64,000 nt of DNA from Pseudomonas eucalypticola (lineage in GTDB: Bacteria; Pseudomonadota; Gammaproteobacteria; Pseudomonadales; Pseudomonadaceae): NCBI RefSeq assembly GCF_013374995.1, contig NZ_CP056030.1, positions 4,124,501 through 4,188,500 on the forward strand, read 5' to 3'. Position 1 is the first letter of the stretch. Every line of letters begins with the position of its first letter. Below, piece by piece: positions 1 through 64,000 of this stretch. Made by a program: the position numbers and the translations under genes. Below the pieces are notes generated by a model that was given only the letters and a program-made list of their open reading frames with translations, was not told the DNA's origin and made no database searches.

Positions 1-154
1 CCGTCGAATCGTGGGGGCTGGGCGTAGTCGCCATGGGGTCGGTCATGGGGGATTTCCAGGCAGGTGCGGTACAGCGTGGTGGGTCAACGGCCAGATAGCT
101 AGCCAATGTCAGCCGTGTACCATGCCACGGAAACCGTTCCAGCTCCAGCCATGC

Positions 155-177
155 GGGCGCGGCGCACGGCCGCGCCC
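155..177 (-). terminator. GC-rich hairpin after the amino-acid permease gene
   Basis: A perfect 9-base inverted repeat (GGGCGCGGC / GCCGCGCCC) with a 5-base loop begins 8 bases past the permease stop codon. Its position fits transcription termination for the minus-strand gene. No T-run follows it, so it may act only as an mRNA 3' end stabiliser. Confidence 0.4.
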
Positions 178-185
178 GGCGAAGC

Positions 186-1583
186 TCAATGGCCCTGCGG
201 CACGAGTGGTGCGTAATCCTTGCCGCGAGGCTTGCGCCGCAACAGCCCGATCAGCAGCATCGCCCCTGCCACCCCGCCAGTCATCAGGGTTTCGTAGCGG
301 TACGCTGGGCTGATCAGCATGTAGCCCAGCACCAGACTGATCAGCGCGATCACGAACCAGGTCAGCCACGGAAACAGCCACATCTTGAAGGCCAGGGGCT
401 CGCCCCGCCCCTCGAGGATGCCGCGCATGCGCAACTGCGACACCGCGATCACCAGGTACACCAGCAGGGCAATGGCGCCGGTGGTGGACAACAGGAAGCT
501 GAACACCGTGCCGGGGGCCGCATAGTTGACGAAACAGCCGACAAAACCGGCCAGGGTCGAGGCCAGCACCGCCACGGTGGGCACGCCACTGCGCGACACT
601 CGGCGGACCAGGGCGTGTGCCTCGCCGCGAGCGCCCAGGGAGTAAAGCATGCGCGAGGCGGTGTATAGCCCCGAGTTCATGCAACTGGTGACGGCCACCA
701 GCACCACGATGTCGACCATCAGTTTGGCCCCCGGTACGTTCAGTATTTCCAGCGCGCGTTGAAACGAGCCTACCTGTAGCAACCGAGGGTCGTTCCAGGC
801 CACCAGTGAAACGATGAAGAATATCGAGAACAGATAGAAAATCGCGATGCGGTAGACCACCAGGTTGGTGGCCTTGCGAATTTTTTCCTTGGGGTCGGCG
901 GTTTCGTCGGCGGCAATGGTGACGATCTCGGCGCCGAAGAACGAGAAAATGGTGACCAGCACCCCACCCAGCACGGCGCCAAAACCATTGGGCATGAACC
1001 CGCCGTTGCCCAGCAACTGGTCGACACCCGAGACTTGCGCCAACGGCCAGTGGCCGCTGATGCCCATCAGGCAGACGGCAATGAACGCGACGATGGCGAT
1101 CACCTTGACCAGGGCGAACCAGTACTCGAACTCACCGTAATGCTTCACGCTGATCAGGTTGGTGCAGGACAGCACCAGCATGATCAGAAACGCAAACAAC
1201 CAGGAAGGTACCGCTGGCATCCAGGCATGCAGGATGTCGGCGCCAGCGATGGCCTCCACGGGAATGATCAGCACCCAGAACCACCAGTACAGCCAGCCAA
1301 TGGTAAACCCCGCCCACGGCCCGATGGCCTGCCCGGCATAGGTGGAAAACGAACCACTGTCGGGGTTGGCGATGGCCATTTCACCGAGCATGCGCATGAC
1401 CAGCAGTACCAGCAGGCCGGCGATGCCATAGGAGACCAGGATGGCGGGCCCCGCGGTGGCGATGGCGTTGGAAGAACCGATGAACAGGCCGGCACCGATG
1501 ATGCCGGCAATGGAGATCATGGACACCTGACGCGACGTCAGGCCCTGTTTGAGCGCACGCGGCTCGCGACGTGGACGGGCCAT
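186..1583 (-). CDS. APC-family amino-acid permease (GabP/AnsP-like)
   Basis: The 465-aa protein is an inner-membrane amino-acid:proton symporter of the APC superfamily, AAT family. The N-terminus carries the family signature: a short basic cytoplasmic tail, then SMISIAGIIGAGLFIGSS in TM1, and later GEMAIANPDSGSFSTYA after TM2. About 12 hydrophobic segments and a basic C-terminus (RRKPRGKDY) are visible, and the length is usual for the family. The ATG at 1583 is preceded by AAGGAA at good spacing. GABA, asparagine or another amino acid are all possible substrates; the sequence alone does not decide. It is separated from the TonB receptor upstream by about 300 bases, so it is probably its own transcription unit. 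Confidence 0.85.
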   Translation of the reverse strand: MARPRREPRALKQGLTSRQVSMISIAGIIGAGLFIGSSNAIATAGPAILVSYGIAGLLVLLVMRMLGEMAIANPDSGSFSTYAGQAIGPWAGFTIGWLYWWFWVLIIPVEAIAGADILHAWMPAVPSWLFAFLIMLVLSCTNLISVKHYGEFEYWFALVKVIAIVAFIAVCLMGISGHWPLAQVSGVDQLLGNGGFMPNGFGAVLGGVLVTIFSFFGAEIVTIAADETADPKEKIRKATNLVVYRIAIFYLFSIFFIVSLVAWNDPRLLQVGSFQRALEILNVPGAKLMVDIVVLVAVTSCMNSGLYTASRMLYSLGARGEAHALVRRVSRSGVPTVAVLASTLAGFVGCFVNYAAPGTVFSFLLSTTGAIALLVYLVIAVSQLRMRGILEGRGEPLAFKMWLFPWLTWFVIALISLVLGYMLISPAYRYETLMTGGVAGAMLLIGLLRRKPRGKDYAPLVPQGH

Positions 1584-1835
1584 AGTTATTCCTTTTCATT
1601 GATTTCGGGCGGCAGCGAAAATGTAATGAGGCTTTTTGTTATGGGGCATGGCTTGAACGAACAACGCCCCCATACTCACTTAACTTTCGCAGGCCCGACA
1701 AACGATGTTTATGCACCAGGTGATTCCATGGCGGAATGATGACAGCGCAATAAATCCGTCAGGCATGAATGAATGGAATGTCGATAATCTTTTTATTCTT
1801 GAATGGCGGCTTCGCTGGATCACGCTGGCGAGCCA

Positions 1836-1875
1836 GGTCCCTTCGCGGGGGCCGGCTTGCCAGCGCGGTGGCCGA
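1836..1875. repeat. REP-like palindromic sequence between permease and TonB receptor
   Basis: The stretch reads like a degenerate Pseudomonas extragenic palindrome (TTCGCGGGGGCCGGCTTGCC and flanks), ending just past the TonB receptor stop codon. The rest of 1584-1885 holds the A+T-richer upstream region of the permease and no gene I can support. Confidence 0.35.
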
Positions 1876-1885
1876 AAGTCTGGTA

Positions 1886-4276
1886 TTACCAGCTATACCC
1901 CACTTTCGCGTAATAGAAAGCGCCACTGTAGCCAAAGGGTGAATAGGTGCTGTACGCCAGGTTGCCACCGCTGGAGGAATAATCGCTGAGTTTGGCCGGG
2001 TACTTATCGGTCACGTTGTCACCGCCCAGGGTAAACAGCCAGTTCTTGTAGCGATAGTCCACCGCCAGGTCCAATACCCACGCGGCCTGAAAGTGCTGGT
2101 CGTTGACGGCATCGGCCTGGTAACTGGTGTATTCGCCGTAACGCACCAGGGTACTGTGCAAGGCCCAATTGCCGTAGTTGAAGTCGTTGCCCAGGGTCAA
2201 TTTATGCTCGGGCGTGGTGTCCCCTAGCAGGCCATTTTTCTCGCGGCGGTCAACGCGTTGCAAGTTCACCCCCAAGGCATCGAGCACCGCCGGGTTGGCT
2301 TTGACGTCGGTGACTTTGGTGTGGTTGTAGTTGTAGCCCAGGGTACTGTTCCAGCGAATACCGTTGTCGAACTGGTAGCGGTAGTTCGCTACCAGGTCGA
2401 TGCCGTTGGTGCTGGTGTCCACCGCATTGGTGAAGTAACGGGCGCTGGTGTAGTTGATGTTCCCTACCCCATTGGCCTGCAGGTAGGCGATGGCGGCGTT
2501 GTTGAGCACCAGGTTGGACGACAACGTGATGCGGTCGTCGATGTCGATGCGGTACACGTCCGCCGTCACCGTCAGGTTGTCGGTGGGTTGCAGCACCAGG
2601 CCCAGGCTGTAATTGCGTGATTTCTCCGGTTTCAGGTCTTCGGCGCCCAGCAACTTGGCCACCTGGCTGTTCGCCGGGAAGGTACCGGCTTCCTGCACCG
2701 TGTTGCCGATCAACTGCGACGAGGTGTAGGTGAAGTTCTGCTGGGCCAGGGACGGCGCGCGGAAGCCCGTGGAGATACTGCCGCGCAACGCCACCTGAGG
2801 GGTGAAGGCGTAGCGCGCCGACAGGGCGCCCGTGGTGTTGGCGCCGAAGTCGCTGTAGTCCTCGCGGCGCACCGCCGCCGAGCCACTGAGCTTGTCGGTG
2901 AAGTCGGTCTCCAGGTCCAGGTACTCGGCGACGCTGTGGCGGTTGTAGCTGCCCGCGTCAGTGTCACGGAAGCCGCCCAGGCCGGAGCTGCCGGTCTGGT
3001 AGTACGAAGCCGGGTCGCCGGACTTGATCTGGTAGTCCTGGTCCAGGTACTCGGTACCCACCGACAGCGACACCGGGTTGGCCAGCCAGCCCAGGCGAAA
3101 TTCCCGCGACAGGTCCAGGCTTAGCTGCTTCTGGTCGTTCTCCAGGGTGCCGTTGTAGAAGTGGGTGGGCGTCGCCAGGCCCAGCGAGGTGTTGATGGTC
3201 CGGGTATTGATCTCGTAGCTGTTCTTCCCATAGTTGGCCGACAGGTCGTAATGCCAGTCGTCCAGCCACTGGCCGCGCACGCCCACCACCAGCGACGTGT
3301 CTTCCAGGGTGCCGCGGATCAGCGGCAGGTAACCGTTGGGGTACAGCGCCGCCAGGTTGTTGGACGCGTTGCTGGCCCGGTAGAACGCCGCCGTCTCGCC
3401 GGTGCGGTGGCTGTAGCCGCCGAAGCTGTAGAGCTGGGCATTGTCGTTGAGGTCGAACTCGCTGTTGAAGAACAGCTTGCCGTCCTTGGTGGCCGGCTCG
3501 CCCTGGCGGAACACGTGCTGGCCATAGGTGGTGGAGCCGATGCTGGCGGTGCGGTAATCGTCGCCGGCACGGTCGGTGTAATCGTTGTTGTCGCCCTCCC
3601 CCGACAGGTTGAAGAAGCCACGATCGCCCAGGGCGAAACCGGCGTTGCCGTCCACCTCGCGTTGGATACCGTCGCCCTTTTTATAGCTGCCGTACTTGGT
3701 CGACACCGAACCACCGTGGTTGGCGTCCTTGAGGATGATGTTGATCACCCCGGCGATCGCGTCGGAGCCGTAGCGCGCCGACGCGCCGTCGCGCAGCACT
3801 TCGATGTGGTCGATGGCCGACATCGGAATGGCGTTCAAATCGGCCGGTGACGAACCACGGCCCACGGCCCCGCCCAGGTTGACGAAAGCCCCCGTGTGGC
3901 GGCGCTTGCCGTTGACCAGCACCAGCACCTGGTCGGGCGACAGCCCGCGCATCTGCGCCGGGCGCGCCAGTTCGGCGCCGTCCACCAGGCTCGGGCGCGG
4001 GAAGTTGATGGACGGGATCAGCCGCGCCAGCACCGTGCCCAGCTCGCTGGAGCCGCTGCTGCGCAGGGTGTCACCGGAAATCACATCGATGGGCGACAGC
4101 GACTGGCTGGCGGTGCGTTCCTGGGCACGGGTACCGGTGACGATGACCCTGTCCAGCGTGCTGTCCTTGCCGTCGCTGGCCTCGCCGTCGGCCAGGCTGG
4201 CGACGCTCCAGCCACCGCCCAGCACACTGGCTGAGACCAGCGCCGCCGTCAGGGTATTGAGTTGAAACCTGTGCAT
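1886..4276 (-). CDS. TonB-dependent outer-membrane receptor (1)
   Basis: The mature product would be an outer-membrane beta-barrel importer driven by TonB. The start at 4276 is chosen because AGGAGA stands 7 bases before this ATG and the protein then begins with a signal peptide (MHRFQLNTLTAALVSASVLG), giving 796 aa; the frame is open 44 codons further upstream. A TonB-box-like VIVTGTR segment is followed by a plug domain with RGLSPDQVLVLVNGKRRH, IEVLRDGASARYGSDAIAGV and NIILK, all typical of the family. The C-terminus has the barrel ending with an aromatic residue (VGYSW). There is no N-terminal signalling (STN) domain. It resembles the receptors at 14064 and 32367 in this window more than the one at 8588. 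The ligand is unknown; the neighbouring amino-acid importer suggests a small nitrogen or sulfur compound. Confidence 0.93.
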   Translation of the reverse strand: MHRFQLNTLTAALVSASVLGGGWSVASLADGEASDGKDSTLDRVIVTGTRAQERTASQSLSPIDVISGDTLRSSGSSELGTVLARLIPSINFPRPSLVDGAELARPAQMRGLSPDQVLVLVNGKRRHTGAFVNLGGAVGRGSSPADLNAIPMSAIDHIEVLRDGASARYGSDAIAGVINIILKDANHGGSVSTKYGSYKKGDGIQREVDGNAGFALGDRGFFNLSGEGDNNDYTDRAGDDYRTASIGSTTYGQHVFRQGEPATKDGKLFFNSEFDLNDNAQLYSFGGYSHRTGETAAFYRASNASNNLAALYPNGYLPLIRGTLEDTSLVVGVRGQWLDDWHYDLSANYGKNSYEINTRTINTSLGLATPTHFYNGTLENDQKQLSLDLSREFRLGWLANPVSLSVGTEYLDQDYQIKSGDPASYYQTGSSGLGGFRDTDAGSYNRHSVAEYLDLETDFTDKLSGSAAVRREDYSDFGANTTGALSARYAFTPQVALRGSISTGFRAPSLAQQNFTYTSSQLIGNTVQEAGTFPANSQVAKLLGAEDLKPEKSRNYSLGLVLQPTDNLTVTADVYRIDIDDRITLSSNLVLNNAAIAYLQANGVGNINYTSARYFTNAVDTSTNGIDLVANYRYQFDNGIRWNSTLGYNYNHTKVTDVKANPAVLDALGVNLQRVDRREKNGLLGDTTPEHKLTLGNDFNYGNWALHSTLVRYGEYTSYQADAVNDQHFQAAWVLDLAVDYRYKNWLFTLGGDNVTDKYPAKLSDYSSSGGNLAYSTYSPFGYSGAFYYAKVGYSW

Positions 4277-4396
4277 GTACCGCTCTCCTGTGATCCTCAC
4301 CCGGGGCATCGAGTACCCAGGGCCGAACGAGCGATCCGTATGGCGAACGGTGGCGGTCATCCTTGACGTTGTTTGATGTGTGTCGGCAGTCCGATT

Positions 4397-4413
4397 GCCA
4401 TATAGCATATGGC
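4397..4413. promoter_or_regulatory. palindrome upstream of TonB receptor 1
   Basis: GCCATAT-AGC-ATATGGC is a perfect 7-base inverted repeat with a 3-base spacer in an A+T-rich stretch 120 bases before the receptor start. The dimer-type symmetry and location suggest an operator; the regulator is unknown. Confidence 0.4.
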
Positions 4414-4494
4414 TACAATGTATAAATTTTAAATAACTTTATTGCATAGGTGAGGGCATATGGCTATCGCGCTGCCTCGTGGCACCCGAGCCAA

Positions 4495-5229
4495 TCAATG
4501 CGCCAGGATGCGCGACAGGAACGCCTGCGCCCGCGGCGAACGCTGGCCCAGGTCACCGAAGAAAGCCTCGGCGCTGCAGTCTTCCAGAATCTGTCCCTGG
4601 TCCATGAACAGAATGCGGTCGGCCACCTTGCGTGCAAAGCCCATTTCGTGGGTCACACACAGCATGGTCATGCCGTCGCGGGCCAGTTCCACCATGACGT
4701 CCAGCACCTCTTGAACCATCTCCGGGTCCAGCGCCGAAGTGGGTTCGTCGAACAGCATGCACAGCGGGTCCAGGGTCAGCGCGCGAGCAATCGCCACTCG
4801 CTGCTGCTGGCCGCCAGACAACTGCGCCGGGTACTTGTGGGCATGGGCCGCCAGCCCTACCCGGTCCAGCAACGCCAGGGCACGCTGGCGGGCATCGACA
4901 GGCGAGCGCTTGAGCACCTTCTCCTGGGCCAGGGTGAGGTTGGCCAGCACCGACAGGTGCGGGAACAGCTCGAAATGCTGGAACAGCATGCCCACCCGCG
5001 CCCGCAGGGCCGGCAGGTCGGTGCCCCGGGCGCCGGGGTCGATACCGGCCACGGTCAGGCGCCCGCCATCGTAGGGTTCCAGGCCGTTGACCAGCTTGAT
5101 CAGGGTGGACTTGCCCGAGCCTGACGGCCCACAGACCACCACGACCTCGCCTTTGGCCACCCGGGTGGTACAACCGTCGAGCACCTTGAAGGTACCGTAG
5201 TGCTTGCTGACGTTTTCAAACTCGATCAT
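4495..5229 (-). CDS. polar amino-acid ABC transporter ATP-binding protein
   Basis: A 244-aa cytoplasmic ATPase of the GlnQ/GltL group energises amino-acid import by the two permeases encoded just upstream. The start MIEFENV at 5229 is used because its ATG overlaps the upstream permease stop (ATGA), a usual coupling; the frame stays open further upstream. Walker A (GPSGSGKST), the ABC signature (LSGGQQQR), Walker B ([14 protein letters not shown]) and the switch His (CVTHEMGFA) are all present. It is the last gene of the four-gene importer operon that starts with the binding protein at 7534. About 100 bases downstream begins the A+T-rich upstream region of TonB receptor 1. Confidence 0.95.
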
Positions 5230-5915
5230 CGGTGACTCCGCGACGGAACGCGCCGGGCCAGCCGATGGGCCAACCCCTGCAGGGCGCTGCAAAACAGGAA
5301 ATAGACCAGGGCCACGAACAGGAAGATCTGGACCGGGTGCACCATGACCCGGTTGCTGACCTGGGTGGCCACGTAGGACAACTCACCCACGCCGATCACA
5401 TAGGCCAGCGAGGTGTCCTTGATCAGCGAGATCCACTGGTTGAGGAACGAGGGCAACATGATCGGCAGGGCCTGGGGCAAGATCACCAGGCGCAAGACCT
5501 GGCCTGGGCGCAGGCCCAGGGCCTTGGCCGCCGCCCACTGGCCCGCAGGCAGGCTGCCGATGCCCGCCGCCACGCCATGGGCCAGGTAGGCACCGCCGAT
5601 CAGCGACAGGGCACATACCACGGTGGCCAGGGCCGGGACGTCGACGTGGAAAAGGATGGGCAGCAGGAAGTAGGCCCAGAACATCAGCATCAGTACCGGG
5701 ATGGCCCGCAGGAAGCCCAGCACGCCCACCAGTACCCAGCGCAGCCAGCCGCGGCTGACCACCAGGGCAATGCCCCAGGCCAGGCCCAGCACCCCGGCGG
5801 CGATGCCTGATAACAGGCTCAGCAAGAGCGTCAACGCGGCGCCACCCAAGGGCCCGTCGGGATAAGCGCCCCAGGTGAAGTACCCGAGGTTATCGATGAT
5901 GACCGAAAAGTCCAT
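5226..5915 (-). CDS. polar amino-acid ABC transporter permease (second)
   Basis: A 229-aa integral membrane permease of the HisM/GlnP type. It has about five hydrophobic segments and the cytoplasmic EAA-type loop ([27 protein letters not shown]) that contacts the ATPase. It starts 3 bases after the other permease gene and overlaps the ATPase gene by 4 bases. With that permease it should form the heterodimeric channel of an amino-acid importer in the inner membrane. Confidence 0.93.
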
Positions 5916-5918
5916 GGT

Positions 5919-6647
5919 TCACGCGACCCCGCGACGGTAGTGGCGGCTGTGCTGGATCAATTGCCCCACGGCCTCGATCACCGCGATGCTGAGCACATAC
6001 AGCAAGGTGGCGAAGCCGAACGCCTGGAAGGTCTTGAAGGTTTCCGTCTCCACTTGGCGCGACGCATAGGACAGGTCGGCCAGACCGATGGCCATGGTCA
6101 GGGAGGAGTTTTTCACTGCATTCATGTACTGGCCCAGCAACGGCCCCAGCGCCGTGCGCAGGCCTTGAGGCAGAATCACGTGGCGCCATACCTGGGCGGG
6201 ACGCAGCCCCAGGGCCAGGCCCGCCGCGCGTTGTTCCTGGCGTACCGAGTCGATACCGGCGCGCAGTTCCTCGGCGATGAACGCCGTGGTGTACAGGGTC
6301 AGGCCCCAGAAACCGGCGATGAACTCAAACGACGGCCAGTCCAGGCTGACCGCCCCCAGGGCCAGGCTGCGCGGGGTGTTGAGCCAGCTTACCCAGGCTT
6401 CCGGCAACAAGGCGGTGACGCCGAAATACCAGAAAAACAGTTGTACCAGCAGCGGCGTGTTGCGAATCACCAGTACATACAGCCGGGCAGGTGTCGACAG
6501 CCAGCGGGCCGGGGCAGTACGGGCCAGGTAGAGCAATGCGCCCAGGCCCGTGGCGACCACGCACACCAGCAACGACAGGCCCAGGGTCAATAGAAAACCA
6601 TCGAACAACCAATGCAGATAACGGGGTGCGAGCAGTTCACCGAACAT
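5919..6647 (-). CDS. polar amino-acid ABC transporter permease (first)
   Basis: A 242-aa inner-membrane permease. The ATG at 6647 (MFGELLAPRYLHW) is preferred to a TTG seven codons upstream. Several hydrophobic segments are visible, and the EAA loop is clear (QEQRAAGLALGLRPAQVWRHVILPQGLR). It belongs to the GltJ/HisQ group and pairs with the permease downstream. The binding-protein gene ends about 80 bases upstream, so all four genes probably share one transcript. Confidence 0.92.
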   Translation of the reverse strand: MFGELLAPRYLHWLFDGFLLTLGLSLLVCVVATGLGALLYLARTAPARWLSTPARLYVLVIRNTPLLVQLFFWYFGVTALLPEAWVSWLNTPRSLALGAVSLDWPSFEFIAGFWGLTLYTTAFIAEELRAGIDSVRQEQRAAGLALGLRPAQVWRHVILPQGLRTALGPLLGQYMNAVKNSSLTMAIGLADLSYASRQVETETFKTFQAFGFATLLYVLSIAVIEAVGQLIQHSRHYRRGVA

Positions 6648-6727
6648 GAGGGTGCTTATCCAGATCAAGCAGAAACAGGCCCGCGCACCAAAGTGCGCAG
6701 GCCAATTGACGAACCGCGGGGGTCAAC

Positions 6728-7534
6728 TCAGGACTTGTCGCCGATCTTGAACAGCCGCGCCAGCGGGGTGTTGGTCTGCGGCCCGAACCAAGTGTCGTAG
6801 ATCTTCTGCGCCTGGCCGTCCTTCTCCAGCTCAACCAGGGTCTGGTTGACGAAATCGGTCAGCGCCGTCTCGCCCTTGGGCAGGCCCACGCCAATCAGGT
6901 CGTTGGAAATGGTGAACGGCGGTACTTCGTACTTGTCGCGGTCCGGCACGTTGGCCAGCAGCCCGATCAGCTTGGGGCCGTCCTGGGTAATGGCCTGGAC
7001 GTTGCCGTTGCGCAGCGCGGTGAAGGCGAACGGGGTGTCGTCATAGGCCACCACCTTGGCGCCGGGGAATTTCTCCCGCAGCACGCCTTCGTTGGTGGTG
7101 CCTTTGTCGACGCCCACGCGCCAGGTGTTCAACTGATCCTGGGACGTGAGGGTGCCTTTCTTGACGATGAACTGCTGGCCCGACGCAAAGTACGGGGTAC
7201 TGAAGTTGACCTGCTGGGCACGCTCAGGGGTGATGGTGAAGTTGGCCAGCACCAGGTCGACCTTGTTCGACACCAGCAATGGCACGCGGTTGGCCGGGTT
7301 GGTGGATTGCAGTTGCAGCTTGACGCCCAGCTTGGCGGCGATGGCCTTGGCGTAATCCACGTCCAGGCCTTCGATCTGGTGGGTCTTGGCATCGACGAAG
7401 CCGAAGGGCGGGTTGCTGTCGAAGGCAGCTACGCGCAACACACCGGCTTTCTTGATGTCTTCCAGGCGGTCGGCATGGGCGATGCCGGACAGCAACGCCA
7501 GGGACAGTGCAGCAAGGGCAGTCAGTTTTTTCAT
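6728..7534 (-). CDS. periplasmic amino-acid-binding protein (family 3)
   Basis: A 268-aa solute-binding protein, the periplasmic receptor of the importer encoded downstream. The start at 7534 gives a clean signal peptide (MKKLTALAALSLALLSGIAHA). The mature part begins DRLEDIKKAGVLRVA and contains the family 3 pattern NPPFGFVDAKT, then GLDVDYAKAIAAKLG and the TPERAQQVNFSTPY stretch. Such proteins bind glutamate, aspartate, cystine or other polar amino acids; the ligand cannot be read here. It is the first gene of its operon. The region upstream (7535-7674) is A+T-rich and probably holds the promoter. Confidence 0.93.
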   Translation of the reverse strand: MKKLTALAALSLALLSGIAHADRLEDIKKAGVLRVAAFDSNPPFGFVDAKTHQIEGLDVDYAKAIAAKLGVKLQLQSTNPANRVPLLVSNKVDLVLANFTITPERAQQVNFSTPYFASGQQFIVKKGTLTSQDQLNTWRVGVDKGTTNEGVLREKFPGAKVVAYDDTPFAFTALRNGNVQAITQDGPKLIGLLANVPDRDKYEVPPFTISNDLIGVGLPKGETALTDFVNQTLVELEKDGQAQKIYDTWFGPQTNTPLARLFKIGDKS

Positions 7535-7674
7535 GGAGTGTCGACTTCCTGTATGGGCAGTTGGGCGAAGCGCCCGAGGCAGGAAGTCTTGCAGCACGGC
7601 AAAAAAACCAAAAGGAATATAATATTATTTGTTAATGCTAAAAAGTAATAACCGTAGCAGCGGACCTGGCCGCG

Positions 7675-8280
7675 TCATATACGCTGCGCAGCATCAGGCC
7701 TGCAATGCGCCAGCACGCCCCGCTGGACACGGCCGCAGCGGCCACGCTGCTGATCCACGGTCGCTGGACCAACAGAGGCCGCCGGCGAATTGAAACAGCC
7801 CAGCGCCAGGGTCTTCAGTTGGTGGATACGCCCCAGGGACAAGCCCAGGTGCAGGCTGATCTGCGCATAGGTCATGCCCTCCAGCTGGCTGTGCACGAAC
7901 ACCGCCTTGGCCTGCCCAGACAGGCCGTCGAGCCGGCGGTCTATGGCGATCAGGCTTTCCACCAGCATCAGGTGCTCCTGGGGCGAGGCCTGCAGGCATT
8001 CAGGGCCTTCGCCCACCTCGTCCAGCCAAGCCTTTTCCTGATCGCGGCGGCGCCAGCGCTCGTACATCAGGCGCTGGGCGATGGTGGTCAGCAGGGCGCG
8101 CGGCTCGCGAATGGCGCCGGGGTCGGGCAGCATCCAGACCTTGAGAAAGGTCTCCGCGGCCAGGTCTTCGGCGCTGTGGCTGCAGCCCGTACGGTAGGCA
8201 AGCCGGGTACACAGCCAGGCGTAGTGTTGCTGGAAAATCTGCCCGATCAGTCGGGTCTTCAGTACTGCGTTCGAATCCAT
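7675..8280 (-). CDS. ECF-type (FecI-like) RNA polymerase sigma factor
   Basis: The product from the ATG at 8280 is 201 aa. Region 2 is recognisable (FQQHYAWLCTRLAYRTG, then AEDLAAETFLKVW), and region 4 near the C-terminus has the helix-turn-helix (GMTYAQISLHLGLSLGRIHQLKTLAL). These factors usually sense a ligand through a FecR anti-sigma and a TonB receptor with an STN domain. Here no FecR gene is adjacent, and the divergent receptor at 8588 has no STN domain. The last 35 or so residues (SPAASVGPATVDQQRGR onward) go beyond the usual FecI end and look unconserved, so the 3' end may be a read-on after an old frameshift. It probably drives the divergent receptor-dipeptidase genes. Confidence 0.8.
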   Translation of the reverse strand: MDSNAVLKTRLIGQIFQQHYAWLCTRLAYRTGCSHSAEDLAAETFLKVWMLPDPGAIREPRALLTTIAQRLMYERWRRRDQEKAWLDEVGEGPECLQASPQEHLMLVESLIAIDRRLDGLSGQAKAVFVHSQLEGMTYAQISLHLGLSLGRIHQLKTLALGCFNSPAASVGPATVDQQRGRCGRVQRGVLAHCRPDAAQRI

Positions 8281-8417
8281 AGGTCCATCGTCTTCATGGA
8301 CTGCACACGCCAACGGACGAGAAGGTGGTGGGCCTGCCGGGTTGAGGTTGACCTGCGTCCTGCAGGTGCCGCCAGTCTGCCCCAGCCCGAGGCGCGGGAT
8401 AAAAGAACAAAAAACCT

Positions 8418-8436
8418 GATAATGACGCTATTTGAT
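8418..8436 (+). promoter_or_regulatory. weak Fur-box-like sequence upstream of TonB receptor 2
   Basis: GATAATGACGCTATTTGAT begins like the Fur consensus half (GATAATGA) but matches the 19-base consensus at only about 11 positions. It sits in the A+T-rich part of the divergent region between the sigma-factor gene and the receptor. It could equally be part of a promoter. Confidence 0.22.
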
Positions 8437-8587
8437 TATAAAAAAATGTACATGTTCTAAGGGGCAAACGAAACAATCTAGAACACCACTGAAAACTTTC
8501 CCCTCTCGTTGCTCAAGGTGCTCGAGGAGCTCGCTCCCCGAGGCCACGCCAGGCCTTGTCCCCTATAGCCATTGCCAAGGACAGACA

Positions 8588-10915
8588 ATGACCCTGCCCT
8601 CTCGTAAATTCCTGCCGTGGCCCACCCGCCAGGCCCCTCGCCTGCTCGGCGGCCTGTTGCTGGGCAGTCTGTTCGCCGACCCCGCGTGGGCCGCGGACGA
8701 CAACACCACCGAACCCCGCCTGGACAAGGTGGAAGTGGTGGGCGCGCGCGTCACCGAGGCCAGCGCGGCCATCGGCGAAGACAAGATCAGCAATACCCTG
8801 GCCATTTCCCACCAGGCGCTGTTGTCAGCGCCGGCCGGCACCTCGGGGCTGAAGATGCTGGAGAACCTGCCGGGCTTCAACGTGCAGGTCAACGACGCCC
8901 TGGGCCTGTACGAATTCGGCAACTCGGTATTCGTGCGTGCCTTCAACCTGCAGCAGATCGGCTTCTCCATCGACGGTGTGCCCCTGGGGCGTACCGACCA
9001 GTTCGGCGGCAGCCCTATCTACCGCTACGTCGACAACGAGAACACCGAGCGGGTCACCGCCTCCACCGGGGCCGGTGACGTGTCCCAGGCGGGCTATGCC
9101 TCTCTGGGCCCGTACGTGGACTATCAGACCAGCAACCCCACCCCCACGCCCGGGGCCAACGTCTCCTATACCCTGGGCAGCGACAGCCTGCGGCGCAGTT
9201 TCGTCAAGCTGCAGAGCGGCGAGTACCAGGGCCTGTCGGCGTATGTCAGCCGTTCGAAAATCGACGGCGACCTGTGGCGCGGGCCGGGTACCATCGACCG
9301 CGAACACATCGAGGCCAAGGTGCGCTACCGCTTCGGCGACCATAACGAAGTGTGGCTGCGTTCGGTGTACAACTCGTTCTACGACTACGACTCGCCGTCC
9401 ATCACCCTGGCCCAGTACCACGGCACCGCCAATGACCCGTTCGGGCGCTCGGGCCGCGACTTCGCCTACCTGGGCAGTGTACCCACCCTGGCCGAAACCG
9501 TGCCGGGGGTGCGCTACAGCAACCCCAACTACAACCAGTACTATAAGCAGGCGGTGAACCAGCGGCGCGATACCCTGACCAGCCTGGGCGGTACCTTCGA
9601 GATCAGCCCGGACCTGACGAACTACACCACCCTGTACTACGAAGCCAAGAAAGGCTTCGGCGTATCTCCCGAGTCCTATGCCACTTCACTGGCCTTGCAC
9701 AACGCCGAAAGCAATGTCGCCGGGCTGTATGAGCCCAATGGCGTGCAATACGGCCTGTCGTCCCTGAGCGGCCACCGCTTCGGCGGGTTGACTGGCCTGC
9801 GCTGGAACGTCGGCCAGCACGAAATCGACACCGGCCTGTGGGCCGAGACCGACGTGTTCAACCGCCAGCAGGCGCGCTACAACCTCACGGATGGCAGCCC
9901 TGACGGCGAGCCGCTGCTGGATGAGCCCGTGCACTTGCAGGGGGACTTCACGTCCACCCGCAACTCGCTGCAGTTCCATGTGAAGGACACCTGGTCCCTG
10001 CTGGACGAACGCCTGCGCCTTCAATACGGGTTCAAGAGCCTGAACCTGGACTACCGCATCGAGGGCTACCGCAACGCCGGCGACTACATCAACGAGCGCC
10101 AGCCCCGGCTGAGCACCGAATGGAACGACGCGTTCCTGCCGCAGGTGGGCCTGGTCTACAACCTCACCGGTGACAGCCAGGTGTTTGCCTCGTACTCGGA
10201 AAACATGGCCCTGCCCCGCGGCGCCGATGACATCTACCGGGCCGGCAGCCCATCGGTACCGGCGCCCGAGGCGGAGCGCTCGAAAAACTACGAAGTGGGC
10301 TACCGCCTCAACCACCCCACCTTCAACGCGGCGTGGGCACTGTACCGCACCGACTTTGACAACCGCCTGCAGTCGTTCGCCTCGCCGGTGCCGGGCAGCA
10401 GCCAGGTTGAAACCTACTACCAGAACGTCGGCAAGGTGGTGGCCTACGGCAGTGAACTGAGCGGCCAGTGGAAACCCCCGGTGCTGGGCAGCAAGGTGGT
10501 GTTCAACGGCAGCGCCACGTACAACAAGTCCACGTTCAAGAACGATGCCGCGGGCCTGTCCCTGCGCGGCAACGACGTGCCCGACAGCCCGCGCTGGATG
10601 GCTCAAGCCGGGGTCACCTACGAGCTGGCGCCCTGGGCGTTGCTGAACTTCACCGGGCGTTTCACCGGCGAGCGCTACAGCAATTTCACCAACACCGAAT
10701 CGGTGCCCGGCTACACCGTGTACAGCGCCTACCTGGACCTGGGCGGCCAACAAGTGCACTACGGCCCGCTGAAGAACGTCAAGCTGCGCTTCAACCTCGA
10801 CAACCTCTTCGACAAGGACTACCTGGGCTACATCTACACCACCAGCGACGGCGCGGCGTCGTACCGCCCCGGCTCGCCACGCACCTTCCAGACCACCCTG
10901 AGCATGGAGTTCTGA
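8588..10915 (+). CDS. TonB-dependent outer-membrane receptor (2)
   Basis: The start at 8588 is chosen because AAGGA lies 6 bases upstream and a signal peptide follows (ending in ADPAWAAD), giving 775 aa. The mature N-terminus shows a TonB-box-like KVEVVGAR and goes straight into the plug domain; there is no STN signalling domain. The plug contains LKMLENLPGFNVQVNDALG and FVRAFNLQQIGFSIDGVPLG. The protein ends in a beta-strand with terminal Phe (TTLSMEF), the outer-membrane assembly signal. It belongs to a different subgroup from the three other receptors in this window. The dipeptidase gene begins one base after its stop codon, so the two are co-transcribed and the ligand may be a peptide. 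Confidence 0.93.
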   Translation: MTLPSRKFLPWPTRQAPRLLGGLLLGSLFADPAWAADDNTTEPRLDKVEVVGARVTEASAAIGEDKISNTLAISHQALLSAPAGTSGLKMLENLPGFNVQVNDALGLYEFGNSVFVRAFNLQQIGFSIDGVPLGRTDQFGGSPIYRYVDNENTERVTASTGAGDVSQAGYASLGPYVDYQTSNPTPTPGANVSYTLGSDSLRRSFVKLQSGEYQGLSAYVSRSKIDGDLWRGPGTIDREHIEAKVRYRFGDHNEVWLRSVYNSFYDYDSPSITLAQYHGTANDPFGRSGRDFAYLGSVPTLAETVPGVRYSNPNYNQYYKQAVNQRRDTLTSLGGTFEISPDLTNYTTLYYEAKKGFGVSPESYATSLALHNAESNVAGLYEPNGVQYGLSSLSGHRFGGLTGLRWNVGQHEIDTGLWAETDVFNRQQARYNLTDGSPDGEPLLDEPVHLQGDFTSTRNSLQFHVKDTWSLLDERLRLQYGFKSLNLDYRIEGYRNAGDYINERQPRLSTEWNDAFLPQVGLVYNLTGDSQVFASYSENMALPRGADDIYRAGSPSVPAPEAERSKNYEVGYRLNHPTFNAAWALYRTDFDNRLQSFASPVPGSSQVETYYQNVGKVVAYGSELSGQWKPPVLGSKVVFNGSATYNKSTFKNDAAGLSLRGNDVPDSPRWMAQAGVTYELAPWALLNFTGRFTGERYSNFTNTESVPGYTVYSAYLDLGGQQVHYGPLKNVKLRFNLDNLFDKDYLGYIYTTSDGAASYRPGSPRTFQTTLSMEF

Positions 10916-10916
10916 T

Positions 10917-12131
10917 ATGCACCTGCGCCTTTGCGCCCTGACCCTGGCCTTGCTGCCCTGGCTGGCCCACGCCGATGACACGGTAGTGAGCCCCGCCACC
11001 CTGGCCTTGCACCAGCGCTTACTGGTGCTGGACAGCCACCTGGATACCCCCCTGGACCTGACCCGCCCCGGCTGGGACATCACCCAACGCCATGACTACC
11101 GCCAGGACGGTAGCCAGGTGGACGTGCCGCGCATGGTCGACGGCGGGCTGGACGGTGGCTTCTTCGCGGTGTACACGCCTCAGCAACCGCTGACCGATGA
11201 AGGCCGCGCGTACGCCAGCGCCTATGGGCTGGCGACGTTGACACGCATCCGCGACATGATCGACCGCAACCCGGACACCTTCGCCCTCGCGCTCACCCCC
11301 GAAGACGCCCGGCGCATCGCCGCTCAGGGCAAGCGCGTGGTGTTCATCAGCATGGAAAACGCCGAGCCGCTGGCCGCCGACCCGGCCCTGCTGAACACCT
11401 ACTACCGCCAAGGCCTGCGCATGCTCGGCCTGGTGCACTTTGCCGACAATGAACTGGCCGACTCGGCCACCGCCCTGCCGCACTGGAAAGGCCTGAGCCC
11501 TGAAGGTCGGCAACTGGTGACCGAGGCCAACCGCCTCGGCATTCTGCTGGACGTGTCCCATGCCAGCGACGCGGTGTTCGACCAGATACTGGCGCAGTCC
11601 ACCGCGCCCATCATTGCCTCGCACTCCAGCAGCCGCGCGGTCAACCCGCACCCGCGCAACCTCGATGACGGGCGCTTGCGCCAACTCGCCGCCAAAGGCG
11701 GCGTGGTGCAGGTCAATACCTACAGCGACTACCTGGTACCGCTCAAGCCCAACCCGGAGCGCAACAAGGCCCTGGCCGCCCTCGGCGCACGCTTCCACAA
11801 CCTGGCCGCGCTGAGCCCGGAGCAGAGCCATGCGCTATACCAGGATTACCACGCGATCGACACGAAGTACCCGCAACCCAAGGCGGACCTGGACGTGTTC
11901 ATGAAGCACCTGCTGCACATTCTGCAGGTGGTGGGGCCGGAGCATGTGGGCATTGGTGCCGACTGGGATGGCGGTGGTGGCGTGACGGGGCTGGAGGACG
12001 TCAGCCAGTTGCCGAAGATCAGCCAGCGCCTGCTGGACGCCGGCTATAGCGAGAAGGACCTGGCCAACATCTGGGGCGGCAACCTGCTGCGCGTGCTGCA
12101 GGCAGCGCAGGATGGGGCGGCCAAGGGGTGA
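10917..12131 (+). CDS. periplasmic membrane dipeptidase (peptidase M19)
   Basis: A 404-aa zinc dipeptidase of the renal dipeptidase family, cleaving dipeptides (in this family often including Cys-Gly and D-amino-acid forms). A short signal peptide (MHLRLCALTLALLPWLAHA) places it outside the cytoplasm. Metal-binding motifs are in order: the HxD of LDSHLDTP, the Glu of ISMENAEPL, the His residues of LDVSHASD and IIASHSSSRAV, and the Asp of IGADWDGGGG. Length and motif order are normal for the family. The gene follows TonB receptor 2 with one base between, which suggests that imported peptides or peptide conjugates are trimmed in the periplasm. Confidence 0.93.
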   Translation: MHLRLCALTLALLPWLAHADDTVVSPATLALHQRLLVLDSHLDTPLDLTRPGWDITQRHDYRQDGSQVDVPRMVDGGLDGGFFAVYTPQQPLTDEGRAYASAYGLATLTRIRDMIDRNPDTFALALTPEDARRIAAQGKRVVFISMENAEPLAADPALLNTYYRQGLRMLGLVHFADNELADSATALPHWKGLSPEGRQLVTEANRLGILLDVSHASDAVFDQILAQSTAPIIASHSSSRAVNPHPRNLDDGRLRQLAAKGGVVQVNTYSDYLVPLKPNPERNKALAALGARFHNLAALSPEQSHALYQDYHAIDTKYPQPKADLDVFMKHLLHILQVVGPEHVGIGADWDGGGGVTGLEDVSQLPKISQRLLDAGYSEKDLANIWGGNLLRVLQAAQDGAAKG

Positions 12132-12300
12132 CAGTGGCCCGGCCGCTACTGGGGCGTGTGTGCCGCGTCGGTGGCCTGCGCGTTCGGGATGCGGCCAGGT
12201 CCGCTGGTGTCTGCGGCCGGATCAGGGATAACCCCGGTAGCCTCGCCATTGAGCTCGATCTAACCATAGAACCACACGTTCCAAGCCCCACCGTGCCTTA

Positions 12301-12332
12301 GATATTTTCCGTGATATATTACGAAAAATATC
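12301..12332. promoter_or_regulatory. palindromic operator before the GntR gene
   Basis: This 32-base A+T-rich sequence is a near-perfect palindrome: 14 of 16 symmetric positions pair (GATATTTT... / ...AAAATATC). It ends 20 bases before the GntR start codon. A closely related site (18 of 22 positions identical from 12312 to 12333) stands at 26785-26806, in the same orientation relative to its gene. It is probably the binding site of the GntR protein itself. The rest of 12132-12300 shows nothing recognisable. Confidence 0.7.
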
Positions 12333-12352
12333 TACCAGGAATGGATCTGTTC

Positions 12353-13066
12353 ATGGCCAGGCACGCCACCCCACCCCTCGACAAACAGGCCGTTACCGCG
12401 CGCTCAGGCAAGTCGCTGACTGAGCAGGCGTACGCCGCACTGCGCAGCCAGATCATCACTTGCCAGATGCCGCCCGGGCTGGAAGTGTCTGAGCAAGAGC
12501 TGTCCGAACGCCTGGAGATGAGCAAGACCCCTGTTCGCGAGGCGCTGATGCGACTGTGCCTGGAAGGCCTGGTGGAGAGCTACCCGCGCCGGGGCTACCG
12601 GATTGCTCCGGTGACCATCAAGGCCATCAACGACCTGTTCCACATTCGCGCGGTGCTGGAAGGCGATGCCGCGGCGCTGGCCGCCCGCCATCTCAAACCC
12701 GACGATTTCGCCGCGCTGGAAACCCTGGCCGATGCGTCCTACCGGCTGGAGGAAAACAAGAGCCGTGAAGATTTCGTCGACGCCAACCGCGAGTTTCACC
12801 TGGCCATCAGCCAGGCTTCCGGCAACCCGCGCCTGCATGCGCTGGTGGTCAGCCACCTGGAGGAAGGCGAGCGCTTCTTCCACCTGGGCGCCCAGGCCCG
12901 CGACATCAATTCCGAGACCAACCGCGAGCACAACGACCTGCTCGATGTACTGCGCTCGGGCGACCCCGATCAGGCCCGCGCCGTGATGAGCCAGCACATT
13001 GAAAGCACCCGCAAGGGCCTGCTGCAGTCATTGATGGCCGCCGAATACCCGGACATCTCCCTATGA
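12353..13066 (+). CDS. GntR-family (FadR-like) transcriptional regulator
   Basis: A 237-aa DNA-binding regulator. The N-terminal winged helix covers about residues 20-85 (LTEQAYAALRSQIITC, then LEMSKTPVREALMRL and the wing YPRRGYRIAPV). The C-terminal FCD-type helical ligand domain follows (IRAVLEGDAAALAARH, then DANREFHLAISQASGN and EHNDLLDVLRSGD). The ATG at 12353 is preferred to one at 12341, which has its AGGA too close; the frame is open upstream. The stop overlaps the rhodanese start (ATGA), so the two are translationally coupled. The palindrome just upstream and its copy at 26785 point to control of both this operon and the convergent one. Confidence 0.9.
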   Translation: MARHATPPLDKQAVTARSGKSLTEQAYAALRSQIITCQMPPGLEVSEQELSERLEMSKTPVREALMRLCLEGLVESYPRRGYRIAPVTIKAINDLFHIRAVLEGDAAALAARHLKPDDFAALETLADASYRLEENKSREDFVDANREFHLAISQASGNPRLHALVVSHLEEGERFFHLGAQARDINSETNREHNDLLDVLRSGDPDQARAVMSQHIESTRKGLLQSLMAAEYPDISL

Positions 13067-13929
13067 CCACTACCGCCCTTTCACGCCACCACGTACTGAT
13101 CAGCGCCGCGCAACTGGCCGCCGAGCTGGCCAGCGTCCAGCCGCCAATCGTGCTCGCCGTGCACAGCGCGGACACCGACAGCGTGGTGCCCCGCGCCGAG
13201 CGTCAACGCATCCCCACGGCGCAGGACAGTGACCTGGCCAAAGACTTCGCTGCCCCCGGTGGCGGACGCCTGGGCTCGCGCCCTCTGCCCACCCTCGTCG
13301 AGCTGGAACAGAAGGCGCGCGCCTGGGGCATTGGCCACAGCAGCACCGTGGTGGTGTATGACCACGATGGTGGGCTGCAGGCGGCGCGCGCCTGGTGGAC
13401 CCTGCGCTGGGCCGGGCTGACTCGGGTACGCCTGCTCGATGGTGGCTTCGACGCCTGGCAGGCCGCCGGCCTGTCCACTGAAAACCTTGCCGGGCCGGCA
13501 CCCGCCCGGGGCGATGTCACCCTCAGCGCCGGCCACCTGGCGCAACTGACCGCCGCCCAAAGCCGCCTGCTGGCCCGCGACGGTGTACTGCTGGACACCC
13601 GCATCGCGCCCAACTACCAGGGCGGCCCCAGCGTGGACGGGCAGCCACCGCGCGGGCACATTCCCGGGGCGCTCAACCTCCCGGCCGCCGAGCTGCTGCA
13701 GGCCGACCGCACGTTCCTGGACAACGACGCCCTGCGCGCCCGCTTCCTCGCCCTGGGCGTGGATGGCACGCGCCCGGCGGGGGTGTACTGCGGCGCCGGT
13801 GTATCGGCCGCGCACGCCATTCTTGCGCTGGCCTGCATCGGTGTTCAGGCACCGCTGTACGTCGGTTCCTGGTCGGCCTGGAGCGCCGACCCCGAGCTAC
13901 CTGTTGCACAGGGCTCGCAGCCCGGCTAG
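13063..13929 (+). CDS. two-domain rhodanese-type sulfurtransferase
   Basis: A 288-aa cytoplasmic sulfurtransferase of the thiosulfate/3-mercaptopyruvate type, moving sulfane sulfur through an enzyme persulfide. The N-terminal inactive rhodanese domain contains VVVYDHDGGLQAARAWWTLR and LLDGGFDAWQAAG. The C-terminal domain contains GHIPGALNLP and the catalytic loop CGAGVSA, with the reactive Cys at about residue 243. The CGxGVTA-like loop leans to the mercaptopyruvate group, but the assignment is not certain. No signal peptide is seen. Its place between a GntR regulator and a TonB receptor/C-S lyase pair suggests it handles sulfur released in the pathway. Confidence 0.9.
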   Translation: MTTTALSRHHVLISAAQLAAELASVQPPIVLAVHSADTDSVVPRAERQRIPTAQDSDLAKDFAAPGGGRLGSRPLPTLVELEQKARAWGIGHSSTVVVYDHDGGLQAARAWWTLRWAGLTRVRLLDGGFDAWQAAGLSTENLAGPAPARGDVTLSAGHLAQLTAAQSRLLARDGVLLDTRIAPNYQGGPSVDGQPPRGHIPGALNLPAAELLQADRTFLDNDALRARFLALGVDGTRPAGVYCGAGVSAAHAILALACIGVQAPLYVGSWSAWSADPELPVAQGSQPG

Positions 13930-14063
13930 GGGCTGAACCTTGCTGTACCACCCAACCCGCGCGGCAACCACGACGCGGGACGGGTTTCTGCGCCCAGATG
14001 ACCCTACACAGGAAAAGGGAGCTTTTAAACGTTCCGTTGCACCTTTAGGGGAGTTACACCTTC

Positions 14064-16532
<2,469 letters not shown>

Positions 16533-16584
16533 CCCCACCGGGGGTGGTGGCCAAGCCGCCGCCCCCGCCGACGAGATTGCCCGC

Positions 16585-17721
16585 ATGACTCACGATTTTG
16601 ACCGCCTGTGGGACCGCTACCACACCGGTAGCCGCAAATGGGCGCAGTACGGTCCGCAGGTGCTGCCCCTGTGGCTGGCCGACATGGACTTCGCCGTGGC
16701 GCCAGCCATTGTCCAGGCCCTGGGCGAACGCCTGCAGCATCCGCTGCTGGGCTACAGCGTGGCCCAGGACGAGCTGCGCCAGACCCTGGTTCGCCACATG
16801 GCCCAGGCCTATGACTGGACCATCGACGCCCAGGACCTGGTGTTCCTGCCTGGCGTCGAACCCGGCATCAGCATGGCCCTCAAGGGCCTGGTGGCTCCGG
16901 GCGCGGGGGTGGTGGTGCAAACCCCCAACCATCAGCCGCTGCTGTCGTCCCCCGGGTATTGGCAACAGACGCCGGTGCAACTGCCATTCGAAGCCGACGG
17001 TAGCGTCGACCCGGCGCGCCTGGCCAGCGCCACCCGCGGCGCCGGCGCGTTCCTGCTGAGCAACCCGCACAACCCGCTGGGCAAGGTCTTCGAGCGCGCT
17101 GAGTTGCACGCCATCGCCGACGCCTGCGTGGCCAACGACCTGGTGCTGATCAGCGACGAGATCCATGCCGACATCCTCTTCGACGGCCGTCGGCATACCC
17201 CCATCGCCGCCCTGGGGCCGCAGATCGCCCGGCGCACGGTCACCCTGATGTCAGCCAGCAAGGCCTACAACATTGCCGGGCTGAAGACCGCCTTCGCGAT
17301 CATCCAGGACCCCGAGCTGCGCCAGCGCTTCAACGCCAGCCGCCAAGGCATGGTCGACAGCGTCAACGTGCTGGGCCTGGTGGCCACCCAGGCCGCCTAC
17401 GCCCAGGCCGGCGACTGGTTGCAACAGGCCAATGCCTACCTGCAAGGCAACCGTGACTTCCTCGTCGCACAACTGGCCCGGTGCTTTCCCGGCATCCACT
17501 TGCACAGCCCCCAGGGCACCTTCCTGGCCTGGCTCGATTGCCGGGCGCTGGAGCTGGGTAACCCGCAGCAGTTCTTCCTGCAGCAGGCCAAGGTTGCCCT
17601 CAGTGACGGCCGGGACTTCGGCCCAGCCGGCGCTGGCTTCGTGCGGCTGAATTTCGGCTGCCCGCGGGCCCTGCTCGCCGAGGGCCTGGACCGCCTGCAG
17701 GCCAGCCTGCAGGGCCGCTGA
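16585..17721 (+). CDS. PatB/MalY-type PLP-dependent C-S lyase (aminotransferase fold)
   Basis: A 378-aa fold-type I PLP enzyme. The start region (FDRLWDRYHTGSRKW, then LPLWLADMDFAVAP) is characteristic of the MalY/PatB cystathionine beta-lyase subgroup, which cleaves cysteine S-conjugates to a thiol, pyruvate and ammonia. The cofactor Lys is in SASKAYNIAGLK, at about residue 226, with ISDEIHADILFDG before it (Asp binding the PLP ring nitrogen). The last part holds the substrate-binding Arg region (FVRLNFGCPR). The stop codon is immediately followed by the ATPase ATG. The same fold includes true aminotransferases, so the lyase activity is a family-based inference, supported by the rhodanese in the same operon. 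Confidence 0.88.
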   Translation: MTHDFDRLWDRYHTGSRKWAQYGPQVLPLWLADMDFAVAPAIVQALGERLQHPLLGYSVAQDELRQTLVRHMAQAYDWTIDAQDLVFLPGVEPGISMALKGLVAPGAGVVVQTPNHQPLLSSPGYWQQTPVQLPFEADGSVDPARLASATRGAGAFLLSNPHNPLGKVFERAELHAIADACVANDLVLISDEIHADILFDGRRHTPIAALGPQIARRTVTLMSASKAYNIAGLKTAFAIIQDPELRQRFNASRQGMVDSVNVLGLVATQAAYAQAGDWLQQANAYLQGNRDFLVAQLARCFPGIHLHSPQGTFLAWLDCRALELGNPQQFFLQQAKVALSDGRDFGPAGAGFVRLNFGCPRALLAEGLDRLQASLQGR

Positions 17722-18708
17722 ATGAACGCCCCTGCCCCGTTGCTGCAGGTCAGCGACCTGCACACCTGCTTCCACAGCCGTCGCGGTCCCCTCACCGTGG
17801 TGGCCGGGGTCGACCTGGCCGTGTACCCTGGCGAAGTGGTGGCGCTGCTGGGTGAGTCCGGCTGCGGCAAGAGCGCCACTGCGTTGTCGCTGATGGGCCT
17901 GATCCCACTCCGCAGCGGCCAGGTGAGCCAGGGCCAGATCCTGTTCAATGGCCAGGATTTGCGCCAACTGCGCCGTCGCCAGCTCGACGAGGTGCGCGGT
18001 CGCGACCTGGCGATGATTTTTCAGGACCCCATGAGCGCCCTCAACCCGGTGCTTAGCATCGGCCGGCAACTGCGCGAAACCCTGTGCCGGCACCTGCCGC
18101 TGGATGCCCGGGAGGCCGACCAGGAGGCTTTGCGCTTGCTCGCGGAGGTGGGCATTCCCCACCCCGCCGATTGCCTCAAGGCCTACCCTCACCAATTGTC
18201 CGGCGGCCTGTGCCAGCGGGTAATGATTGCCATGGCCGTCAGTTGCAACCCGCGCCTGCTGATCGCCGATGAGCCCACCACCGCCCTGGACGTGACCGTG
18301 CAGCGCCAGGTCATGCACCTGCTGGACGGCCTGCGCCGGCGCCGGGCCATGGCGTTGCTGTTGATTACCCATGACCTGGGGGTGGTGGCCCAGTATGCCG
18401 ACCGGGCCCTGGTGATGTACCTGGGCCAAGTGGTTGAACAGGGCCCGGTGCAACGGCTGTTCGAACGCCCGGCCCACCCCTACACCCGTGCCCTGCTGGC
18501 GTCGATGCCCGACATCGATGCCAGCCCCGCACGCCTCCCGGGCCTGGCCGGGCAGGTGCCCGACCTGCACCAGCGCCCGGTGGGCTGCGCCTTCGCCGCG
18601 CGCTGCGGCCACGCCGATGACCGCTGTCGGGCCGAACGCCCGGCGCTGGCCGCGCTGACGGCCACGCGCCAGGTGCGCTGCTGGCACCCCTTGACCGAGT
18701 CCGCCTGA
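17722..18708 (+). CDS. peptide ABC transporter ATP-binding protein (DppD-like)
   Basis: A 328-aa ATPase of the oligopeptide/dipeptide/nickel importer family. It shows Walker A (GESGCGKS), the signature (LSGGLCQRV), Walker B ([12 protein letters not shown]) and the switch His ([10 protein letters not shown]). The C-terminal extension holds the family's Cys cluster ([15 protein letters not shown]), which in this family can bind a 4Fe-4S cluster. Its ATG follows the lyase stop directly. No permease is encoded on this strand; the matching DppB/DppC permeases are in the convergent operon at 23374-25220, so a complete transporter needs both operons. Confidence 0.93.
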
Positions 18709-19667
18709 TGAGCAATCCCCCCCTGTTGCAGGTCCGCAACCTGCGTAAACACTACACGCGCCCAAGCCGTGGCTGGCTGGCGCCCCCCGTGCACCACCGG
18801 GTGGTCGACGGCCTGGACTTCGACCTGGGGGCCGGCGAGACCCTGGGCCTGGTGGGCGAGTCAGGATGTGGCAAATCCACCACCGGCAAACTGGTGATGC
18901 GCCTCACACCCGCCAATGGCGGCCAGGTACACCTGGACGGCGTCGATCTGCTGGGCCTGCCACTGAAACAGTTCAACGCCTGGCGCCCGCAGTTGCAGAT
19001 GGTGTTCCAGGACCCCGGCGGCTCGCTGAATCCGGTCTATACCGTAGCCCAGTCCCTGGAAGAACCACTCAAGGTGCATGCTCCGCACCTGAGCGCCAGC
19101 GATCGCCGCGACCGGGTGGCCGAGTTGCTGCAGCAGGTCGGCCTGGCCAGCAGCCACGGGCTACGCTACCCCCATGAGTTTTCCGGTGGCCAGCGCCAAC
19201 GCATCGCCATTGCCCGCGCCCTGGCCCTGCAACCGCGAGTGATCGTGGCCGATGAGCCCGTGTCGGCACTGGATGTGTCGGTACAGGCCCAGGTGCTCAA
19301 CCTCATGCAGGACCTCAAGGAACGCCACGGCCTGGCCTACCTGTTCATCGCCCACGACCTGGCGGTGGTACGGCACATGAGCCAGCGGGTCGCAGTGATG
19401 TACCGCGGCCGTATCGTCGAGAGCGCCCCGTGCGAGGCGTTGTACCGCACGCCCCTGCACCCCTATACCCGCTTGCTGCTGGAGTCGGTGCCCCGGCTGC
19501 GGGGAACGCCGACCACCGCCGTCGTGGCGATGCCCCAGGTACCGAGCGGGCCGGAGGCCTGCGCCTTTCACGACCGCTGCCCACGGCGCACCGCCCGCTG
19601 CGCCGAAGCCGCCCCGCTACTGCGCGAGGCAGCGCCGGCCCATAGCGTGGCGTGCCACCACCTGTGA
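18708..19667 (+). CDS. peptide ABC transporter ATP-binding protein (DppF-like)
   Basis: A 319-aa second ATPase of the same importer, with Walker A (GESGCGKST), the signature (FSGGQRQRIAIARAL), Walker B (VIVADEPVSALD) and the switch His (FIAHDLAVV). The C-terminal Cys cluster (ACAFHDRCPRRTARC) is present. It overlaps the DppD-like gene by one base (TGATG). Its TGA stop abuts the stop codon of the convergent gene with no base between. The pair would form the heterodimeric motor for the DppB/DppC-like permeases encoded on the other strand. Confidence 0.93.
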   Translation: MSNPPLLQVRNLRKHYTRPSRGWLAPPVHHRVVDGLDFDLGAGETLGLVGESGCGKSTTGKLVMRLTPANGGQVHLDGVDLLGLPLKQFNAWRPQLQMVFQDPGGSLNPVYTVAQSLEEPLKVHAPHLSASDRRDRVAELLQQVGLASSHGLRYPHEFSGGQRQRIAIARALALQPRVIVADEPVSALDVSVQAQVLNLMQDLKERHGLAYLFIAHDLAVVRHMSQRVAVMYRGRIVESAPCEALYRTPLHPYTRLLLESVPRLRGTPTTAVVAMPQVPSGPEACAFHDRCPRRTARCAEAAPLLREAAPAHSVACHHL

Positions 19668-21560
19668 TCAGCCGGCGTTGACCACCACGCGGAAACCGTT
19701 GCCACGCCAGTAACCCTCAGGTTCCAGGCTGCCACGGTAGGTGCAGCAGGCCTTCCACGCCGGGCTGGAGAAACAGCCGCCGCGCAGTACCCGGCGCACC
19801 TCGGCCGGGGCATCCGGGGCTTCGCGGCCATCTTCCGCGTAAGGGTAGGCAAACCGGGGCGTGGCCATGTCCTCGCCCCACAACGTGGTAGTCCATTCCC
19901 AGACCTGCCCGCACAAGTCATCGCAGCCCCACGGCGAACGGCCAGCGGGGAACAGCCCCACCGCGCAAGTATCGTTGAGCGCCGCTTCTTCGCCATTGCC
20001 ATGGTCGGGTGCCCAAGGGCCAGCCCAGGGATAGACATCGGCCTCTACCGACTCGGGCTGCGGGCCGCGGGCCGCGTATTCCCACTGCGGCTCACTGGGC
20101 AGGCACACCGTGTCGGTGGCAGCGATACGCCCTTGCGCCCGCCACTGCGCCGTCAACCAGGCGCAGTAGGCCATGGCGTCATGCCAGGTCAGGTCGACGG
20201 CCGGGGCATTGGCGCGCTCAGGCAAGCGGCCCTGCTCGCTGCGCCAGGGGCGGCCGGTGGCGGCGACAAAAGCCAGGTAATCCCGGTTGCACACCGGGGA
20301 GCGGCCGATCCTGTACGCGGCCATGGGCATCTGGCTCACCGGGGCCGAGTTGGCATGGCGCAGCGAGCCCAGGGTCAGGGTGCCCGCGGGCACTTCGACC
20401 AGTGCCTGCAAGTCGCGTGGGTCGCCCCAGCGCGCCAGCCATTGGGCAGCACTGACCCGCGACGCCAGGGGCTCGCGAGCGGTTTCAACCATGACCCGCA
20501 GCGCTGCCAGCAGCGTCTGGCGCGCAGCTGCCGAGGGTGCTGGCACCTGCTGGTGCAAGGCGCAGGCCAGCAACAACCCGGCCGCGCCGGCGGCAGGCAA
20601 GGCGCTGATCAGGTCATCAACCGGCACACCGGCCCTCAACCGCTCCTGGGCCAGATACAGCAGCGGCTCGGCCCAGCGCTGTGGTTCGCGGCGCAGGTGT
20701 GCGGCCAACACCGGGCCATCAGCCCCACGCCAGCGCCCCACCGAGAGCAGGTCCTGAACGTAGCGGCTGCGCAGCAGAGTGGTATCGCCAGCGGCCCGGG
20801 CGCCACGTTCGGCCAGGGCCAGTTCGCCAGGCGCGTCGCCCACCCCCAGCGCCAGGGCAAACGCTGCCGGCCGCGACAGCAGATGGGCGTCGCCGCGGGC
20901 CGCGAAGGATTCGGCCAGGGCCGGCCAGCGCTGGGCGATGAACGCCCGGCGCTGCTCGGCCTGCAATGGCAACAACCCGTGCCGTTGCCACTGCGCCGCC
21001 AACCCCCACTCGCGGCACGGCTCGCTGCGGCCCAGCAACAGCATGCGCAGCCGCGGAAAAGCCATCACATAAGGGGCTGCCTGGTTGAAGAACGTCTCGG
21101 CTTGCCAATGTTCTGCGCCGTCGATGATCAAGGTAACGGTGTACCCGGCCTCCAGGGCCGCCAGCGCCAGGCCACCCTCCTCGGCCAGCAGGCTGCTCAG
21201 CGTCACGGGGGCAGTGACCTGGTGGTACACCGGCAACACCGCCTCATCCCTCGCCAGATGGCGGAGCAGATGCCGGGCAAGGGTGCTCTTGCCACTCCCG
21301 GCCGGGCCGTGCAACAGCAACAGCGGCGCCTCGTCCACCAGTTGCGCGGCGCTGAAGTACACGGGCGGGCCCTTCTGCTGGTCGGCGACGAACGCACGCA
21401 AGCCCTTGGCCGCGCGGTCCTCATGGGTGTAGTCGAGCAGCAGCGGTACGTACCCGTCGGCCAGCGCCACCGGCTGCCCGGCCACCCGGTAAAGCGCCTC
21501 GTCAGCGCCCCGTGCCTGGCAGCGCGCGCGCCACAGGCACAGCCGTTGAGCCAGGTTCAT
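19668..21560 (-). CDS. P-loop NTPase fused to a formylglycine-generating-enzyme-like (SUMF1) domain
   Basis: The 630-aa protein has two parts. The N-terminal part has Walker A at residues 85-92 (GPAGSGKS), a Walker B-like LIIDGAE around 143-149 and a NACHT/STAND-like follow-on (PLQAEQRRAFIAQRWP), then a helical stretch to about 385. Residues 388-630 form an FGE/SUMF1 domain: VPAGTLTLGS, IGRSPVCNRDYLAFVA, WHDAMAYCAWLTAQWR, LPSEPQWEYAARG, GQVWEWTTT and RRVLRGGCFSS, ending NGFRVVV. The Cys-x4-Cys copper pair of aerobic FGE is not in its usual form (GGCFSS, later CC), so catalysis as a classical FGE is doubtful. The ATG overlaps the VOC stop (ATGA). No sulfatase gene is nearby. A signalling or maturation role in the transport locus is possible; the function is unknown. 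Confidence 0.8.
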   Translation of the reverse strand: MNLAQRLCLWRARCQARGADEALYRVAGQPVALADGYVPLLLDYTHEDRAAKGLRAFVADQQKGPPVYFSAAQLVDEAPLLLLHGPAGSGKSTLARHLLRHLARDEAVLPVYHQVTAPVTLSSLLAEEGGLALAALEAGYTVTLIIDGAEHWQAETFFNQAAPYVMAFPRLRMLLLGRSEPCREWGLAAQWQRHGLLPLQAEQRRAFIAQRWPALAESFAARGDAHLLSRPAAFALALGVGDAPGELALAERGARAAGDTTLLRSRYVQDLLSVGRWRGADGPVLAAHLRREPQRWAEPLLYLAQERLRAGVPVDDLISALPAAGAAGLLLACALHQQVPAPSAAARQTLLAALRVMVETAREPLASRVSAAQWLARWGDPRDLQALVEVPAGTLTLGSLRHANSAPVSQMPMAAYRIGRSPVCNRDYLAFVAATGRPWRSEQGRLPERANAPAVDLTWHDAMAYCAWLTAQWRAQGRIAATDTVCLPSEPQWEYAARGPQPESVEADVYPWAGPWAPDHGNGEEAALNDTCAVGLFPAGRSPWGCDDLCGQVWEWTTTLWGEDMATPRFAYPYAEDGREAPDAPAEVRRVLRGGCFSSPAWKACCTYRGSLEPEGYWRGNGFRVVVNAG

Positions 21561-21940
21561 CGGAACAGCTCGGCCACGGCCGGGTTGTGAAAGCGCTGGA
21601 TCTCCAGGGCATACCCAGCCGGGTCCTCAAAGAAGAAATGCTCACAGTACGTCCCTCGCAGGATCGGCGACAGCCCCGCCACGCCCTTGGCCTGCAAGCG
21701 CTGGTGCCAGCCTTCGACGTCCTCGTCCACCAGGGTCAGCAATACTGCGCTACGGGGTTGAGCCTTGAGGTGGCCACGCTGGCCGTCGACGATGCCGAAG
21801 TAACTGTGCTCGCCCAGGCGGTAGATGCGGGCCACGCCCTGGTCCAGCACCAGCTCCAGGCCCAGCACCTGCTCGTAGAACTGGCTGATGGGCGCAAGGT
21901 CGTCGTAGTAGAAAAAGGTGATCGGGTAACGCGATGCCAT
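21557..21940 (-). CDS. VOC-superfamily (glyoxalase/bleomycin resistance-like) protein
   Basis: A 127-aa small cytoplasmic protein with the two beta-alpha-beta-beta-beta modules of the vicinal oxygen chelate fold: ITFFYYDDLAPISQFYEQVLGLELV at the start and HFFFEDPAGYALEIQRF near the end. The ATG at 21940 is preferred to a TTG three codons upstream. The usual metal ligands (His/Glu set) are only partly apparent: the Glu in ALEIQRF is kept, while the first His position reads Phe. It lies between a binding-protein gene and the NTPase-FGE gene, overlapping the latter by 4 bases. It may act on or bind the imported compound; the substrate is unknown. Confidence 0.82.
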   Translation of the reverse strand: MASRYPITFFYYDDLAPISQFYEQVLGLELVLDQGVARIYRLGEHSYFGIVDGQRGHLKAQPRSAVLLTLVDEDVEGWHQRLQAKGVAGLSPILRGTYCEHFFFEDPAGYALEIQRFHNPAVAELFR

Positions 21941-21970
21941 GGTCGTCAACTCGTGTGCGGGAAGGGTTGG

Positions 21971-23377
21971 TCAGGGATGAATCAGCAGGTCGCCCTTGGC
22001 CCCCAGGGCCAGGCCAGCCAAGCCTGGGCGAACCCCGGCCACCACCACCGGGTGGAACAGGTACAGCCACGGCGGGTTGTGGTTCAGGCGGCGCAGGCAC
22101 TGGCCGTAGGCCTGGGCACGCAGCCGCGCATCCAGGCACTGGTTGGCCTTGAGGATCAGGGGTTCGAGGGCCGGATCGTGGTAGCCCTGCCACCAGCTGC
22201 CGCGCACCTGGCTGGAAATCTTGTCGTTGAGCACCCGGAAAGTGCTGTGGGGCGAGGAGTCGAAGATAGCCACGTCGCCCATCTGCTTGCGGCCGATCTG
22301 ACGGGCGTACTCGGGGCGGTCGGTCTGAACCTCGATGCGCCCGCGCAGGCCCACGGCCTGCAAGGCGTGCAGCACCTGTTCGGTGATCTGCAGGGCTTTT
22401 TCCGGCATGTATTCGGGGCTGCGCAACACGATCTCGGCGTTGCCGCCCACCTGGTCGAGCAAGGCCCGGGCCTTGGCCGGGTCATGGCTGATGGGCGCGA
22501 TGCCGGCCTCGACGAAGCCGTTGTGCCAGGGGCTGACCACCGTGGCGGCCGGCTGGCCCAGGCCCTGGAACAGATCATCGATGATCGCCTGCGCGTTGAC
22601 CGCGTGGTTTACCGCCAGCCTTGCCAGGGGGTGCTGGAACAAGCCGTCCGCGGCGTTCAGGTACTGCATCACCGACAGCGTATTGAGCTGGCGCAGCCAG
22701 GTCCAGGGCGCCCGGAAGTCCAAGGGCCGCTCACAGCGTTCCAGGTGGGTGGCGACGTCCACATCGCCTGTGGTCAGCCATTCATGGCGGGCCTGCGCGT
22801 CGGCGCAGGCGCGCAGTACCAGATACCGAGGCCCCTCGCCCGCGGCCACCCGTTGCAGGCATGCCTGCTGGCCGGCGGTGAACGCCGTGACCCGGTAAGG
22901 CCCGGTGCCCAGCACCGGTGCCTGCTGCTCATCGAAGCGGCAAATGAAGAACTCCGAGAATATCTCCAGAATATCCGCCACCGGCGTCTCGCACTGCATG
23001 CCCAGGGTGGTATCGCCCAAGGCGCTGAACCGAACCTCGCTCAGGTAGCGGGCATACGCCCATGGCATGCCGAAGGTATCGGTGGACTGCAGGATACCCT
23101 CGATGAAGGCCAGGATATGCTCGGCGCGGCAGGCCACGCCGTCGTGAAACCGCGCACCTGGGCGAATCTTGAAACGCCACTGACGGCCATCCGCCGATAC
23201 CTGCCAACTGCCCAGCAGGCCGGGCGCCACCTGCCCGTTCTGCCAGCGGCACAGTGGCTCCATCACCAGGTTCTTCAGGGTCAGGATGCTGGTGTCGTCG
23301 GTGACACGGTGGGGTGGGAAGAAATCGACCTTTTCCAGGGCAATGGTCAGGGTCTCGGGGGCGGAACGTGCACTCAT
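21971..23377 (-). CDS. family 5 solute-binding protein without a signal peptide
   Basis: A 468-aa protein of the DppA/OppA (SBP_bac_5) family: LEPLCRW-like start region, GQVAPGLLGSWQVSADGRQWRFKIRPGARFHDG, and later the TGPYRVTAF segment. The ATG at 23377 overlaps the upstream permease stop (ATGA). The protein begins MSARSAPETLTIALEK with no hydrophobic segment, and extending the frame upstream adds none. A binding protein kept in the cytoplasm cannot feed an importer in the normal way, so it may act as a ligand sensor, as in SgrR-type proteins, or be secreted by another route. The operon also encodes a normal lipoprotein binding protein at 25217. Confidence 0.85.
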   Translation of the reverse strand: MSARSAPETLTIALEKVDFFPPHRVTDDTSILTLKNLVMEPLCRWQNGQVAPGLLGSWQVSADGRQWRFKIRPGARFHDGVACRAEHILAFIEGILQSTDTFGMPWAYARYLSEVRFSALGDTTLGMQCETPVADILEIFSEFFICRFDEQQAPVLGTGPYRVTAFTAGQQACLQRVAAGEGPRYLVLRACADAQARHEWLTTGDVDVATHLERCERPLDFRAPWTWLRQLNTLSVMQYLNAADGLFQHPLARLAVNHAVNAQAIIDDLFQGLGQPAATVVSPWHNGFVEAGIAPISHDPAKARALLDQVGGNAEIVLRSPEYMPEKALQITEQVLHALQAVGLRGRIEVQTDRPEYARQIGRKQMGDVAIFDSSPHSTFRVLNDKISSQVRGSWWQGYHDPALEPLILKANQCLDARLRAQAYGQCLRRLNHNPPWLYLFHPVVVAGVRPGLAGLALGAKGDLLIHP

Positions 23378-24210
23378 CGTGAACTCCGTGTCTTGGGGTT
23401 CGACCAGCTGGCCAGGGCGTCGCCGATCAGGTTGAAAGCCAGCACCGTGGCCAGGATTGCCAGCCCCGGCGCCAGGGCGATCCACGGCGAGCGGTCGAGG
23501 TATTGCAGGTTGGCGGCCAGGTCCGCCCCCCATTCGGCCTGCGGTGCCTGGGCGCCCAGGCCCAGGTAGCCGAGGCTGGCGGTCTGCAGGATGGCGCTGC
23601 CCACGGCCAGGGATGCCTGCACCAACAGCGGCCCCAGGCCATTGCGCACCACGTAGTGCCAGAGAATGTGAGGGTGAGGCAGGCCCATGGAGATCGCCGC
23701 GTCCACATAGGGCCGCGCACTGATGCTCAGCGCCTGGCCGCGCGCCACCCGGGCGAAACCGGGGGCCAGGCTGATGGCCACGGCCAGCATGGCATTGACC
23801 AGGCTGGGGCCCAGGCAGGCGGCCAGGGCAATGGCCAGCACCAGCGAAGGGAACGACAGCAGCGCATCCACCAGGCGCATCATCAGCGCGTCAACCCAGC
23901 CACCGCAGTAGCCGGCCAGGGTGCCGAACGTGGCGCCCACGGTGAACGCCAGGGCCACCACCGCGCAGCCGACCGCCAGGGTATAGCGCCCGCCGTACAG
24001 CAAGCGGCTGAGCACATCGCGGCCAAACAGGTCGGTGCCCAGCCAGTGCCGGGCGTCGGGGGCGACGAAGCGCTCGCTGACCGCCAGGGTATTGGGCCCA
24101 TAGGCCAGCCACAGCGGCACCACGGCGATGCCGACGAGAATGGCCAGCAGCATCAGCGCCCCGACGACCGCCAGGCGGTTGGTGCGGGCGAAGTAAACCA
24201 GTTCGTGCAT
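23374..24210 (-). CDS. peptide ABC transporter permease (DppC-like)
   Basis: A 278-aa inner-membrane permease. The N-terminal cytoplasmic segment and TM1 are followed by HWLGTDLFGRDVLSRLLYGGR, the DppC/OppC hallmark. About six membrane segments and the EAA-type loop (YVDAAISMGLPHPHILWHYVVRN) are present. It overlaps the DppB gene by one base and the next binding-protein gene by 4 bases. Its ATPases are encoded in the convergent operon. Confidence 0.94.
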   Translation of the reverse strand: MHELVYFARTNRLAVVGALMLLAILVGIAVVPLWLAYGPNTLAVSERFVAPDARHWLGTDLFGRDVLSRLLYGGRYTLAVGCAVVALAFTVGATFGTLAGYCGGWVDALMMRLVDALLSFPSLVLAIALAACLGPSLVNAMLAVAISLAPGFARVARGQALSISARPYVDAAISMGLPHPHILWHYVVRNGLGPLLVQASLAVGSAILQTASLGYLGLGAQAPQAEWGADLAANLQYLDRSPWIALAPGLAILATVLAFNLIGDALASWSNPKTRSSR

Positions 24211-25220
24211 CAGTGCCCCCTGTGGCGCAAGCGCGGGTCCGCCACGCCGTAAAGCAGGTCGACCAGCAACGACACCAGCATGTACAGCAACGCGAACACC
24301 AGGGTGGTGCCCTGCAGCACCGGGTAGTCGCGGTTATGAATGGCATCGAGCATGAAGCGCCCTACCCCCGGCCAGGCGAACACGGTCTCGGTAAGGATGG
24401 CGCCGCCGAGCATGTCGGCGAAATGCAGGCCTATGACGGTAATGGCCGGCAGCAAGGCGTTGCGCAGGGCATGCACGCCCACCACCCGCCATTCGCCCAG
24501 GCCCTTGGCCCGCGCGGTACGCACGAAAGGTTCGCCCAGTGCTTCGAGCAGGCTGTTGCGCACATAGCGCGCCACCACCGCGGCCAGGAACGAGCCCAGC
24601 ACCAGGGTGGGCATCAGCAGGTGCAGGCAGGCGTCCCAGGCTGCGGCAGGCTGGCCAGCCAGAAGGAAGTCGAGCGTGGCCAGGCCGGTGACCGGCTCGG
24701 TGATGTAATAAGGGCTGGTGCGCCCTGAAATGGGCAGCCAGCCCAAGTGAATGCTGAACAGTGTCTGCAGCATCAGCGCCAGCACGAAGGCTGGCATCGA
24801 CACGCCCGCCAACGACAGCACGCGCAAGGCCTGGTCCAGCAGGCTGTCGACCCGCATGGCGGCCACCATCCCCACGGGGATCCCCACCAGTAGCGCCAGC
24901 AGCGTGGCCAGCACGGTCAACTCCAGGGTAGCCGGTAGACGCCGGGCGACCTCGGTCAGCACGGGCTGCCCGGTCTTCAACGACATGCCCAGGTCACCGT
25001 GCGCCAGGCGCCCCAGGTAGGCGCCGAATTGCACGTACAGCGGCTGGTCCAGCTGCAACTGGCTGCGCAGTGCGCTGATCTGCTGCTCGCTGGCATCGGG
25101 CCCCAGCAGCGCCACCGCGGGGTCGCCAGGCAGGTTGCGGGCCAGGGTGAAGATCATCAGCAACACCAGCACCAGCACTGGCACGGCGGTCAACAGGCGA
25201 CGGCCGAGAAAACTGTTCAC
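24210..25220 (-). CDS. peptide ABC transporter permease (DppB-like)
   Basis: A 336-aa inner-membrane permease with the DppB/OppB N-terminus (FLGRRLLTAVPVLVLVLLMI, then ARNLPGDPAVALLG). It has six membrane segments and an EAA loop near ALGEPFVRTARAKGLGEWRVVGVHALRNALLP. The start codon is GTG at 25220, overlapping the upstream stop (GTGA). With the DppC-like protein it forms the channel of the peptide importer. Confidence 0.94.
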   Translation of the reverse strand: MNSFLGRRLLTAVPVLVLVLLMIFTLARNLPGDPAVALLGPDASEQQISALRSQLQLDQPLYVQFGAYLGRLAHGDLGMSLKTGQPVLTEVARRLPATLELTVLATLLALLVGIPVGMVAAMRVDSLLDQALRVLSLAGVSMPAFVLALMLQTLFSIHLGWLPISGRTSPYYITEPVTGLATLDFLLAGQPAAAWDACLHLLMPTLVLGSFLAAVVARYVRNSLLEALGEPFVRTARAKGLGEWRVVGVHALRNALLPAITVIGLHFADMLGGAILTETVFAWPGVGRFMLDAIHNRDYPVLQGTTLVFALLYMLVSLLVDLLYGVADPRLRHRGH

Positions 25221-26764
25221 GGTGCGGGGCCCTCCTTGTACACCGACCAGTACTCAACCAGCGGCGGTGCGCTGTTGAGCGCCAGGCCCTGCACCTGGGG
25301 GCGCTTGAACAGGATGAGGTTGTTGCTGAACAGGTACACTGCCGGCACCCGCGCCATCAGCTGCTGCTGCAGCTGGCTGTACAGTTGCTTGCGCAGGCTG
25401 GCGTCGGCAACGCTGCGGGCCTGCACGATCAGGCCATCCAGCGCCGGGTCGGGCGGCATGCGAAATGTCATGGCCGAGCGCGCCAGGCTCGACATATAGC
25501 CCTGGGTAATATGGGCATCGGGGTCGTTGTACCAGGGCTGGCGACCGTCCAGCGCGATATCGAAATGACCAGCCACGTGACGGGCGCGCAACAGCGAGAA
25601 TTCGCTCTGCTCGATGCGCACGTCAATGCCCACTTCAGCGAAGTTGGCCTGCAGGAAGGTGGCCACGCTGGTCCACATCGCGCCCTGGAAACCATACAGG
25701 GTCAACTTCAGCCTGCCCGGCGGGTAACCCGCTTCGGCCAGCAGTTGCCGGGCCTTGGCCGGGTCATGGTGAAAGGCCGTGGCCTGCATGGCTGGGTCGA
25801 ACGCCCAACTGGCCGTGGGCAGCGGCCCGTACACACGCTCCACGACACCACCGAGAATGCCGTTGACCAGGCCGTCGTAGTCCACCGCCCAGGCCATGGC
25901 CTGGCGCACCCGCAGGTCGTGCACGGGGCTGTCAGGGTTGTCGTTGTTGAAGTCCAGTTGGCGGATGATCTGGCTGCGCGCCTGCACGACCTGCACTTTG
26001 TGGTCTTCGGCGAAGGCCTGGATGTCATCCGTGGGAATGGTAGCGAGTTGGCTGATGGGTGGGCTGACATCGACCCCGCCGTAGCGCAATTCCAGGCGCC
26101 GGGTGGAGGCATCGGGAATGACTCGGTAGACGAGCCGCTGCAAGCGCGCAGGGCCGCGGAAATAGTCGTCGTTACGCTCCAGGATCAACTCGTTGTCCGG
26201 GCTGTAGCGGCGCAGCCGGAAGGCCCCGGTACCGCTGGGCTGCTGGCCGGGGCGCAGGCCGGCGACCTTGACGACCGCCGCCTGGGGCTGGGCCAGCAGC
26301 GCCGCGAAGGTGGGCATGGGTTCAGCCAGGTCAATGCGCAGGGCCAGCGGGCCGGTCACCTCGATACGCTCGATGGCCCTGAAGCTGGCGGCCAGGAACG
26401 GGTTAAGCCGCGCGGCCCGGTTCAGGGATTGTTGCACCGCCTGTGCGTCCAGTGCCGTGCCGTCCTGAAACCGCACGCCGGGGCGCAGGGTCAGGCTCAG
26501 TTGACGGCCATCGGCGCTCAGCGCCCACTGGCTGGCCAGCCGGCCTTCCAAATGATCGAACGCCGGCGGCGCCCACGCCAGCAGAGTATCGAACAGGTTG
26601 AGGATGACTTCACTGCCCACCGGTTCCGCCTTGTTGGTGGCCGGATCCAGCCCCACCGGGTCGGAGGGCACGGCTATGACCAGAGTCTGCAGTTGCGCCT
26701 TATCGTCCGGGGCCTGGCACGAGGCCAGACATAGCAAGGCAAGAAATAACGCTAGACGGCGCAA
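25217..26764 (-). CDS. peptide-type lipoprotein solute-binding protein (family 5)
   Basis: A 515-aa binding protein with a lipoprotein signal (MRRLALFLALLCLASC, lipobox LASC), so it should be anchored in the periplasm by its lipidated Cys. The body shows VIAVPSDPVGLDPATNKAEPV, ALSADGRQLSLTLRPGVRFQDGT and GTGAFRLRRYSPD, typical of the DppA/OppA/NikA family. The start is a TTG at 26764 with GAGG 8 bases upstream. It is the first gene of the minus operon. The operator-like site at 26785-26806 is 20 bases before this codon, matching the site before the GntR gene. Confidence 0.92.
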   Translation of the reverse strand: MRRLALFLALLCLASCQAPDDKAQLQTLVIAVPSDPVGLDPATNKAEPVGSEVILNLFDTLLAWAPPAFDHLEGRLASQWALSADGRQLSLTLRPGVRFQDGTALDAQAVQQSLNRAARLNPFLAASFRAIERIEVTGPLALRIDLAEPMPTFAALLAQPQAAVVKVAGLRPGQQPSGTGAFRLRRYSPDNELILERNDDYFRGPARLQRLVYRVIPDASTRRLELRYGGVDVSPPISQLATIPTDDIQAFAEDHKVQVVQARSQIIRQLDFNNDNPDSPVHDLRVRQAMAWAVDYDGLVNGILGGVVERVYGPLPTASWAFDPAMQATAFHHDPAKARQLLAEAGYPPGRLKLTLYGFQGAMWTSVATFLQANFAEVGIDVRIEQSEFSLLRARHVAGHFDIALDGRQPWYNDPDAHITQGYMSSLARSAMTFRMPPDPALDGLIVQARSVADASLRKQLYSQLQQQLMARVPAVYLFSNNLILFKRPQVQGLALNSAPPLVEYWSVYKEGPAP

Positions 26765-26784
26765 GCAGAGAACCTCGGAAGGCG

Positions 26785-26806
26785 TGATATTCCTTGTAAT
26801 ATATCA
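26785..26806. promoter_or_regulatory. operator-like site before the minus-strand peptide-transport operon
   Basis: Read toward the gene, the site is TGATATATTACAAGGAATAT followed by CA. It shares 18 of 22 positions with 12312-12333 upstream of the GntR gene. The outer 6 bases are inverted repeats (TGATAT/ATATCA). Orientation and distance to the start codon (about 20 bases) are the same at both loci. Confidence 0.68.
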
Positions 26807-26873
26807 GTGGGTGTGGGTGAAGGTTAAAGAGCAATAAGTGCTTAAGTTATAACGGAAATGGTTTTTTTGGGGG

Positions 26874-26968
26874 GGTGCATGGCTTGATTGTTCTGGCGCC
26901 CTTGAGACCGAGCGCCGCCCGCGCAGCGCTTCGCGAGCAAGGGCGCCAGAAGAGTCAAGCCATGCACC
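26874..26968. repeat. 31-bp imperfect inverted repeat at the edge of the 364-bp array
   Basis: The left arm 26874-26904 (GGTGCATGGCTTGATTG...) and right arm 26938-26968 pair at 29 of 31 positions around a GC-rich core. The right arm is the start of the first 364-bp unit, so the array begins with an inverted copy of its own end. Confidence 0.75.
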
Positions 26969-28388
26969 TATCAGCCCCAACCCGGGTGTAAGACAGGCCC
27001 ATCGGAGGTTCTTCGATATTCCTCGCTGGGGATTGCATCAGGGCGTCCATGCGCTAGGCGATGGTGTTGTGGCGTTCTTGAGATCGAGCGCCGCCCGCGC
27101 GGCGCTTCCCGGCCAAGGCCGGTCCCACATCTGTTTCGGGCCAATTTTGCCTGTGAGATCACCGCGACCGCCTTATTGGCACCCACACAGATCTGCGGTG
27201 AACCTACAAAGCGGACCAAGTGATGCCACAGACATAACTGGCCCGAAACAGATGTGGGACCGGGTTTACCCGGGAAGCGCCGCGCGGGCGGCGCTCGGTC
27301 TCAAGGGCGCTAGAAGAATCAAGCCATGCACCTATCAGCCCCGACCCGGGTGGAAGACAGGCCCATCGGAGGTTCTTCGATATTCCTCGCTGGGGATTGC
27401 ATCAGGGCGTCCATGCGCCAGGCGATGGTGTTGTGGGGTTCTTGAGATCGAGCGCCGCCCGCGCGGCGCTTCCCGGCCAAGGCCGGTCCCACATCTGTTT
27501 CGGGCCAATTTTGCCTGTGAGATCACCGCGACCGCCTTGTTGGCACCCACACAGATCTGCAGTGAACCAACAAAGCGGACCAGGTGATCTCAAAGGCATA
27601 ACTGGCCCGAAACAGATGTGGGACCGGGTTTACCCGGGAAGCGCCGCGCGGGCGGCGCTCGGTCTCAAGGGCGCTAGAAGAATCAAGCCATGCACCTATC
27701 AGCCCCGACCCGGGTGGAAGACAGGCCCATCGGAGGTTCTTCGATATTCCTCGCTGGGGATTGCATCAGGGCGTCCATGCGACAGGCGATGGTGTTGTGG
27801 CGCTCTTGAGATCGAGCGCCGCCCGCGCGGCGCTTCCCGGCCAAGGCCGGTCCCACATCTGTTTCGGGCCAATTTTGCCTGTGAGATCACCGCGACCGCC
27901 TTGTTGGCACCCACACAGATCTGCAGTGAACCAACAAAGCGGACCAGGTGATCTCAAAGGCATAACTGGCCCGAAACAGATGTGGGACCGGGTTTACCCG
28001 GGAAGCGCCGCGCGGGCGGCGCTCGGTCTCAAGGGCGCTAGAAGAATCAAGCCATGCACCTATCAGCCCCGACCCGGGTGGAAGACAGGCCCATCGGAGG
28101 TTCTTCGATATTCCTCGCTGGGGATTGCATCAGGGCGTCCATGCGCCAGGCGATGGTGTTGTGGGGTTCTTGAGATCGAGCGCCGTCCGCACGGCGCTTC
28201 CCGGCCAAGGCCGGTCCCACATCTGTTTCGGGCCAATTTTGCCTGTGAGATCACCGCGACCGCCTTATTGGCACTCACACAGATCTGCAGTGAACCTACA
28301 AAGCGGACCAAGTGATGCCACAGACATAACTGGCCCGAAACAGATGTGGGACCGGGTTTACCCGGGAAGCGCCGCGCGGGCGGCGCTA
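26961..28388. repeat. four-unit 364-bp tandem array built from long inverted repeats
   Basis: The word CATGCACC recurs at 26961, 27325, 27689 and 28053, exactly 364 bases apart, and the units are nearly identical; the last one diverges from about 28389. Each unit holds two 67-base arms that are near-perfect reverse complements (first unit 27077-27143 and 27239-27305) around a 95-base spacer. Each arm contains shorter GC palindromes (GAGCGCCGCCCGCGCGGCGC and CCGGCCAAGGCCGG). No protein, promoter or transposase is credible inside; the open frames seen there are repeat artefacts. 26807-26873 upstream is A+T-rich and without a recognisable feature. Confidence 0.92.
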
Positions 28389-28430
28389 GATCTGAAGAGC
28401 AACACAACACCATCGCCCAACACCCAAGCC

Positions 28431-29837
28431 CTACACCGAAGCAGCCCGCAGCGCCCCCGCCCGCAGCAACCATCGTTGCCCCACCCACGACAGCAGCATG
28501 GCCACCGCCAGGGCAACCATCACCGCCTGGTAGCCCTGCAACAACGCCCCCGGCGCCGCCACCTGGGCGGGGCCTGTGTAGTGGTGCAACAGGCTGACGC
28601 CCAACGCCAGGCCCAGGCCACCCCCTACGTTGTGCAAGGTCATCAGCGACCCGACCGCCACTGAACCGAACTGCTCGGGCACGGAACTCACCCCCAGCAC
28701 GGTCGAAGGTCCCAGCAGGCACGCCCAGCCCAGGCCCATCACGGCAAACGCCGCCAGCACATACGCCAGTGATGTCTCGGCGCTGAAGGCGATCTGCAAC
28801 AAGGCCGATACGGCGAACAGCAGCAGCCCAGTCTGGATCAGCACCGCCGGGCCCTTGCGGTCTACCAGGCGGCCGACCCACGGCGACAGCAGCGCCACGC
28901 CCAGCGTGGTGGGCAATAGCAGCAGGCCGCTGGCCTGGGTGTCGGCACCGCGCACATGGGTGAGGTACAACGGCATGACGAAAAACGCCACGCAGTAAAA
29001 CACCGCCAAGGTGAAGCTGGCAGCCACCGCCGCCACAAAGCGCCGGTTGACGAACAGGTGCAGGTTGATCACCGGCGAAGCCACACGCAATTCCACCCAC
29101 ACGAACAGCCCCAGCACCACCACCGCCACGGCCAGCAGCCCAAGGCTCAGGGGCGACCCCCAGCCCCAGGTGCCGCCCTGCACGATCAGCAGCACCAGGC
29201 TGGGCAAGCCAATCAGCAGCAAGGCCGCACCGGCCCAGTCCAGCCGGGCGTCCTGCTCATCGGCACGGGACTCGTCGACGTTGAGGGCGATCACCACCAA
29301 GCTGAGCAGCACGAACGGCACGTTGATGAGGAAAATCCACGGCCAGCCGAATGCCTGGGTCAGCACGCCGCCCAGCACCGGCCCCACGGCCAGGCCCACG
29401 CCGTTGAAACCGAACAGCACGCCAAACGCCTTGCCCTGTTCCTGTGGGGCGAAGGCCTGGGCGACGATGGCCCCCGATGCCGTGTACAGCACCGCGCATG
29501 CCAGGCCCTGGGCCACGCGCGCACCGATCAGCAGCCACGGCCCCGACGCCAGTCCCGCCACCAGCGAAGCCAGCCCGAACACCACCAGCCCCAGGGATAG
29601 CACGCGCTTGCGGCCATGCAGGTCGGCCAGGCGGCCCACCAGTACCATGAAGCTGGACATGGCCAGCAGGAAGGCATTGATCACCCATTGCAAGGTATCG
29701 ACCGACACGTCCAAATGCGCTTGCAGCGCCGGCAACGCGGTGTTGACGATGGTAAAGTCCACGCACCCCAGGAAGCTGGCGATGCTCACACCCGCCAGCG
29801 CCCACCACTTGCGGTGCCCGTTTGTTGAATGACTCAT
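28431..29837 (-). CDS. MFS drug/metabolite exporter, DHA2 (14-TM) family
   Basis: A 468-aa inner-membrane proton antiporter of the EmrB/QacA type. TM1 carries the DHA2 motif DFTIVNTALP, and the loop 2-3 motif is GRLADLHGRKRV. GFNGVGLAVGPVLGGVL (motif C, antiporter signature) follows, then WPWIFLINVP. The ATG at 29837 is preceded by GGAG at 6 bases. It is the last gene of the operon with the cyclodipeptide synthase, 46 bases downstream of it, and so probably exports the cyclodipeptide product. It could also give resistance to that product. Confidence 0.9.
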   Translation of the reverse strand: MSHSTNGHRKWWALAGVSIASFLGCVDFTIVNTALPALQAHLDVSVDTLQWVINAFLLAMSSFMVLVGRLADLHGRKRVLSLGLVVFGLASLVAGLASGPWLLIGARVAQGLACAVLYTASGAIVAQAFAPQEQGKAFGVLFGFNGVGLAVGPVLGGVLTQAFGWPWIFLINVPFVLLSLVVIALNVDESRADEQDARLDWAGAALLLIGLPSLVLLIVQGGTWGWGSPLSLGLLAVAVVVLGLFVWVELRVASPVINLHLFVNRRFVAAVAASFTLAVFYCVAFFVMPLYLTHVRGADTQASGLLLLPTTLGVALLSPWVGRLVDRKGPAVLIQTGLLLFAVSALLQIAFSAETSLAYVLAAFAVMGLGWACLLGPSTVLGVSSVPEQFGSVAVGSLMTLHNVGGGLGLALGVSLLHHYTGPAQVAAPGALLQGYQAVMVALAVAMLLSWVGQRWLLRAGALRAASV

Positions 29838-29883
29838 GGTTAACTCCAGACAAGGCCGGGGCGACGTGCCGCCTCAGCGCTAT

Positions 29884-30621
29884 TCAAATGGCAAACGCGG
29901 CAGTGGCCCAGATCGGCCGGCTCACTGCGGGCACTGGCTGGTCAACCACGGCAGCGCGTTTCTTGAATTTCAACGACAGCCAGTGGCCGTGCGCCGGGTG
30001 GTGCGGTTCGACGAACAACTGCCGCGTGGCCGCCATGGCGCGGGTCATGGGCTGGGGGTAGACGACGAAGTCGATGCCCTGGGACGCCCACAGCGGCATG
30101 ATGATCGGGCATTCCTCGATCAGGTAGTTCAGGCAGCGAAACCGTGCCTCTTCAAGGTCAGCCTCGGGGTCGCGCTTGTGCAGGCGGTCGAGGAACAGGC
30201 CAATGGTGCCGTTGACCTCGGCACGGTAATCGCGGTTGTTCTCGTACTCGAACTGCACCCGGTCCAGCAGCGGCCGGTAACCGGGGTCGAGCAAGCATTC
30301 CTCCCAGCGCAGAATCCTGGTCACCGTGGCCAGGCGATTGATCGCCCCCTGGTTGCGTGCCAGCCACTGCTCGCCCGAGGCGGCGCTGACCTTGTACACC
30401 TCCTCGTAGCTGTAATTGCTGAGGTTATGGCGCTGCAGGATATCGGCCACGGCAATGGTGCAGGAGGCAAAGCCCTGGCGGTTGACCAGGTCGATGGTGG
30501 CTTCGAACTTGCCACCCTCGTGGTAGTCCTGGCCGACGCTGATCAGCAACAGGGCGTGCTTGCCCCGGTAGTCATGGGTCAGGTCCGTCTCGAAGGCCGC
30601 TTTATAAGTAGCGCTGCTCAT
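29884..30621 (-). CDS. tRNA-dependent cyclodipeptide synthase (XYP-type)
   Basis: A 245-aa protein that I assign to the cyclodipeptide synthases, which take two aminoacyl-tRNAs and form a diketopiperazine by a ping-pong mechanism. The candidate nucleophile Ser28 is in HALLLISVGQDY, Gln31 is where NYH-type enzymes have Asn40, and Tyr166 and Glu170 in NYLIEECP match the catalytic Tyr178/Glu182 of AlbC. Tyr188-Pro189 in FVVYPQPM matches the YP of the XYP subfamily. RILRWEECLLDP (102-112) fits the basic tRNA-binding helix region. Spacing Ser-Tyr is 138 residues against 141 in AlbC. GGAG 7 bases before the ATG lies inside the end of the oxygenase gene, three bases after its stop. Which amino acids are used cannot be read from the sequence. 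Confidence 0.85.
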   Translation of the reverse strand: MSSATYKAAFETDLTHDYRGKHALLLISVGQDYHEGGKFEATIDLVNRQGFASCTIAVADILQRHNLSNYSYEEVYKVSAASGEQWLARNQGAINRLATVTRILRWEECLLDPGYRPLLDRVQFEYENNRDYRAEVNGTIGLFLDRLHKRDPEADLEEARFRCLNYLIEECPIIMPLWASQGIDFVVYPQPMTRAMAATRQLFVEPHHPAHGHWLSLKFKKRAAVVDQPVPAVSRPIWATAAFAI

Positions 30622-30624
30622 GGT

Positions 30625-31400
30625 CTAGCTCCAGAAGATCAAGGGGGATTGCTCGCCGAAATAACCGATGAAGCTGGACAGGGTTATGCGCGGCGACGTG
30701 TGCACGGGGCGTACAGCGTGGATGAAGCGTGGGTTGATGATGATCAGGTCGCCGTCCTCGGGCGGGTGGTGAAATCCGCGGGCCGCAGGCGGTCGCGGTC
30801 GATGCCGTAATGGCGGTCACTCTTGAGGGCCAGGTATTCGGGCGCCGTGGGGCGGATGTCCCATACCTCCAGCTCGCCGCCCTGCTGGGGTACCTGCAGG
30901 TAGATGTTCACCGACAATTGCGCCTGCAGGTTCACCTGCAAGTGCGCGGGCAGGTTCCACTCCAGCTTGTCGATGTGCGGGCACAGGTCGATGCCCGGTT
31001 CCTGGTAGCGACACACGCCGGTGAAGCATTTCTGGCCGTCCACATCCAGCAGGTGCGCGCCCCGCGGCCAGGCTTCGTCCAGGCGCAGGCGAAACTCGTC
31101 GATAGGCGACACATAGGGTTTGAACGCGTTGCGCACGCGCTGGATATTGGCCCGCGCAGCCTCGTGGTAGGCCTGGCGTACCTCGTCGGTCTTGACCTCG
31201 GCATAGGCGATACCCAACCGGGTGAACTCCCGGGCATGGCCCAGGGCTCCGCGCTCCGGATGGTCGAACAGCTGCGCGCGGGCCGCCTCCAGGCTCGGCT
31301 GGCTGACGAAGCCAGGAATGCGAATGCCATAGACGCGGTGCGCCAGCAGGTCCTGGATCAGTTGCGGTGCAAGCGCATCGGCGCTGATGGTAGCGAGCAT
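30625..31400 (-). pseudogene. 2-oxoglutarate/Fe(II) oxygenase gene, interrupted by a one-base frameshift
   Basis: From the ATG at 31400 (strong AAGGAGG site) the frame runs 218 codons and stops at 30744. It contains the Fe-binding HxD (His142, Asp144 in CPHIDKLEW), then SVNIYLQVP and GGELEVWD. After about codon 213 the family continues in the next frame: EDGDLIIINPRFIHAVRP with the distal His, then SPRITLSSF with the 2-oxoglutarate Arg ten residues later, and a stop at 30625. Restored length is about 258 aa. One missing C in a C-run (near 30760-30766) explains the shift. As read, the enzyme would lack the third iron ligand. A sequencing error, a recent mutation or phase variation are all possible. 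In the operon it should modify the cyclodipeptide made by the next gene. Confidence 0.83.
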
Positions 31401-31443
31401 TTACCTTCCTCCTTGGCAGTCGAACCAAGCCCCAATGCCGGGC

Positions 31444-32370
31444 TCAGTGGTCAAAACGGTTGTCGAAATACGCCGGGGCGTCGACGCGCCGGTTGATGAT
31501 GTGTTCGTCCAGGTACAGGTCCGCTGCGGCCTGCAACTGGCTGACGACCGTCGCGTCGATGGCGATGCGGTGCGGTTTGGATTCCAACGTGGACAGCCGG
31601 TGAAACTCGGCCGGCAACCCCGTGTGCGCCGATTGCTGGCCGGCGTAGGCGTCGACATTGCGGTTGGCCCACTGGTAGGCGCGGTCGATGCGCGCCAGCA
31701 GGTCGGCGATCAGCGCCTGCTTGCTGGCGATGGCCTTGTCGTTGGCGACGATCAGCACGTTGCCGGCGAACAGCTTCTCGCCGCTGGCGAGCACGCGGGC
31801 ATGGTCCTGCAACTGCACCATGCTGGTGTAGGGGTCCCAGGTGGCCCAGGCGTCGGCGCGACCATTGTCCAGCAGCAGCCGCGACTCCCCTGGGGGCAGG
31901 AAAATGAACTGCGCATCGCGGCTGTGCAGCCCGGCCTGACGCATGGCCGCCAGCGCCAGGAAATGGCCGATGGAACCCCGGGTGGTGACGATCCGCTTAC
32001 CGGCCAGGTCGGCGACCTGATGCAACGGCGAATCCTGCTTGACCACCACCGCGACCATGGTCGGGGTCACCTGCAGCTTGATCACCGCCACGGTGTGAAT
32101 CGGCGCCTTGGCCGCCACCGCGAAAATGAACGGCGCATCCCCCAACGCCCCTACGTCAGCGGCGTCGGCGCCCAGCGCCTCGGCGATCGGCGGCGCGGCC
32201 GGGAATGAGGAAAACTCGATGCGGTACGGCAGGTCGTCGAGTTCACCCGCTGCCTGTAGCAAGATCTTCAGCGAGTCTTTCTGGCTGCACACCCGCAGTA
32301 CGTCCTGGCCCTGGGCCGACCCGGCCAGCAACAGCCCGGTCAGCAGCACCCACTGCCAGACGCGGTTCAA
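31444..32370 (-). CDS. SsuA/TauA-like periplasmic solute-binding protein
   Basis: A 308-aa binding protein with a signal peptide (WQWVLLTGLLLAGSAQG). It has the pattern of the aliphatic sulfonate/nitrate/taurine group: ADVGALGDAPFIFAVAAKAP, PLHQVADLAGKRIVTTRGS, and RADAWATWDPYTS. The start is a TTG that overlaps the TonB receptor stop (TTGA), so the two are translationally coupled. No permease or ATPase gene is adjacent, so it must work with a transporter elsewhere or serve another role. Its ligand may be an organosulfur compound, but it could also bind the operon's own metabolite. Confidence 0.88.
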   Translation of the reverse strand: MNRVWQWVLLTGLLLAGSAQGQDVLRVCSQKDSLKILLQAAGELDDLPYRIEFSSFPAAPPIAEALGADAADVGALGDAPFIFAVAAKAPIHTVAVIKLQVTPTMVAVVVKQDSPLHQVADLAGKRIVTTRGSIGHFLALAAMRQAGLHSRDAQFIFLPPGESRLLLDNGRADAWATWDPYTSMVQLQDHARVLASGEKLFAGNVLIVANDKAIASKQALIADLLARIDRAYQWANRNVDAYAGQQSAHTGLPAEFHRLSTLESKPHRIAIDATVVSQLQAAADLYLDEHIINRRVDAPAYFDNRFDH

Positions 32371-34832
32371 AACGCCACGCTCACGCGGCCGTAGTAGAAA
32401 CCACCGCCGAAGCCGTAAGGAGAAAACATGCCGTACTCATAGGTACCGGCCCAGGTGCGAATGCCCTTCTTGTCGGGGTACACGTCGAACAGGTTGTTGG
32501 CCCCCAACGCCACGGTGACGTGATCGGTAAGGTCATAGGCCACGTCCAGGTCGGTGATCCACTTGGCGCTGTAGGTACGGTCGTTCTCCGGCAAGTTAGA
32601 GCCTTCGGTGTACTGCCCGTAGCGAGTCAGGGTCAAGTTGACGTTCCAGGCCGCCACCCGATAACGGGTGTTGGCGATCCACTTGTCCTTGGGGGTGGCG
32701 CGCGTAAGGTCAATCTGTTGCTGGCGGTCGAACAGCACGTAGCCGGCGCCCAGGCTGGACAGTTGCGCAGGGTTGTCCGCCAGGCTGCGGATGCTGTTCT
32801 TGTTGTGGTTGTAGGCTAGGCTGAATTTAGCCTCGCCGTAGGCTTCCAGCGGCTGGGTGTACTCGGCTACCACGTCGACGCCCTGGGTGCGGGTGTCGGC
32901 GGCATTGGCGTAGTACTGCCCGGCCAGGTTGGCGGGCAAGCCATTGGCGACCAGGATGCTGGACACGGCGGAGCCGCTGAGTACGCCGGTCTGCAGGATG
33001 CGGTCATCGATGTCGATCAGGTACCAGTCGGCGGTCATGCGCAGCCGCGGCATAGGCTCGGCGGTCAGGCCCAGACTGTAGCTCATGGAGGTTTCCGGCT
33101 TCAGTGCCTTGGCGCCCAGGGCGATGGCTTCCGCCGAGTCGGGGCGCATCTGCTTGGTGCGGACCACGCTGGTGGCACCGCCCGCACCGAACTGGGTGAT
33201 GCTGCTGGTGGTGGAAAACTCTTCCTGGGCCAGGGACGGCGCGCGAAAGCCCTTGCTGACGGCAGCGCGCACGGCATAACCGGGGAGGAATTCGTAGCGG
33301 GTAGTGAACTTGCCACTCGTGGTTTCACCGATGCCCTGGTTGTAGCTTTCATGGCGCACCGCGGTCCCCACGTACCAGTTCGGGGTCAGGTTCAAGCCCA
33401 GGTCCAGGTAGCCTGCCGTGCTGTGTCGGTCGGCGCGCCCGGCGTCCTCGGGGCTGGTGCCAGCCACGGAAAACAACCCCGGGTCGGGCACACGGCCGGC
33501 GAAGGGGCCCGTGGGTATCACGTAGCTGCCCTGGTTATAGGAGCTGGGCTCGCCCTCCTCCAGGGTGAATTGCTCCCAGCGGTATTCGACGCCGACCGAG
33601 GTCTGCAGCGGGCTGCTCCAGCCGATGTCCAGGGCGCGGGTGAAATCCAGGTTGTTGGTCCACTGGTCGAAGATCTCGTTGCCCAGGTGAAAGCGCTGCT
33701 GGCTGAAGTCGGGCCCGTTGGAGATGTTCAGGTTGTTGTCGGTATACAACTGCGCGCGGTCGCGACCGTAGCTGCTGGACAGGTCCCAGTCCCAGCCGCT
33801 GACCAACCCCTTGAGCCCGGCAGTGGCCTGGTAGTCCACTTCCTCGATTTCCCGGCGGGCCTGGCCGCCATTGCCGTACGGCGCGCCCTCCACGCCGGCC
33901 AGGCTGGTGATGTCGGTGGGCTTGCGGTGGCCCAGGTCCTTGTTGCTGTTGCGGTAGCTGAGGGTGGAGAACGAGTACAGCTTGAGAGCGTCCTGCAACG
34001 GCAGCTCCAGGTTGTAGGCGGTGCTGGCCGTGCGGTCGCGGCCCAGACCGTATTCGTTGCCCCAGCCATGACGGTTGCTTTCGCGCGGGTCCGGGGTGCC
34101 GTCGGCCTGGTTGAAATACAGCTGGCCCGTGGCCCCTGCATCGCGGATATAGGGCTCCTGCACCTTGCCATCCAGCGACAGGTTGAAGAAGCCGCCGTCG
34201 CCCAGTGGGCTGCCAATATTGGCGGCCTGGTGGCCGGTGGTGCCATCGCCATCGTAGTACTGGCCGAGGGACGTGTCGGAACTGGCGCCCTGTGCATCGC
34301 GCTTGAGAATGATGTTGATCACCCCGGCGATGGCGTCGGAGCCGTATTGCGCCGCAGCACCATCGCGCAGCACTTCGATACGCTCGACCGCGGCCGTGGG
34401 GATGAGATCCAGGTCCACGGGGGCCGAAGCGTTGCCGACGCGGGCGTTGTTGTTGATCATCGCCGTGTTGTGGCGGCGCTTGCCGTTGACCAGGATCAGC
34501 ACCTGGTCACCTCCCAGGCCGCGCATGCTGATGCCGCGAACCAGAAAACCGGTACCGCCGCCGTTGAAGGTGGGCACGTTCATGGAGGGAATCAGGCGCG
34601 CCAGGATTTCCTTCAAGCCACTCTTGCCGGTGGCCGTCAGTTGTTCGCTGGTATAGACATCGATGGGGACCGGGCTGTCGGTCAGGGTGCGCTGCTGGGT
34701 ACCGCGCACCCCGGTGACCACCACGGTATCAAGGGCATCCTCTGCCTTGATCGGGACGCTGAGGGCGCTGGCCGCCAGCAGCAGGCCGGCGGCGGGCAAA
34801 GGACGAAACAACACACGGGCAGTTTGGCTCAT
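32367..34832 (-). CDS. TonB-dependent outer-membrane receptor (4)
   Basis: The ATG at 34832 gives 821 aa with a signal peptide (LLLAASALSVPIKAED). A TTG three codons upstream is less likely. VVVTGVRG is the TonB-box-like segment. The plug has RGLGGDQVLILVNGKRRH, IEVLRDGAAAQYGSDAIAGV and NIILKRD; the C-terminus ends FYYGRVSVAF. It is a relative of receptors 1 and 3. It is the first gene of the operon that encodes the SsuA-like protein, the oxygenase, the cyclodipeptide synthase and the exporter. It may import the external substrate, or take back a modified cyclodipeptide with its metal. The A+T-rich upstream region (34842-34990) should hold the operon promoter, though I cannot fix its elements. 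Confidence 0.93.
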   Translation of the reverse strand: MSQTARVLFRPLPAAGLLLAASALSVPIKAEDALDTVVVTGVRGTQQRTLTDSPVPIDVYTSEQLTATGKSGLKEILARLIPSMNVPTFNGGGTGFLVRGISMRGLGGDQVLILVNGKRRHNTAMINNNARVGNASAPVDLDLIPTAAVERIEVLRDGAAAQYGSDAIAGVINIILKRDAQGASSDTSLGQYYDGDGTTGHQAANIGSPLGDGGFFNLSLDGKVQEPYIRDAGATGQLYFNQADGTPDPRESNRHGWGNEYGLGRDRTASTAYNLELPLQDALKLYSFSTLSYRNSNKDLGHRKPTDITSLAGVEGAPYGNGGQARREIEEVDYQATAGLKGLVSGWDWDLSSSYGRDRAQLYTDNNLNISNGPDFSQQRFHLGNEIFDQWTNNLDFTRALDIGWSSPLQTSVGVEYRWEQFTLEEGEPSSYNQGSYVIPTGPFAGRVPDPGLFSVAGTSPEDAGRADRHSTAGYLDLGLNLTPNWYVGTAVRHESYNQGIGETTSGKFTTRYEFLPGYAVRAAVSKGFRAPSLAQEEFSTTSSITQFGAGGATSVVRTKQMRPDSAEAIALGAKALKPETSMSYSLGLTAEPMPRLRMTADWYLIDIDDRILQTGVLSGSAVSSILVANGLPANLAGQYYANAADTRTQGVDVVAEYTQPLEAYGEAKFSLAYNHNKNSIRSLADNPAQLSSLGAGYVLFDRQQQIDLTRATPKDKWIANTRYRVAAWNVNLTLTRYGQYTEGSNLPENDRTYSAKWITDLDVAYDLTDHVTVALGANNLFDVYPDKKGIRTWAGTYEYGMFSPYGFGGGFYYGRVSVAF

Positions 34833-34993
34833 CAGTGGCAATCCGTTTGATCATTCTTTTTATCCTTGACGCCCTGAGGCGCCGACTGTGATCCCGTGGT
34901 TGGGTGGAATGATCTTAGGATCCAACTCTTAATGAGAGAAATACATAAAGCTCATAAGCTAATATTAATTTTCAGATACGTTGTTTTACTTGA

Positions 34994-35014
34994 CATTCAG
35001 CTGCCAACTGAATG
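34994..35014. terminator. hairpin after the GAF-EAL gene
   Basis: CATTCAG and CTGAATG form a perfect 7-base stem with a 7-base loop, immediately after the stop codon of the EAL gene (minus strand). There is no T-run, so a weak terminator or 3'-end hairpin is the most that can be said. Confidence 0.35.
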
Positions 35015-35015
35015 C

Positions 35016-36767
35016 TCAGCCAACCAACTTGAAGGTCAAGGCATTGTCTTCGCACTGGCGGGTGAAATGCTCCACCCCCAGCGGCCGGCTGAGGAAAAAC
35101 CCTTGGGCTTCCTGGCAGCCGTACTCGCGCAGCAGGCTCAGGCAACGAAAAGTCTCGATGCCTTCGGCCACCGTGCGGTACCCCAGCTCGGCCGCCAATT
35201 GCAGCACCGAGCGGGCGATGACGCGGTTGCGCGGGCTGGTTTCAAGGTCGGTGACCAGTGACTTGTCCAGCTTCAGGATATTGGCGGGGATTTCATGCAG
35301 GTAGGCGAAATTGCTGTAGCCAGTGCCAAAATCGTCAATCGCGACATCAACGCCCAGCTCGCGGATCTCGGTCAACTGCGCGATGACCCGTTTGTCCGCC
35401 CTGATCCATTCGCCCTCGGTGATCTCTACCTCCAGGCGGCGGGGGGCGATCCGGTGCCGACGGCACCCATCGGCCAGCACCGCGGCGATGTCCAGCCCCT
35501 GGAAGTCCTGGGGTGAAAGGTTGAGCGACAACCGAATATCGCGGTCAGCCCAGCCGCTGAGGTCCGCCAGCGCCCGGTCCACGACCCAGCGGGTGACCGC
35601 GCTGATCTTCCCGGCACCTTCGAGCAGCGGAATGAACTCTGCCGGCGACAGCCGCCCCAGCCTGGGATGGCACCAGCGGATCAATGCCTCGGCGCTGAGC
35701 ACCGCACCATCCTGCAGGCTGAAGCGCGGCTGGTAATCCAGGTAGACATCACCATTGGCCAGCGCCTGGGGGAAGTCGTTGAGCAGATCCAGGGCGCGGC
35801 GCTGGGCCCCGTCCTGTGCTTCGTCATACACCGCCCAAGCCCGTTGACGGTTGGCGTCGATGGCCAGGGACTGGCTGGCTTTGCCCATCAGGCTGACCAC
35901 CGTCTGGCTGCCGGTATCGCACGTGGCCAGGCCCACCCGCAGCACCTGGTCGCCAAAGGGCTCGGTCACCAGGACCAGCAGCGCGCGAAACAGCTCCTGG
36001 TGTCGGCGCGCGGTACAGCTCAACTGCAGGCAAAAATCCCGTTCGCCCACGTGATACAGCTCAGCGACCCCCTCCAGGCGCCGCCGCAAACGCTCGGCGA
36101 CGTCGCGACGCCATTGCTGCAGCGCCAGGCTGTCAACGTCTTCAAGTGACCGGGTGACGGGCAGGTCCTGCACCTGAATCACCACCACCAGGCGCACGCA
36201 GTCGAGGCTCAGCGGCAGCTCGCGGGTGTCCAGCAACATCTGATGCACGTTAGGCAGACCGCTGACGGCGTCACGGTACTTGAGCAACTGGCGCTGCTCG
36301 ATCTGTACCATGACCAGCTCGGCGAAATCCTCGAGCGCCGCCACCTCCTCGGGTTCCAGCTCGCGCGAGGCTTTGTCCACCAGGCACAGGCTGCCCAGCA
36401 CCAGGCCCTGGCGGTTGCGCAACGGCGCACCGGCGTAGAAGCAGATACCCTCGGCGGCGGTGACCAGGGCGTTATCGACGAAACGGGGGTCGCGCCGGGC
36501 GTCCGGCACCTGCATCACGCCTCGTTGGGCGATGGTGTAGCGGCAGAACGATTGCTCGATAGGCGTCTGGCTGGGGTCGAAACCCACCCGCCCGGCGAAC
36601 CACTGACGGTCTTTTTCCACCAGCGAGATCAACACCGTGGGCACACGGAAATGCGCGGCCGCCAGCCGGCACAGGCGGTCGAAGTTTTCCGTGCCTGCGG
36701 TTTCCAGCCATTGCAGGGCATGGACGGCGGCGAGGCGGGTCTTCTCGGGGTCTGACCAACTGCTCAT
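35016..36767 (-). CDS. GAF - degenerate GGDEF - EAL cyclic-di-GMP phosphodiesterase
   Basis: A 583-aa cytoplasmic signalling protein. The N-terminal GAF domain covers about residues 20-160 (FDRLCRLAAAHFRVPTVLISLVEKDRQWF, then SFCRYTIAQRGVMQVPDARRDPRF). A GGDEF-like middle (about 165-310) keeps the fold (SGLPNVHQML) but has no GGDEF signature. The C-terminal EAL domain keeps the catalytic set: AEALIRW, LNLSPQDF, VEITEG, IDDFGTGYSN, LKLDKS, VAEGIET and QGFFLSRPL. It should hydrolyse c-di-GMP in response to a GAF ligand. AGGAA lies 10 bases before the ATG. It is a single gene, divergent from the next one. Confidence 0.92.
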   Translation of the reverse strand: MSSWSDPEKTRLAAVHALQWLETAGTENFDRLCRLAAAHFRVPTVLISLVEKDRQWFAGRVGFDPSQTPIEQSFCRYTIAQRGVMQVPDARRDPRFVDNALVTAAEGICFYAGAPLRNRQGLVLGSLCLVDKASRELEPEEVAALEDFAELVMVQIEQRQLLKYRDAVSGLPNVHQMLLDTRELPLSLDCVRLVVVIQVQDLPVTRSLEDVDSLALQQWRRDVAERLRRRLEGVAELYHVGERDFCLQLSCTARRHQELFRALLVLVTEPFGDQVLRVGLATCDTGSQTVVSLMGKASQSLAIDANRQRAWAVYDEAQDGAQRRALDLLNDFPQALANGDVYLDYQPRFSLQDGAVLSAEALIRWCHPRLGRLSPAEFIPLLEGAGKISAVTRWVVDRALADLSGWADRDIRLSLNLSPQDFQGLDIAAVLADGCRRHRIAPRRLEVEITEGEWIRADKRVIAQLTEIRELGVDVAIDDFGTGYSNFAYLHEIPANILKLDKSLVTDLETSPRNRVIARSVLQLAAELGYRTVAEGIETFRCLSLLREYGCQEAQGFFLSRPLGVEHFTRQCEDNALTFKLVG

Positions 36768-37012
36768 GACAACGTGTTCCTGAAACGGGCGTGAAGTAGA
36801 TGATAGCCAAATGATATCTATCTGTGTGTGCCTTCAGAGTACCGTTGGGCCGGAAGGTTTCCAGCGGCCCCTGCGCTTCGTAGAAAAACCCGCCATTTGG
36901 TCTGCACGCCCTGACACAGACCTTAGGCGCATTGACATGGACGCAGGCGAATTTCGACCTATGCTGGCAGAAACCAAAAACACACGTGTCACGGTATCTT
37001 CGAGTGACTGCC

Positions 37013-37807
37013 ATGATTCATCCGAGCCGACCGCGCCGCCGCCCAGGCCCGCACGCCCTGCTGCTCTTCTGCGCCGGGTGGCTGACGGCCGTGCTCGGCG
37101 GCACGTGCCAGGCGGCCGCCGCCAACCCGGTCGACCTGTACCTGCCCGACGCCCCGCCCCTGAGCATGCCCGGTCCGGCCACCGGGCATGGCATCGTCGG
37201 CGATGCCACGCTCAAGGCGGCAGCGCTGGCAGGCGTGGACGTGAACCTGATCCTCCAACCCTGGCCGCGGGCGCAGCTGAGCGTGCGCGACGGCAGCAAC
37301 CACCTGATCATCCCCCTGTCCCGCACCCCGGATCGGGAAGCGCATTACACCTGGATCGCCCCCATCATGAGCATGGACCGAGCGTTCTTCAGCCTTGGGG
37401 CGCCCGTGGACAGCTTCGAGCAAGCGCGCAAAACCTATCGGCGCATCGCCGTGGGCATGGGCAGCGCCCAAGAGCAGAAACTGCGCGACGAGGGCTTCGC
37501 GGATGGCCAGATCTACCCGGTGAAGATCGGCGAGAACCCCGCCCAACTGCTGTTGCTGGGCCGCGTGGATGCCTGGTTCAACGGCGTTCCGGAAACCCGC
37601 TACATCTGGCGCGGTGTGTCTGATCGCCCCTTGCAGATGAGCCCGCCACTGATGAACACCGACCTGTACCTGGCCTGCTCCAGAGTGTGTGACGCAGCAC
37701 TTGTGCAGCGCCTGCGACGGGTGATCGAGGATTTGCGCAACGACGGCACCCTCAAGCGCATCGCCGATGCGTACCTGGACGAAACCTCAGGGTCGCTGGC
37801 GAAATGA
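37013..37807 (+). CDS. periplasmic family 3 solute-binding-like protein
   Basis: The start at 37013 gives 264 aa with a basic N-terminus and signal segment (HALLLFCAGWLTAVLGGTCQA). The body fits the transporter-substrate-binding fold seen in many stand-alone Pseudomonas proteins: GHGIVGDATLKAAALAG, QPWPRAQLSVRDGSNHLIIPLSRTPDRE, WIAPIMSMDRAFFS and GRVDAWFNGVPETRYI. There are no transporter genes beside it, so it may be a free-standing sensor or binding protein. The ligand is unknown. Confidence 0.82.
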   Translation: MIHPSRPRRRPGPHALLLFCAGWLTAVLGGTCQAAAANPVDLYLPDAPPLSMPGPATGHGIVGDATLKAAALAGVDVNLILQPWPRAQLSVRDGSNHLIIPLSRTPDREAHYTWIAPIMSMDRAFFSLGAPVDSFEQARKTYRRIAVGMGSAQEQKLRDEGFADGQIYPVKIGENPAQLLLLGRVDAWFNGVPETRYIWRGVSDRPLQMSPPLMNTDLYLACSRVCDAALVQRLRRVIEDLRNDGTLKRIADAYLDETSGSLAK

Positions 37808-37861
37808 ACGGCGCTGAACACTGATATTCTGTCGCCCCTGCCCCCGACACTGAACGCCATC

Positions 37862-38170
37862 ATGACGATCGAACCACCCGCCCTCACCGCACGGGATGTC
37901 GCGCAACTGCTCAGGGAAGCCGTCTTCGGGCGGCTGGCGATGAGCGCGGCTCACGAGCCCCCACGCGACGACCGTGTACTGGTCACCATTGAAGGCTGGC
38001 GCCTGACGCTCGACTGGGCCGGCGATGAAGTGGGCGTCTGCACCGAATGCCTGGGCGCCGATGGACGCAGGTGGCAACTGGCGGGCGGTGATCGGTATGG
38101 CACCGATCCGGTGGCGTTGTTATCGACGTGGGAGCATGGAGCGCTGGGCCGGCTGCTGAAGGCGTTGTGA
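37862..38170 (+). CDS. hypothetical protein, 102 aa
   Basis: I do not recognise the family. The protein is soluble, with no signal peptide or membrane segment. It starts with a helix-like LTARDVAQLLREAVFGRL and has a Cys pair (GVCTEC) near residue 60. Codon use with GC-rich third positions matches the neighbours, which supports a real gene. It follows the binding-protein gene by 54 bases and ends 26 bases before the convergent 67-aa gene. Confidence 0.65.
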   Translation: MTIEPPALTARDVAQLLREAVFGRLAMSAAHEPPRDDRVLVTIEGWRLTLDWAGDEVGVCTECLGADGRRWQLAGGDRYGTDPVALLSTWEHGALGRLLKAL

Positions 38171-38196
38171 GGACTCACTCCACTACCCTGGCATGA

Positions 38197-38400
38197 TCAG
38201 CCTTCAACAATCACGATAAAGTCCATTCCCGGCACATCCTGCAACTGGATCTTCACCGGCACCCCCGCAAACTCTTCACCTGCGTATTCCTTGGCCCGTG
38301 TCACTGCGTCCACGGCCGCTTTGGACCACAGGTGTAACTCCACGACCTTCTCGCCATCGCGGCGGTGTTGCGCGATCTCATCAACGATACGTTGCTTCAT
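38197..38400 (-). CDS. hypothetical protein, 67 aa
   Basis: A small soluble protein of unknown family. It begins with an amphipathic, charged helix (KQRIVDEIAQHRRDGEKVVELHLW) and ends in a hydrophobic strand (GMDFIVIVEG). AAGGA stands at good spacing before the ATG, so translation is likely. It is convergent with the 102-aa gene. Confidence 0.68.
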   Translation of the reverse strand: MKQRIVDEIAQHRRDGEKVVELHLWSKAAVDAVTRAKEYAGEEFAGVPVKIQLQDVPGMDFIVIVEG

Positions 38401-38659
38401 GCTGTTTCCTTTGAGTGAAGGGCCGCGACATGCCGGCCCTCATTGGGTGGTGATGATACCACCGCCGCTATCTGCACTTCCTGGCACCGTCAATCATGCA
38501 TTGTGCACGGTAGCGTCATCCTGTGTGCTCGTGTAACAGGTTGATAATCATGGGTATTGGCATGTGCACAAGGGTGGAACGAGATATGCACGACCTCAAG
38601 TCCTGCAGCGCCAGACCACCCAAGCGTCTGGCCTGCCACCCGTGAGAGAGGACGTGACA

Positions 38660-39133
38660 ATGAATGCAATCGACCTGCTGAAGGCTGACCATGAGCGAGT
38701 GAAGGCCATCCTCAATGAACTGAGCGAGTCCACCGAGCGCGGCGTGAAGAAGCGCACTGACCTGCTGGCAAAACTGGAAAGGGAAATCACGCTGCACACC
38801 CAGCTCGAAGAAGAGATCCTGTACCCGGCGTTCAAGGCTGCCGGCAGCAAGGAGCAGGACGTGATGTACTACGAGGCCAAGGAAGAGCACCGCACCGTCG
38901 ACTCGTTGGTACTGCCCGACCTCAAGAACACCGACCCCGCCACGCCCGAGTTTTCCGGACGGGTAAAAGTCGTGAAAGAGCTCCTCGAACACCATATCGA
39001 AGAGGAAGAGTCGGAAATGTTTCCACAGGCCCGCAAGTTGCTGGGTAAAGCCCTGCTGGACGAGATGGGCAAGCAGATGGAGGCTGCCCAGACGGCGTTC
39101 AAGAAAGGTTCACGCCACGACGCCGCCGCTTGA
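38660..39133 (+). CDS. hemerythrin-like HHE-domain protein
   Basis: A 157-aa four-helix protein. The start at 38660 follows GAGAGAGGA. It has the HHE pattern: LLKADHERVKAIL (first His), EITLHTQLEEEILYPAF (His and Glu), EAKEEHRTVDSLV and LEHHIEEEESEMFP, which would bind a di-iron centre. The C-terminus is Lys/Ala-rich. Such proteins sense or store oxygen, NO or iron. It stands just before the manganese catalase gene, but a strong hairpin lies between them, so they are probably separate transcripts of one stress group. Confidence 0.92.
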   Translation: MNAIDLLKADHERVKAILNELSESTERGVKKRTDLLAKLEREITLHTQLEEEILYPAFKAAGSKEQDVMYYEAKEEHRTVDSLVLPDLKNTDPATPEFSGRVKVVKELLEHHIEEEESEMFPQARKLLGKALLDEMGKQMEAAQTAFKKGSRHDAAA

Positions 39134-39142
39134 CCCCTGCCC

Positions 39143-39165
39143 CTGCCCGGCGCCGCGCCGGGCAG
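39143..39165 (+). terminator. hairpin terminator after the hemerythrin gene
   Basis: CTGCCCGGCG-CCG-CGCCGGGCAG is a perfect 10-base stem with a 3-base loop, 9 bases past the stop codon. A T-run is missing, as is common for GC-rich genomes. Confidence 0.6.
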
Positions 39166-39495
39166 CACCCACCGGCTGCCCCGAGTCGGCAGTATTCCGC
39201 TGAGTTCCATACGCCCCCGCCTTGCCCCTCTGCGCAACACAATCAATGACGCTATTCACCCACGTTGCTTATTGCTGAAACCATGGGAAAACGACCGCCA
39301 GTCCGATTTCCCTGCCGGGCGTGACCGACAGTCAGCCCAAAGGGATTAACTGTAACGGCAGGTATCGTTCCCGTCGGTCTCGTCGCGCCAAGATAAATGT
39401 AATACCCGGCAACTTTGCCCACTCGGACTTAGTGTGAACAGGGTATTTGCCATTTCGGCGAGGCCCGGGTTCACCCGGCCTGAGAGGTTCCGACC
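39166..39495 (+). other. intergenic region before the manganese catalase gene
   Basis: About 330 bases without a gene. It should hold the catalase promoter, but I cannot assign -35/-10 elements with confidence. A short GC palindrome (GCCCGGGTTCACCCGGC) lies about 20 bases before the start codon and could form a leader hairpin. Confidence 0.4.
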
Positions 39496-40380
39496 ATGTT
39501 CCTGCACAATAAAAGACTGCAATACACCGTACGCGTCGCCCAACCCAACCCTGGCCTCGCCAACCTGCTGCTTGAGCAGTTCGGTGGCGCCCAGGGTGAA
39601 TTGGGGGCCGCCGCTCGCTACTTCACCCAAGCGCTGGCCGAGGATGATCCAGGCCGCAAAGACATGCTGCTGGACATCGCCACCGAGGAGCTCAGCCACC
39701 TTGAGATCGTCGGTTCGATCATCGTCATGCTCAACAAGGGCGCCAAAGGCCATCTGGCTGAAGGTGTGGATAAAGAAGGCGAGCTATACCGCGCCATCAA
39801 CGGGGCGGGCAACGACTCGCACATTACCGCCCTGCTGTATGGCTGCGGCGCACCGCTGACCAATTCCGCCGGAGTGCCCTGGACCGCGGCCTACGTCGAC
39901 ACCATCGGCGAGCCCACCGCCGACCTGCGTTCCAATATCGCCGCCGAGTCGCGGGCCAAGATCGTGTATGAGCGGCTGATGAACGTGACGGACGATCCTG
40001 GCGTGAAAGAGGCGCTGGGTTTTCTGATGACCCGTGAGATTGCCCACCAGTTGTCCTTCGAAAAAGCCCTGCACGCCATCCAGCCGAACTTCCCCCAAGG
40101 CAAGCTGCCCGGCATGCCGGAGTTCACCCAGGTGTACTTCAACTTCTCCCAGGGCGAGGGCGACATGCGTGGCCCATGGAACCAGGGTGAAGAATGGGAA
40201 TTCGTGGAAAGCCCTGAACCTGCCGTGGACGGCGGTGACGGCGGCGCCTCGGTGCAATTGGACGAAGAGGACGCCGCGCTGTTGTCGCAGCTCAGCGACC
40301 GCACCCAGTCCGACCCCACCAGCGACCCGATTACCGGCGCCGACCTGGGCTCCGGCGGGCAACCCGAGCCCGAGCTGTAA
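39496..40380 (+). CDS. manganese catalase
   Basis: A 294-aa non-haem catalase that destroys hydrogen peroxide with a di-manganese centre. The ferritin-like bundle is clear: LLLEQFGGAQGELGAAARYF, ATEELSHLEIVGSI (Glu and His ligands), AESRAKIVYERLM and REIAHQLSFEKAL (Glu and His ligands). The C-terminal 60 residues are acidic and Pro/Gly-rich (DPTSDPITGADLGSGG), usual for this family. GAGAGG precedes the ATG. It probably belongs to the stationary-phase or general stress response, together with the hemerythrin gene upstream; that regulation is inferred. Confidence 0.95.
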   Translation: MFLHNKRLQYTVRVAQPNPGLANLLLEQFGGAQGELGAAARYFTQALAEDDPGRKDMLLDIATEELSHLEIVGSIIVMLNKGAKGHLAEGVDKEGELYRAINGAGNDSHITALLYGCGAPLTNSAGVPWTAAYVDTIGEPTADLRSNIAAESRAKIVYERLMNVTDDPGVKEALGFLMTREIAHQLSFEKALHAIQPNFPQGKLPGMPEFTQVYFNFSQGEGDMRGPWNQGEEWEFVESPEPAVDGGDGGASVQLDEEDAALLSQLSDRTQSDPTSDPITGADLGSGGQPEPEL

Positions 40381-40647
40381 AAGCGCCTTGGTGCCCGCCG
40401 ACCTCTGTAGCTGACACCGCATGCGCCGCCGACGCGGCCTTGCGGCCAACGCTGAAGGCCGGCGCGAGGTCTGTCAGGTGCACCGCTTTCGGTGCGCGTC
40501 GAGCCGCTTCATATGTTCGCCAGCGCACAGACAGCCAAGCCCTTCCCCACCCACACTCAACGCTGAAGAGCGGCGCCCGGCCCTGGGCCAGTGACGCCCC
40601 CTCCCACCCGGCGCCAGGGCCTGCCCGCGCCCCAGGCCGAAAAGTGT

Positions 40648-43600
40648 ATGAGCATAAGGACCGGCGTACAGCGGCTGTTTTCCCTCGCCATCAGCGCGTG
40701 GCGCAGCGATGGTTTCTTCAAACCCCGATTCGAATACGAACCTCTTCTGCGCGCCGAACTGTTCAGCGCCGAGCAAATGGCCAACCATGGCATCAGCCTC
40801 GCCGGCCAGCACCGGCTCACCCCCTCGCGTGGCCACGACGCTTTGCTGCGCCGGCTGGTGGACAACGAGGTTGTGCTCAAGCGCAGCTGCGCGGCGTTGG
40901 CGCAGGCGCAATTGTCGCTGCGCCGGGCCACACCGGCCGCCGAATGGCTGCTGGACAATTTTTTCCTGGTGGAAGACCACATCCGCACCGCCCGTTCGCA
41001 CCTGCCCAAAGGCTACAGCCGCGAACTGCCGCGCCTGGCCTCGGGGCCGTCCGCCGGCTTGCCCCGGGTGTACGATATCGCCCTGGAAACCATCTCCCAT
41101 GGTGACGGCTGGGTCGACGAAAAAAGCCTGAGCCGTTTCATTGTCGCCTACCAGACCGTGATCCCCCTGGCGCTGGGTGAGCTCTGGGCGGTGCCGATCA
41201 TGTTGCGCCTGGCGCTGATCGAAAACCTGCGCCGCGTGGCGTCACGGGTCATGGCCAATGCCAATGACCGCAACCTGGCCGATGACTGGGCCGAGCGCCT
41301 GATCGAGACCTGCGAAAAAGACATCAAGAACGTGGTGCTGACCGTGGCTGACATGGCCCGCTCGGCCCCGCCCATGACCAGCGCCTTCGTCGCCGAGTTC
41401 ACTCGCCGCCTGCAAGGCCAGAGCGCGGCGCTGGCGTTGCCGCTGAACTGGATCGAGCAGATGCTCGCCGAAAGCGGCTCCAGCATCGAACGCCAGGTGC
41501 AGCTGGATGCGCAGCAACAGGCCGCCGACCAGGTGTCCATCGGCAACAGCATCAGAAGCCTGCGGCTGTTGTCGGCGACCGACTGGCGCGAGTTCGTCGA
41601 AGCCTTGAGCCTGGTGGAAGAGGTGCTCGTCCAGGACCCGGCGGCGGTGTACCCGGCCATGGACTTCAGCACCCGCGACAGCTACCGCCATGTGGTCGAG
41701 CGCCTGGCCCGCCGCGCCCCGGCGCACACGGAAATCCAGGTGGCCCAGGCGGCCATCGGGCTGGCGTCGCAAGGCGCGGGCAGCGATGTGGCCCGGCACG
41801 TCGGGCACTTCCTGATCGGCGCCGGCCTGCCCCTGCTGGAGCAACGGCTGGGGGCCAGGGTGCCCTACAACGAACGCTGGAAACGCCTGCTGCAGCAGTC
41901 ACCGCTGCTGTTCTACCTGGTGCCGGTGGGTTTTCTCACCGGGCTGTTCGCCTGGCCACTGCTGGCGGCTGCGCACCGCGAAGGCACGGCCCTGGCAGCC
42001 ATGGCAGGGCTGGCCATTGCCAGCCTGATCATGACCAGCAGGCTGGCCATCAGCCTGATCAACTGGCTGGTCAACCACAGCCTGGCGCCGTTGACGCTGC
42101 CGAAAATGGACTACGCCCACGGCATCCCCGCTGACGCTCGCACCCTGGTGGTGGTGCCTACCCTGTTTGCCAGTTGCGCCGACGTGGACGAACTGGTGGA
42201 AAGCCTGGAAGTGCGCTTCCTGGCCAACCGCGACGCCAACCTGTATTTCGCCCTGCTCAGCGATTTTTCCGATGCCGCCAACGCCCATGAGGCCGGTGAT
42301 ACGGCATTGCTGGCCCATGCCGCAGCGGCCATCGGCACCCTCAACCAGCGCTACGACGCGGGCCGCTTCTTTCTGCTGCACCGCCCCCGCCTGTGGAACC
42401 CCGGCGAAGGGGTATGGATGGGCCACGAGCGCAAGCGCGGCAAGCTCAACGAGCTCAATGCAATACTGCGCGGCGGCGCCACGGCCGCCTTCCAGCTGAT
42501 TGTCGGCGACCTGGCGCCCCTGCAAAGCGTGCGCTATGTGATCACCCTGGACACGGACACGCTGCTGCCGCGCGACGTTGGCCGCCAGTGCGTGGCCGCC
42601 ATGATGCACCCCTTGAACCGGCCCGTGTTCGCCGCCGGCACCCAGCAGATCATCGCCGGCTACGCCATGCTGCAACCTCGGGTGGGCATCAGCCTGCCCA
42701 ACGGCACACGTTCGCTGTATGCCCGGCTGTTTGGCAGTGACGCCGGGGTCGACCCTTACACCCGGGCCGTTTCCGACGTGTATCAGGACCTGTTCCACCA
42801 GGGCTCGTTCATCGGCAAGGGCATCTACGAGGTGGACGCCTTCACCCATGCCCTGGAAGGCAGCCTGCCCGACAACCGCATTCTGAGCCACGACCTGATC
42901 GAAGGCTGCTACGCCCGCGCGGGCCTGCTCAGCGACGTGCAACTGTACGAGCAATACCCGTCGCGCTACAGCGCCGATGCCCGGCGCCGCCACCGCTGGA
43001 TACGCGGCGACTGGCAACTGCTGCCCTGGACCTTGCCCTGGGTGCGCGATCCCCGAGGCGCCTGGGCTGCCAACCGGCTGAACGTGATGGCACGCTGGAA
43101 AATCTTCGACAACCTGCGGCGCAGCCTTGAGCCCCTGGCCCTGTGGCTGATGTTCACCTGGGGCTGGTTCGCCAGCAGCCAGCCCCTGGCCTGGACCCTG
43201 GCCGTGGTAGGGCTGATGGTGGTGCAACCCCTGCTGCGGGCCCTCACCGATGCGCTACAGCCCGCCGAGGACGTCCCCTACCGCCATTACCTGCGCGCCC
43301 TGCTGGCCGACCTGGGCCGCGAACTGGCACGCGCCGGGCTGACCCTGGCGTGGTTGCCTCACGAGATGTACTACAGCGTCGACGCGCTGCTGCGCTCGCT
43401 GTGGCGCATCGGCATCAGCCACCTGCGGCTGCTGCAGTGGCAGCCCTCCCGCGAGGTGGAACGCAGCACGGCCCGCAGTTCGCTACCTGCCTTGTATGGG
43501 CAATTGTGGGTCGGTCCGGCCCTGGCCTTGGCCTGCGCGGCCTTGTTGCTGAACGACCCGCAGCGCCTGGCGATCAGCGCACCGCTGCTGCTGGCCTGGT

Positions 43601-46600
43601 GCCTGGGGCCGTGGCTGGCCTGGTGGCTGAGCGCGGCCCCTGCCGCCAAGGTGTTCGCACCTTCGGCCGAAGAGTGGCGCCTGCTCAAGGTGCTGGCCCG
43701 CAAGACCTGGGGTTTCTTCGACCACTACGTGGGCCCCGAGGACAATTGGCTACCGCCGGATAATGTCCAGGAAGCGCCCAAGGCCGCCATCGCCCACCGC
43801 ACCTCCCCCACCAACATGGGCATGGCCCTGCTCGCCCACTTGGCCGCCCACGACTTCGGCTACCTGAGCACCGACCGCCTGCTCGCGCGGCTGGCGGCCT
43901 CGCTGGACAGCATGGCCGGGCTGGAACGCCACCGCCGGCACTTCTACAACTGGTACGACACCCGCACCCGCGCGCCGTTGGCGCCCCGCTATGTGTCCAC
44001 CGTGGACAGCGGTAACCTGGCCGGGCTGCTGCTCACCCTGCGCGGCGGCCTGGTGCAACTGGCGGACGCCCCGCTGTTCGGGCCGCCGCTGCTGGCTGGC
44101 CTGCGCGACACCCTCGACTGCCTCACCGACGACCACCTGGAGCCACTGCGCCCGCAGCTGGAGCAGACCGCCATCACCCCAGCCGCCCTGCTGACCTTGC
44201 TTGCGGACATCCGCGCCCGAGCCAACGGCGGCAGTACCGATGACGACCGTTACTGGCGCGCGGCGCTGGCCCGCCAATGCGACGATTGGACCGACGCCCT
44301 GCAAGGCTATGGCTTGCCGCCCACCCTGGCCGTCGCCCCTTCCCCGCCTGCCACGTTACGCCAACTGGCCCACCTGAGCCTGACGGACTGGGCGCCCGAA
44401 CACCACCAGCAGGTCAGCCGGGTGCAAGCCAGCGCCCGGGCCCGCCTGGCCACGGTGGCGCGCCTGGTGGCCCTGGTGGATGACTTGGCCGTGATGGATT
44501 ACAGCCTGCTGTATGACACCGACCGCGACCTGTTCGTGATCGGTTACAACGTCGACGAACACCGCCGCGACAGCGGTTACTATGACCTGCTGGCCTCGGA
44601 AGCCCGCCTGACCCACTTTATCGCCATCGCCCAGGGCCAGGTGCCGCAACGCGCCTGGTTCACCCTGGGCCGGCTATTGGGGGAAAACGCCGGCGTGCCG
44701 ACCTTGCTGTCCTGGACCGGCTCGATGTTCGAATACCTGATGCCCTTGCTGGTCATGCCCCACTACCCCGGCAGCCTGCTGGACCAGACCTGCCGCGCGG
44801 CAGTGGCTGTGCAGATCCGCCATGGCCACGCCCTGGGTGTGCCCTGGGGGGTATCGGAGTCGGGTTATTACAGCCTCGACGCGCACCTGAACTACCAGTA
44901 CCGCGCCTTCGGCGTTCAAGGCCTGGGGCTCAAGCGGGGGTTGAGCAACGACATCGTCATCGCGCCCTATGCCAGCGTGCTGGCGCTGATGGTCGACGCC
45001 CCTGCTGCCAGCCGCAATGTGCAGCTGCTGGCCCGTCAGGGCCTGGCCGGGCGGTTCGGACTGTATGAAGCGCTGGACTACACCGAAGCGCGCTTGCCGC
45101 GCGGCCAGCGTTTCGCCGTGGTGCAGTCGTTCATGGCCCACCACCAGGGCATGAGCCTGCTGGCGCTCACCAGCCTGCTGCTGGGCCAGCCCATGCAACG
45201 GCGCTTCGAGGCCGACCCGGCCTTGCAGTCGGCCCTGCTGCTGTTGCAGGAGCGCGTACCGCGCGCCACGGTCCCCTATCTGCAGACCGCCCATTCTCCC
45301 GTGCTGGGTGAGAGCGGCCCGGCCCAGGACAACGGCGTTCGCCTGTTCGTCGAACCTGGCCACAAACGACCCGCCGTGCAACTGTTGTCCAACGGCCGTT
45401 ACCACGTGATGCTCACCAGCGCCGGGGGTGGCTACAGCCGGCGTCACGACATGGCCGTGACCCGCTGGCAGGAGGACGTGACCCAGGACAACTGGGGGAC
45501 GTTCTGCTACCTGCGTGATGTGCGCAGCGGCGCGTTCTGGTCCACCAGCCACCAACCCACGCTCAGCAACACCGACCACCACGAAGCGATCTTCAGCGAT
45601 TCGCGCGCAGAGTTCCGCACCCGCAACCTGGGCGTCGACAGCCACCTGGAAATCGTCGTGTCACCGGAAGACGACATCGAGCTGCGGCGCCTGCACCTGA
45701 CCAACCGCGGCACCAGCGCGCGCACCCTGGAAATCACCACCTACGCCGAGGTGGTGCTTGCGCCCGCCGCCAGTGACGCCATGCACCCGGCCTTCAGCAA
45801 ACTCTTCGTGCAGACTGAATTGCTGCCTGCGTTGCAGGCCATCGTCTGCAGCCGCCGGCCACGTGACAGTGGCGAAGCCCAGCCTTGGCTGTGTCACCTG
45901 TTGGCAGCCCATGGGGTGGACATCGAGGCGATCTCCTACGAAACCGACCGTGCCCGTTTCATCGGCCGCCAACGTACCCTGGATGCACCAGCAGTGCTGG
46001 ATGCACACTGCGAACGGCTGTCGGGCACCGCAGGCGCCGTGCTCGACCCGGTGGTCGCGATACGCTGCCGCATCACCCTGGAACCGGAGCAGAAAGCAAC
46101 CATCGACCTGGTCACAGGCATGGCCGACAGCCGCGATGGCTGTCTGTACCTGATCAACAAGTATCGCGACCGCCACTTGGCAGACCGAGTCTTCGACCTG
46201 TGCTGGACCCACAGCCAGGTGTTGTTGCGCCAACTCAACGCCACGTTGGCCGACGCCCGGCTGTTTGAACAGATGGCCTCGTCCGTGCTGTACGCCAACG
46301 CTGCCATGCGCGCTGACAGCACCGTGCTGGCCGCCAACCGACGCAACCAGCCCGGCCTGTGGGGCCAGTCGATTTCCGGTGACCTGCCCATCGTGCTGCT
46401 TCAGGTTCACAGCCTGGACAATATCGAGCTGGTGCGCCAGGCCATCCAGGCCCATGCCTACTGGCGGCAGAAAGGCGTGGCGGTGGACCTGGTGATCTGG
46501 AACGAGGACCAGGCCGGCTACCGCCAGCAACTGCAGGACGGCATCATGGGCCTGATTACTTCCGGCAGCGAGGCCAGCCTGCTGGACCGCCCGGGCGGCA

Positions 46601-49230
46601 TCTTCGTGCGCCCGGCGCAACTGATGGCCAGCGAGGACCGCCTGCTGGTGCTGTCGGTGGCGCGGCTGATGCTCAGCGATGGGTTGGGCACCCTGGCCGA
46701 ACAAGTGCACCGGCGCCGGGTATCACCGGTGCATGCCCCCTTCACCGCCAACCGCAGCGAGCGTGCGCGGCCCCAGGCCGCGAGGCCGGTCACCGTACCG
46801 GTGCTGCTGGGCAATGCATACGGCGGCTTCAGCCTGGACGGCAGCGAGTACCTGATCACCACCACGGCCGATGCGCCCACGCCTGCGCCGTGGGCCAACG
46901 TGCTGGCCAACCCCTACCTGGGCACCGTGGTGTCGGAAGCCGGGAGCGCCTACACCTGGGCGGAAAACGCCCACGAATTTCGTCTCACGCCGTGGCACAA
47001 CGACCCGGTCACCGACCGCAGCGGCGAGGCCCTCTACCTGCGCGACGAGGAGAGCGGACACTGCTGGTCGCCCACGCCGCTGCCGTGCCCCGGCATCGGC
47101 CCTTACCGCACCCGCCACGGCTTCGGCTACAGCGTGTTCGAGCATGAGGAAGATGGCCTCTACAGCGAGCTGTGGGTGTATGTCGCACTGGACGCACCGG
47201 TGAAATTCTCGCGCCTGCTGTTGACCAACCGCTCCGGCCGCCCACGCTCGGTCTCGGTCACTGGCTATGTGGAATGGGTGCTCGGCGACCTGCGCGGGCG
47301 CTCGGCCATGCACGTGGTGACCGAATCCGACCCGGTCAGCGGCGCGCTGTTCGCCCGCAATGCCTTCTCGGTGGAGTTCAGCGAGCGGGTGGCCTTCTTC
47401 GACTGCGATACGCCTGAGGCCGGCGTCACCGCAGACCGCACTGAATTCATCGGCCGCAACGGCACCTTGGCGGCCCCCGCGGCCATGCGCCATGCCGGCC
47501 TGTCCGGGCGCCGCGGCGCAGGCCTGGACCCTTGCGCTGCGCTCCAGATCCAGGTGGAACTGGCACCCGACAGCAGCCAGGAAGTGGTGCTGCGCCTGGG
47601 CGCGGAACGTTCCACCCAGGCCGCCAGCCAATTGGTGCAGCGCTACCGCGGCCGGCACACTGCGGCAGCCGAGCTGCTCAAGGTGCGCGAGCACTGGCGC
47701 GAGGTGCTGGGCGCGATTCAGGTCGACACCGGCGTGGCCTCGGTGGACGTCATGGTCAACGGCTGGCTGATGTACCAGGTGATCGCCTGCCGGTTCCAGG
47801 CCCGCAGTGGCTACTACCAGTCAGGTGGCGCCATCGGCTACCGCGACCAATTGCAGGACAGCATGGCGATGGTGCACGCCGACCCGCAGGCGGTGCGCGC
47901 GCACCTGTTGCTGTGCGCCAGCCGCCAATACGTGGAAGGCGATGTACAGCATTGGTGGCACCCGCCCCTGAACCGGGGCGTGCGGACCGGTTGCTCGGAT
48001 GACTACCTGTGGTTGGTGGAAGCCACCTGTCGCTACGTGGAGGTCACCGCCGACCTGGGCGTGCTCGATGCCCCGGCCGGGTACCTGGAAGGCCGCGCCC
48101 TGGGGGCCGGCGAGGAGTCCTACTACGACCTGCCCGGCAGCGCGCCGCTGAGCGAGTCCTTGTATCAGCACTGCGTGCGGGCCATCGAGCACAGCCTGCC
48201 GCGCGGCGTACACGGCTTGCCGCTGATGGGCTGCGGCGATTGGAACGACGGCATGAACCGCGTCGGCCACCTGGGGGCCGGGGAAAGCGTGTGGCTGGGC
48301 TTTTTCAGCTACCGGTTGCTGGAGCAGTTCGCCGTCCTCGCCCGCCGCCACGGGGACCCTGCCTTCGCCCAGCGTTGCCGCGATACCGCTGGGGCATTGG
48401 CGCACCACCTGGAACTCAACGCCTGGGATGGCGCCTGGTACCGCCGCGCCTGGTTCGACAACGGCCAGGTGCTGGGCGCGGCCGGCAATGCGCAATGCCG
48501 TATCGACTCCATCGCCCAAAGCTGGGCGGTGTTGTCCGGGGCCGGGGCCGCGAGCCGCCAGGTGCAGGCGATGCAATCTCTGGATGAGCACCTGGTCAAG
48601 CGTGACATCCGGGCGGTGCTGCTGCTGGACCCTGCGTTCGACGGCGGTGACCTGGACCCCGGCTACATCAAGGGTTATGTCCCCGGGGTGCGCGAGAACG
48701 GCGGGCAGTACACCCATGCGGCCGTGTGGGCCGCCATGGCGTTCGCACAGCTGGGCGATGCGCCCCGGGCCTGGGAACTGCTGAACCTGATCAACCCCGC
48801 CAACGCGACGCGCCTGGATGTCTACAAGGTCGAGCCCTACGTCATGGCCGCCGATGTCTATGGCTGCGCCCCCCATGCCGGGCGTGGCGGCTGGACCTGG
48901 TACACCGGCTCGGCCGGCTGGATGTACCGGTTGCTGGTCGAGTCGCTGCTGGGCGTGCAGCGCACCGGCACGCTGCTGCGCCTGGAGCCGCTGCTGCCCG
49001 AAGGCTGGCCGGGCTTCACCCTGCACTACCGCTTCGGCGCGGCGCTGTACCATTTCCAGGTGCTGGCGGGCAGCGCTGCCACGACTACGATGACCCTGGA
49101 TGGCACGGCACTGGGCAGTGGCGCGCTGCCCCTGGTCGACGATGGCGCCGAGCACTGGGTTCAGGTCGACTGCCGTGCCCGCTCGGCTTGCCCGCAGCCG
49201 CTGGCCCTGGCTCCGACCTTCGACGAATGA
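40648..49230 (+). CDS. cyclic beta-1,2-glucan synthase (GT84-GH94, NdvB/Cgs-type)
   Basis: A very large inner-membrane enzyme, 2860 aa from the ATG at 40648 (an in-frame ATG lies 19 codons upstream; neither has a strong ribosome site). It makes and cyclises periplasmic beta-1,2-glucan from UDP-glucose. In order: an N-terminal region to about 400; membrane segments near 420-470; the GT84 domain with ITLDTDTLLPRD at about 630 and the RRHRWIRGDW (QxxRW-like) motif near 779; membrane segments near 835-1000; a glucoamylase-like cytoplasmic/periplasmic domain with SPTNMGMALLAHLAAHDFGY; and two Glyco_transf_36 modules followed by the GH94 phosphorylase domain, with the GDWNDGMNRVG motif near 2528. 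The length is usual for Cgs proteins. No frame break is seen. It has no partner genes for substituent addition nearby. Confidence 0.95.
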   Translation: MSIRTGVQRLFSLAISAWRSDGFFKPRFEYEPLLRAELFSAEQMANHGISLAGQHRLTPSRGHDALLRRLVDNEVVLKRSCAALAQAQLSLRRATPAAEWLLDNFFLVEDHIRTARSHLPKGYSRELPRLASGPSAGLPRVYDIALETISHGDGWVDEKSLSRFIVAYQTVIPLALGELWAVPIMLRLALIENLRRVASRVMANANDRNLADDWAERLIETCEKDIKNVVLTVADMARSAPPMTSAFVAEFTRRLQGQSAALALPLNWIEQMLAESGSSIERQVQLDAQQQAADQVSIGNSIRSLRLLSATDWREFVEALSLVEEVLVQDPAAVYPAMDFSTRDSYRHVVERLARRAPAHTEIQVAQAAIGLASQGAGSDVARHVGHFLIGAGLPLLEQRLGARVPYNERWKRLLQQSPLLFYLVPVGFLTGLFAWPLLAAAHREGTALAAMAGLAIASLIMTSRLAISLINWLVNHSLAPLTLPKMDYAHGIPADARTLVVVPTLFASCADVDELVESLEVRFLANRDANLYFALLSDFSDAANAHEAGDTALLAHAAAAIGTLNQRYDAGRFFLLHRPRLWNPGEGVWMGHERKRGKLNELNAILRGGATAAFQLIVGDLAPLQSVRYVITLDTDTLLPRDVGRQCVAAMMHPLNRPVFAAGTQQIIAGYAMLQPRVGISLPNGTRSLYARLFGSDAGVDPYTRAVSDVYQDLFHQGSFIGKGIYEVDAFTHALEGSLPDNRILSHDLIEGCYARAGLLSDVQLYEQYPSRYSADARRRHRWIRGDWQLLPWTLPWVRDPRGAWAANRLNVMARWKIFDNLRRSLEPLALWLMFTWGWFASSQPLAWTLAVVGLMVVQPLLRALTDALQPAEDVPYRHYLRALLADLGRELARAGLTLAWLPHEMYYSVDALLRSLWRIGISHLRLLQWQPSREVERSTARSSLPALYGQLWVGPALALACAALLLNDPQRLAISAPLLLAWCLGPWLAWWLSAAPAAKVFAPSAEEWRLLKVLARKTWGFFDHYVGPEDNWLPPDNVQEAPKAAIAHRTSPTNMGMALLAHLAAHDFGYLSTDRLLARLAASLDSMAGLERHRRHFYNWYDTRTRAPLAPRYVSTVDSGNLAGLLLTLRGGLVQLADAPLFGPPLLAGLRDTLDCLTDDHLEPLRPQLEQTAITPAALLTLLADIRARANGGSTDDDRYWRAALARQCDDWTDALQGYGLPPTLAVAPSPPATLRQLAHLSLTDWAPEHHQQVSRVQASARARLATVARLVALVDDLAVMDYSLLYDTDRDLFVIGYNVDEHRRDSGYYDLLASEARLTHFIAIAQGQVPQRAWFTLGRLLGENAGVPTLLSWTGSMFEYLMPLLVMPHYPGSLLDQTCRAAVAVQIRHGHALGVPWGVSESGYYSLDAHLNYQYRAFGVQGLGLKRGLSNDIVIAPYASVLALMVDAPAASRNVQLLARQGLAGRFGLYEALDYTEARLPRGQRFAVVQSFMAHHQGMSLLALTSLLLGQPMQRRFEADPALQSALLLLQERVPRATVPYLQTAHSPVLGESGPAQDNGVRLFVEPGHKRPAVQLLSNGRYHVMLTSAGGGYSRRHDMAVTRWQEDVTQDNWGTFCYLRDVRSGAFWSTSHQPTLSNTDHHEAIFSDSRAEFRTRNLGVDSHLEIVVSPEDDIELRRLHLTNRGTSARTLEITTYAEVVLAPAASDAMHPAFSKLFVQTELLPALQAIVCSRRPRDSGEAQPWLCHLLAAHGVDIEAISYETDRARFIGRQRTLDAPAVLDAHCERLSGTAGAVLDPVVAIRCRITLEPEQKATIDLVTGMADSRDGCLYLINKYRDRHLADRVFDLCWTHSQVLLRQLNATLADARLFEQMASSVLYANAAMRADSTVLAANRRNQPGLWGQSISGDLPIVLLQVHSLDNIELVRQAIQAHAYWRQKGVAVDLVIWNEDQAGYRQQLQDGIMGLITSGSEASLLDRPGGIFVRPAQLMASEDRLLVLSVARLMLSDGLGTLAEQVHRRRVSPVHAPFTANRSERARPQAARPVTVPVLLGNAYGGFSLDGSEYLITTTADAPTPAPWANVLANPYLGTVVSEAGSAYTWAENAHEFRLTPWHNDPVTDRSGEALYLRDEESGHCWSPTPLPCPGIGPYRTRHGFGYSVFEHEEDGLYSELWVYVALDAPVKFSRLLLTNRSGRPRSVSVTGYVEWVLGDLRGRSAMHVVTESDPVSGALFARNAFSVEFSERVAFFDCDTPEAGVTADRTEFIGRNGTLAAPAAMRHAGLSGRRGAGLDPCAALQIQVELAPDSSQEVVLRLGAERSTQAASQLVQRYRGRHTAAAELLKVREHWREVLGAIQVDTGVASVDVMVNGWLMYQVIACRFQARSGYYQSGGAIGYRDQLQDSMAMVHADPQAVRAHLLLCASRQYVEGDVQHWWHPPLNRGVRTGCSDDYLWLVEATCRYVEVTADLGVLDAPAGYLEGRALGAGEESYYDLPGSAPLSESLYQHCVRAIEHSLPRGVHGLPLMGCGDWNDGMNRVGHLGAGESVWLGFFSYRLLEQFAVLARRHGDPAFAQRCRDTAGALAHHLELNAWDGAWYRRAWFDNGQVLGAAGNAQCRIDSIAQSWAVLSGAGAASRQVQAMQSLDEHLVKRDIRAVLLLDPAFDGGDLDPGYIKGYVPGVRENGGQYTHAAVWAAMAFAQLGDAPRAWELLNLINPANATRLDVYKVEPYVMAADVYGCAPHAGRGGWTWYTGSAGWMYRLLVESLLGVQRTGTLLRLEPLLPEGWPGFTLHYRFGAALYHFQVLAGSAATTTMTLDGTALGSGALPLVDDGAEHWVQVDCRARSACPQPLALAPTFDE

Positions 49231-49289
49231 CCCGCCGGGGGGCACAAAGGAGTACCCTGAACCCTCCACTGTTGCCAGGGTGCCCTGCC

Positions 49290-50009
49290 ATGCCCGAGCC
49301 ACGCGACAACCGCCTGCTGGCCGCGCTGCCTGCCGCTGACCTGCAGCGGCTGGCCCCGCACCTGGAGGTATTCACCCTCGGGCTGGGCGAGGTGTTGTAT
49401 GAACCGGGCGACACCCTTCGCCATGTGTACTTTCCCGTGGACGCCATCGTCTCGTTATTGCACGTCACCGAGAGCGGCGCTTCGGCGGAAATCGCCGTGG
49501 TCGGCAACGAAGGCATGATCGGCATCGCTCTGTTCATGGGGGGCGAAAGCACCTCCAGCCGCGCCGTGGTGCAAAGCGCCGGTGCCGCCTTGCGCCTGCC
49601 GGGGCCTACCCTGAAGAAAGAATTCAACCGCCACGGCGACCTGCTGCTGTTGATGCTGCGCTACACCCAGGCCTTGATTACCCAAATGTCCCAGACTGCC
49701 CTGTGCAACCGCCACCACTCCATCGACCAGCAACTGTGCCGCTGGTTGCTTCTGTCGTTGGACCGGCTGCCGGGAAACCGCCTGACCATGACCCAGGAAC
49801 TGATCGCCAACATGCTGGGCGTGCGCCGCGAAGGCGTGACCGAAGCGGCGGGAAAGCTGCAGCGCCTGGGCGTCATCGAGTACAGCCGCGGGCAGATCAC
49901 CGTCCTGGACCGCACACGGCTCGAAGGGTTGAGCTGCGAGTGCTACAGCGTGGTCAAGACCGAGACCGACCGCCTGCTGGGCCAGCCTCCCACACCGCCC
50001 ACCCTGTAG
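49290..50009 (+). CDS. Crp/Fnr-family transcriptional regulator
   Basis: A 239-aa protein with an N-terminal cyclic-nucleotide-binding-type beta roll (LEVFTLGLGEVLYEPGDTLRHVYFPVDAIVSLL, then AEIAVVGNEGMIGIALFMGG) and a C-terminal helix-turn-helix (LTMTQELIANMLGVRREGVTEAAGKLQRLGVIEYSRGQITVLD). No Cys cluster of Fnr type is seen. The subgroup resembles stand-alone regulators found in many proteobacteria, whose ligand is unknown. It begins 59 bases after the glucan synthase gene and may be co-transcribed with it. Its stop is followed within 6 bases by the 119-bp tandem array. Confidence 0.9.
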   Translation: MPEPRDNRLLAALPAADLQRLAPHLEVFTLGLGEVLYEPGDTLRHVYFPVDAIVSLLHVTESGASAEIAVVGNEGMIGIALFMGGESTSSRAVVQSAGAALRLPGPTLKKEFNRHGDLLLLMLRYTQALITQMSQTALCNRHHSIDQQLCRWLLLSLDRLPGNRLTMTQELIANMLGVRREGVTEAAGKLQRLGVIEYSRGQITVLDRTRLEGLSCECYSVVKTETDRLLGQPPTPPTL

Positions 50010-50014
50010 GACCA

Positions 50015-51142
50015 GGCGACGCGAACCTCCAGATCCTGCGCGGTGCCCTTTTCCCGAACTTCGCCCGGTCCCACAGTGAAAAAGCCCACTCCCGCAGCCC
50101 ACCCTGTGGGGCCGGGCGCCAGCTCGGGAAGCCGGCGACGCGAACCTCCAGACCCTGCGCGGTGCCCTTTTCCCGAGCTTCGCCCGGTCCCACAGTGAAA
50201 AACCCTACTCCCGCAGCCCACCCTGTGGGACCGGGCGCCAGCTCGGGAAGCCGGCGACGCGCACCTCCAGGCCGTGCGCGGTGCCCTTTTCCCGAGCTTC
50301 GCCCGGTCCCACAGTGAAAAACCCTACTCCCGCAGCCCACCCTGTGGGACCGGGCGCCAGCTCGGGAAGCCGGCGACGCGAACCTCCAGGCCGTGCGCGG
50401 TGCCCTTTTCCCGAGCTTCGCCCGGTCCCACAGTGAAAAACCCCACTCCCGCGGCCCACCCTGTGGGACCGGGCGCCAGCTCGGGAAGCCGGCGACGCGA
50501 ACCTCCAGGCCGTGCGCGGTGCCCTTTTCCCGAGCTTCGCCCAGTCCCACAGTGAAAAAGCCCACTCCTGCAGCCCACCCTGTGGGGCCGGGCGCCAGCT
50601 CGGGAAGCCGGCGACGCGAACCTCCAGGCCGTGCGCGGTGCCCTTTTCCCGAGCTTCGCCCGGTCCCACAGTGAAAAACCCCACTCCCGCGGCCCACCCT
50701 GTGGGACCGGGCGCCAGCTCGGGAAGCCGGCGACGCGAACCTCCAGGCCGTGCGCGGTGCCCTTTTCCCGAGCTTCGCCCAGTCCCACAGTGAAAAAGCC
50801 CACTCCTGCAGCCCACCCTGTGGGGCCGGGCGCCAGCTCGGGAAGCCGGCGACGCGCACCTCCAGGCCGTGCGCGGTGCCCTTTTCCCGAGCTTCGCCCG
50901 GTCCCACAGTGAAAAAACCCACTCCCGCGGCCTACCCTGTGGGACCGGGCGCCAGCTCGGGAAGCCGGCGACGCGAACCTCCAGACCCTGCGCGGTGCCC
51001 TTTTCCCGAGCTTCGCCCGGTCCCACAGTGAAAAACCCCACTCCCGCAGCCCACCCTGTGGGACCGGGCGCCAGCTCGGGAAGCCGGCGACGCGAACCTC
51101 CAGGCCCTGCGCGGTGCCCTTTTCCCGAGCTTCGCCCGGTCA
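50015..51142. repeat. 119-bp tandem array, about 9.5 copies
   Basis: The word GGCGACGCG recurs every 119 bases ten times, and units differ by only a few bases. Each unit can form a hairpin: CCCGAGCTTCGCCCGGTCCC pairs, with a small mismatch, with the GGGACCGGGCGCCAGCTCGGG part of the same unit. Two unit types alternate in the middle (CCCACTCCCGCGGCC and GCCCACTCCTGCAGCC), giving a higher-order 238-bp period. A single related copy lies at 57876-57902. Open frames across the array in both directions are by-products of a period not divisible by three and are not genes. Confidence 0.95.
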
Positions 51143-51265
51143 CCCCCCCCAAACTGGCAACACGCCACTTTCCACACCAAGGCACGGAACTCCCAGCGCC
51201 GCCATCGCCCTAACCTCGAAGCCGGTAAAACTGGCACAACGCCGATTCCAGAGAGGTTGCACTGC

Positions 51266-52687
51266 ATGTCATCCACCACCACGCCCTACGCCGCAGGTGA
51301 AGTCAGCGAGCAGAAAAGCGCTGCTCGCCGCCTGATATTCATCTCGGTACTCGTGGCCACCATGGGCGCACTCGCCTTCGGCTATGACACCGGCATCATC
51401 GCCGGTGCCTTGCCCTTCATGACCCTGCCGGTCGATCAGGGTGGCCTTGGCCTGAACCCCGTCAGCGAAGGCTTGATCACCGCGTCGCTGATCGTGGGCG
51501 CGGCCTTCGGTTCCTTGGCCAGCGGTTACCTGTCCGACCGCTTTGGCCGCCGCCTGACCTTGCGCGTACTGGCAGTACTGTTCATCGTCGGCGCCCTGGG
51601 CACCGCCGTGGCCCCGTCAATTGCGTTCATGGTCGCCGCCCGCTTCGTGCTGGGCATCGCCGTGGGCGGCGGTTCCGCCACCGTACCGGTGTTCATCGCC
51701 GAGATCGCCGGCCCTTCCAAACGCGCACGGCTGGTCAGCCGCAACGAACTGATGATCGTCAGCGGCCAGCTCCTGGCCTACGTGCTGAGCGCCGTGCTCG
51801 CCGCGCTGCTGCACACCCCGGGCATCTGGCGCTACATGCTGGCGATCGCCACCGTGCCAGGCCTGTTTCTGCTGATTGGCACTTTCTTCGTGCCGGCCTC
51901 GCCACGCTGGCTGGCCTCCAAGGGCCGCTTCGATGACGCCCAGCATGTCCTGGAACAACTGCGCGACAGCCACGCCGAGGCCCACCGCGAAGTCGAAGAG
52001 ATGAAAACCCAAGCCAAGCAGGCGCATAAACGCGTGCCCGTGGGCGAGTTGCTGCGCCAGCGCTGGGTGGTGAAATTGCTGTTCATCGGCGTGGGCCTGG
52101 GCTTCACCGCCCAGTTCACTGGCGTCAACGCGTTCATGTACTACACCCCCATCATCCTCAAGCACACCGGCATGGGCACCAACGCCGCGCTGACCGCCAC
52201 CATTGGCAACGGCGTGGTGTCGGTGATCGCCACCTTGCTGGGCATCTGGGCCATCGCCCATTACGGGCGCCGCAAGTTGCTGATGACTGGCCTGGTCATC
52301 GTCATTCTCGCCCAGGCCAGCCTAGGTTCGGTGTTGCAGTTCATGCCGCAGAACCTCACCCAGAGTTACGCCGCGCTGGCCTGTATCCTGGTGTTCCTGC
52401 TGTTCATGCAAATGTGCATCGCGCCGGTGTATTGGCTGCTGATGTCTGAACTGTTCCCCATGCAGGTACGCGGGTTGCTGACCGGCGTGGCCGTGTCCAT
52501 GCAGTGGCTGTTCAACGCGACCGTCGCGTTCCTGTTCCCGATCGCCATCAGCTCCCTGGGCAACCCTACGTTCTACGTATTCGCGGCCATCAACCTGGGC
52601 TCACTGCTGTTCGTGGCACTGTGCCTGCCGGAAACCCGTGGTAAATCGCTGGAGCAGATTGAAAAGCACATGAAGAAGGAGCTGTAA
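51266..52687 (+). CDS. MFS sugar:proton symporter (sugar porter family)
   Basis: A 473-aa inner-membrane transporter of the XylE/GalP/AraE type with about 12 membrane segments. Family signatures are present: [13 protein letters not shown] in TM1, [10 protein letters not shown] in loop 2-3, [15 protein letters not shown] after TM6, [11 protein letters not shown] in loop 8-9 and [13 protein letters not shown] at the C-terminal end. The ATG at 51266 has GAGAGG upstream and is preferred to a TTG three codons before. The sugar (xylose, galactose, glucose or inositol) cannot be decided. A strong hairpin follows at 52708. Confidence 0.93.
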
Positions 52688-52707
52688 GGTCTCGGGCGGT
52701 ATGGGCC

Positions 52708-52758
52708 TGCCATCGTCAAGCGGTCAGACCCGCTGACACAACCCGCTTGACGATGGCA
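52708..52758. terminator. long perfect hairpin between the sugar transporter and the NTF2-like gene
   Basis: The arms 52708-52723 (TGCCATCGTCAAGCGG) and 52743-52758 are perfect 16-base reverse complements. Inside the loop a second stem forms (GTCAG / CTGAC). It starts 20 bases after the transporter stop codon. It probably ends that transcript in both directions or shields its 3' end; no T-run is seen. Confidence 0.65.
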
Positions 52759-52818
52759 TCATCAGGGCGGTCAACCAACTCCCCCGTTGATCCCTGCCCG
52801 CCCGCCGAGGCCCTTGCC

Positions 52819-53292
52819 ATGACCGATACACAGCGTCCACCCCTGCCCCCCTTCACCCGGGAAACCGCCATCCAGAAAGTCCGTGCCGCCGAGGACGGCT
52901 GGAACACCCGCGACGCGGCCAAGGTTGCCTTGGCCTATACCGAAGACACCTCTTGGCGCAACCGCGCCGAGTTCATCGAAGGGCGCGCCCAGGCGCAGCA
53001 GTTCCTGGAGCGCAAGTGGCGCAAGGAATTGGACTACCGGTTGATCAAGGAGCTGTGGGCGTTTACCGACAACCGTATCGCCGTGCGCTATGCCTACGAA
53101 TGGCATGACGACTCGGGGAACTGGTTCCGCTCGTACGGCAACGAGAACTGGGAGTTTGCCGCCAATGGCCTGATGCAACGTCGCTATGCGTGCATCAATG
53201 ACCTGCCCATTACCGAGGCCGAGCGCAAATACCGCTGGCCATTGGGCCGCCGGCCCGATGACCACCCGGGGTTGAGTGAACTGGGGCTCTGA
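52819..53292 (+). CDS. NTF2-like protein (DUF1348-type)
   Basis: A 157-aa soluble protein from the ATG at 52819. The cone-shaped NTF2-like fold is indicated by [29 protein letters not shown], then [17 protein letters not shown] and a conserved [24 protein letters not shown]. Proteins of this group are widespread and uncharacterised; some related folds are enzymes, others only bind ligands. A small C-terminal tail ([18 protein letters not shown]) is usual for it. Confidence 0.88.
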
Positions 53293-53422
53293 CGGCGCGG
53301 GGACGTTTTTACAAACCCGGACGTTTATTCAAGACGCAGGGCATGCAGGGCGGCCACAGTCAACGCGCCCCCTGTGCCTGCACCTTGAACGCCATGGCGC
53401 AGGGCTTCGCCAGGAGCCGCCC

Positions 53423-54649
53423 ATGTACGTTGTCGAAAGACACCCCGATTTGCCCTCTTCCCGGCCATCGGCCCTGAACCGCCATCACGCTTATCTGCAC
53501 GTGGCCATCATCAACCATTTCCACCTGCGTTGCGCCTACGGGCCAGACGTCGGGTGCGCAGCCATGCAACAGCTCGCCGAACGGCTGGGTGCCTGGGGAC
53601 ACGTGACGCACCTGTCAGCTGGCCATTGCCTGCTCAGGGTTGCGGCCAGTGAAACACTGCGCCTAGCCGAGGACATTCTGGTGCAATGCTCCTTCAGCCC
53701 CATCGAGCACCTGGGCATCACCTGCCTGCTGGCGCTGGCCGTTGGCCCGGTGGACTACGACGGCCACCCCGACGCGCTGCTGACCATCGAGTCCAGTACC
53801 CTGGGATGGTGCCCATCACTACCTGCCGTGCAATACACCGAGCAATGGCGTGCCAGTTACCAGGCCCATATGCAGATCGCTCTGGACTTTGTACAGGCCC
53901 TGCGCGGCGGCCACGTGGGCCTGGCTTTCCAGCCGGTCAAACAACCCCATGACACCCGCACCGACTGCTACCGGGAAGCCTTGTTACGCATAGGCGCGCC
54001 GTCAAGTTGCCAGGAGGCGGGCCCGGCGGACGTCATCACCAGTTTGGAGACGCTGGGGCTGGTGCGCCTGCTGGATTACTGCGTAATCAGCAAAGCCATC
54101 GCGTTGTTGCAGGCCGACCCTACCGTGAAAATAGGCTGCAACCTCTCGGCTAAAAGCGCAGTCAACGACAGCTGGTGGCTGAGCACAGTGGCCGCCCTCA
54201 GCGACCAACCCAAGCTGGCCAAGCGCCTGGTGCTGGAGCTGACCGAAACGGTGGCACCCGACGCGCTACCATTGACCGCCCGTTTCCTCTCCCGCCTGAA
54301 AGCACTGGGCGCGCACCTGGCGCTGGATGATTTCGGCACCGGGGCCAGCGGATTCGCGCTGGTACAATGCATCCCCTTCGACATCATCAAGTTGGACCAG
54401 CGCTACCTGCAGAACGCCCGCCTGAGCCTGGATGGCAAGGAAATGCTGCACAGCCTGGTCAACATCTGCAAGCGCCTGGCGCCCGAGGTGGTCATTGAAG
54501 GCGTGGAAACCATCAGCGACCTCATGCAACTGAAACCGTACCGTGACAACGTGTGGACACAGGGCTTCTTCACCGGCAAACCGCTGGGGTGGGTGCAACT
54601 CGAGGATCCGACACAGGCGGCCGAGCAAGGACGTTTGAACAGCCCATGA
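53423..54649 (+). CDS. EAL-domain cyclic-di-GMP phosphodiesterase
   Basis: A 408-aa protein. The start at 53423 follows CAGGAG at 6 bases; the frame is open upstream. The first 150 residues look like a reduced GGDEF-type domain (HHAYLHVAIINHFHLRCAYG, then LAEDILVQCSF) without the active-site signature. The EAL domain follows with its catalytic set: YREALLRIG for EAL, GCNLSAKSAVND, LELTETV, ALDDFGTGASGF, IKLDQRY, VIEGVET and QGFFTGKPL. No membrane segment is seen. It probably degrades c-di-GMP. Confidence 0.9.
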   Translation: MYVVERHPDLPSSRPSALNRHHAYLHVAIINHFHLRCAYGPDVGCAAMQQLAERLGAWGHVTHLSAGHCLLRVAASETLRLAEDILVQCSFSPIEHLGITCLLALAVGPVDYDGHPDALLTIESSTLGWCPSLPAVQYTEQWRASYQAHMQIALDFVQALRGGHVGLAFQPVKQPHDTRTDCYREALLRIGAPSSCQEAGPADVITSLETLGLVRLLDYCVISKAIALLQADPTVKIGCNLSAKSAVNDSWWLSTVAALSDQPKLAKRLVLELTETVAPDALPLTARFLSRLKALGAHLALDDFGTGASGFALVQCIPFDIIKLDQRYLQNARLSLDGKEMLHSLVNICKRLAPEVVIEGVETISDLMQLKPYRDNVWTQGFFTGKPLGWVQLEDPTQAAEQGRLNSP

Positions 54650-54732
54650 CCCGAGGGGGGGCTGGCAGCGTGATTGTCCAGGCAATGCGCGATGAACCCT
54701 CCCACGCTTCACCCGGCCCGGCGCGGCATGCC

Positions 54733-55407
54733 TTATGGCCGCGACGCCACCTCTTCCAGGCGGTTCAGCAAATCCAGCGCATCTTCATAAACCCGCAGCG
54801 CCCCCGCCCGCTCAAGCTCCGAGATGTCATAGCCACCCGAGAGCACACCAATCCCGGTGGCCTTGCAGCGCCGGGCCGCGAGCATGTCCCAGATCGCATC
54901 CCCCACCACCAGGCACTGGTCGATCGGCACCCCCATCCGCTCAGCGGCCGCGAGAAACAGCGCAGGGTCCGGCTTGCCGTACTTCACCTCATCACGGGTG
55001 ATGAGCGTCACCTCGTCCAGCGCCAGGCCCAGGGCCTTCAGGTTGATGGTGGCAGTGTCACTGCCACCGCTGGTGGCGATGCACCATTTGAACCCACCCT
55101 GGGTCAACGCCTGCAACAACTCGACGGCACCTGGCAGCGCAATGATCTGGCCCTGCAGCCGCTCGTAGGCCTTGGCGTGGTGTTCGCTCAGGCGCTTGGC
55201 CTGGGCGTCATCGATCTGCAGGCCTGTCTCGCGGCACAGGGACTTGAGCATCAAACCACCGCTCATGCCGATCTTGCGATGGATGCGCCACATCGCCAAC
55301 GGGATCTTCTCAGCGTCCAGCGCTTCCTTCCAGGCGGCCACGTTCTGGTAGACGCTGTCGGTCAGCGTGCCGTCGAGGTCGAAGATGAATGACGTTTCCA
55401 ACTGCAT
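54733..55407 (-). CDS. HAD-superfamily hydrolase (phosphatase / beta-phosphoglucomutase-like)
   Basis: A 224-aa cytoplasmic phosphatase. Motif I is FDLDGTLTDS (nucleophile Asp10, acid Asp12), motif II lies in CIATSGGSD, and motif III/IV are the Lys in VKYGKPDPALF and VVGDAIWDMLAARR. The cap between motif I and II is helical, as in subfamily I. The ATG at 55407 has GGAG at 7 bases; the frame is open far upstream without a better start. The physiological substrate (phosphoglycolate, sugar phosphate or other) is unknown. It is divergent from the small membrane-protein gene at 55636. Confidence 0.9.
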   Translation of the reverse strand: MQLETSFIFDLDGTLTDSVYQNVAAWKEALDAEKIPLAMWRIHRKIGMSGGLMLKSLCRETGLQIDDAQAKRLSEHHAKAYERLQGQIIALPGAVELLQALTQGGFKWCIATSGGSDTATINLKALGLALDEVTLITRDEVKYGKPDPALFLAAAERMGVPIDQCLVVGDAIWDMLAARRCKATGIGVLSGGYDISELERAGALRVYEDALDLLNRLEEVASRP

Positions 55408-55635
55408 GGTCAACACTCCAGCATTCAGGGGGCCGCTGGCGGATCGGGTTTGACCCGCCATGGCGGCGCTACTGGATTCGAAACCCCAGGGCGGCAGGCG
55501 TTCAGTCTTTCGCGCCAGCGGGTTAGGCACGAGCAGTAACGCATCTGGCAACATTGGAATCCGATTGAATCCCCGGCAACGACGGCGGTCGGTTACTAGG
55601 AGAGCATGACGACGATAACCCAAAGGAGGCGCCCA

Positions 55636-55800
55636 ATGAGCCTATCGATGACTATCTTCAGCATGATTGCCGCCTGGTTGGCGATTGCCTTTGCCATGTT
55701 GTGGGGCATCCTGCGCATCGCCCGCCGGCATGCACCCGCCGTGCCTGTGCCAGTGCGCCGTGAGCGTACGCCGCTGGTGCCCCGCCACGCGACGGCCTAG
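55636..55800 (+). CDS. small single-TM membrane protein, 54 aa
   Basis: The ATG at 55636 has a perfect AAAGGAGG 7 bases upstream. The product has one N-terminal membrane segment (MSLSMTIFSMIAAWLAIAFA), then a basic, Pro-rich tail (RRHAPAVPVPVRRERTPL). The family is not recognised. It is followed after 3 bases by the 107-aa gene, so the two form an operon. Confidence 0.72.
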   Translation: MSLSMTIFSMIAAWLAIAFAMLWGILRIARRHAPAVPVPVRRERTPLVPRHATA

Positions 55801-55803
55801 GAC

Positions 55804-56127
55804 ATGGCGTGCGCCCACCCCACCACGCCTGATGGACGTTATTTCGTGGTGAAAGGGCAACTGTGGCGGTGCTCCAACCCGGCGTTGGATGAAGCGACTC
55901 GCTCGGGGCTGGTCACGCAATTGATGGCCGCGCGGCGGGCGGTGCGGGCTGCCAAGGCGGCCCAGGATTCGGCAGGTTTGCGTATCGCACGCGCTGCGGT
56001 ACAGGAGGCCAAGGTCGCACTGGGAGAGCGTGGCGCGCCGTGGTGGAGCGATGGAAGTCCGGACTTCAATCGCAAACGGATAATGAACACGCCCTACGCA
56101 CTGTGGTGGCAGGCGCTGGAAGCTTGA
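55804..56127 (+). CDS. conserved hypothetical protein, 107 aa
   Basis: A small soluble protein with an N-terminal strand-rich part (TPDGRYFVVKGQLWRCSNPAL), then a long Ala/Arg helix (MAARRAVRAAKAAQDSAGLR) and a C-terminal WWSDGSPDFNRKRIMNTPYALWW. I recall similar short proteins from many Pseudomonas and other proteobacteria, function unknown; this could not be checked here. It begins 3 bases after the small membrane-protein gene. Confidence 0.75.
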   Translation: MACAHPTTPDGRYFVVKGQLWRCSNPALDEATRSGLVTQLMAARRAVRAAKAAQDSAGLRIARAAVQEAKVALGERGAPWWSDGSPDFNRKRIMNTPYALWWQALEA

Positions 56128-56247
56128 TGTGCACCCACGGCTCCAGCGCGACGTTCTCTCGGCGCAGCGGTATAGCATCACTCAGTGCGCCGCCCCCCTT
56201 CGCCCCTGCCGGAGTATGATTGGCGGGAACCCGCCAGGAATATGGAC

Positions 56248-56685
56248 ATGCCCACCGGACAATGCCTTTGCGCCAGCGTCAGATTTTCCCTTGAGACCGC
56301 GCCGCTGTTTTTCTACCGATGCCACTGCTCCCTGTGCCGCCGACAGACCGGCACCGGTTACAACTGTGCGACCATCGTCACTGCCGCCAACTTTCACTGG
56401 CTGGCCGGGCAGGCCGACATCAACCGTTGGCAGAAGCCCAGCGGCTACCGCAATGACTTCTGCAAGCAGTGCGGTACGACAGTACCCAATCCCTTGCGCG
56501 GCTTGCCGTACGTGTGGGTGCCACTGGGCTTGCTGGACCCGCAGAGCCATTCCATGACCTGCATTGGCGACTATTGCCTGAACGATGCGATGCCATGGGA
56601 TACCTTGCGCTCAGACGTTTGCCTGGAGGGCGCCCCGGCATCGGTGGAGTCGCTGATCGCTGCCCTGGGGGTCAGCCCGCTGTAG
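56248..56685 (+). CDS. GFA-family (CENP-V/GFA) zinc-binding protein
   Basis: A 145-aa protein of the glutathione-dependent formaldehyde-activating enzyme family. The zinc ligands are visible: CLCASVRF near the start, CHCSLCRRQTGTGY (CxCxxC), and CKQCGTTVPN. The start at 56248 is preferred to the ATG at 56242, because AGGA is 8 bases upstream of the former and too close to the latter. Despite the family name, most members have no proven formaldehyde activity. Its 3' end overlaps the convergent HTH gene by 14 bases. Confidence 0.9.
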   Translation: MPTGQCLCASVRFSLETAPLFFYRCHCSLCRRQTGTGYNCATIVTAANFHWLAGQADINRWQKPSGYRNDFCKQCGTTVPNPLRGLPYVWVPLGLLDPQSHSMTCIGDYCLNDAMPWDTLRSDVCLEGAPASVESLIAALGVSPL

Positions 56686-57190
56686 CAAGTGCAACGGATT
56701 CGGGAGAAATTCGATCGAGCTCCTTCCTGATATTCACCTGCATGGCGACGCGGGCGACTTCAAGCATTCCCTGAGAAACAGAATACCCTCCCTTTCCCTG
56801 AAACCAGGCCAGCACTTCCGCAAGGTGCCAGATTGAGGCCCTGCCCTCATGGACAGGAGAGGGAAAGCTGATCGAATGAACGCTAACCAGCTTGCGCATC
56901 CCTTGTCGTGACATTCCGACGACCTCGGCCATGTCAGTCAATCCCACAAGATCCGGGGTGGCCTCAATCAAAGTAGCGCCCGGTACTGCACGGCGGACCG
57001 CCGCAAGAGCGCTAGCGACAGCTTCGTTCGCCGAGCATGCCTCACGAATGAACGCCAATGCCAAACGTCCGGGTTGCCCGAGCCCGACTATTGCGTCGTC
57101 GCAGCCTTCCACGGCCAAGCGCTCCAACATATCGTCGTCTCCCCCGGCCTGCGTTGAAAGCTGATACTTAAGCGTGAATGTAAATTCCAT
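56672..57190 (-). CDS. HTH-type protein, putative antitoxin of a HicAB-like pair
   Basis: A 172-aa protein. Residues 1-65 look like a small alpha/beta domain (MEFTFTLKYQL, then DDAIVGLGQPGRLALAFIREA). The middle contains a DNA-binding helix-turn-helix of the MerR/AlpA kind (VGLTDMAEVVGMSRQGMRKLV). Then follow SFPSPVHEGRASIWHLAEVLAWF and a C-terminal helix. It starts 2 bases after the stop of the small Cys-rich gene. Order and sizes fit a toxin-antitoxin pair with the DNA-binding partner second, as in HicAB. That function is inferred. Confidence 0.75.
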   Translation of the reverse strand: MEFTFTLKYQLSTQAGGDDDMLERLAVEGCDDAIVGLGQPGRLALAFIREACSANEAVASALAAVRRAVPGATLIEATPDLVGLTDMAEVVGMSRQGMRKLVSVHSISFPSPVHEGRASIWHLAEVLAWFQGKGGYSVSQGMLEVARVAMQVNIRKELDRISPESVALATAG

Positions 57191-57192
57191 CT

Positions 57193-57477
57193 CTATCCCT
57201 CCGAATCGGCACCCTCTGGACCTGACTCGCTATCGCAGCGCGCAGTGCAGTTGTCTACCACCCGGATCAATTGTCTGGCGTGGTTGGTGGGGTTTTTAGG
57301 CGTGCACCACACGCTGACGATGCAAAACTCGCCACACCGGCACTCAGCGTCGTTGTAAGGGCAATAAATCTTTCCCCAGCAATGTCCCCCACTTTCATGG
57401 ATTCGCCATCCCCGAGACTCGGCATACCGTAACGCGTCTTCCACTTCTTTTTTCAAATGCCTGGAACGGCTCATCAT
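57193..57477 (-). CDS. HicA-like small protein, putative toxin
   Basis: A 94-aa basic protein (start at 57477, GGAGAG upstream). It has RHLKKEVEDALRYAESRGW, then the glycine/His loop SGGHCWGKIYCPYND and a Cys-rich stretch (ECRCGEFCIVSVWCTP), ending NHARQLIRVVDNC. The ESRGW...SGGHCWG pattern recalls HicA mRNA interferases, whose active site is a His in a similar loop, but the Cys cluster is not typical for HicA. Base composition is less GC-rich than that of neighbours, consistent with acquisition by transfer. A palindrome 30 bases upstream is a likely operator. Confidence 0.7.
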   Translation of the reverse strand: MMSRSRHLKKEVEDALRYAESRGWRIHESGGHCWGKIYCPYNDAECRCGEFCIVSVWCTPKNPTNHARQLIRVVDNCTARCDSESGPEGADSEG

Positions 57478-57506
57478 CTGCTCTCCAGTGTGGCCACACC
57501 GCCAAA

Positions 57507-57524
57507 GGTTGTCAATCGACAACC
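57507..57524. promoter_or_regulatory. palindromic operator of the toxin-antitoxin-like pair
   Basis: GGTTGTC-AATC-GACAACC is a perfect 7-base inverted repeat with a 4-base spacer. It lies 29 bases before the start of the HicA-like gene, where autoregulation by the HTH partner would be expected. Confidence 0.6.
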
Positions 57525-57711
57525 TCCGGTAACACCGCCCGGCAAACGTTAGGCCGTTGTTACAGGGTTTCAAAAGTGGCCGAGAGATTAAGCCTCTTTG
57601 AGTCGAGCAGTCAGCAACTCCCGCTCAGATTTGTGTTACGAGAAATCTGAAACTCGATCTCGACGGCTGCATAGCCATTATTGAGTATCCGTGAATCCGG
57701 CCAGCGCCCAA

Positions 57712-57855
57712 ATGTCGGCAAAAGTAGCGTATCGGGATGTTCCCGAAGGACGCGTTCTCACCACCTTCCCGGCCCTGGTCCAAGCGATCAAGACCTTGGA
57801 GGTGCAGGCAGCCGACACCGTCGGAGATACTCGGGAACGGCACTGCGCGGTGTGA
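57712..57855 (+). CDS. possible small ORF or gene remnant, 47 aa
   Basis: An ATG frame in the 480-base gap between the toxin-like gene and the 5'-nucleotidase gene encodes a short, moderately GC3-biased peptide (MSAKVAYRDVPEGRVLTTFP...). No ribosome site is visible before the ATG or the in-frame GTG at 57691. It could be a real small protein or the remains of a larger gene. The rest of the gap shows only a REP-like element. Confidence 0.28.
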   Translation: MSAKVAYRDVPEGRVLTTFPALVQAIKTLEVQAADTVGDTRERHCAV

Positions 57856-57875
57856 CTGGAAGAACGCAGCGCCTG

Positions 57876-57902
57876 CTTCCCGAGCTTCGCCCGGTCCCAC
57901 AG
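57876..57902. repeat. single dispersed copy of the 119-bp array element
   Basis: The 27 bases CTTCCCGAGCTTCGCCCGGT plus CCCACAG are almost identical to the left hairpin arm of each 119-bp unit at 50-51 kb. Here the element is alone, which shows it is a dispersed repeat of this genome. Confidence 0.8.
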
Positions 57903-57955
57903 AGGGAATCCCGCTACCGCATTCACCCTTGCGGGCCCTCAGCGCACTTCAGCTA

Positions 57956-58948
57956 TCAGGCCAGCCCTGCCCCCGCGTCTGACGCGGGAACCGCCACCTC
58001 ATCCGAAGCCGGCGGCGCAACAGCCTTGTTGGCTACCCCGAACGGTACATGCACCATCGGCAAATTACCGGCGGGCGACTGCAGGTGGCTGCGCTGGTCG
58101 TCGAAGAACATGTGCGGCCTGAGAATGGACAATACCCTGGCCTTTTCCATCCCCCCGAGGAAAAACGACTCGTCGGGCGACACGCCCCAGTTTTTCAGGG
58201 TGGTCACTACCCGCTCGTGGGAGGGCGCGTTGCGGGCTGTGACGATGGCAATGCGCAGGATGCGCTGGTAGTCCGGGCACTGGGCGATTTTTTCATCCTC
58301 CAGGGTGCGGATCAGCGACAGCTTGCGGAACAGGTCTGCCAAGGGCCCGGGCTGATGCGGGATGGCCTGGTGCGCGCGCTCGTAATCCTGGAAGTCGTCG
58401 AGGTTGTCGTTCCGCTTGTACACGCTTTCGGCTTCGTCGTCGGCGATCACGCCGTCGAAGTCGAAAGCCACGCGCAGCTCGGTGTCTATTTCGTCATCGA
58501 CAATGCGCGTGGGCAGCACCAGGCCTGCCGGGTAACTGGCATCGATGGCGCGCTGCACGTCCGGTTCGTGGGCACTGAGAAACAGCGACGCGTTGAATGC
58601 CGGGATGTATTCGTAGGGCGAACGGCCAGACATGAACGCGGCACGGGTGATATCCAGCCCGTAGTGGTTGATGGAACGGAACACCCGCAAGCCGGTTTCA
58701 GGCGAGTTGCGTGATAACAGCACCACTTCCACCGGCAACTGCTCGGGAAATGCCTTGTTGATGCTCAGGAAGCGGCGAATGAACGGAAACGCCACGCCTT
58801 TGGCAAAAGGCGCGTCGATGTTCTGTTCCTGATGCTGACGGTATGCTTCCACCCCCTGGTTTTCGTAGATGTCGTCGGAAACGGCAAGGTCGAACAATGC
58901 GCTGGAGGCAACGCCGACGACCAGTTTTTTCTCGATGGGGTAAGGCAT
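57956..58948 (-). CDS. 5'-nucleotidase (cytosolic type, PF06189-like)
   Basis: A 330-aa cytoplasmic enzyme that should remove phosphate from nucleoside monophosphates. Family features: KKLVVGVASSALFDLAVSD at the start, LSRNSPETGLRVFRSINHYGLDITRAAF, NASLFLSAHEPDVQRAI, and the HAD-type nucleophile motif in RVAFDFDGVIADDEAE. TARNAPSHERVVTTLKNWG and the PHMFFDDQRSHL segment complete the site. The C-terminal 25 residues are Ala/Pro-rich and probably unstructured. A single gene. Confidence 0.92.
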   Translation of the reverse strand: MPYPIEKKLVVGVASSALFDLAVSDDIYENQGVEAYRQHQEQNIDAPFAKGVAFPFIRRFLSINKAFPEQLPVEVVLLSRNSPETGLRVFRSINHYGLDITRAAFMSGRSPYEYIPAFNASLFLSAHEPDVQRAIDASYPAGLVLPTRIVDDEIDTELRVAFDFDGVIADDEAESVYKRNDNLDDFQDYERAHQAIPHQPGPLADLFRKLSLIRTLEDEKIAQCPDYQRILRIAIVTARNAPSHERVVTTLKNWGVSPDESFFLGGMEKARVLSILRPHMFFDDQRSHLQSPAGNLPMVHVPFGVANKAVAPPASDEVAVPASDAGAGLA

Positions 58949-59022
58949 GGTAGGTTCCTGAATGGCAGACGTCCCTCAACCCTGCAGCGGCCGCCAGGCC
59001 GCGACCCACGCGTGTAGCTTGA

Positions 59023-59328
59023 CTACTCAAGTACAGGGCGCAAGAAGCTTCGCTCATAGCTCACGATGAATTTCAGCTCAGTGGCTTCCTCCACCAGCTG
59101 TATGCATTCCGGGTCCTGCGCCGCCTGCTGGCGATACTGCTCGTAGTCCGCCAGGCTGGCAAAGCTGAACACACAGTAAGCGATGTTGTTGGCGCCCTCA
59201 GCCGGCAGGAAATAGCCATGGTGCTGGCCCCCAAAGCGTACCACCAAGCTGATCCACCGGCGCGAATAGCGCTCGAAGGCTGGCAGTTGATAGGGGTCGA
59301 TGATGTATTTGACGTGGCAGGTGATCAT
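59023..59328 (-). CDS. NIPSNAP-family protein
   Basis: A 101-aa protein with the ferredoxin-like dimeric barrel pattern of NIPSNAP proteins: CHVKYIIDPYQLPAFERYSRRW, GQHHGYFLPAEGANNIAYCVFSFASLADYEQYR and FIVSYERSFLRPV at the end. No signal or membrane segment. Members are often encoded near catabolic genes; their chemistry is unknown. It is separated from the nitrilase operon by a perfect hairpin. Confidence 0.9.
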   Translation of the reverse strand: MITCHVKYIIDPYQLPAFERYSRRWISLVVRFGGQHHGYFLPAEGANNIAYCVFSFASLADYEQYRQQAAQDPECIQLVEEATELKFIVSYERSFLRPVLE

Positions 59329-59408
59329 GGGGTCATTCCTTTGATGTGAATGACATTATGCCGTCCTGCGCGCTGGTTTGGCAGACTCGCCCAACACCTC
59401 GCTGACCC

Positions 59409-59432
59409 GGTGCAGGGCCGAAGCCCTGCACC
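59409..59432. terminator. perfect hairpin after the nitrilase-family gene
   Basis: GGTGCAGGGC-CGAA-GCCCTGCACC is a perfect 10-base stem with a tetraloop, 9 bases past the stop codon of the minus-strand hydrolase gene. It is the probable end of the AmiC/AmiR-permease-hydrolase operon. Confidence 0.72.
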
Positions 59433-59441
59433 CGACGGTTC

Positions 59442-61166
59442 TCAACGCGCTACTTGCCACAACACTCCGTACTGGTGCGCCTGGCGCATCAGCACCAGGT
59501 CTTTGCGTCGCACCACGCTGGTGGGGTACGGCGTGTCCAGGTTGCTGGTGTCCATCCGCGCCACCGCATGGCCCCGCTCGCCGGTGACAATCACCTCCTG
59601 GCGCGGAAACGCGAAGGTGTCCGGGCCGAATACGCCGCTGGCGCCAAAGCTTCCCACCGCCGGGTCGAGGCTGTTGGCGAAAGCCAGGAACAGGTTGTTT
59701 TCACCGGCCCGCACCCGGCCCAGGTGCCAGTGGTACGGGTCCGCGCCCGTGGGGATCGGCGCCGGATGGGCGATGGCCGTGCCGGAATGGGCACCCGGCA
59801 AGGGCGCCGACAGCGCCGCCGGGCAGGCGACCAGGTCGCAGCCGCGCAGGGCCAGCACCCTGCCTGCTTCGGGTACCAGGCAATCGTCACCAATCAGCAG
59901 GCCGACCCGCCCCAGCGGCAGGTCGAGGGTTTTCCACGCGGTTCCGGGCGTGGCCCAGGCCTTGTCGCCCTCGCTCAGGTGCAGTTTGTGGTAATGACCC
60001 ACCACCCCTTCAGGCCCCACCACCACGGCACTGTTGTACAGTGCCTGCCCTTCGGCGAGCACCAGGCCCGCTACCAGGTGGACTCGCAGCTCTATGGCCA
60101 GGTTCAGCAACGCGCGGACCTCGTGGCCATCCAGTGCCAGAGCGCTGGTGTGGTCGACATAACCGCCACTGAGCGACAGCTCTGGAAAGACGACCAACTC
60201 AGCACCCTGGGCCTTGGCGGCCCGAGCCTGCTCGGTGATGGCACGCAGATTCGCCGCGGTATCGCGGCCCGGTGCGAACTGCCCCACTGCAACAGCGGAC
60301 ACCTTGCCCTTGGCCCGCGGCGACAGGCCGTACAGACCGAAGAAATCCAGCGGGTTCCAAGCGTAGGCCGGCTGCGCCAGCTCCTTGTACAACGCTGGCC
60401 GACGCGCTGCCATGACCGTGGGCTGGCGATCACGCACGCGCGCCAGGTCCAGCTTGCCAAACAGCAAACCGTCGCCTTTATCGAGGATGCCCTGCACGTG
60501 ACCATCCGGCTCGATCACACAGGTGCCACCACTGAACTGCACACCGCGCTCCTGGCCCCAGCGGTTGCTTTCCACCAGGTAGCAACCGTTTTCGAATGCC
60601 CGGTTGATCCAATACGGCGCCGGCGTGCGCTCGGCCAGCCAGTTGCTGACGTGGCAGATCACGTCCGCACCGCCCAGGCCTGCCAGCCGGGCGGTTTCCA
60701 GGAAGTGGATGTCCATGCAGATCAGCAGCGCGATGCGGCCAATGGGGGTGTCGAACACCTGGTGGCCCAGGTCACCGGACGCGGCCCATTTCGGTTCGCT
60801 GATGTAGGGGTGGGTCTTGCGGTGCTTGCCCACCACGCCCTGGGGGCCGATCAGCACGGCGGTGTTGTAGTAGAGGTCGTCCACCGGGTCGACCTCGGGC
60901 ATGCCGATGACGAGGTGGCATCCGTACTGCCGCGCCAGCCGGGCAAAGCGTTCGGTGGTAGGGCCTGGGATGGTTTCCACATAGGGCGCTACTTCTTCGC
61001 GGTCCTGCCAGCAGTAGCCGGTGGTGCCCATTTCCGGGGTGACGATCAGTTGCGCGCCGGCGCGGGCGGCCTCCTCCACCCATTCGCTGAGGCGGTCCAG
61101 GTTGCGCGATTTCTCGAACAGGGTGGGTTCGAATTGCACGGCAGCGACATTGAGCAGGTTATTCAT
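59442..61166 (-). CDS. two-domain carbon-nitrogen hydrolase (nitrilase superfamily)
   Basis: A 574-aa cytoplasmic protein with two tandem nitrilase folds. In the first, the catalytic triad is Glu45 (VTPEMGTTG), Lys117 (KHRKTHPY) and Cys150 (ALLICMDIHF). In the second, Glu329 (VFPELSLSG) and Lys394 (HYHKLHLS) are kept, but the Cys position reads Gly426 (GLLIGDDCLVPE), so that half is probably not catalytic. The ATG at 61166 has GAGGAAG upstream. Family activity is hydrolysis of an amide or nitrile C-N bond. The NCS1 permease gene just upstream and the AmiC/AmiR-type sensor genes suggest use of an imported amide, nitrile or N-carbamoyl compound as nitrogen source. Confidence 0.9.
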   Translation of the reverse strand: MNNLLNVAAVQFEPTLFEKSRNLDRLSEWVEEAARAGAQLIVTPEMGTTGYCWQDREEVAPYVETIPGPTTERFARLARQYGCHLVIGMPEVDPVDDLYYNTAVLIGPQGVVGKHRKTHPYISEPKWAASGDLGHQVFDTPIGRIALLICMDIHFLETARLAGLGGADVICHVSNWLAERTPAPYWINRAFENGCYLVESNRWGQERGVQFSGGTCVIEPDGHVQGILDKGDGLLFGKLDLARVRDRQPTVMAARRPALYKELAQPAYAWNPLDFFGLYGLSPRAKGKVSAVAVGQFAPGRDTAANLRAITEQARAAKAQGAELVVFPELSLSGGYVDHTSALALDGHEVRALLNLAIELRVHLVAGLVLAEGQALYNSAVVVGPEGVVGHYHKLHLSEGDKAWATPGTAWKTLDLPLGRVGLLIGDDCLVPEAGRVLALRGCDLVACPAALSAPLPGAHSGTAIAHPAPIPTGADPYHWHLGRVRAGENNLFLAFANSLDPAVGSFGASGVFGPDTFAFPRQEVIVTGERGHAVARMDTSNLDTPYPTSVVRRKDLVLMRQAHQYGVLWQVAR

Positions 61167-61177
61167 GGTTGGCTTCC

Positions 61178-62659
61178 TCAGGCGGCAGTCGAACGGGTGA
61201 GCGGCTGCGGGCCGCTGTAGGTGTGGGACGGTTGCCACTGGGTGGCCATGTCCTGGGGAAAGTTGCTGAAGTAGTAGCGGCCACGGGTTAGCAGGCTGAG
61301 CGCTACGTGCAGGACCGGGCCCACCAGCATGGCGATGAAGGAGGCGTAGTACATGGGGTAGGCGCCAAGGATGCCCGCCGCGCCGATGGCCACGGCGATC
61401 AGCAGGCTGAACACGCCGCAGGGGTTCCAGGAACGCAGGTGCTCGCGGCGGAACTCGACGAAATCACTGGGGGCCAGGTTCAGCACTTTGCGGCACACCA
61501 GGTAGTCGGCGAGGATGATGAACACCCAGGTGTTGGTGAGAATGCCGGTGATGGCCAGGAAGGTACCGGTGTATTGCAGCACGTTGAACACGTAGAACAC
61601 CACGCCCACCAACCACACCACCAGCATCCACCACTGGCGGCCCGGGCGGTAGTTCAGGGTCATGTCCATGGTGTTGGACAGGGCGATGGAGCCGGAGTAG
61701 AGGTTCATCACGTTGATGCGGATTTGCGTGACGATGGCGAAGATCACCCCGATCAGGCCCAGCACGGTGGGGAAGATGAAGCCGGGGTCCATGGCCTGGG
61801 CGAAGGCGTCGCCCTGGGTGATGTGTGGAATCAGGGTATACGCCAGGTAGGCACCACTGAGCATCACCGCGACGATGGGCAGCAACATGCCCAGCATGAT
61901 GGTGGCCGTGCCCTTGTGGCTGATGGTCGGCTTGGCGAAACGGCCGTAATCGGTGGCCATCAGGCCCTGGAACACGATCTGCCCGTTGGCCATGTTCATG
62001 ACCATCCACAACGCAGTCGCGCTGTCCTGGCTATGGGGCATCCAGCCGGCCGGGCCCACGGCGTCATAGTTGTGGGTGAGCTGGTACAGGCAGAAGGCGA
62101 ACAGGGCGATGAAGATCGGCCCCCCCCAGGTCTGCAGGAACTGCATGGACGACATGCCCTTCCAGGCGAACAGCACGGTCACCAGGCCAATGCCGGCGAA
62201 AATCGCCACGCCGGCCAGCGAGCCCACCTCCACCCCCGCATAATGGGCGATGGCATGGGAAACAATGGTGCCCTCGAACAGGAAGTAGAAAATGAAGTTC
62301 ACCGCATAGATCAGCGAGGTGAACGCCGAGCCCATGTAGCCAAACCCCAGCCCTCGGGTCAGCAGGCTCAGGGACAGCCCTTCCTTGGCCGCCAGTTTCA
62401 TCACGCAGGCGCCGATGAGGGTGGCGAACACCACCATGTACAGGATGGGAATGAGGATCTTCGGCCAGCCCACCTGGTAGCTCATGTCGGCGCCCAGGCT
62501 GAACCAGAACATGGCGGTGGAATTGCCCAGCAACACCAGGATGATCGCCGGGATGGGCCAGCGGTAACGGCTGGGCACACGGCCCACCGCGTAGTCTTCC
62601 ACCGCTTCGGCTTCGGTGATGTCCTGGGGGCCCTGGAACCAGTCTTTCAATTTGCTCAT
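61178..62659 (-). CDS. NCS1-family permease (cytosine/purine/allantoin/hydantoin-type)
   Basis: A 493-aa inner-membrane symporter with about 12 membrane segments. The family N-terminus is VEDYAVGRVPSRYRWPIPAIILVLLGNSTAMFW, followed by ADMSYQVGWPKILIPI, then FGYMGSAFTSLIYAVNFIFYFLFEGTI. The substrate in this family is a nucleobase or related ring compound (cytosine, hydantoin, allantoin). GAGG is 8 bases before the ATG. It lies 11 bases before the hydrolase gene, so the pair is a transport-plus-hydrolysis unit. A GC hairpin (62699-62712) sits in its 94-base leader, where an ANTAR protein might act. Confidence 0.92.
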   Translation of the reverse strand: MSKLKDWFQGPQDITEAEAVEDYAVGRVPSRYRWPIPAIILVLLGNSTAMFWFSLGADMSYQVGWPKILIPILYMVVFATLIGACVMKLAAKEGLSLSLLTRGLGFGYMGSAFTSLIYAVNFIFYFLFEGTIVSHAIAHYAGVEVGSLAGVAIFAGIGLVTVLFAWKGMSSMQFLQTWGGPIFIALFAFCLYQLTHNYDAVGPAGWMPHSQDSATALWMVMNMANGQIVFQGLMATDYGRFAKPTISHKGTATIMLGMLLPIVAVMLSGAYLAYTLIPHITQGDAFAQAMDPGFIFPTVLGLIGVIFAIVTQIRINVMNLYSGSIALSNTMDMTLNYRPGRQWWMLVVWLVGVVFYVFNVLQYTGTFLAITGILTNTWVFIILADYLVCRKVLNLAPSDFVEFRREHLRSWNPCGVFSLLIAVAIGAAGILGAYPMYYASFIAMLVGPVLHVALSLLTRGRYYFSNFPQDMATQWQPSHTYSGPQPLTRSTAA

Positions 62660-62753
62660 GGGGTAAACCTCGTTTTTCGGGCGTGCGAAGGCCCGGACCG
62701 CGGCTGGCCGCGATAGCGTGTGTGGGGTCAATCAAAGGGGTGACGCGGGGGTA

Positions 62754-63356
62754 TCAGGGAGGCGCGCGTTCGGGGCTGTCGTTGTCGATGATCTGCTGCG
62801 CGACCACGTCCATGCTGCAGCGCTGGGCCATGGCGTCACGCTGGATGCGCTGGTGGGCCTGGGGCTCGCTGAAACCGTGGCGGGCCATCAACAGCGTCTT
62901 GGCCATGGAGATGCGCGACACGGCGGACTGGCGAATTTCCAGCTTGCGGATCTCCGCCAGCATGGCCACGCGCCGGCGCCAGAACGAGCGCGCGATCAGC
63001 AGCTGGGTGAGCAGGCCGAAGGGTCTCAGCGGCCGCTCGATCACCGCCGCGGGCTGGCTGAGCAGCACCAGTTGCAGCATCGAGGGGTTTTCATAGCCGA
63101 CGATGGCGATGATCGGCGGGGCCTGTTCATCCAGGTTGTCCACCAGGCGCTCGATGGCCGGGCGCTGGTCCAGTTCGATGGACAGCAGCACGACGTCGAC
63201 GCCCTGGGGCAGACGCTCGGGCACCGGCCATCGTTGCTGCACCTCGCAGCCGATGCGTTGCAAGTGGCCCAGCACGATCTGCGCTTCGGCGTCCTGCGGA
63301 TGCAGCACCAGCACGCGCAGGCCCTTGAGTTCACTCAGCAGGTTGGCAGTGGTCAT
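62754..63356 (-). CDS. ANTAR-domain response regulator (AmiR-like antiterminator)
   Basis: A 200-aa protein. Residues 1-125 form a receiver-like domain without the usual phosphoacceptor pattern (LRVLVLHPQDAEAQIVLGHLQRIG, VDVVLLSIELDQRP, AAVIERPLRPFGLLTQL). A coiled-coil leads to the ANTAR domain (AVSRISMAKTLLMARHGFSEPQAHQRIQRDAMAQ), which binds nascent RNA. In AmiR, activity is held by the amide sensor AmiC; that partner gene is 7 bases upstream. It should allow transcription through a leader of the downstream permease-hydrolase genes when the ligand is present. Confidence 0.92.
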   Translation of the reverse strand: MTTANLLSELKGLRVLVLHPQDAEAQIVLGHLQRIGCEVQQRWPVPERLPQGVDVVLLSIELDQRPAIERLVDNLDEQAPPIIAIVGYENPSMLQLVLLSQPAAVIERPLRPFGLLTQLLIARSFWRRRVAMLAEIRKLEIRQSAVSRISMAKTLLMARHGFSEPQAHQRIQRDAMAQRCSMDVVAQQIIDNDSPERAPP

Positions 63357-63363
63357 GGCCGCC

Positions 63364-64000
63364 TCACTCGTTGCTGTCGAGCAACAGTTCGATCAGGTAC
63401 GGGCTGGGGTGCTCCTGCTGCTCAGCCTGTTCCAGTATTTCGAAGCGGCCGTTGGCATCAATGCGTGCCAGCCGTGGCCACAGCCAGGTGTGGTGGTTCT
63501 CGGCGTCGATGCGCACCGGGCCCTGGGGCGCCTCGAAGGTCGAGCCAGCCAGGGCCGCGCGCAACGCATCAAGGTCATTGGGCGCCGCCTTGCGGGCCGC
63601 CTGGGCGTACAGGTGCACCTGGAAGTACGCTGCCTCCGCCCCCGCGGTGATCGGTGCATCGGCGCCGTAGCGATGGCGGTAACGGCTCACGAAACGGCGG
63701 CTCAGCGGAGTGTCCACGGTATCGAACCAGGGCGCGGCGCAGATGTGCCCGGCGCTGACGTGCGCGGGCATCATCGCCACTTCCGCTTCGGTGGTGGACA
63801 GGCTGATGATGGGCCGCTGCGCCGGGTCGAAACCGGCTTCGTGGTACGCCCCATACAACGCGGGAATATCGCCGCCCACCACCGTCGAGTAGATCACATC
63901 GGGTCGGGTTTCACGCACCCTTGCCATGACGCTGCGGCACGCGTCGATACCGGCGCCGAACGGCAGGTAGATTTCGTCGACCACTTCACCGCCCGCCTGC
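63364..64000 (-). CDS. AmiC/UrtA-like amide-sensing binding protein (partial, cut by window end)
   Basis: The frame is open to the window edge (it reads QAGGEVVDEIYLP there), so the N-terminal part lies outside. The visible ~210 residues are the C-terminal half of a type 1 periplasmic-binding fold: VIYSTVVGGDIPALYGAYHEAG, MMPAHVSAGHICAAPWFDTVDTPLSRRF and AAYFQVHLYAQAARKA. In P. aeruginosa, AmiC is cytoplasmic and restrains AmiR; UrtA-type proteins are periplasmic. The place directly before an AmiR-like gene favours the sensor role here. Confidence 0.88.
   Translation of the reverse strand, partial: QAGGEVVDEIYLPFGAGIDACRSVMARVRETRPDVIYSTVVGGDIPALYGAYHEAGFDPAQRPIISLSTTEAEVAMMPAHVSAGHICAAPWFDTVDTPLSRRFVSRYRHRYGADAPITAGAEAAYFQVHLYAQAARKAAPNDLDALRAALAGSTFEAPQGPVRIDAENHHTWLWPRLARIDANGRFEILEQAEQQEHPSPYLIELLLDSNE

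Follow-up and report, generated by a model that had tools for sequence, protein, structure and literature searches.

What is a cyclodipeptide synthase (CDPS) for when its gene lies in one operon with a TonB-dependent receptor and an SsuA-like binding protein? This question is raised by a stretch of 64,000 nt from Pseudomonas eucalypticola (NZ_CP056030.1 of assembly GCF_013374995.1, positions 4,124,501-4,188,500, forward strand), here called the window. Neighborhoods of this kind have been noted before: 2OG genes lie next to CDPS genes in P. fluorescens and Burkholderia sp. 383 (PMC2922099, 2010), and TonB receptors and ABC transporters occur near CDPS genes (PMC4159871 section 5, 2014). In their passages on such neighborhoods, these two papers mention neither a sulfur setting nor the spread of an oxygenase-CDPS-MFS trio, nor a product for these loci. 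Our search of a limited literature collection gave no match for cyclodipeptide synthase, sulfonate and Pseudomonas together, no paper on such a cluster, and none naming the end product of a cyclo(Ala-Glu)-group cluster.

Results

The operon consists of five genes, all on the (-) strand, for the receptor, the SsuA-like protein, an oxygenase, the CDPS and an MFS exporter. The first two overlap by 4 bp, and gaps of 43 and 46 bp separate the SsuA-like gene from the oxygenase and the CDPS from the MFS gene, in agreement with the tight packing reported in a preliminary description of this DNA. No RNA family reached its gathering score in the window. The Opp/Dpp genes at 26764-23374 were considered as part of the operon and rejected, as they adjoin it in the window and in strain T1-3-2 but not in the M47T1 and P. 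ovata stretches.

The CDPS (29884..30621, 245 amino acids) had been assigned to the XYP type from Ser28, Gln31, Tyr166, Glu170, Tyr188 and Pro189. All six residues are correct, and an alignment of 31 rows shows five of them to be invariant; Gln31 is present in the window protein but variable among its relatives. A profile search, proposed as a check, was equivocal: the scores fell narrowly below the curated cut-offs (PF16715, 25.8 vs 27; TIGR04539, 42.4 vs 45), whereas solved family members were matched, namely the Nocardia brasiliensis enzyme 5mlq (E 1.9e-64 over residues 3-225; 104/224 aligned residues, or ~46%, identical) and 5ocd (E 4.2e-42). The pocket motifs (P1/P2) read LLAAWIIV and TLFRQMT, against VLAAWIIV and TRFRQIS in the N. 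brasiliensis loci, which served as the cAE comparison; the mapping of motif positions was inferred and checked with the printed Gly/Glu motif. By this comparison the window pocket agrees with the cAE specificity group. Taken together, the catalytic residues, the 5mlq match and the matching pocket residues indicate that the protein is a genuine XYP-subfamily CDPS, and its predicted product is cyclo(L-Ala-L-Glu). Table 3 of PMC5816076 placed 55 sequences in the cyclo(Ala-Glu) group in 2017.

The N. brasiliensis cyclo(Ala-Glu) synthase (Nbra-CDPS, PDB 5mlq/9i5m) shares the subfamily and the pocket pattern, and likewise has genes for a WelO5-fold oxygenase and an MFS protein at its flanks. It differs in that neither a TonB receptor nor an SsuA-like match adjoins it and a FecCD-type importer lies ~3.7 kb downstream. 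The MFS protein of the window (28431..29837, 468 amino acids; PF07690) scores above the TIGR00711 cut-off (233.3 vs 230.2), placing the exporter previously noted beside the CDPS in the DHA2 family. The oxygenase-CDPS-MFS trio is conserved in 38 of 58 related loci, from Pseudomonas to Streptomyces and Nocardia. All five genes proposed as a set are thus present as an operon, but the widely conserved part is the trio. Its members, a CDPS of the XYP type, a single Fe(II)/2OG oxygenase and an MFS protein of the DHA2 type, are supported as one biosynthetic and export unit.

Bicyclomycin (bcm) clusters also combine a CDPS, 2OG oxygenase and MFS protein. They have five 2OG enzymes and a P450 and start from cyclo(Ile-Leu), whereas the window operon has a single 2OG gene and a cAE-type pocket motif, and the genome has no P450 match (PF00067) and so none that could oxidize the ring nitrogens. 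The distinction from bicyclomycin drawn earlier therefore holds.

The first reading frame of the oxygenase (30744..31400, (-); 218 amino acids) holds the HxD pair and scores just above the PF22814 cut-off (28 vs 27). Two further residues, the distal His that binds iron and the Arg that binds 2OG, are missing from this ORF and lie in another frame (30624..30777, (-)), so that the 2-His-1-Asp triad and the Arg are not found in one frame. In an alignment of 56 rows, HxD is present throughout, and the relatives show the distal His in 55 of the 56 rows and the Arg in 54 (L038 has Cys). Three close relatives, T1-3-2, M47T1 and P. ovata F51, carry the gene as one intact frame of 258 amino acids. No second copy was matched in the genome at E 0.001. 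The distance from the oxygenase start to the CDPS start is 779 bases in the window and 780 in T1-3-2 and M47T1; as it is also 779 in P. ovata, whose frame is intact, we dropped this measure and rest the frameshift call on the reading frames. By descent, then, the gene belongs to the Fe(II)/2OG family, as originally stated; that it is broken as sequenced, in two frames, had been overlooked. Of 29 gene queries from the window, 24 were matched in T1-3-2; the 23 besides the oxygenase align over their full or nearly full length, and the CDPS is 99% identical.

In WelO5-type halogenases the iron-site carboxylate is missing (HxG/HxA); PDB 5iqu is recorded as a G166D variant. The window oxygenase differs from the carrier-independent halogenase WelO5 in its partner, a CDPS, and in keeping HxD. 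Because it retains the iron-binding Asp, it should not halogenate, and with its predicted WelO5 fold and hydroxylase-type iron site it looks like a hydroxylase.

The receptor (32367..34841, 824 amino acids) is borne out by PF00593 and PF07715, and the SsuA-family periplasmic protein (31444..32370, 308 amino acids) by a TIGR01728 score above cut-off (186.1 vs 163.5); the best solved match of the latter is 2x26, a periplasmic aliphatic sulphonates-binding protein (E 9.5e-35). The receptor falls under the cut-off of all 22 NCBIfam families matched, siderophore, heme and B12 receptors included, with a best curated siderophore-receptor score of 95.7 vs 493 (NF010048). A full receptor lies beside the trio in 19 of 21 Pseudomonas genomes and an SsuA-like gene in 20 of 21. 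Across 398 genomes of the genus, receptors of at least 73% identity (E 1e-230 or better) occur in 20, all with the CDPS, and all 18 occurrences of an amine oxidase of at least 74% identity are likewise in genomes with the CDPS. This restriction suggests that the uptake side is adapted to the product and not merely co-regulated with it.

Eighteen other Pseudomonas genomes (type II) carry the trio within a larger locus. An NtaA/DmoA-type monooxygenase gene follows the unit in 17 of these 18 stretches, RidA is present in 17 and an M19 gene in 16; upstream, SsuB/C-like, second SsuA-like, SfnB-like, CDO_I (cysteine-dioxygenase-like) and four-rhodanese genes were found in all seven stretches examined. 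As the SsuC-, SsuB-, SfnB-like and second SsuA-like proteins do not reach the curated cut-offs for their names, the sulfur label of this block goes by resemblance. The window and T1-3-2 have no SsuC/SsuB-SfnB-cysteine-dioxygenase block next to the operon, and the nearest sulfur-type neighbors in the window (rhodanese, aminotransferase) are 11-16 kb away. The earlier hint at sulfur compounds is supported in part, by the type II monooxygenase and block. An M19 gene also adjoins the MFS gene in M47T1; in the window, an M19 membrane dipeptidase that may be an accessory (10917..12131, (+); PF01244) lies 16 kb from the operon.

Four cousin loci, which have neither the trio nor any CDPS, keep the gene order of receptor type, binding protein, monooxygenase; in cousins L107 and L108 the SsuA-like and monooxygenase genes adjoin and the receptor lies elsewhere. 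Relatives of the receptor, binding protein, amine oxidase, RidA and monooxygenase occur together without a CDPS in 11 loci. We read the trio as an export cassette recruited into a locus of the organosulfur-uptake type. Between type I and type II Pseudomonas, the oxygenase and CDPS (medians 48% and 43%) are far more divergent than the receptor and MFS protein (75% and 72%), and an oxygenase tree joins type I to Burkholderia/Xenorhabdus with support 98. A cassette swap between the types is not claimed, since an AU test did not reject one Pseudomonas clade (p 0.068).

Upstream of the receptor gene lies a 28-bp AT-rich element, AATATTAGCTTATGAGCTTTATGTATTT (34939..34966, (-)), a candidate regulatory site that is identical in T1-3-2 and P. 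ovata F51 and matches at 26/28 in M47T1. In 17 of 18 type II stretches the amine oxidase gene has a 20-21/28 relative upstream; the remaining stretch (L096) does not include that gene. Matches of 18-21/28 also occur in some cousin loci without a CDPS (L112, L113), that of L112 (19/28) ~200 bp upstream of its receptor, which may place the element on the uptake side. The genome has one exact and six one-mismatch matches of its 14-base core, and none of the reversed control. Judged by eye, the genes near the six show no evident sulfur link, and a regulon was not adopted. Among the core matches L123 is an exception, carrying a relative of the hydroxyacid dehydrogenase.

Fur, IdeR, actinobacterial Zur and sigma-54 sites were scanned for with general consensus sequences. 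At a threshold of at least 14/19, a low-power scan found no Fur-like site in 19 of the 20 Pseudomonas stretches L079-L098, in L021-L023 or in window positions 20001-45000; L089 has one 14/19 match (11364) and L081 one 13/15 Zur-like match. The remaining Fur, IdeR and Zur matches are in Photorhabdus, Xenorhabdus, Legionella and metagenome-bin loci, with an IdeR-like match in L072; at 15/19 the Nocardia loci gave no IdeR-like site, and the 20 stretches gave no sigma-54 site. Only two Fur-like sites of at least 16/19 occur in the whole genome, so the Fur negative, and with it the case against iron control of the operon, is weak.

Discussion

The explanation that we favor, giving it close to an even chance, is that a make-modify-export trio was recruited into a locus of the organosulfur-uptake type and that its product acts outside the cell. 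The CDPS would form cyclo(L-Ala-L-Glu) from Ala-tRNA and Glu-tRNA, the WelO5-fold Fe(II)/2OG oxygenase would hydroxylate the ring or the Glu side chain, and the DHA2 pump would send the product out. In Pseudomonas the trio would have come to lie directly behind the TonB receptor and SsuA-family protein, a direction of recruitment that we infer along with sulfur regulation; by descent these two would import a sulfur-type ligand rather than iron. Given such recruitment, the compound would most likely be made when the uptake locus is on, acting outside in competition or signaling, and the receptor would import either a nutrient containing organic sulfur or some relative of the product. Against this explanation count the lack of the sulfur-type block beside the operon in the window and T1-3-2, the low profile scores of that block's proteins in type II, the receptor's separate position in L107 and L108, the restriction of the receptor and amine oxidase to genomes with a CDPS, the Opp/Dpp-type importers described below, and the chance that the broken oxygenase marks a decaying pathway.

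Some of the same evidence could be read as re-uptake without a metal, which we consider unlikely although worth weighing: exported oxidized cyclo(Ala-Glu), serving as a signal or carrier that is recycled, would return through the receptor and SsuA-like protein and be dismantled by the dipeptidase, amine oxidase, RidA, aldolase and flavin monooxygenase. The strict co-occurrence of the receptor and amine oxidase with the CDPS and the frequency of M19 and RidA genes in type II are in its favor, and an Opp/Dpp-type importer near the synthase in 13 Actinobacteria and Photorhabdus loci also hints at it. However, uptake-side relatives occur together in the 11 CDPS-free loci, so the ancestral substrate need not be the product; SsuA-family proteins are known for sulfonates; and the dismantling genes do not adjoin the window's operon. 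A metal carrier taken back by the receptor, as suggested in the preliminary description, finds little support and seems improbable. Hydroxylation of the Glu side chain might give an α-hydroxycarboxylate or similar chelator, and the receptor within the operon is consistent with this. So are the FecCD/Peripla_BP_2 importer found at ~3.6-3.7 kb downstream of the CDPS in 3 of 58 loci, those of N. brasiliensis and N. vulneris, and the TonB receptor that Burkholderia sp. D-99 has upstream of its oxygenase. Against it stand the low receptor scores, the SsuA-type binding protein, the four CDPS-free cousin loci, the low-power Fur-like scan (L089 excepted), the IdeR-like scan of the Nocardia loci, the absence of a P450 match in the genome and the probable weakness of a single bidentate site. 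Pulcherriminic acid is CDPS-derived and binds iron (PMC12342472, PMC2922099), and the latter paper describes a P450-based N-oxidation of cyclo(Leu-Leu), for which the window genome has no P450 match.

With its oxygenase broken as sequenced, the strain could make only the unoxidized ring, provided that the frameshift is real and not a sequencing error. The pathway could be decaying in this strain, with nothing useful made; other members are broken as well (G229 has its CDPS in two pieces, and G025 has about half a receptor gene and no SsuA-like gene), but the preservation of the other genes relative to T1-3-2 and the chance of a sequencing error make us regard this as very unlikely. Beside the favored recruitment, we mention as a long shot a sulfur-scavenging carrier: an exported, oxidized and reactive Glu-diketopiperazine might capture thiols or another sulfur source outside the cell, and the adduct might be re-imported by the receptor and SsuA-family protein. 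The further step, equally speculative, would be its dismantling by M19 dipeptidase, amine oxidase/RidA, flavin monooxygenase, cysteine-dioxygenase-like and rhodanese enzymes. If it exists, such a carrier would be to sulfur what a siderophore is to iron.

The conserved trio provides a defined gene set to express. In Pseudomonas it is paired with a single lineage of TonB receptor and a single lineage of amine oxidase, which makes the question of the ligand directly testable. This pairing also suggests that a diketopiperazine might take part in acquiring sulfur.

Layout of the operon and a split oxygenase frame

Within the window, which comes from a 6.4-Mb genome, an operon on the minus strand (34841 to 28431) encodes five proteins: a TonB-dependent receptor, an SsuA-family binding protein, a WelO5-fold Fe(II)/2-oxoglutarate (2OG) oxygenase, a cyclodipeptide synthase (CDPS) and a DHA2-family MFS pump. 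The genes for the receptor and the binding protein share 4 bases, and gaps of 43 and 46 bases precede the oxygenase and MFS genes, respectively. The nearest named relatives by CDPS were Pseudomonas sp. T1-3-2, Pseudomonas sp. M47T1 and P. ovata F51.

The 218-aa oxygenase ORF stops short of the distal His and Arg, and its C-terminal part lies in another frame (30777-30624). In all three relatives the oxygenase is a single frame of 258 aa, and no second oxygenase match at E 0.001 was found elsewhere in the P. eucalypticola genome. From the start of the oxygenase gene to that of the CDPS gene there are 779 bases in the window and 780 in T1-3-2 and M47T1; because the count is also 779 in P. ovata, this distance alone proves nothing about a frameshift. 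Counterparts for 24 of the 29 window genes tried were present in the T1-3-2 stretches, and all but the oxygenase aligned over full or nearly full length (the partial alignments were SBP3b from residue 25, u7705 from residue 7 and one clipped by the stretch end). The split frame may be a true mutation or a sequencing error. Oxygenase frames also appear broken in two loci from other genomes (L038 and L053).

Several other features of the window were recorded. A 364-bp unit occurs four times in tandem with 97% matches (26938-28387), between the MFS gene and an Opp-type binding protein gene. A second nutrient-type group (12311-26764) comprises GntR and rhodanese genes, a TonB receptor, a class I/II aminotransferase, two Opp-type ATPases, two SBP_bac_5 proteins and two Dpp-type permeases. 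The operon receptor is 34-37% identical to the receptors encoded at 1886 and 14064, and at 19668-21560 an FGE-sulfatase domain (PF03781) is fused to an NTPase-like region. A 2879-aa protein (40591-49230) with two GH94 supersandwich stretches, a GH94 catalytic domain and a glucoamylase domain is presumably of the cyclic glucan synthase type.

A conserved trio across bacteria

Our survey of 58 loci from species genomes showed that the conserved unit is the trio of oxygenase, CDPS and MFS pump, found in the same order and strand in 38 loci. Five Photorhabdus loci have another 2OG family (PF03171/PF14226) at the oxygenase position, plus an MFS gene, and six Legionella loci place this second family after the CDPS. 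Overall, a 2OG gene of either family adjoins the CDPS in 49/58 loci, leaving nine with no 2OG neighbor of either family, and an MFS gene is present in 44/58. Carriers include Streptomyces, Actinomadura, Nocardia, Gordonia, Mycolicibacterium, Burkholderia, Paraburkholderia and Xenorhabdus.

A same-strand Opp/Dpp-type permease lies within 8 kb in 14 of the 58 loci (eight actinobacteria, five Photorhabdus and T1-3-2), FecCD in three, and a TonB receptor of the searched types within 6 kb in four. In Gordonia malaquae, the MFS ORF overlaps by 4 bases the following ORF, which encodes the importer's binding protein. In N. brasiliensis and N. vulneris, the trio is followed downstream (L047, 14373-18354; also L045 and L048) by genes for a FecCD permease and a Peripla_BP_2 protein (Pfam), which flank those for a second permease and an ATPase.

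The cyclodipeptide synthase and its predicted product

The window CDPS scores just under the Pfam and NCBIfam cut-offs in profile searches; it was matched by 73 proteins at E 0.001 or better (of 493 candidates) and matches the solved N. brasiliensis enzyme at E 1.9e-64. That enzyme makes cyclo(Ala-Glu), according to PMC13062777. We placed the pocket positions described in PMC5816076 by their spacing from the catalytic residues. As a check on this inferred mapping, seven Legionella loci yielded exactly the motif pair printed there for a Gly/Glu enzyme. In these loci (L059, L062-L067), the different 2OG family adjoins in 6/7 and two further conserved genes in 7/7. The same mapping gave LLAAWIIV / TLFRQMT for the window versus VLAAWIIV / TRFRQIS for the N. 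brasiliensis loci. The published rule associates Leu at P1 position 2 with cyclo(Ala-Glu) and Ala with cyclo(Leu-Glu). At this position the window CDPS carries Leu. Ala stands there in 17/17 rows of the second Pseudomonas group (the remaining one, L090, was left out for its short length), for which the predicted product is therefore cyclo(Leu-Glu).

Two types of Pseudomonas locus

A CDPS was found in 21 of 398 Pseudomonas genomes, three of type I (97-100% identity to that of the window) and 18 of type II (37-51%). All five operon genes occur together in the three type I genomes and P. ovata F51. In type II, the oxygenase, CDPS and MFS genes are present in 18/18 stretches; the SsuA-like gene (once in two pieces), the receptor (only about half in L080), the monooxygenase after the MFS gene (absent in L084), and amine oxidase and RidA are each present in 17/18, and an M19 dipeptidase in 16/18. 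In L096 the contig ends, and the receptor, RidA, amine oxidase and M19 are missing; the receptor and amine oxidase lie on another contig of that genome. One type II CDPS is in two pieces (genome G229; stretch L090). L080 also lacks the SsuA-like gene, and the copy of that gene in two pieces is the one in L089. In P. ovata F51 (L023), a luciferase-like monooxygenase gene (PF00296; 4284-5591) diverges from the receptor gene; the MFS gene is followed by one for a binding protein that resembles TauA on visual inspection (12375-13358).

Upstream stretches were retrieved for seven of the 18 type II loci, and all seven encode a four-rhodanese protein, a CDO_I protein, LysR, SsuC-like, SsuB-like and SfnB-like proteins, a hydroxyacid dehydrogenase, a class II aldolase and a second SsuA-like protein. 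Curated cut-offs are passed by the monooxygenase (TIGR03860), the aldolase (NF004855) and the Pfam domains only; the names SsuC, SsuB, SfnB and second SsuA come from top-scoring matches that fall short of them (SfnB, 110 versus 431). We found no SsuB/C- or SfnB-like block adjoining the window operon, and no SsuB/C-SfnB-CDO-type block in the T1-3-2 upstream stretch (L105).

The window, T1-3-2 and P. ovata share an AT-rich 28-bp block upstream of the receptor gene (34939..34966) without a single difference. A relative matching at 20-21/28 precedes the amine oxidase gene in 17/18 type II stretches, which count as one observation because these loci are mutually related. Cousin loci with related uptake genes but no CDPS (L112, L113) likewise score 18-21/28. 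Shuffling the window five times produced 0, 0, 1, 0 and 0 matches at 18/28, although AT-rich promoters raise chance matches. Core matches in the genome revealed no regulon that we recognized.

Linkage of uptake genes to synthesis

The receptor at ≥73% identity (E 1e-230 or better, so that short pieces go uncounted) was found in 20/398 genomes, all with a CDPS; G025, the sole CDPS genome not among them, retains about half of the gene. At 55-58%, it occurs in 16 other genomes, all without a CDPS. Similarly, the amine oxidase at ≥74% marks exactly the 18 type II carriers among the 398, and at 50-60% it occurs in 82 others, type I among them. In eleven fetched loci with the lower-identity receptor or amine oxidase, neither the oxygenase nor the CDPS was matched at E 1e-6. 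Four of them picked by receptor (L114-L117) have the order receptor, SsuA-like gene, monooxygenase, with ~2 kb between the first two genes in 2/4; in L107 and L108, picked by amine oxidase, the SsuA-like gene adjoins the monooxygenase and the receptor is elsewhere.

Type II loci hold the trio between the SsuA-like and monooxygenase genes. Judged by gene order and distribution, the trio looks to have been recruited into an older organosulfur-type locus, whose uptake genes would then have become their own lineage. Alternatively, the trio may have been lost from the cousin loci rather than gained in the CDPS carriers. We hold the recruitment of a make-modify-export trio into an organosulfur-uptake type locus tentatively, being almost evenly divided about it, and slightly less firmly because several sulfur names come from matches below cut-off. 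Re-uptake of the product would account for the pairing of receptor with CDPS no less well than co-regulation alone. A scan for iron control had little power and gave no firm outcome for or against.

Parts of this arrangement have been reported: PMC2922099 noted 2OG neighbors of CDPS genes in P. fluorescens and Burkholderia sp. 383 in 2010, PMC4159871 noted TonB receptors near CDPS genes in 2014, and PMC5930311 describes for bicyclomycin the CDPS-2OG-MFS theme, which its clusters have in common with our trio. Within the literature searched, we found no paper on the sulfur setting or on what cyclo(Ala-Glu) clusters finally produce. Production of a compound by the operon is predicted from its genes alone, and the question of which ligand the receptor binds is testable.
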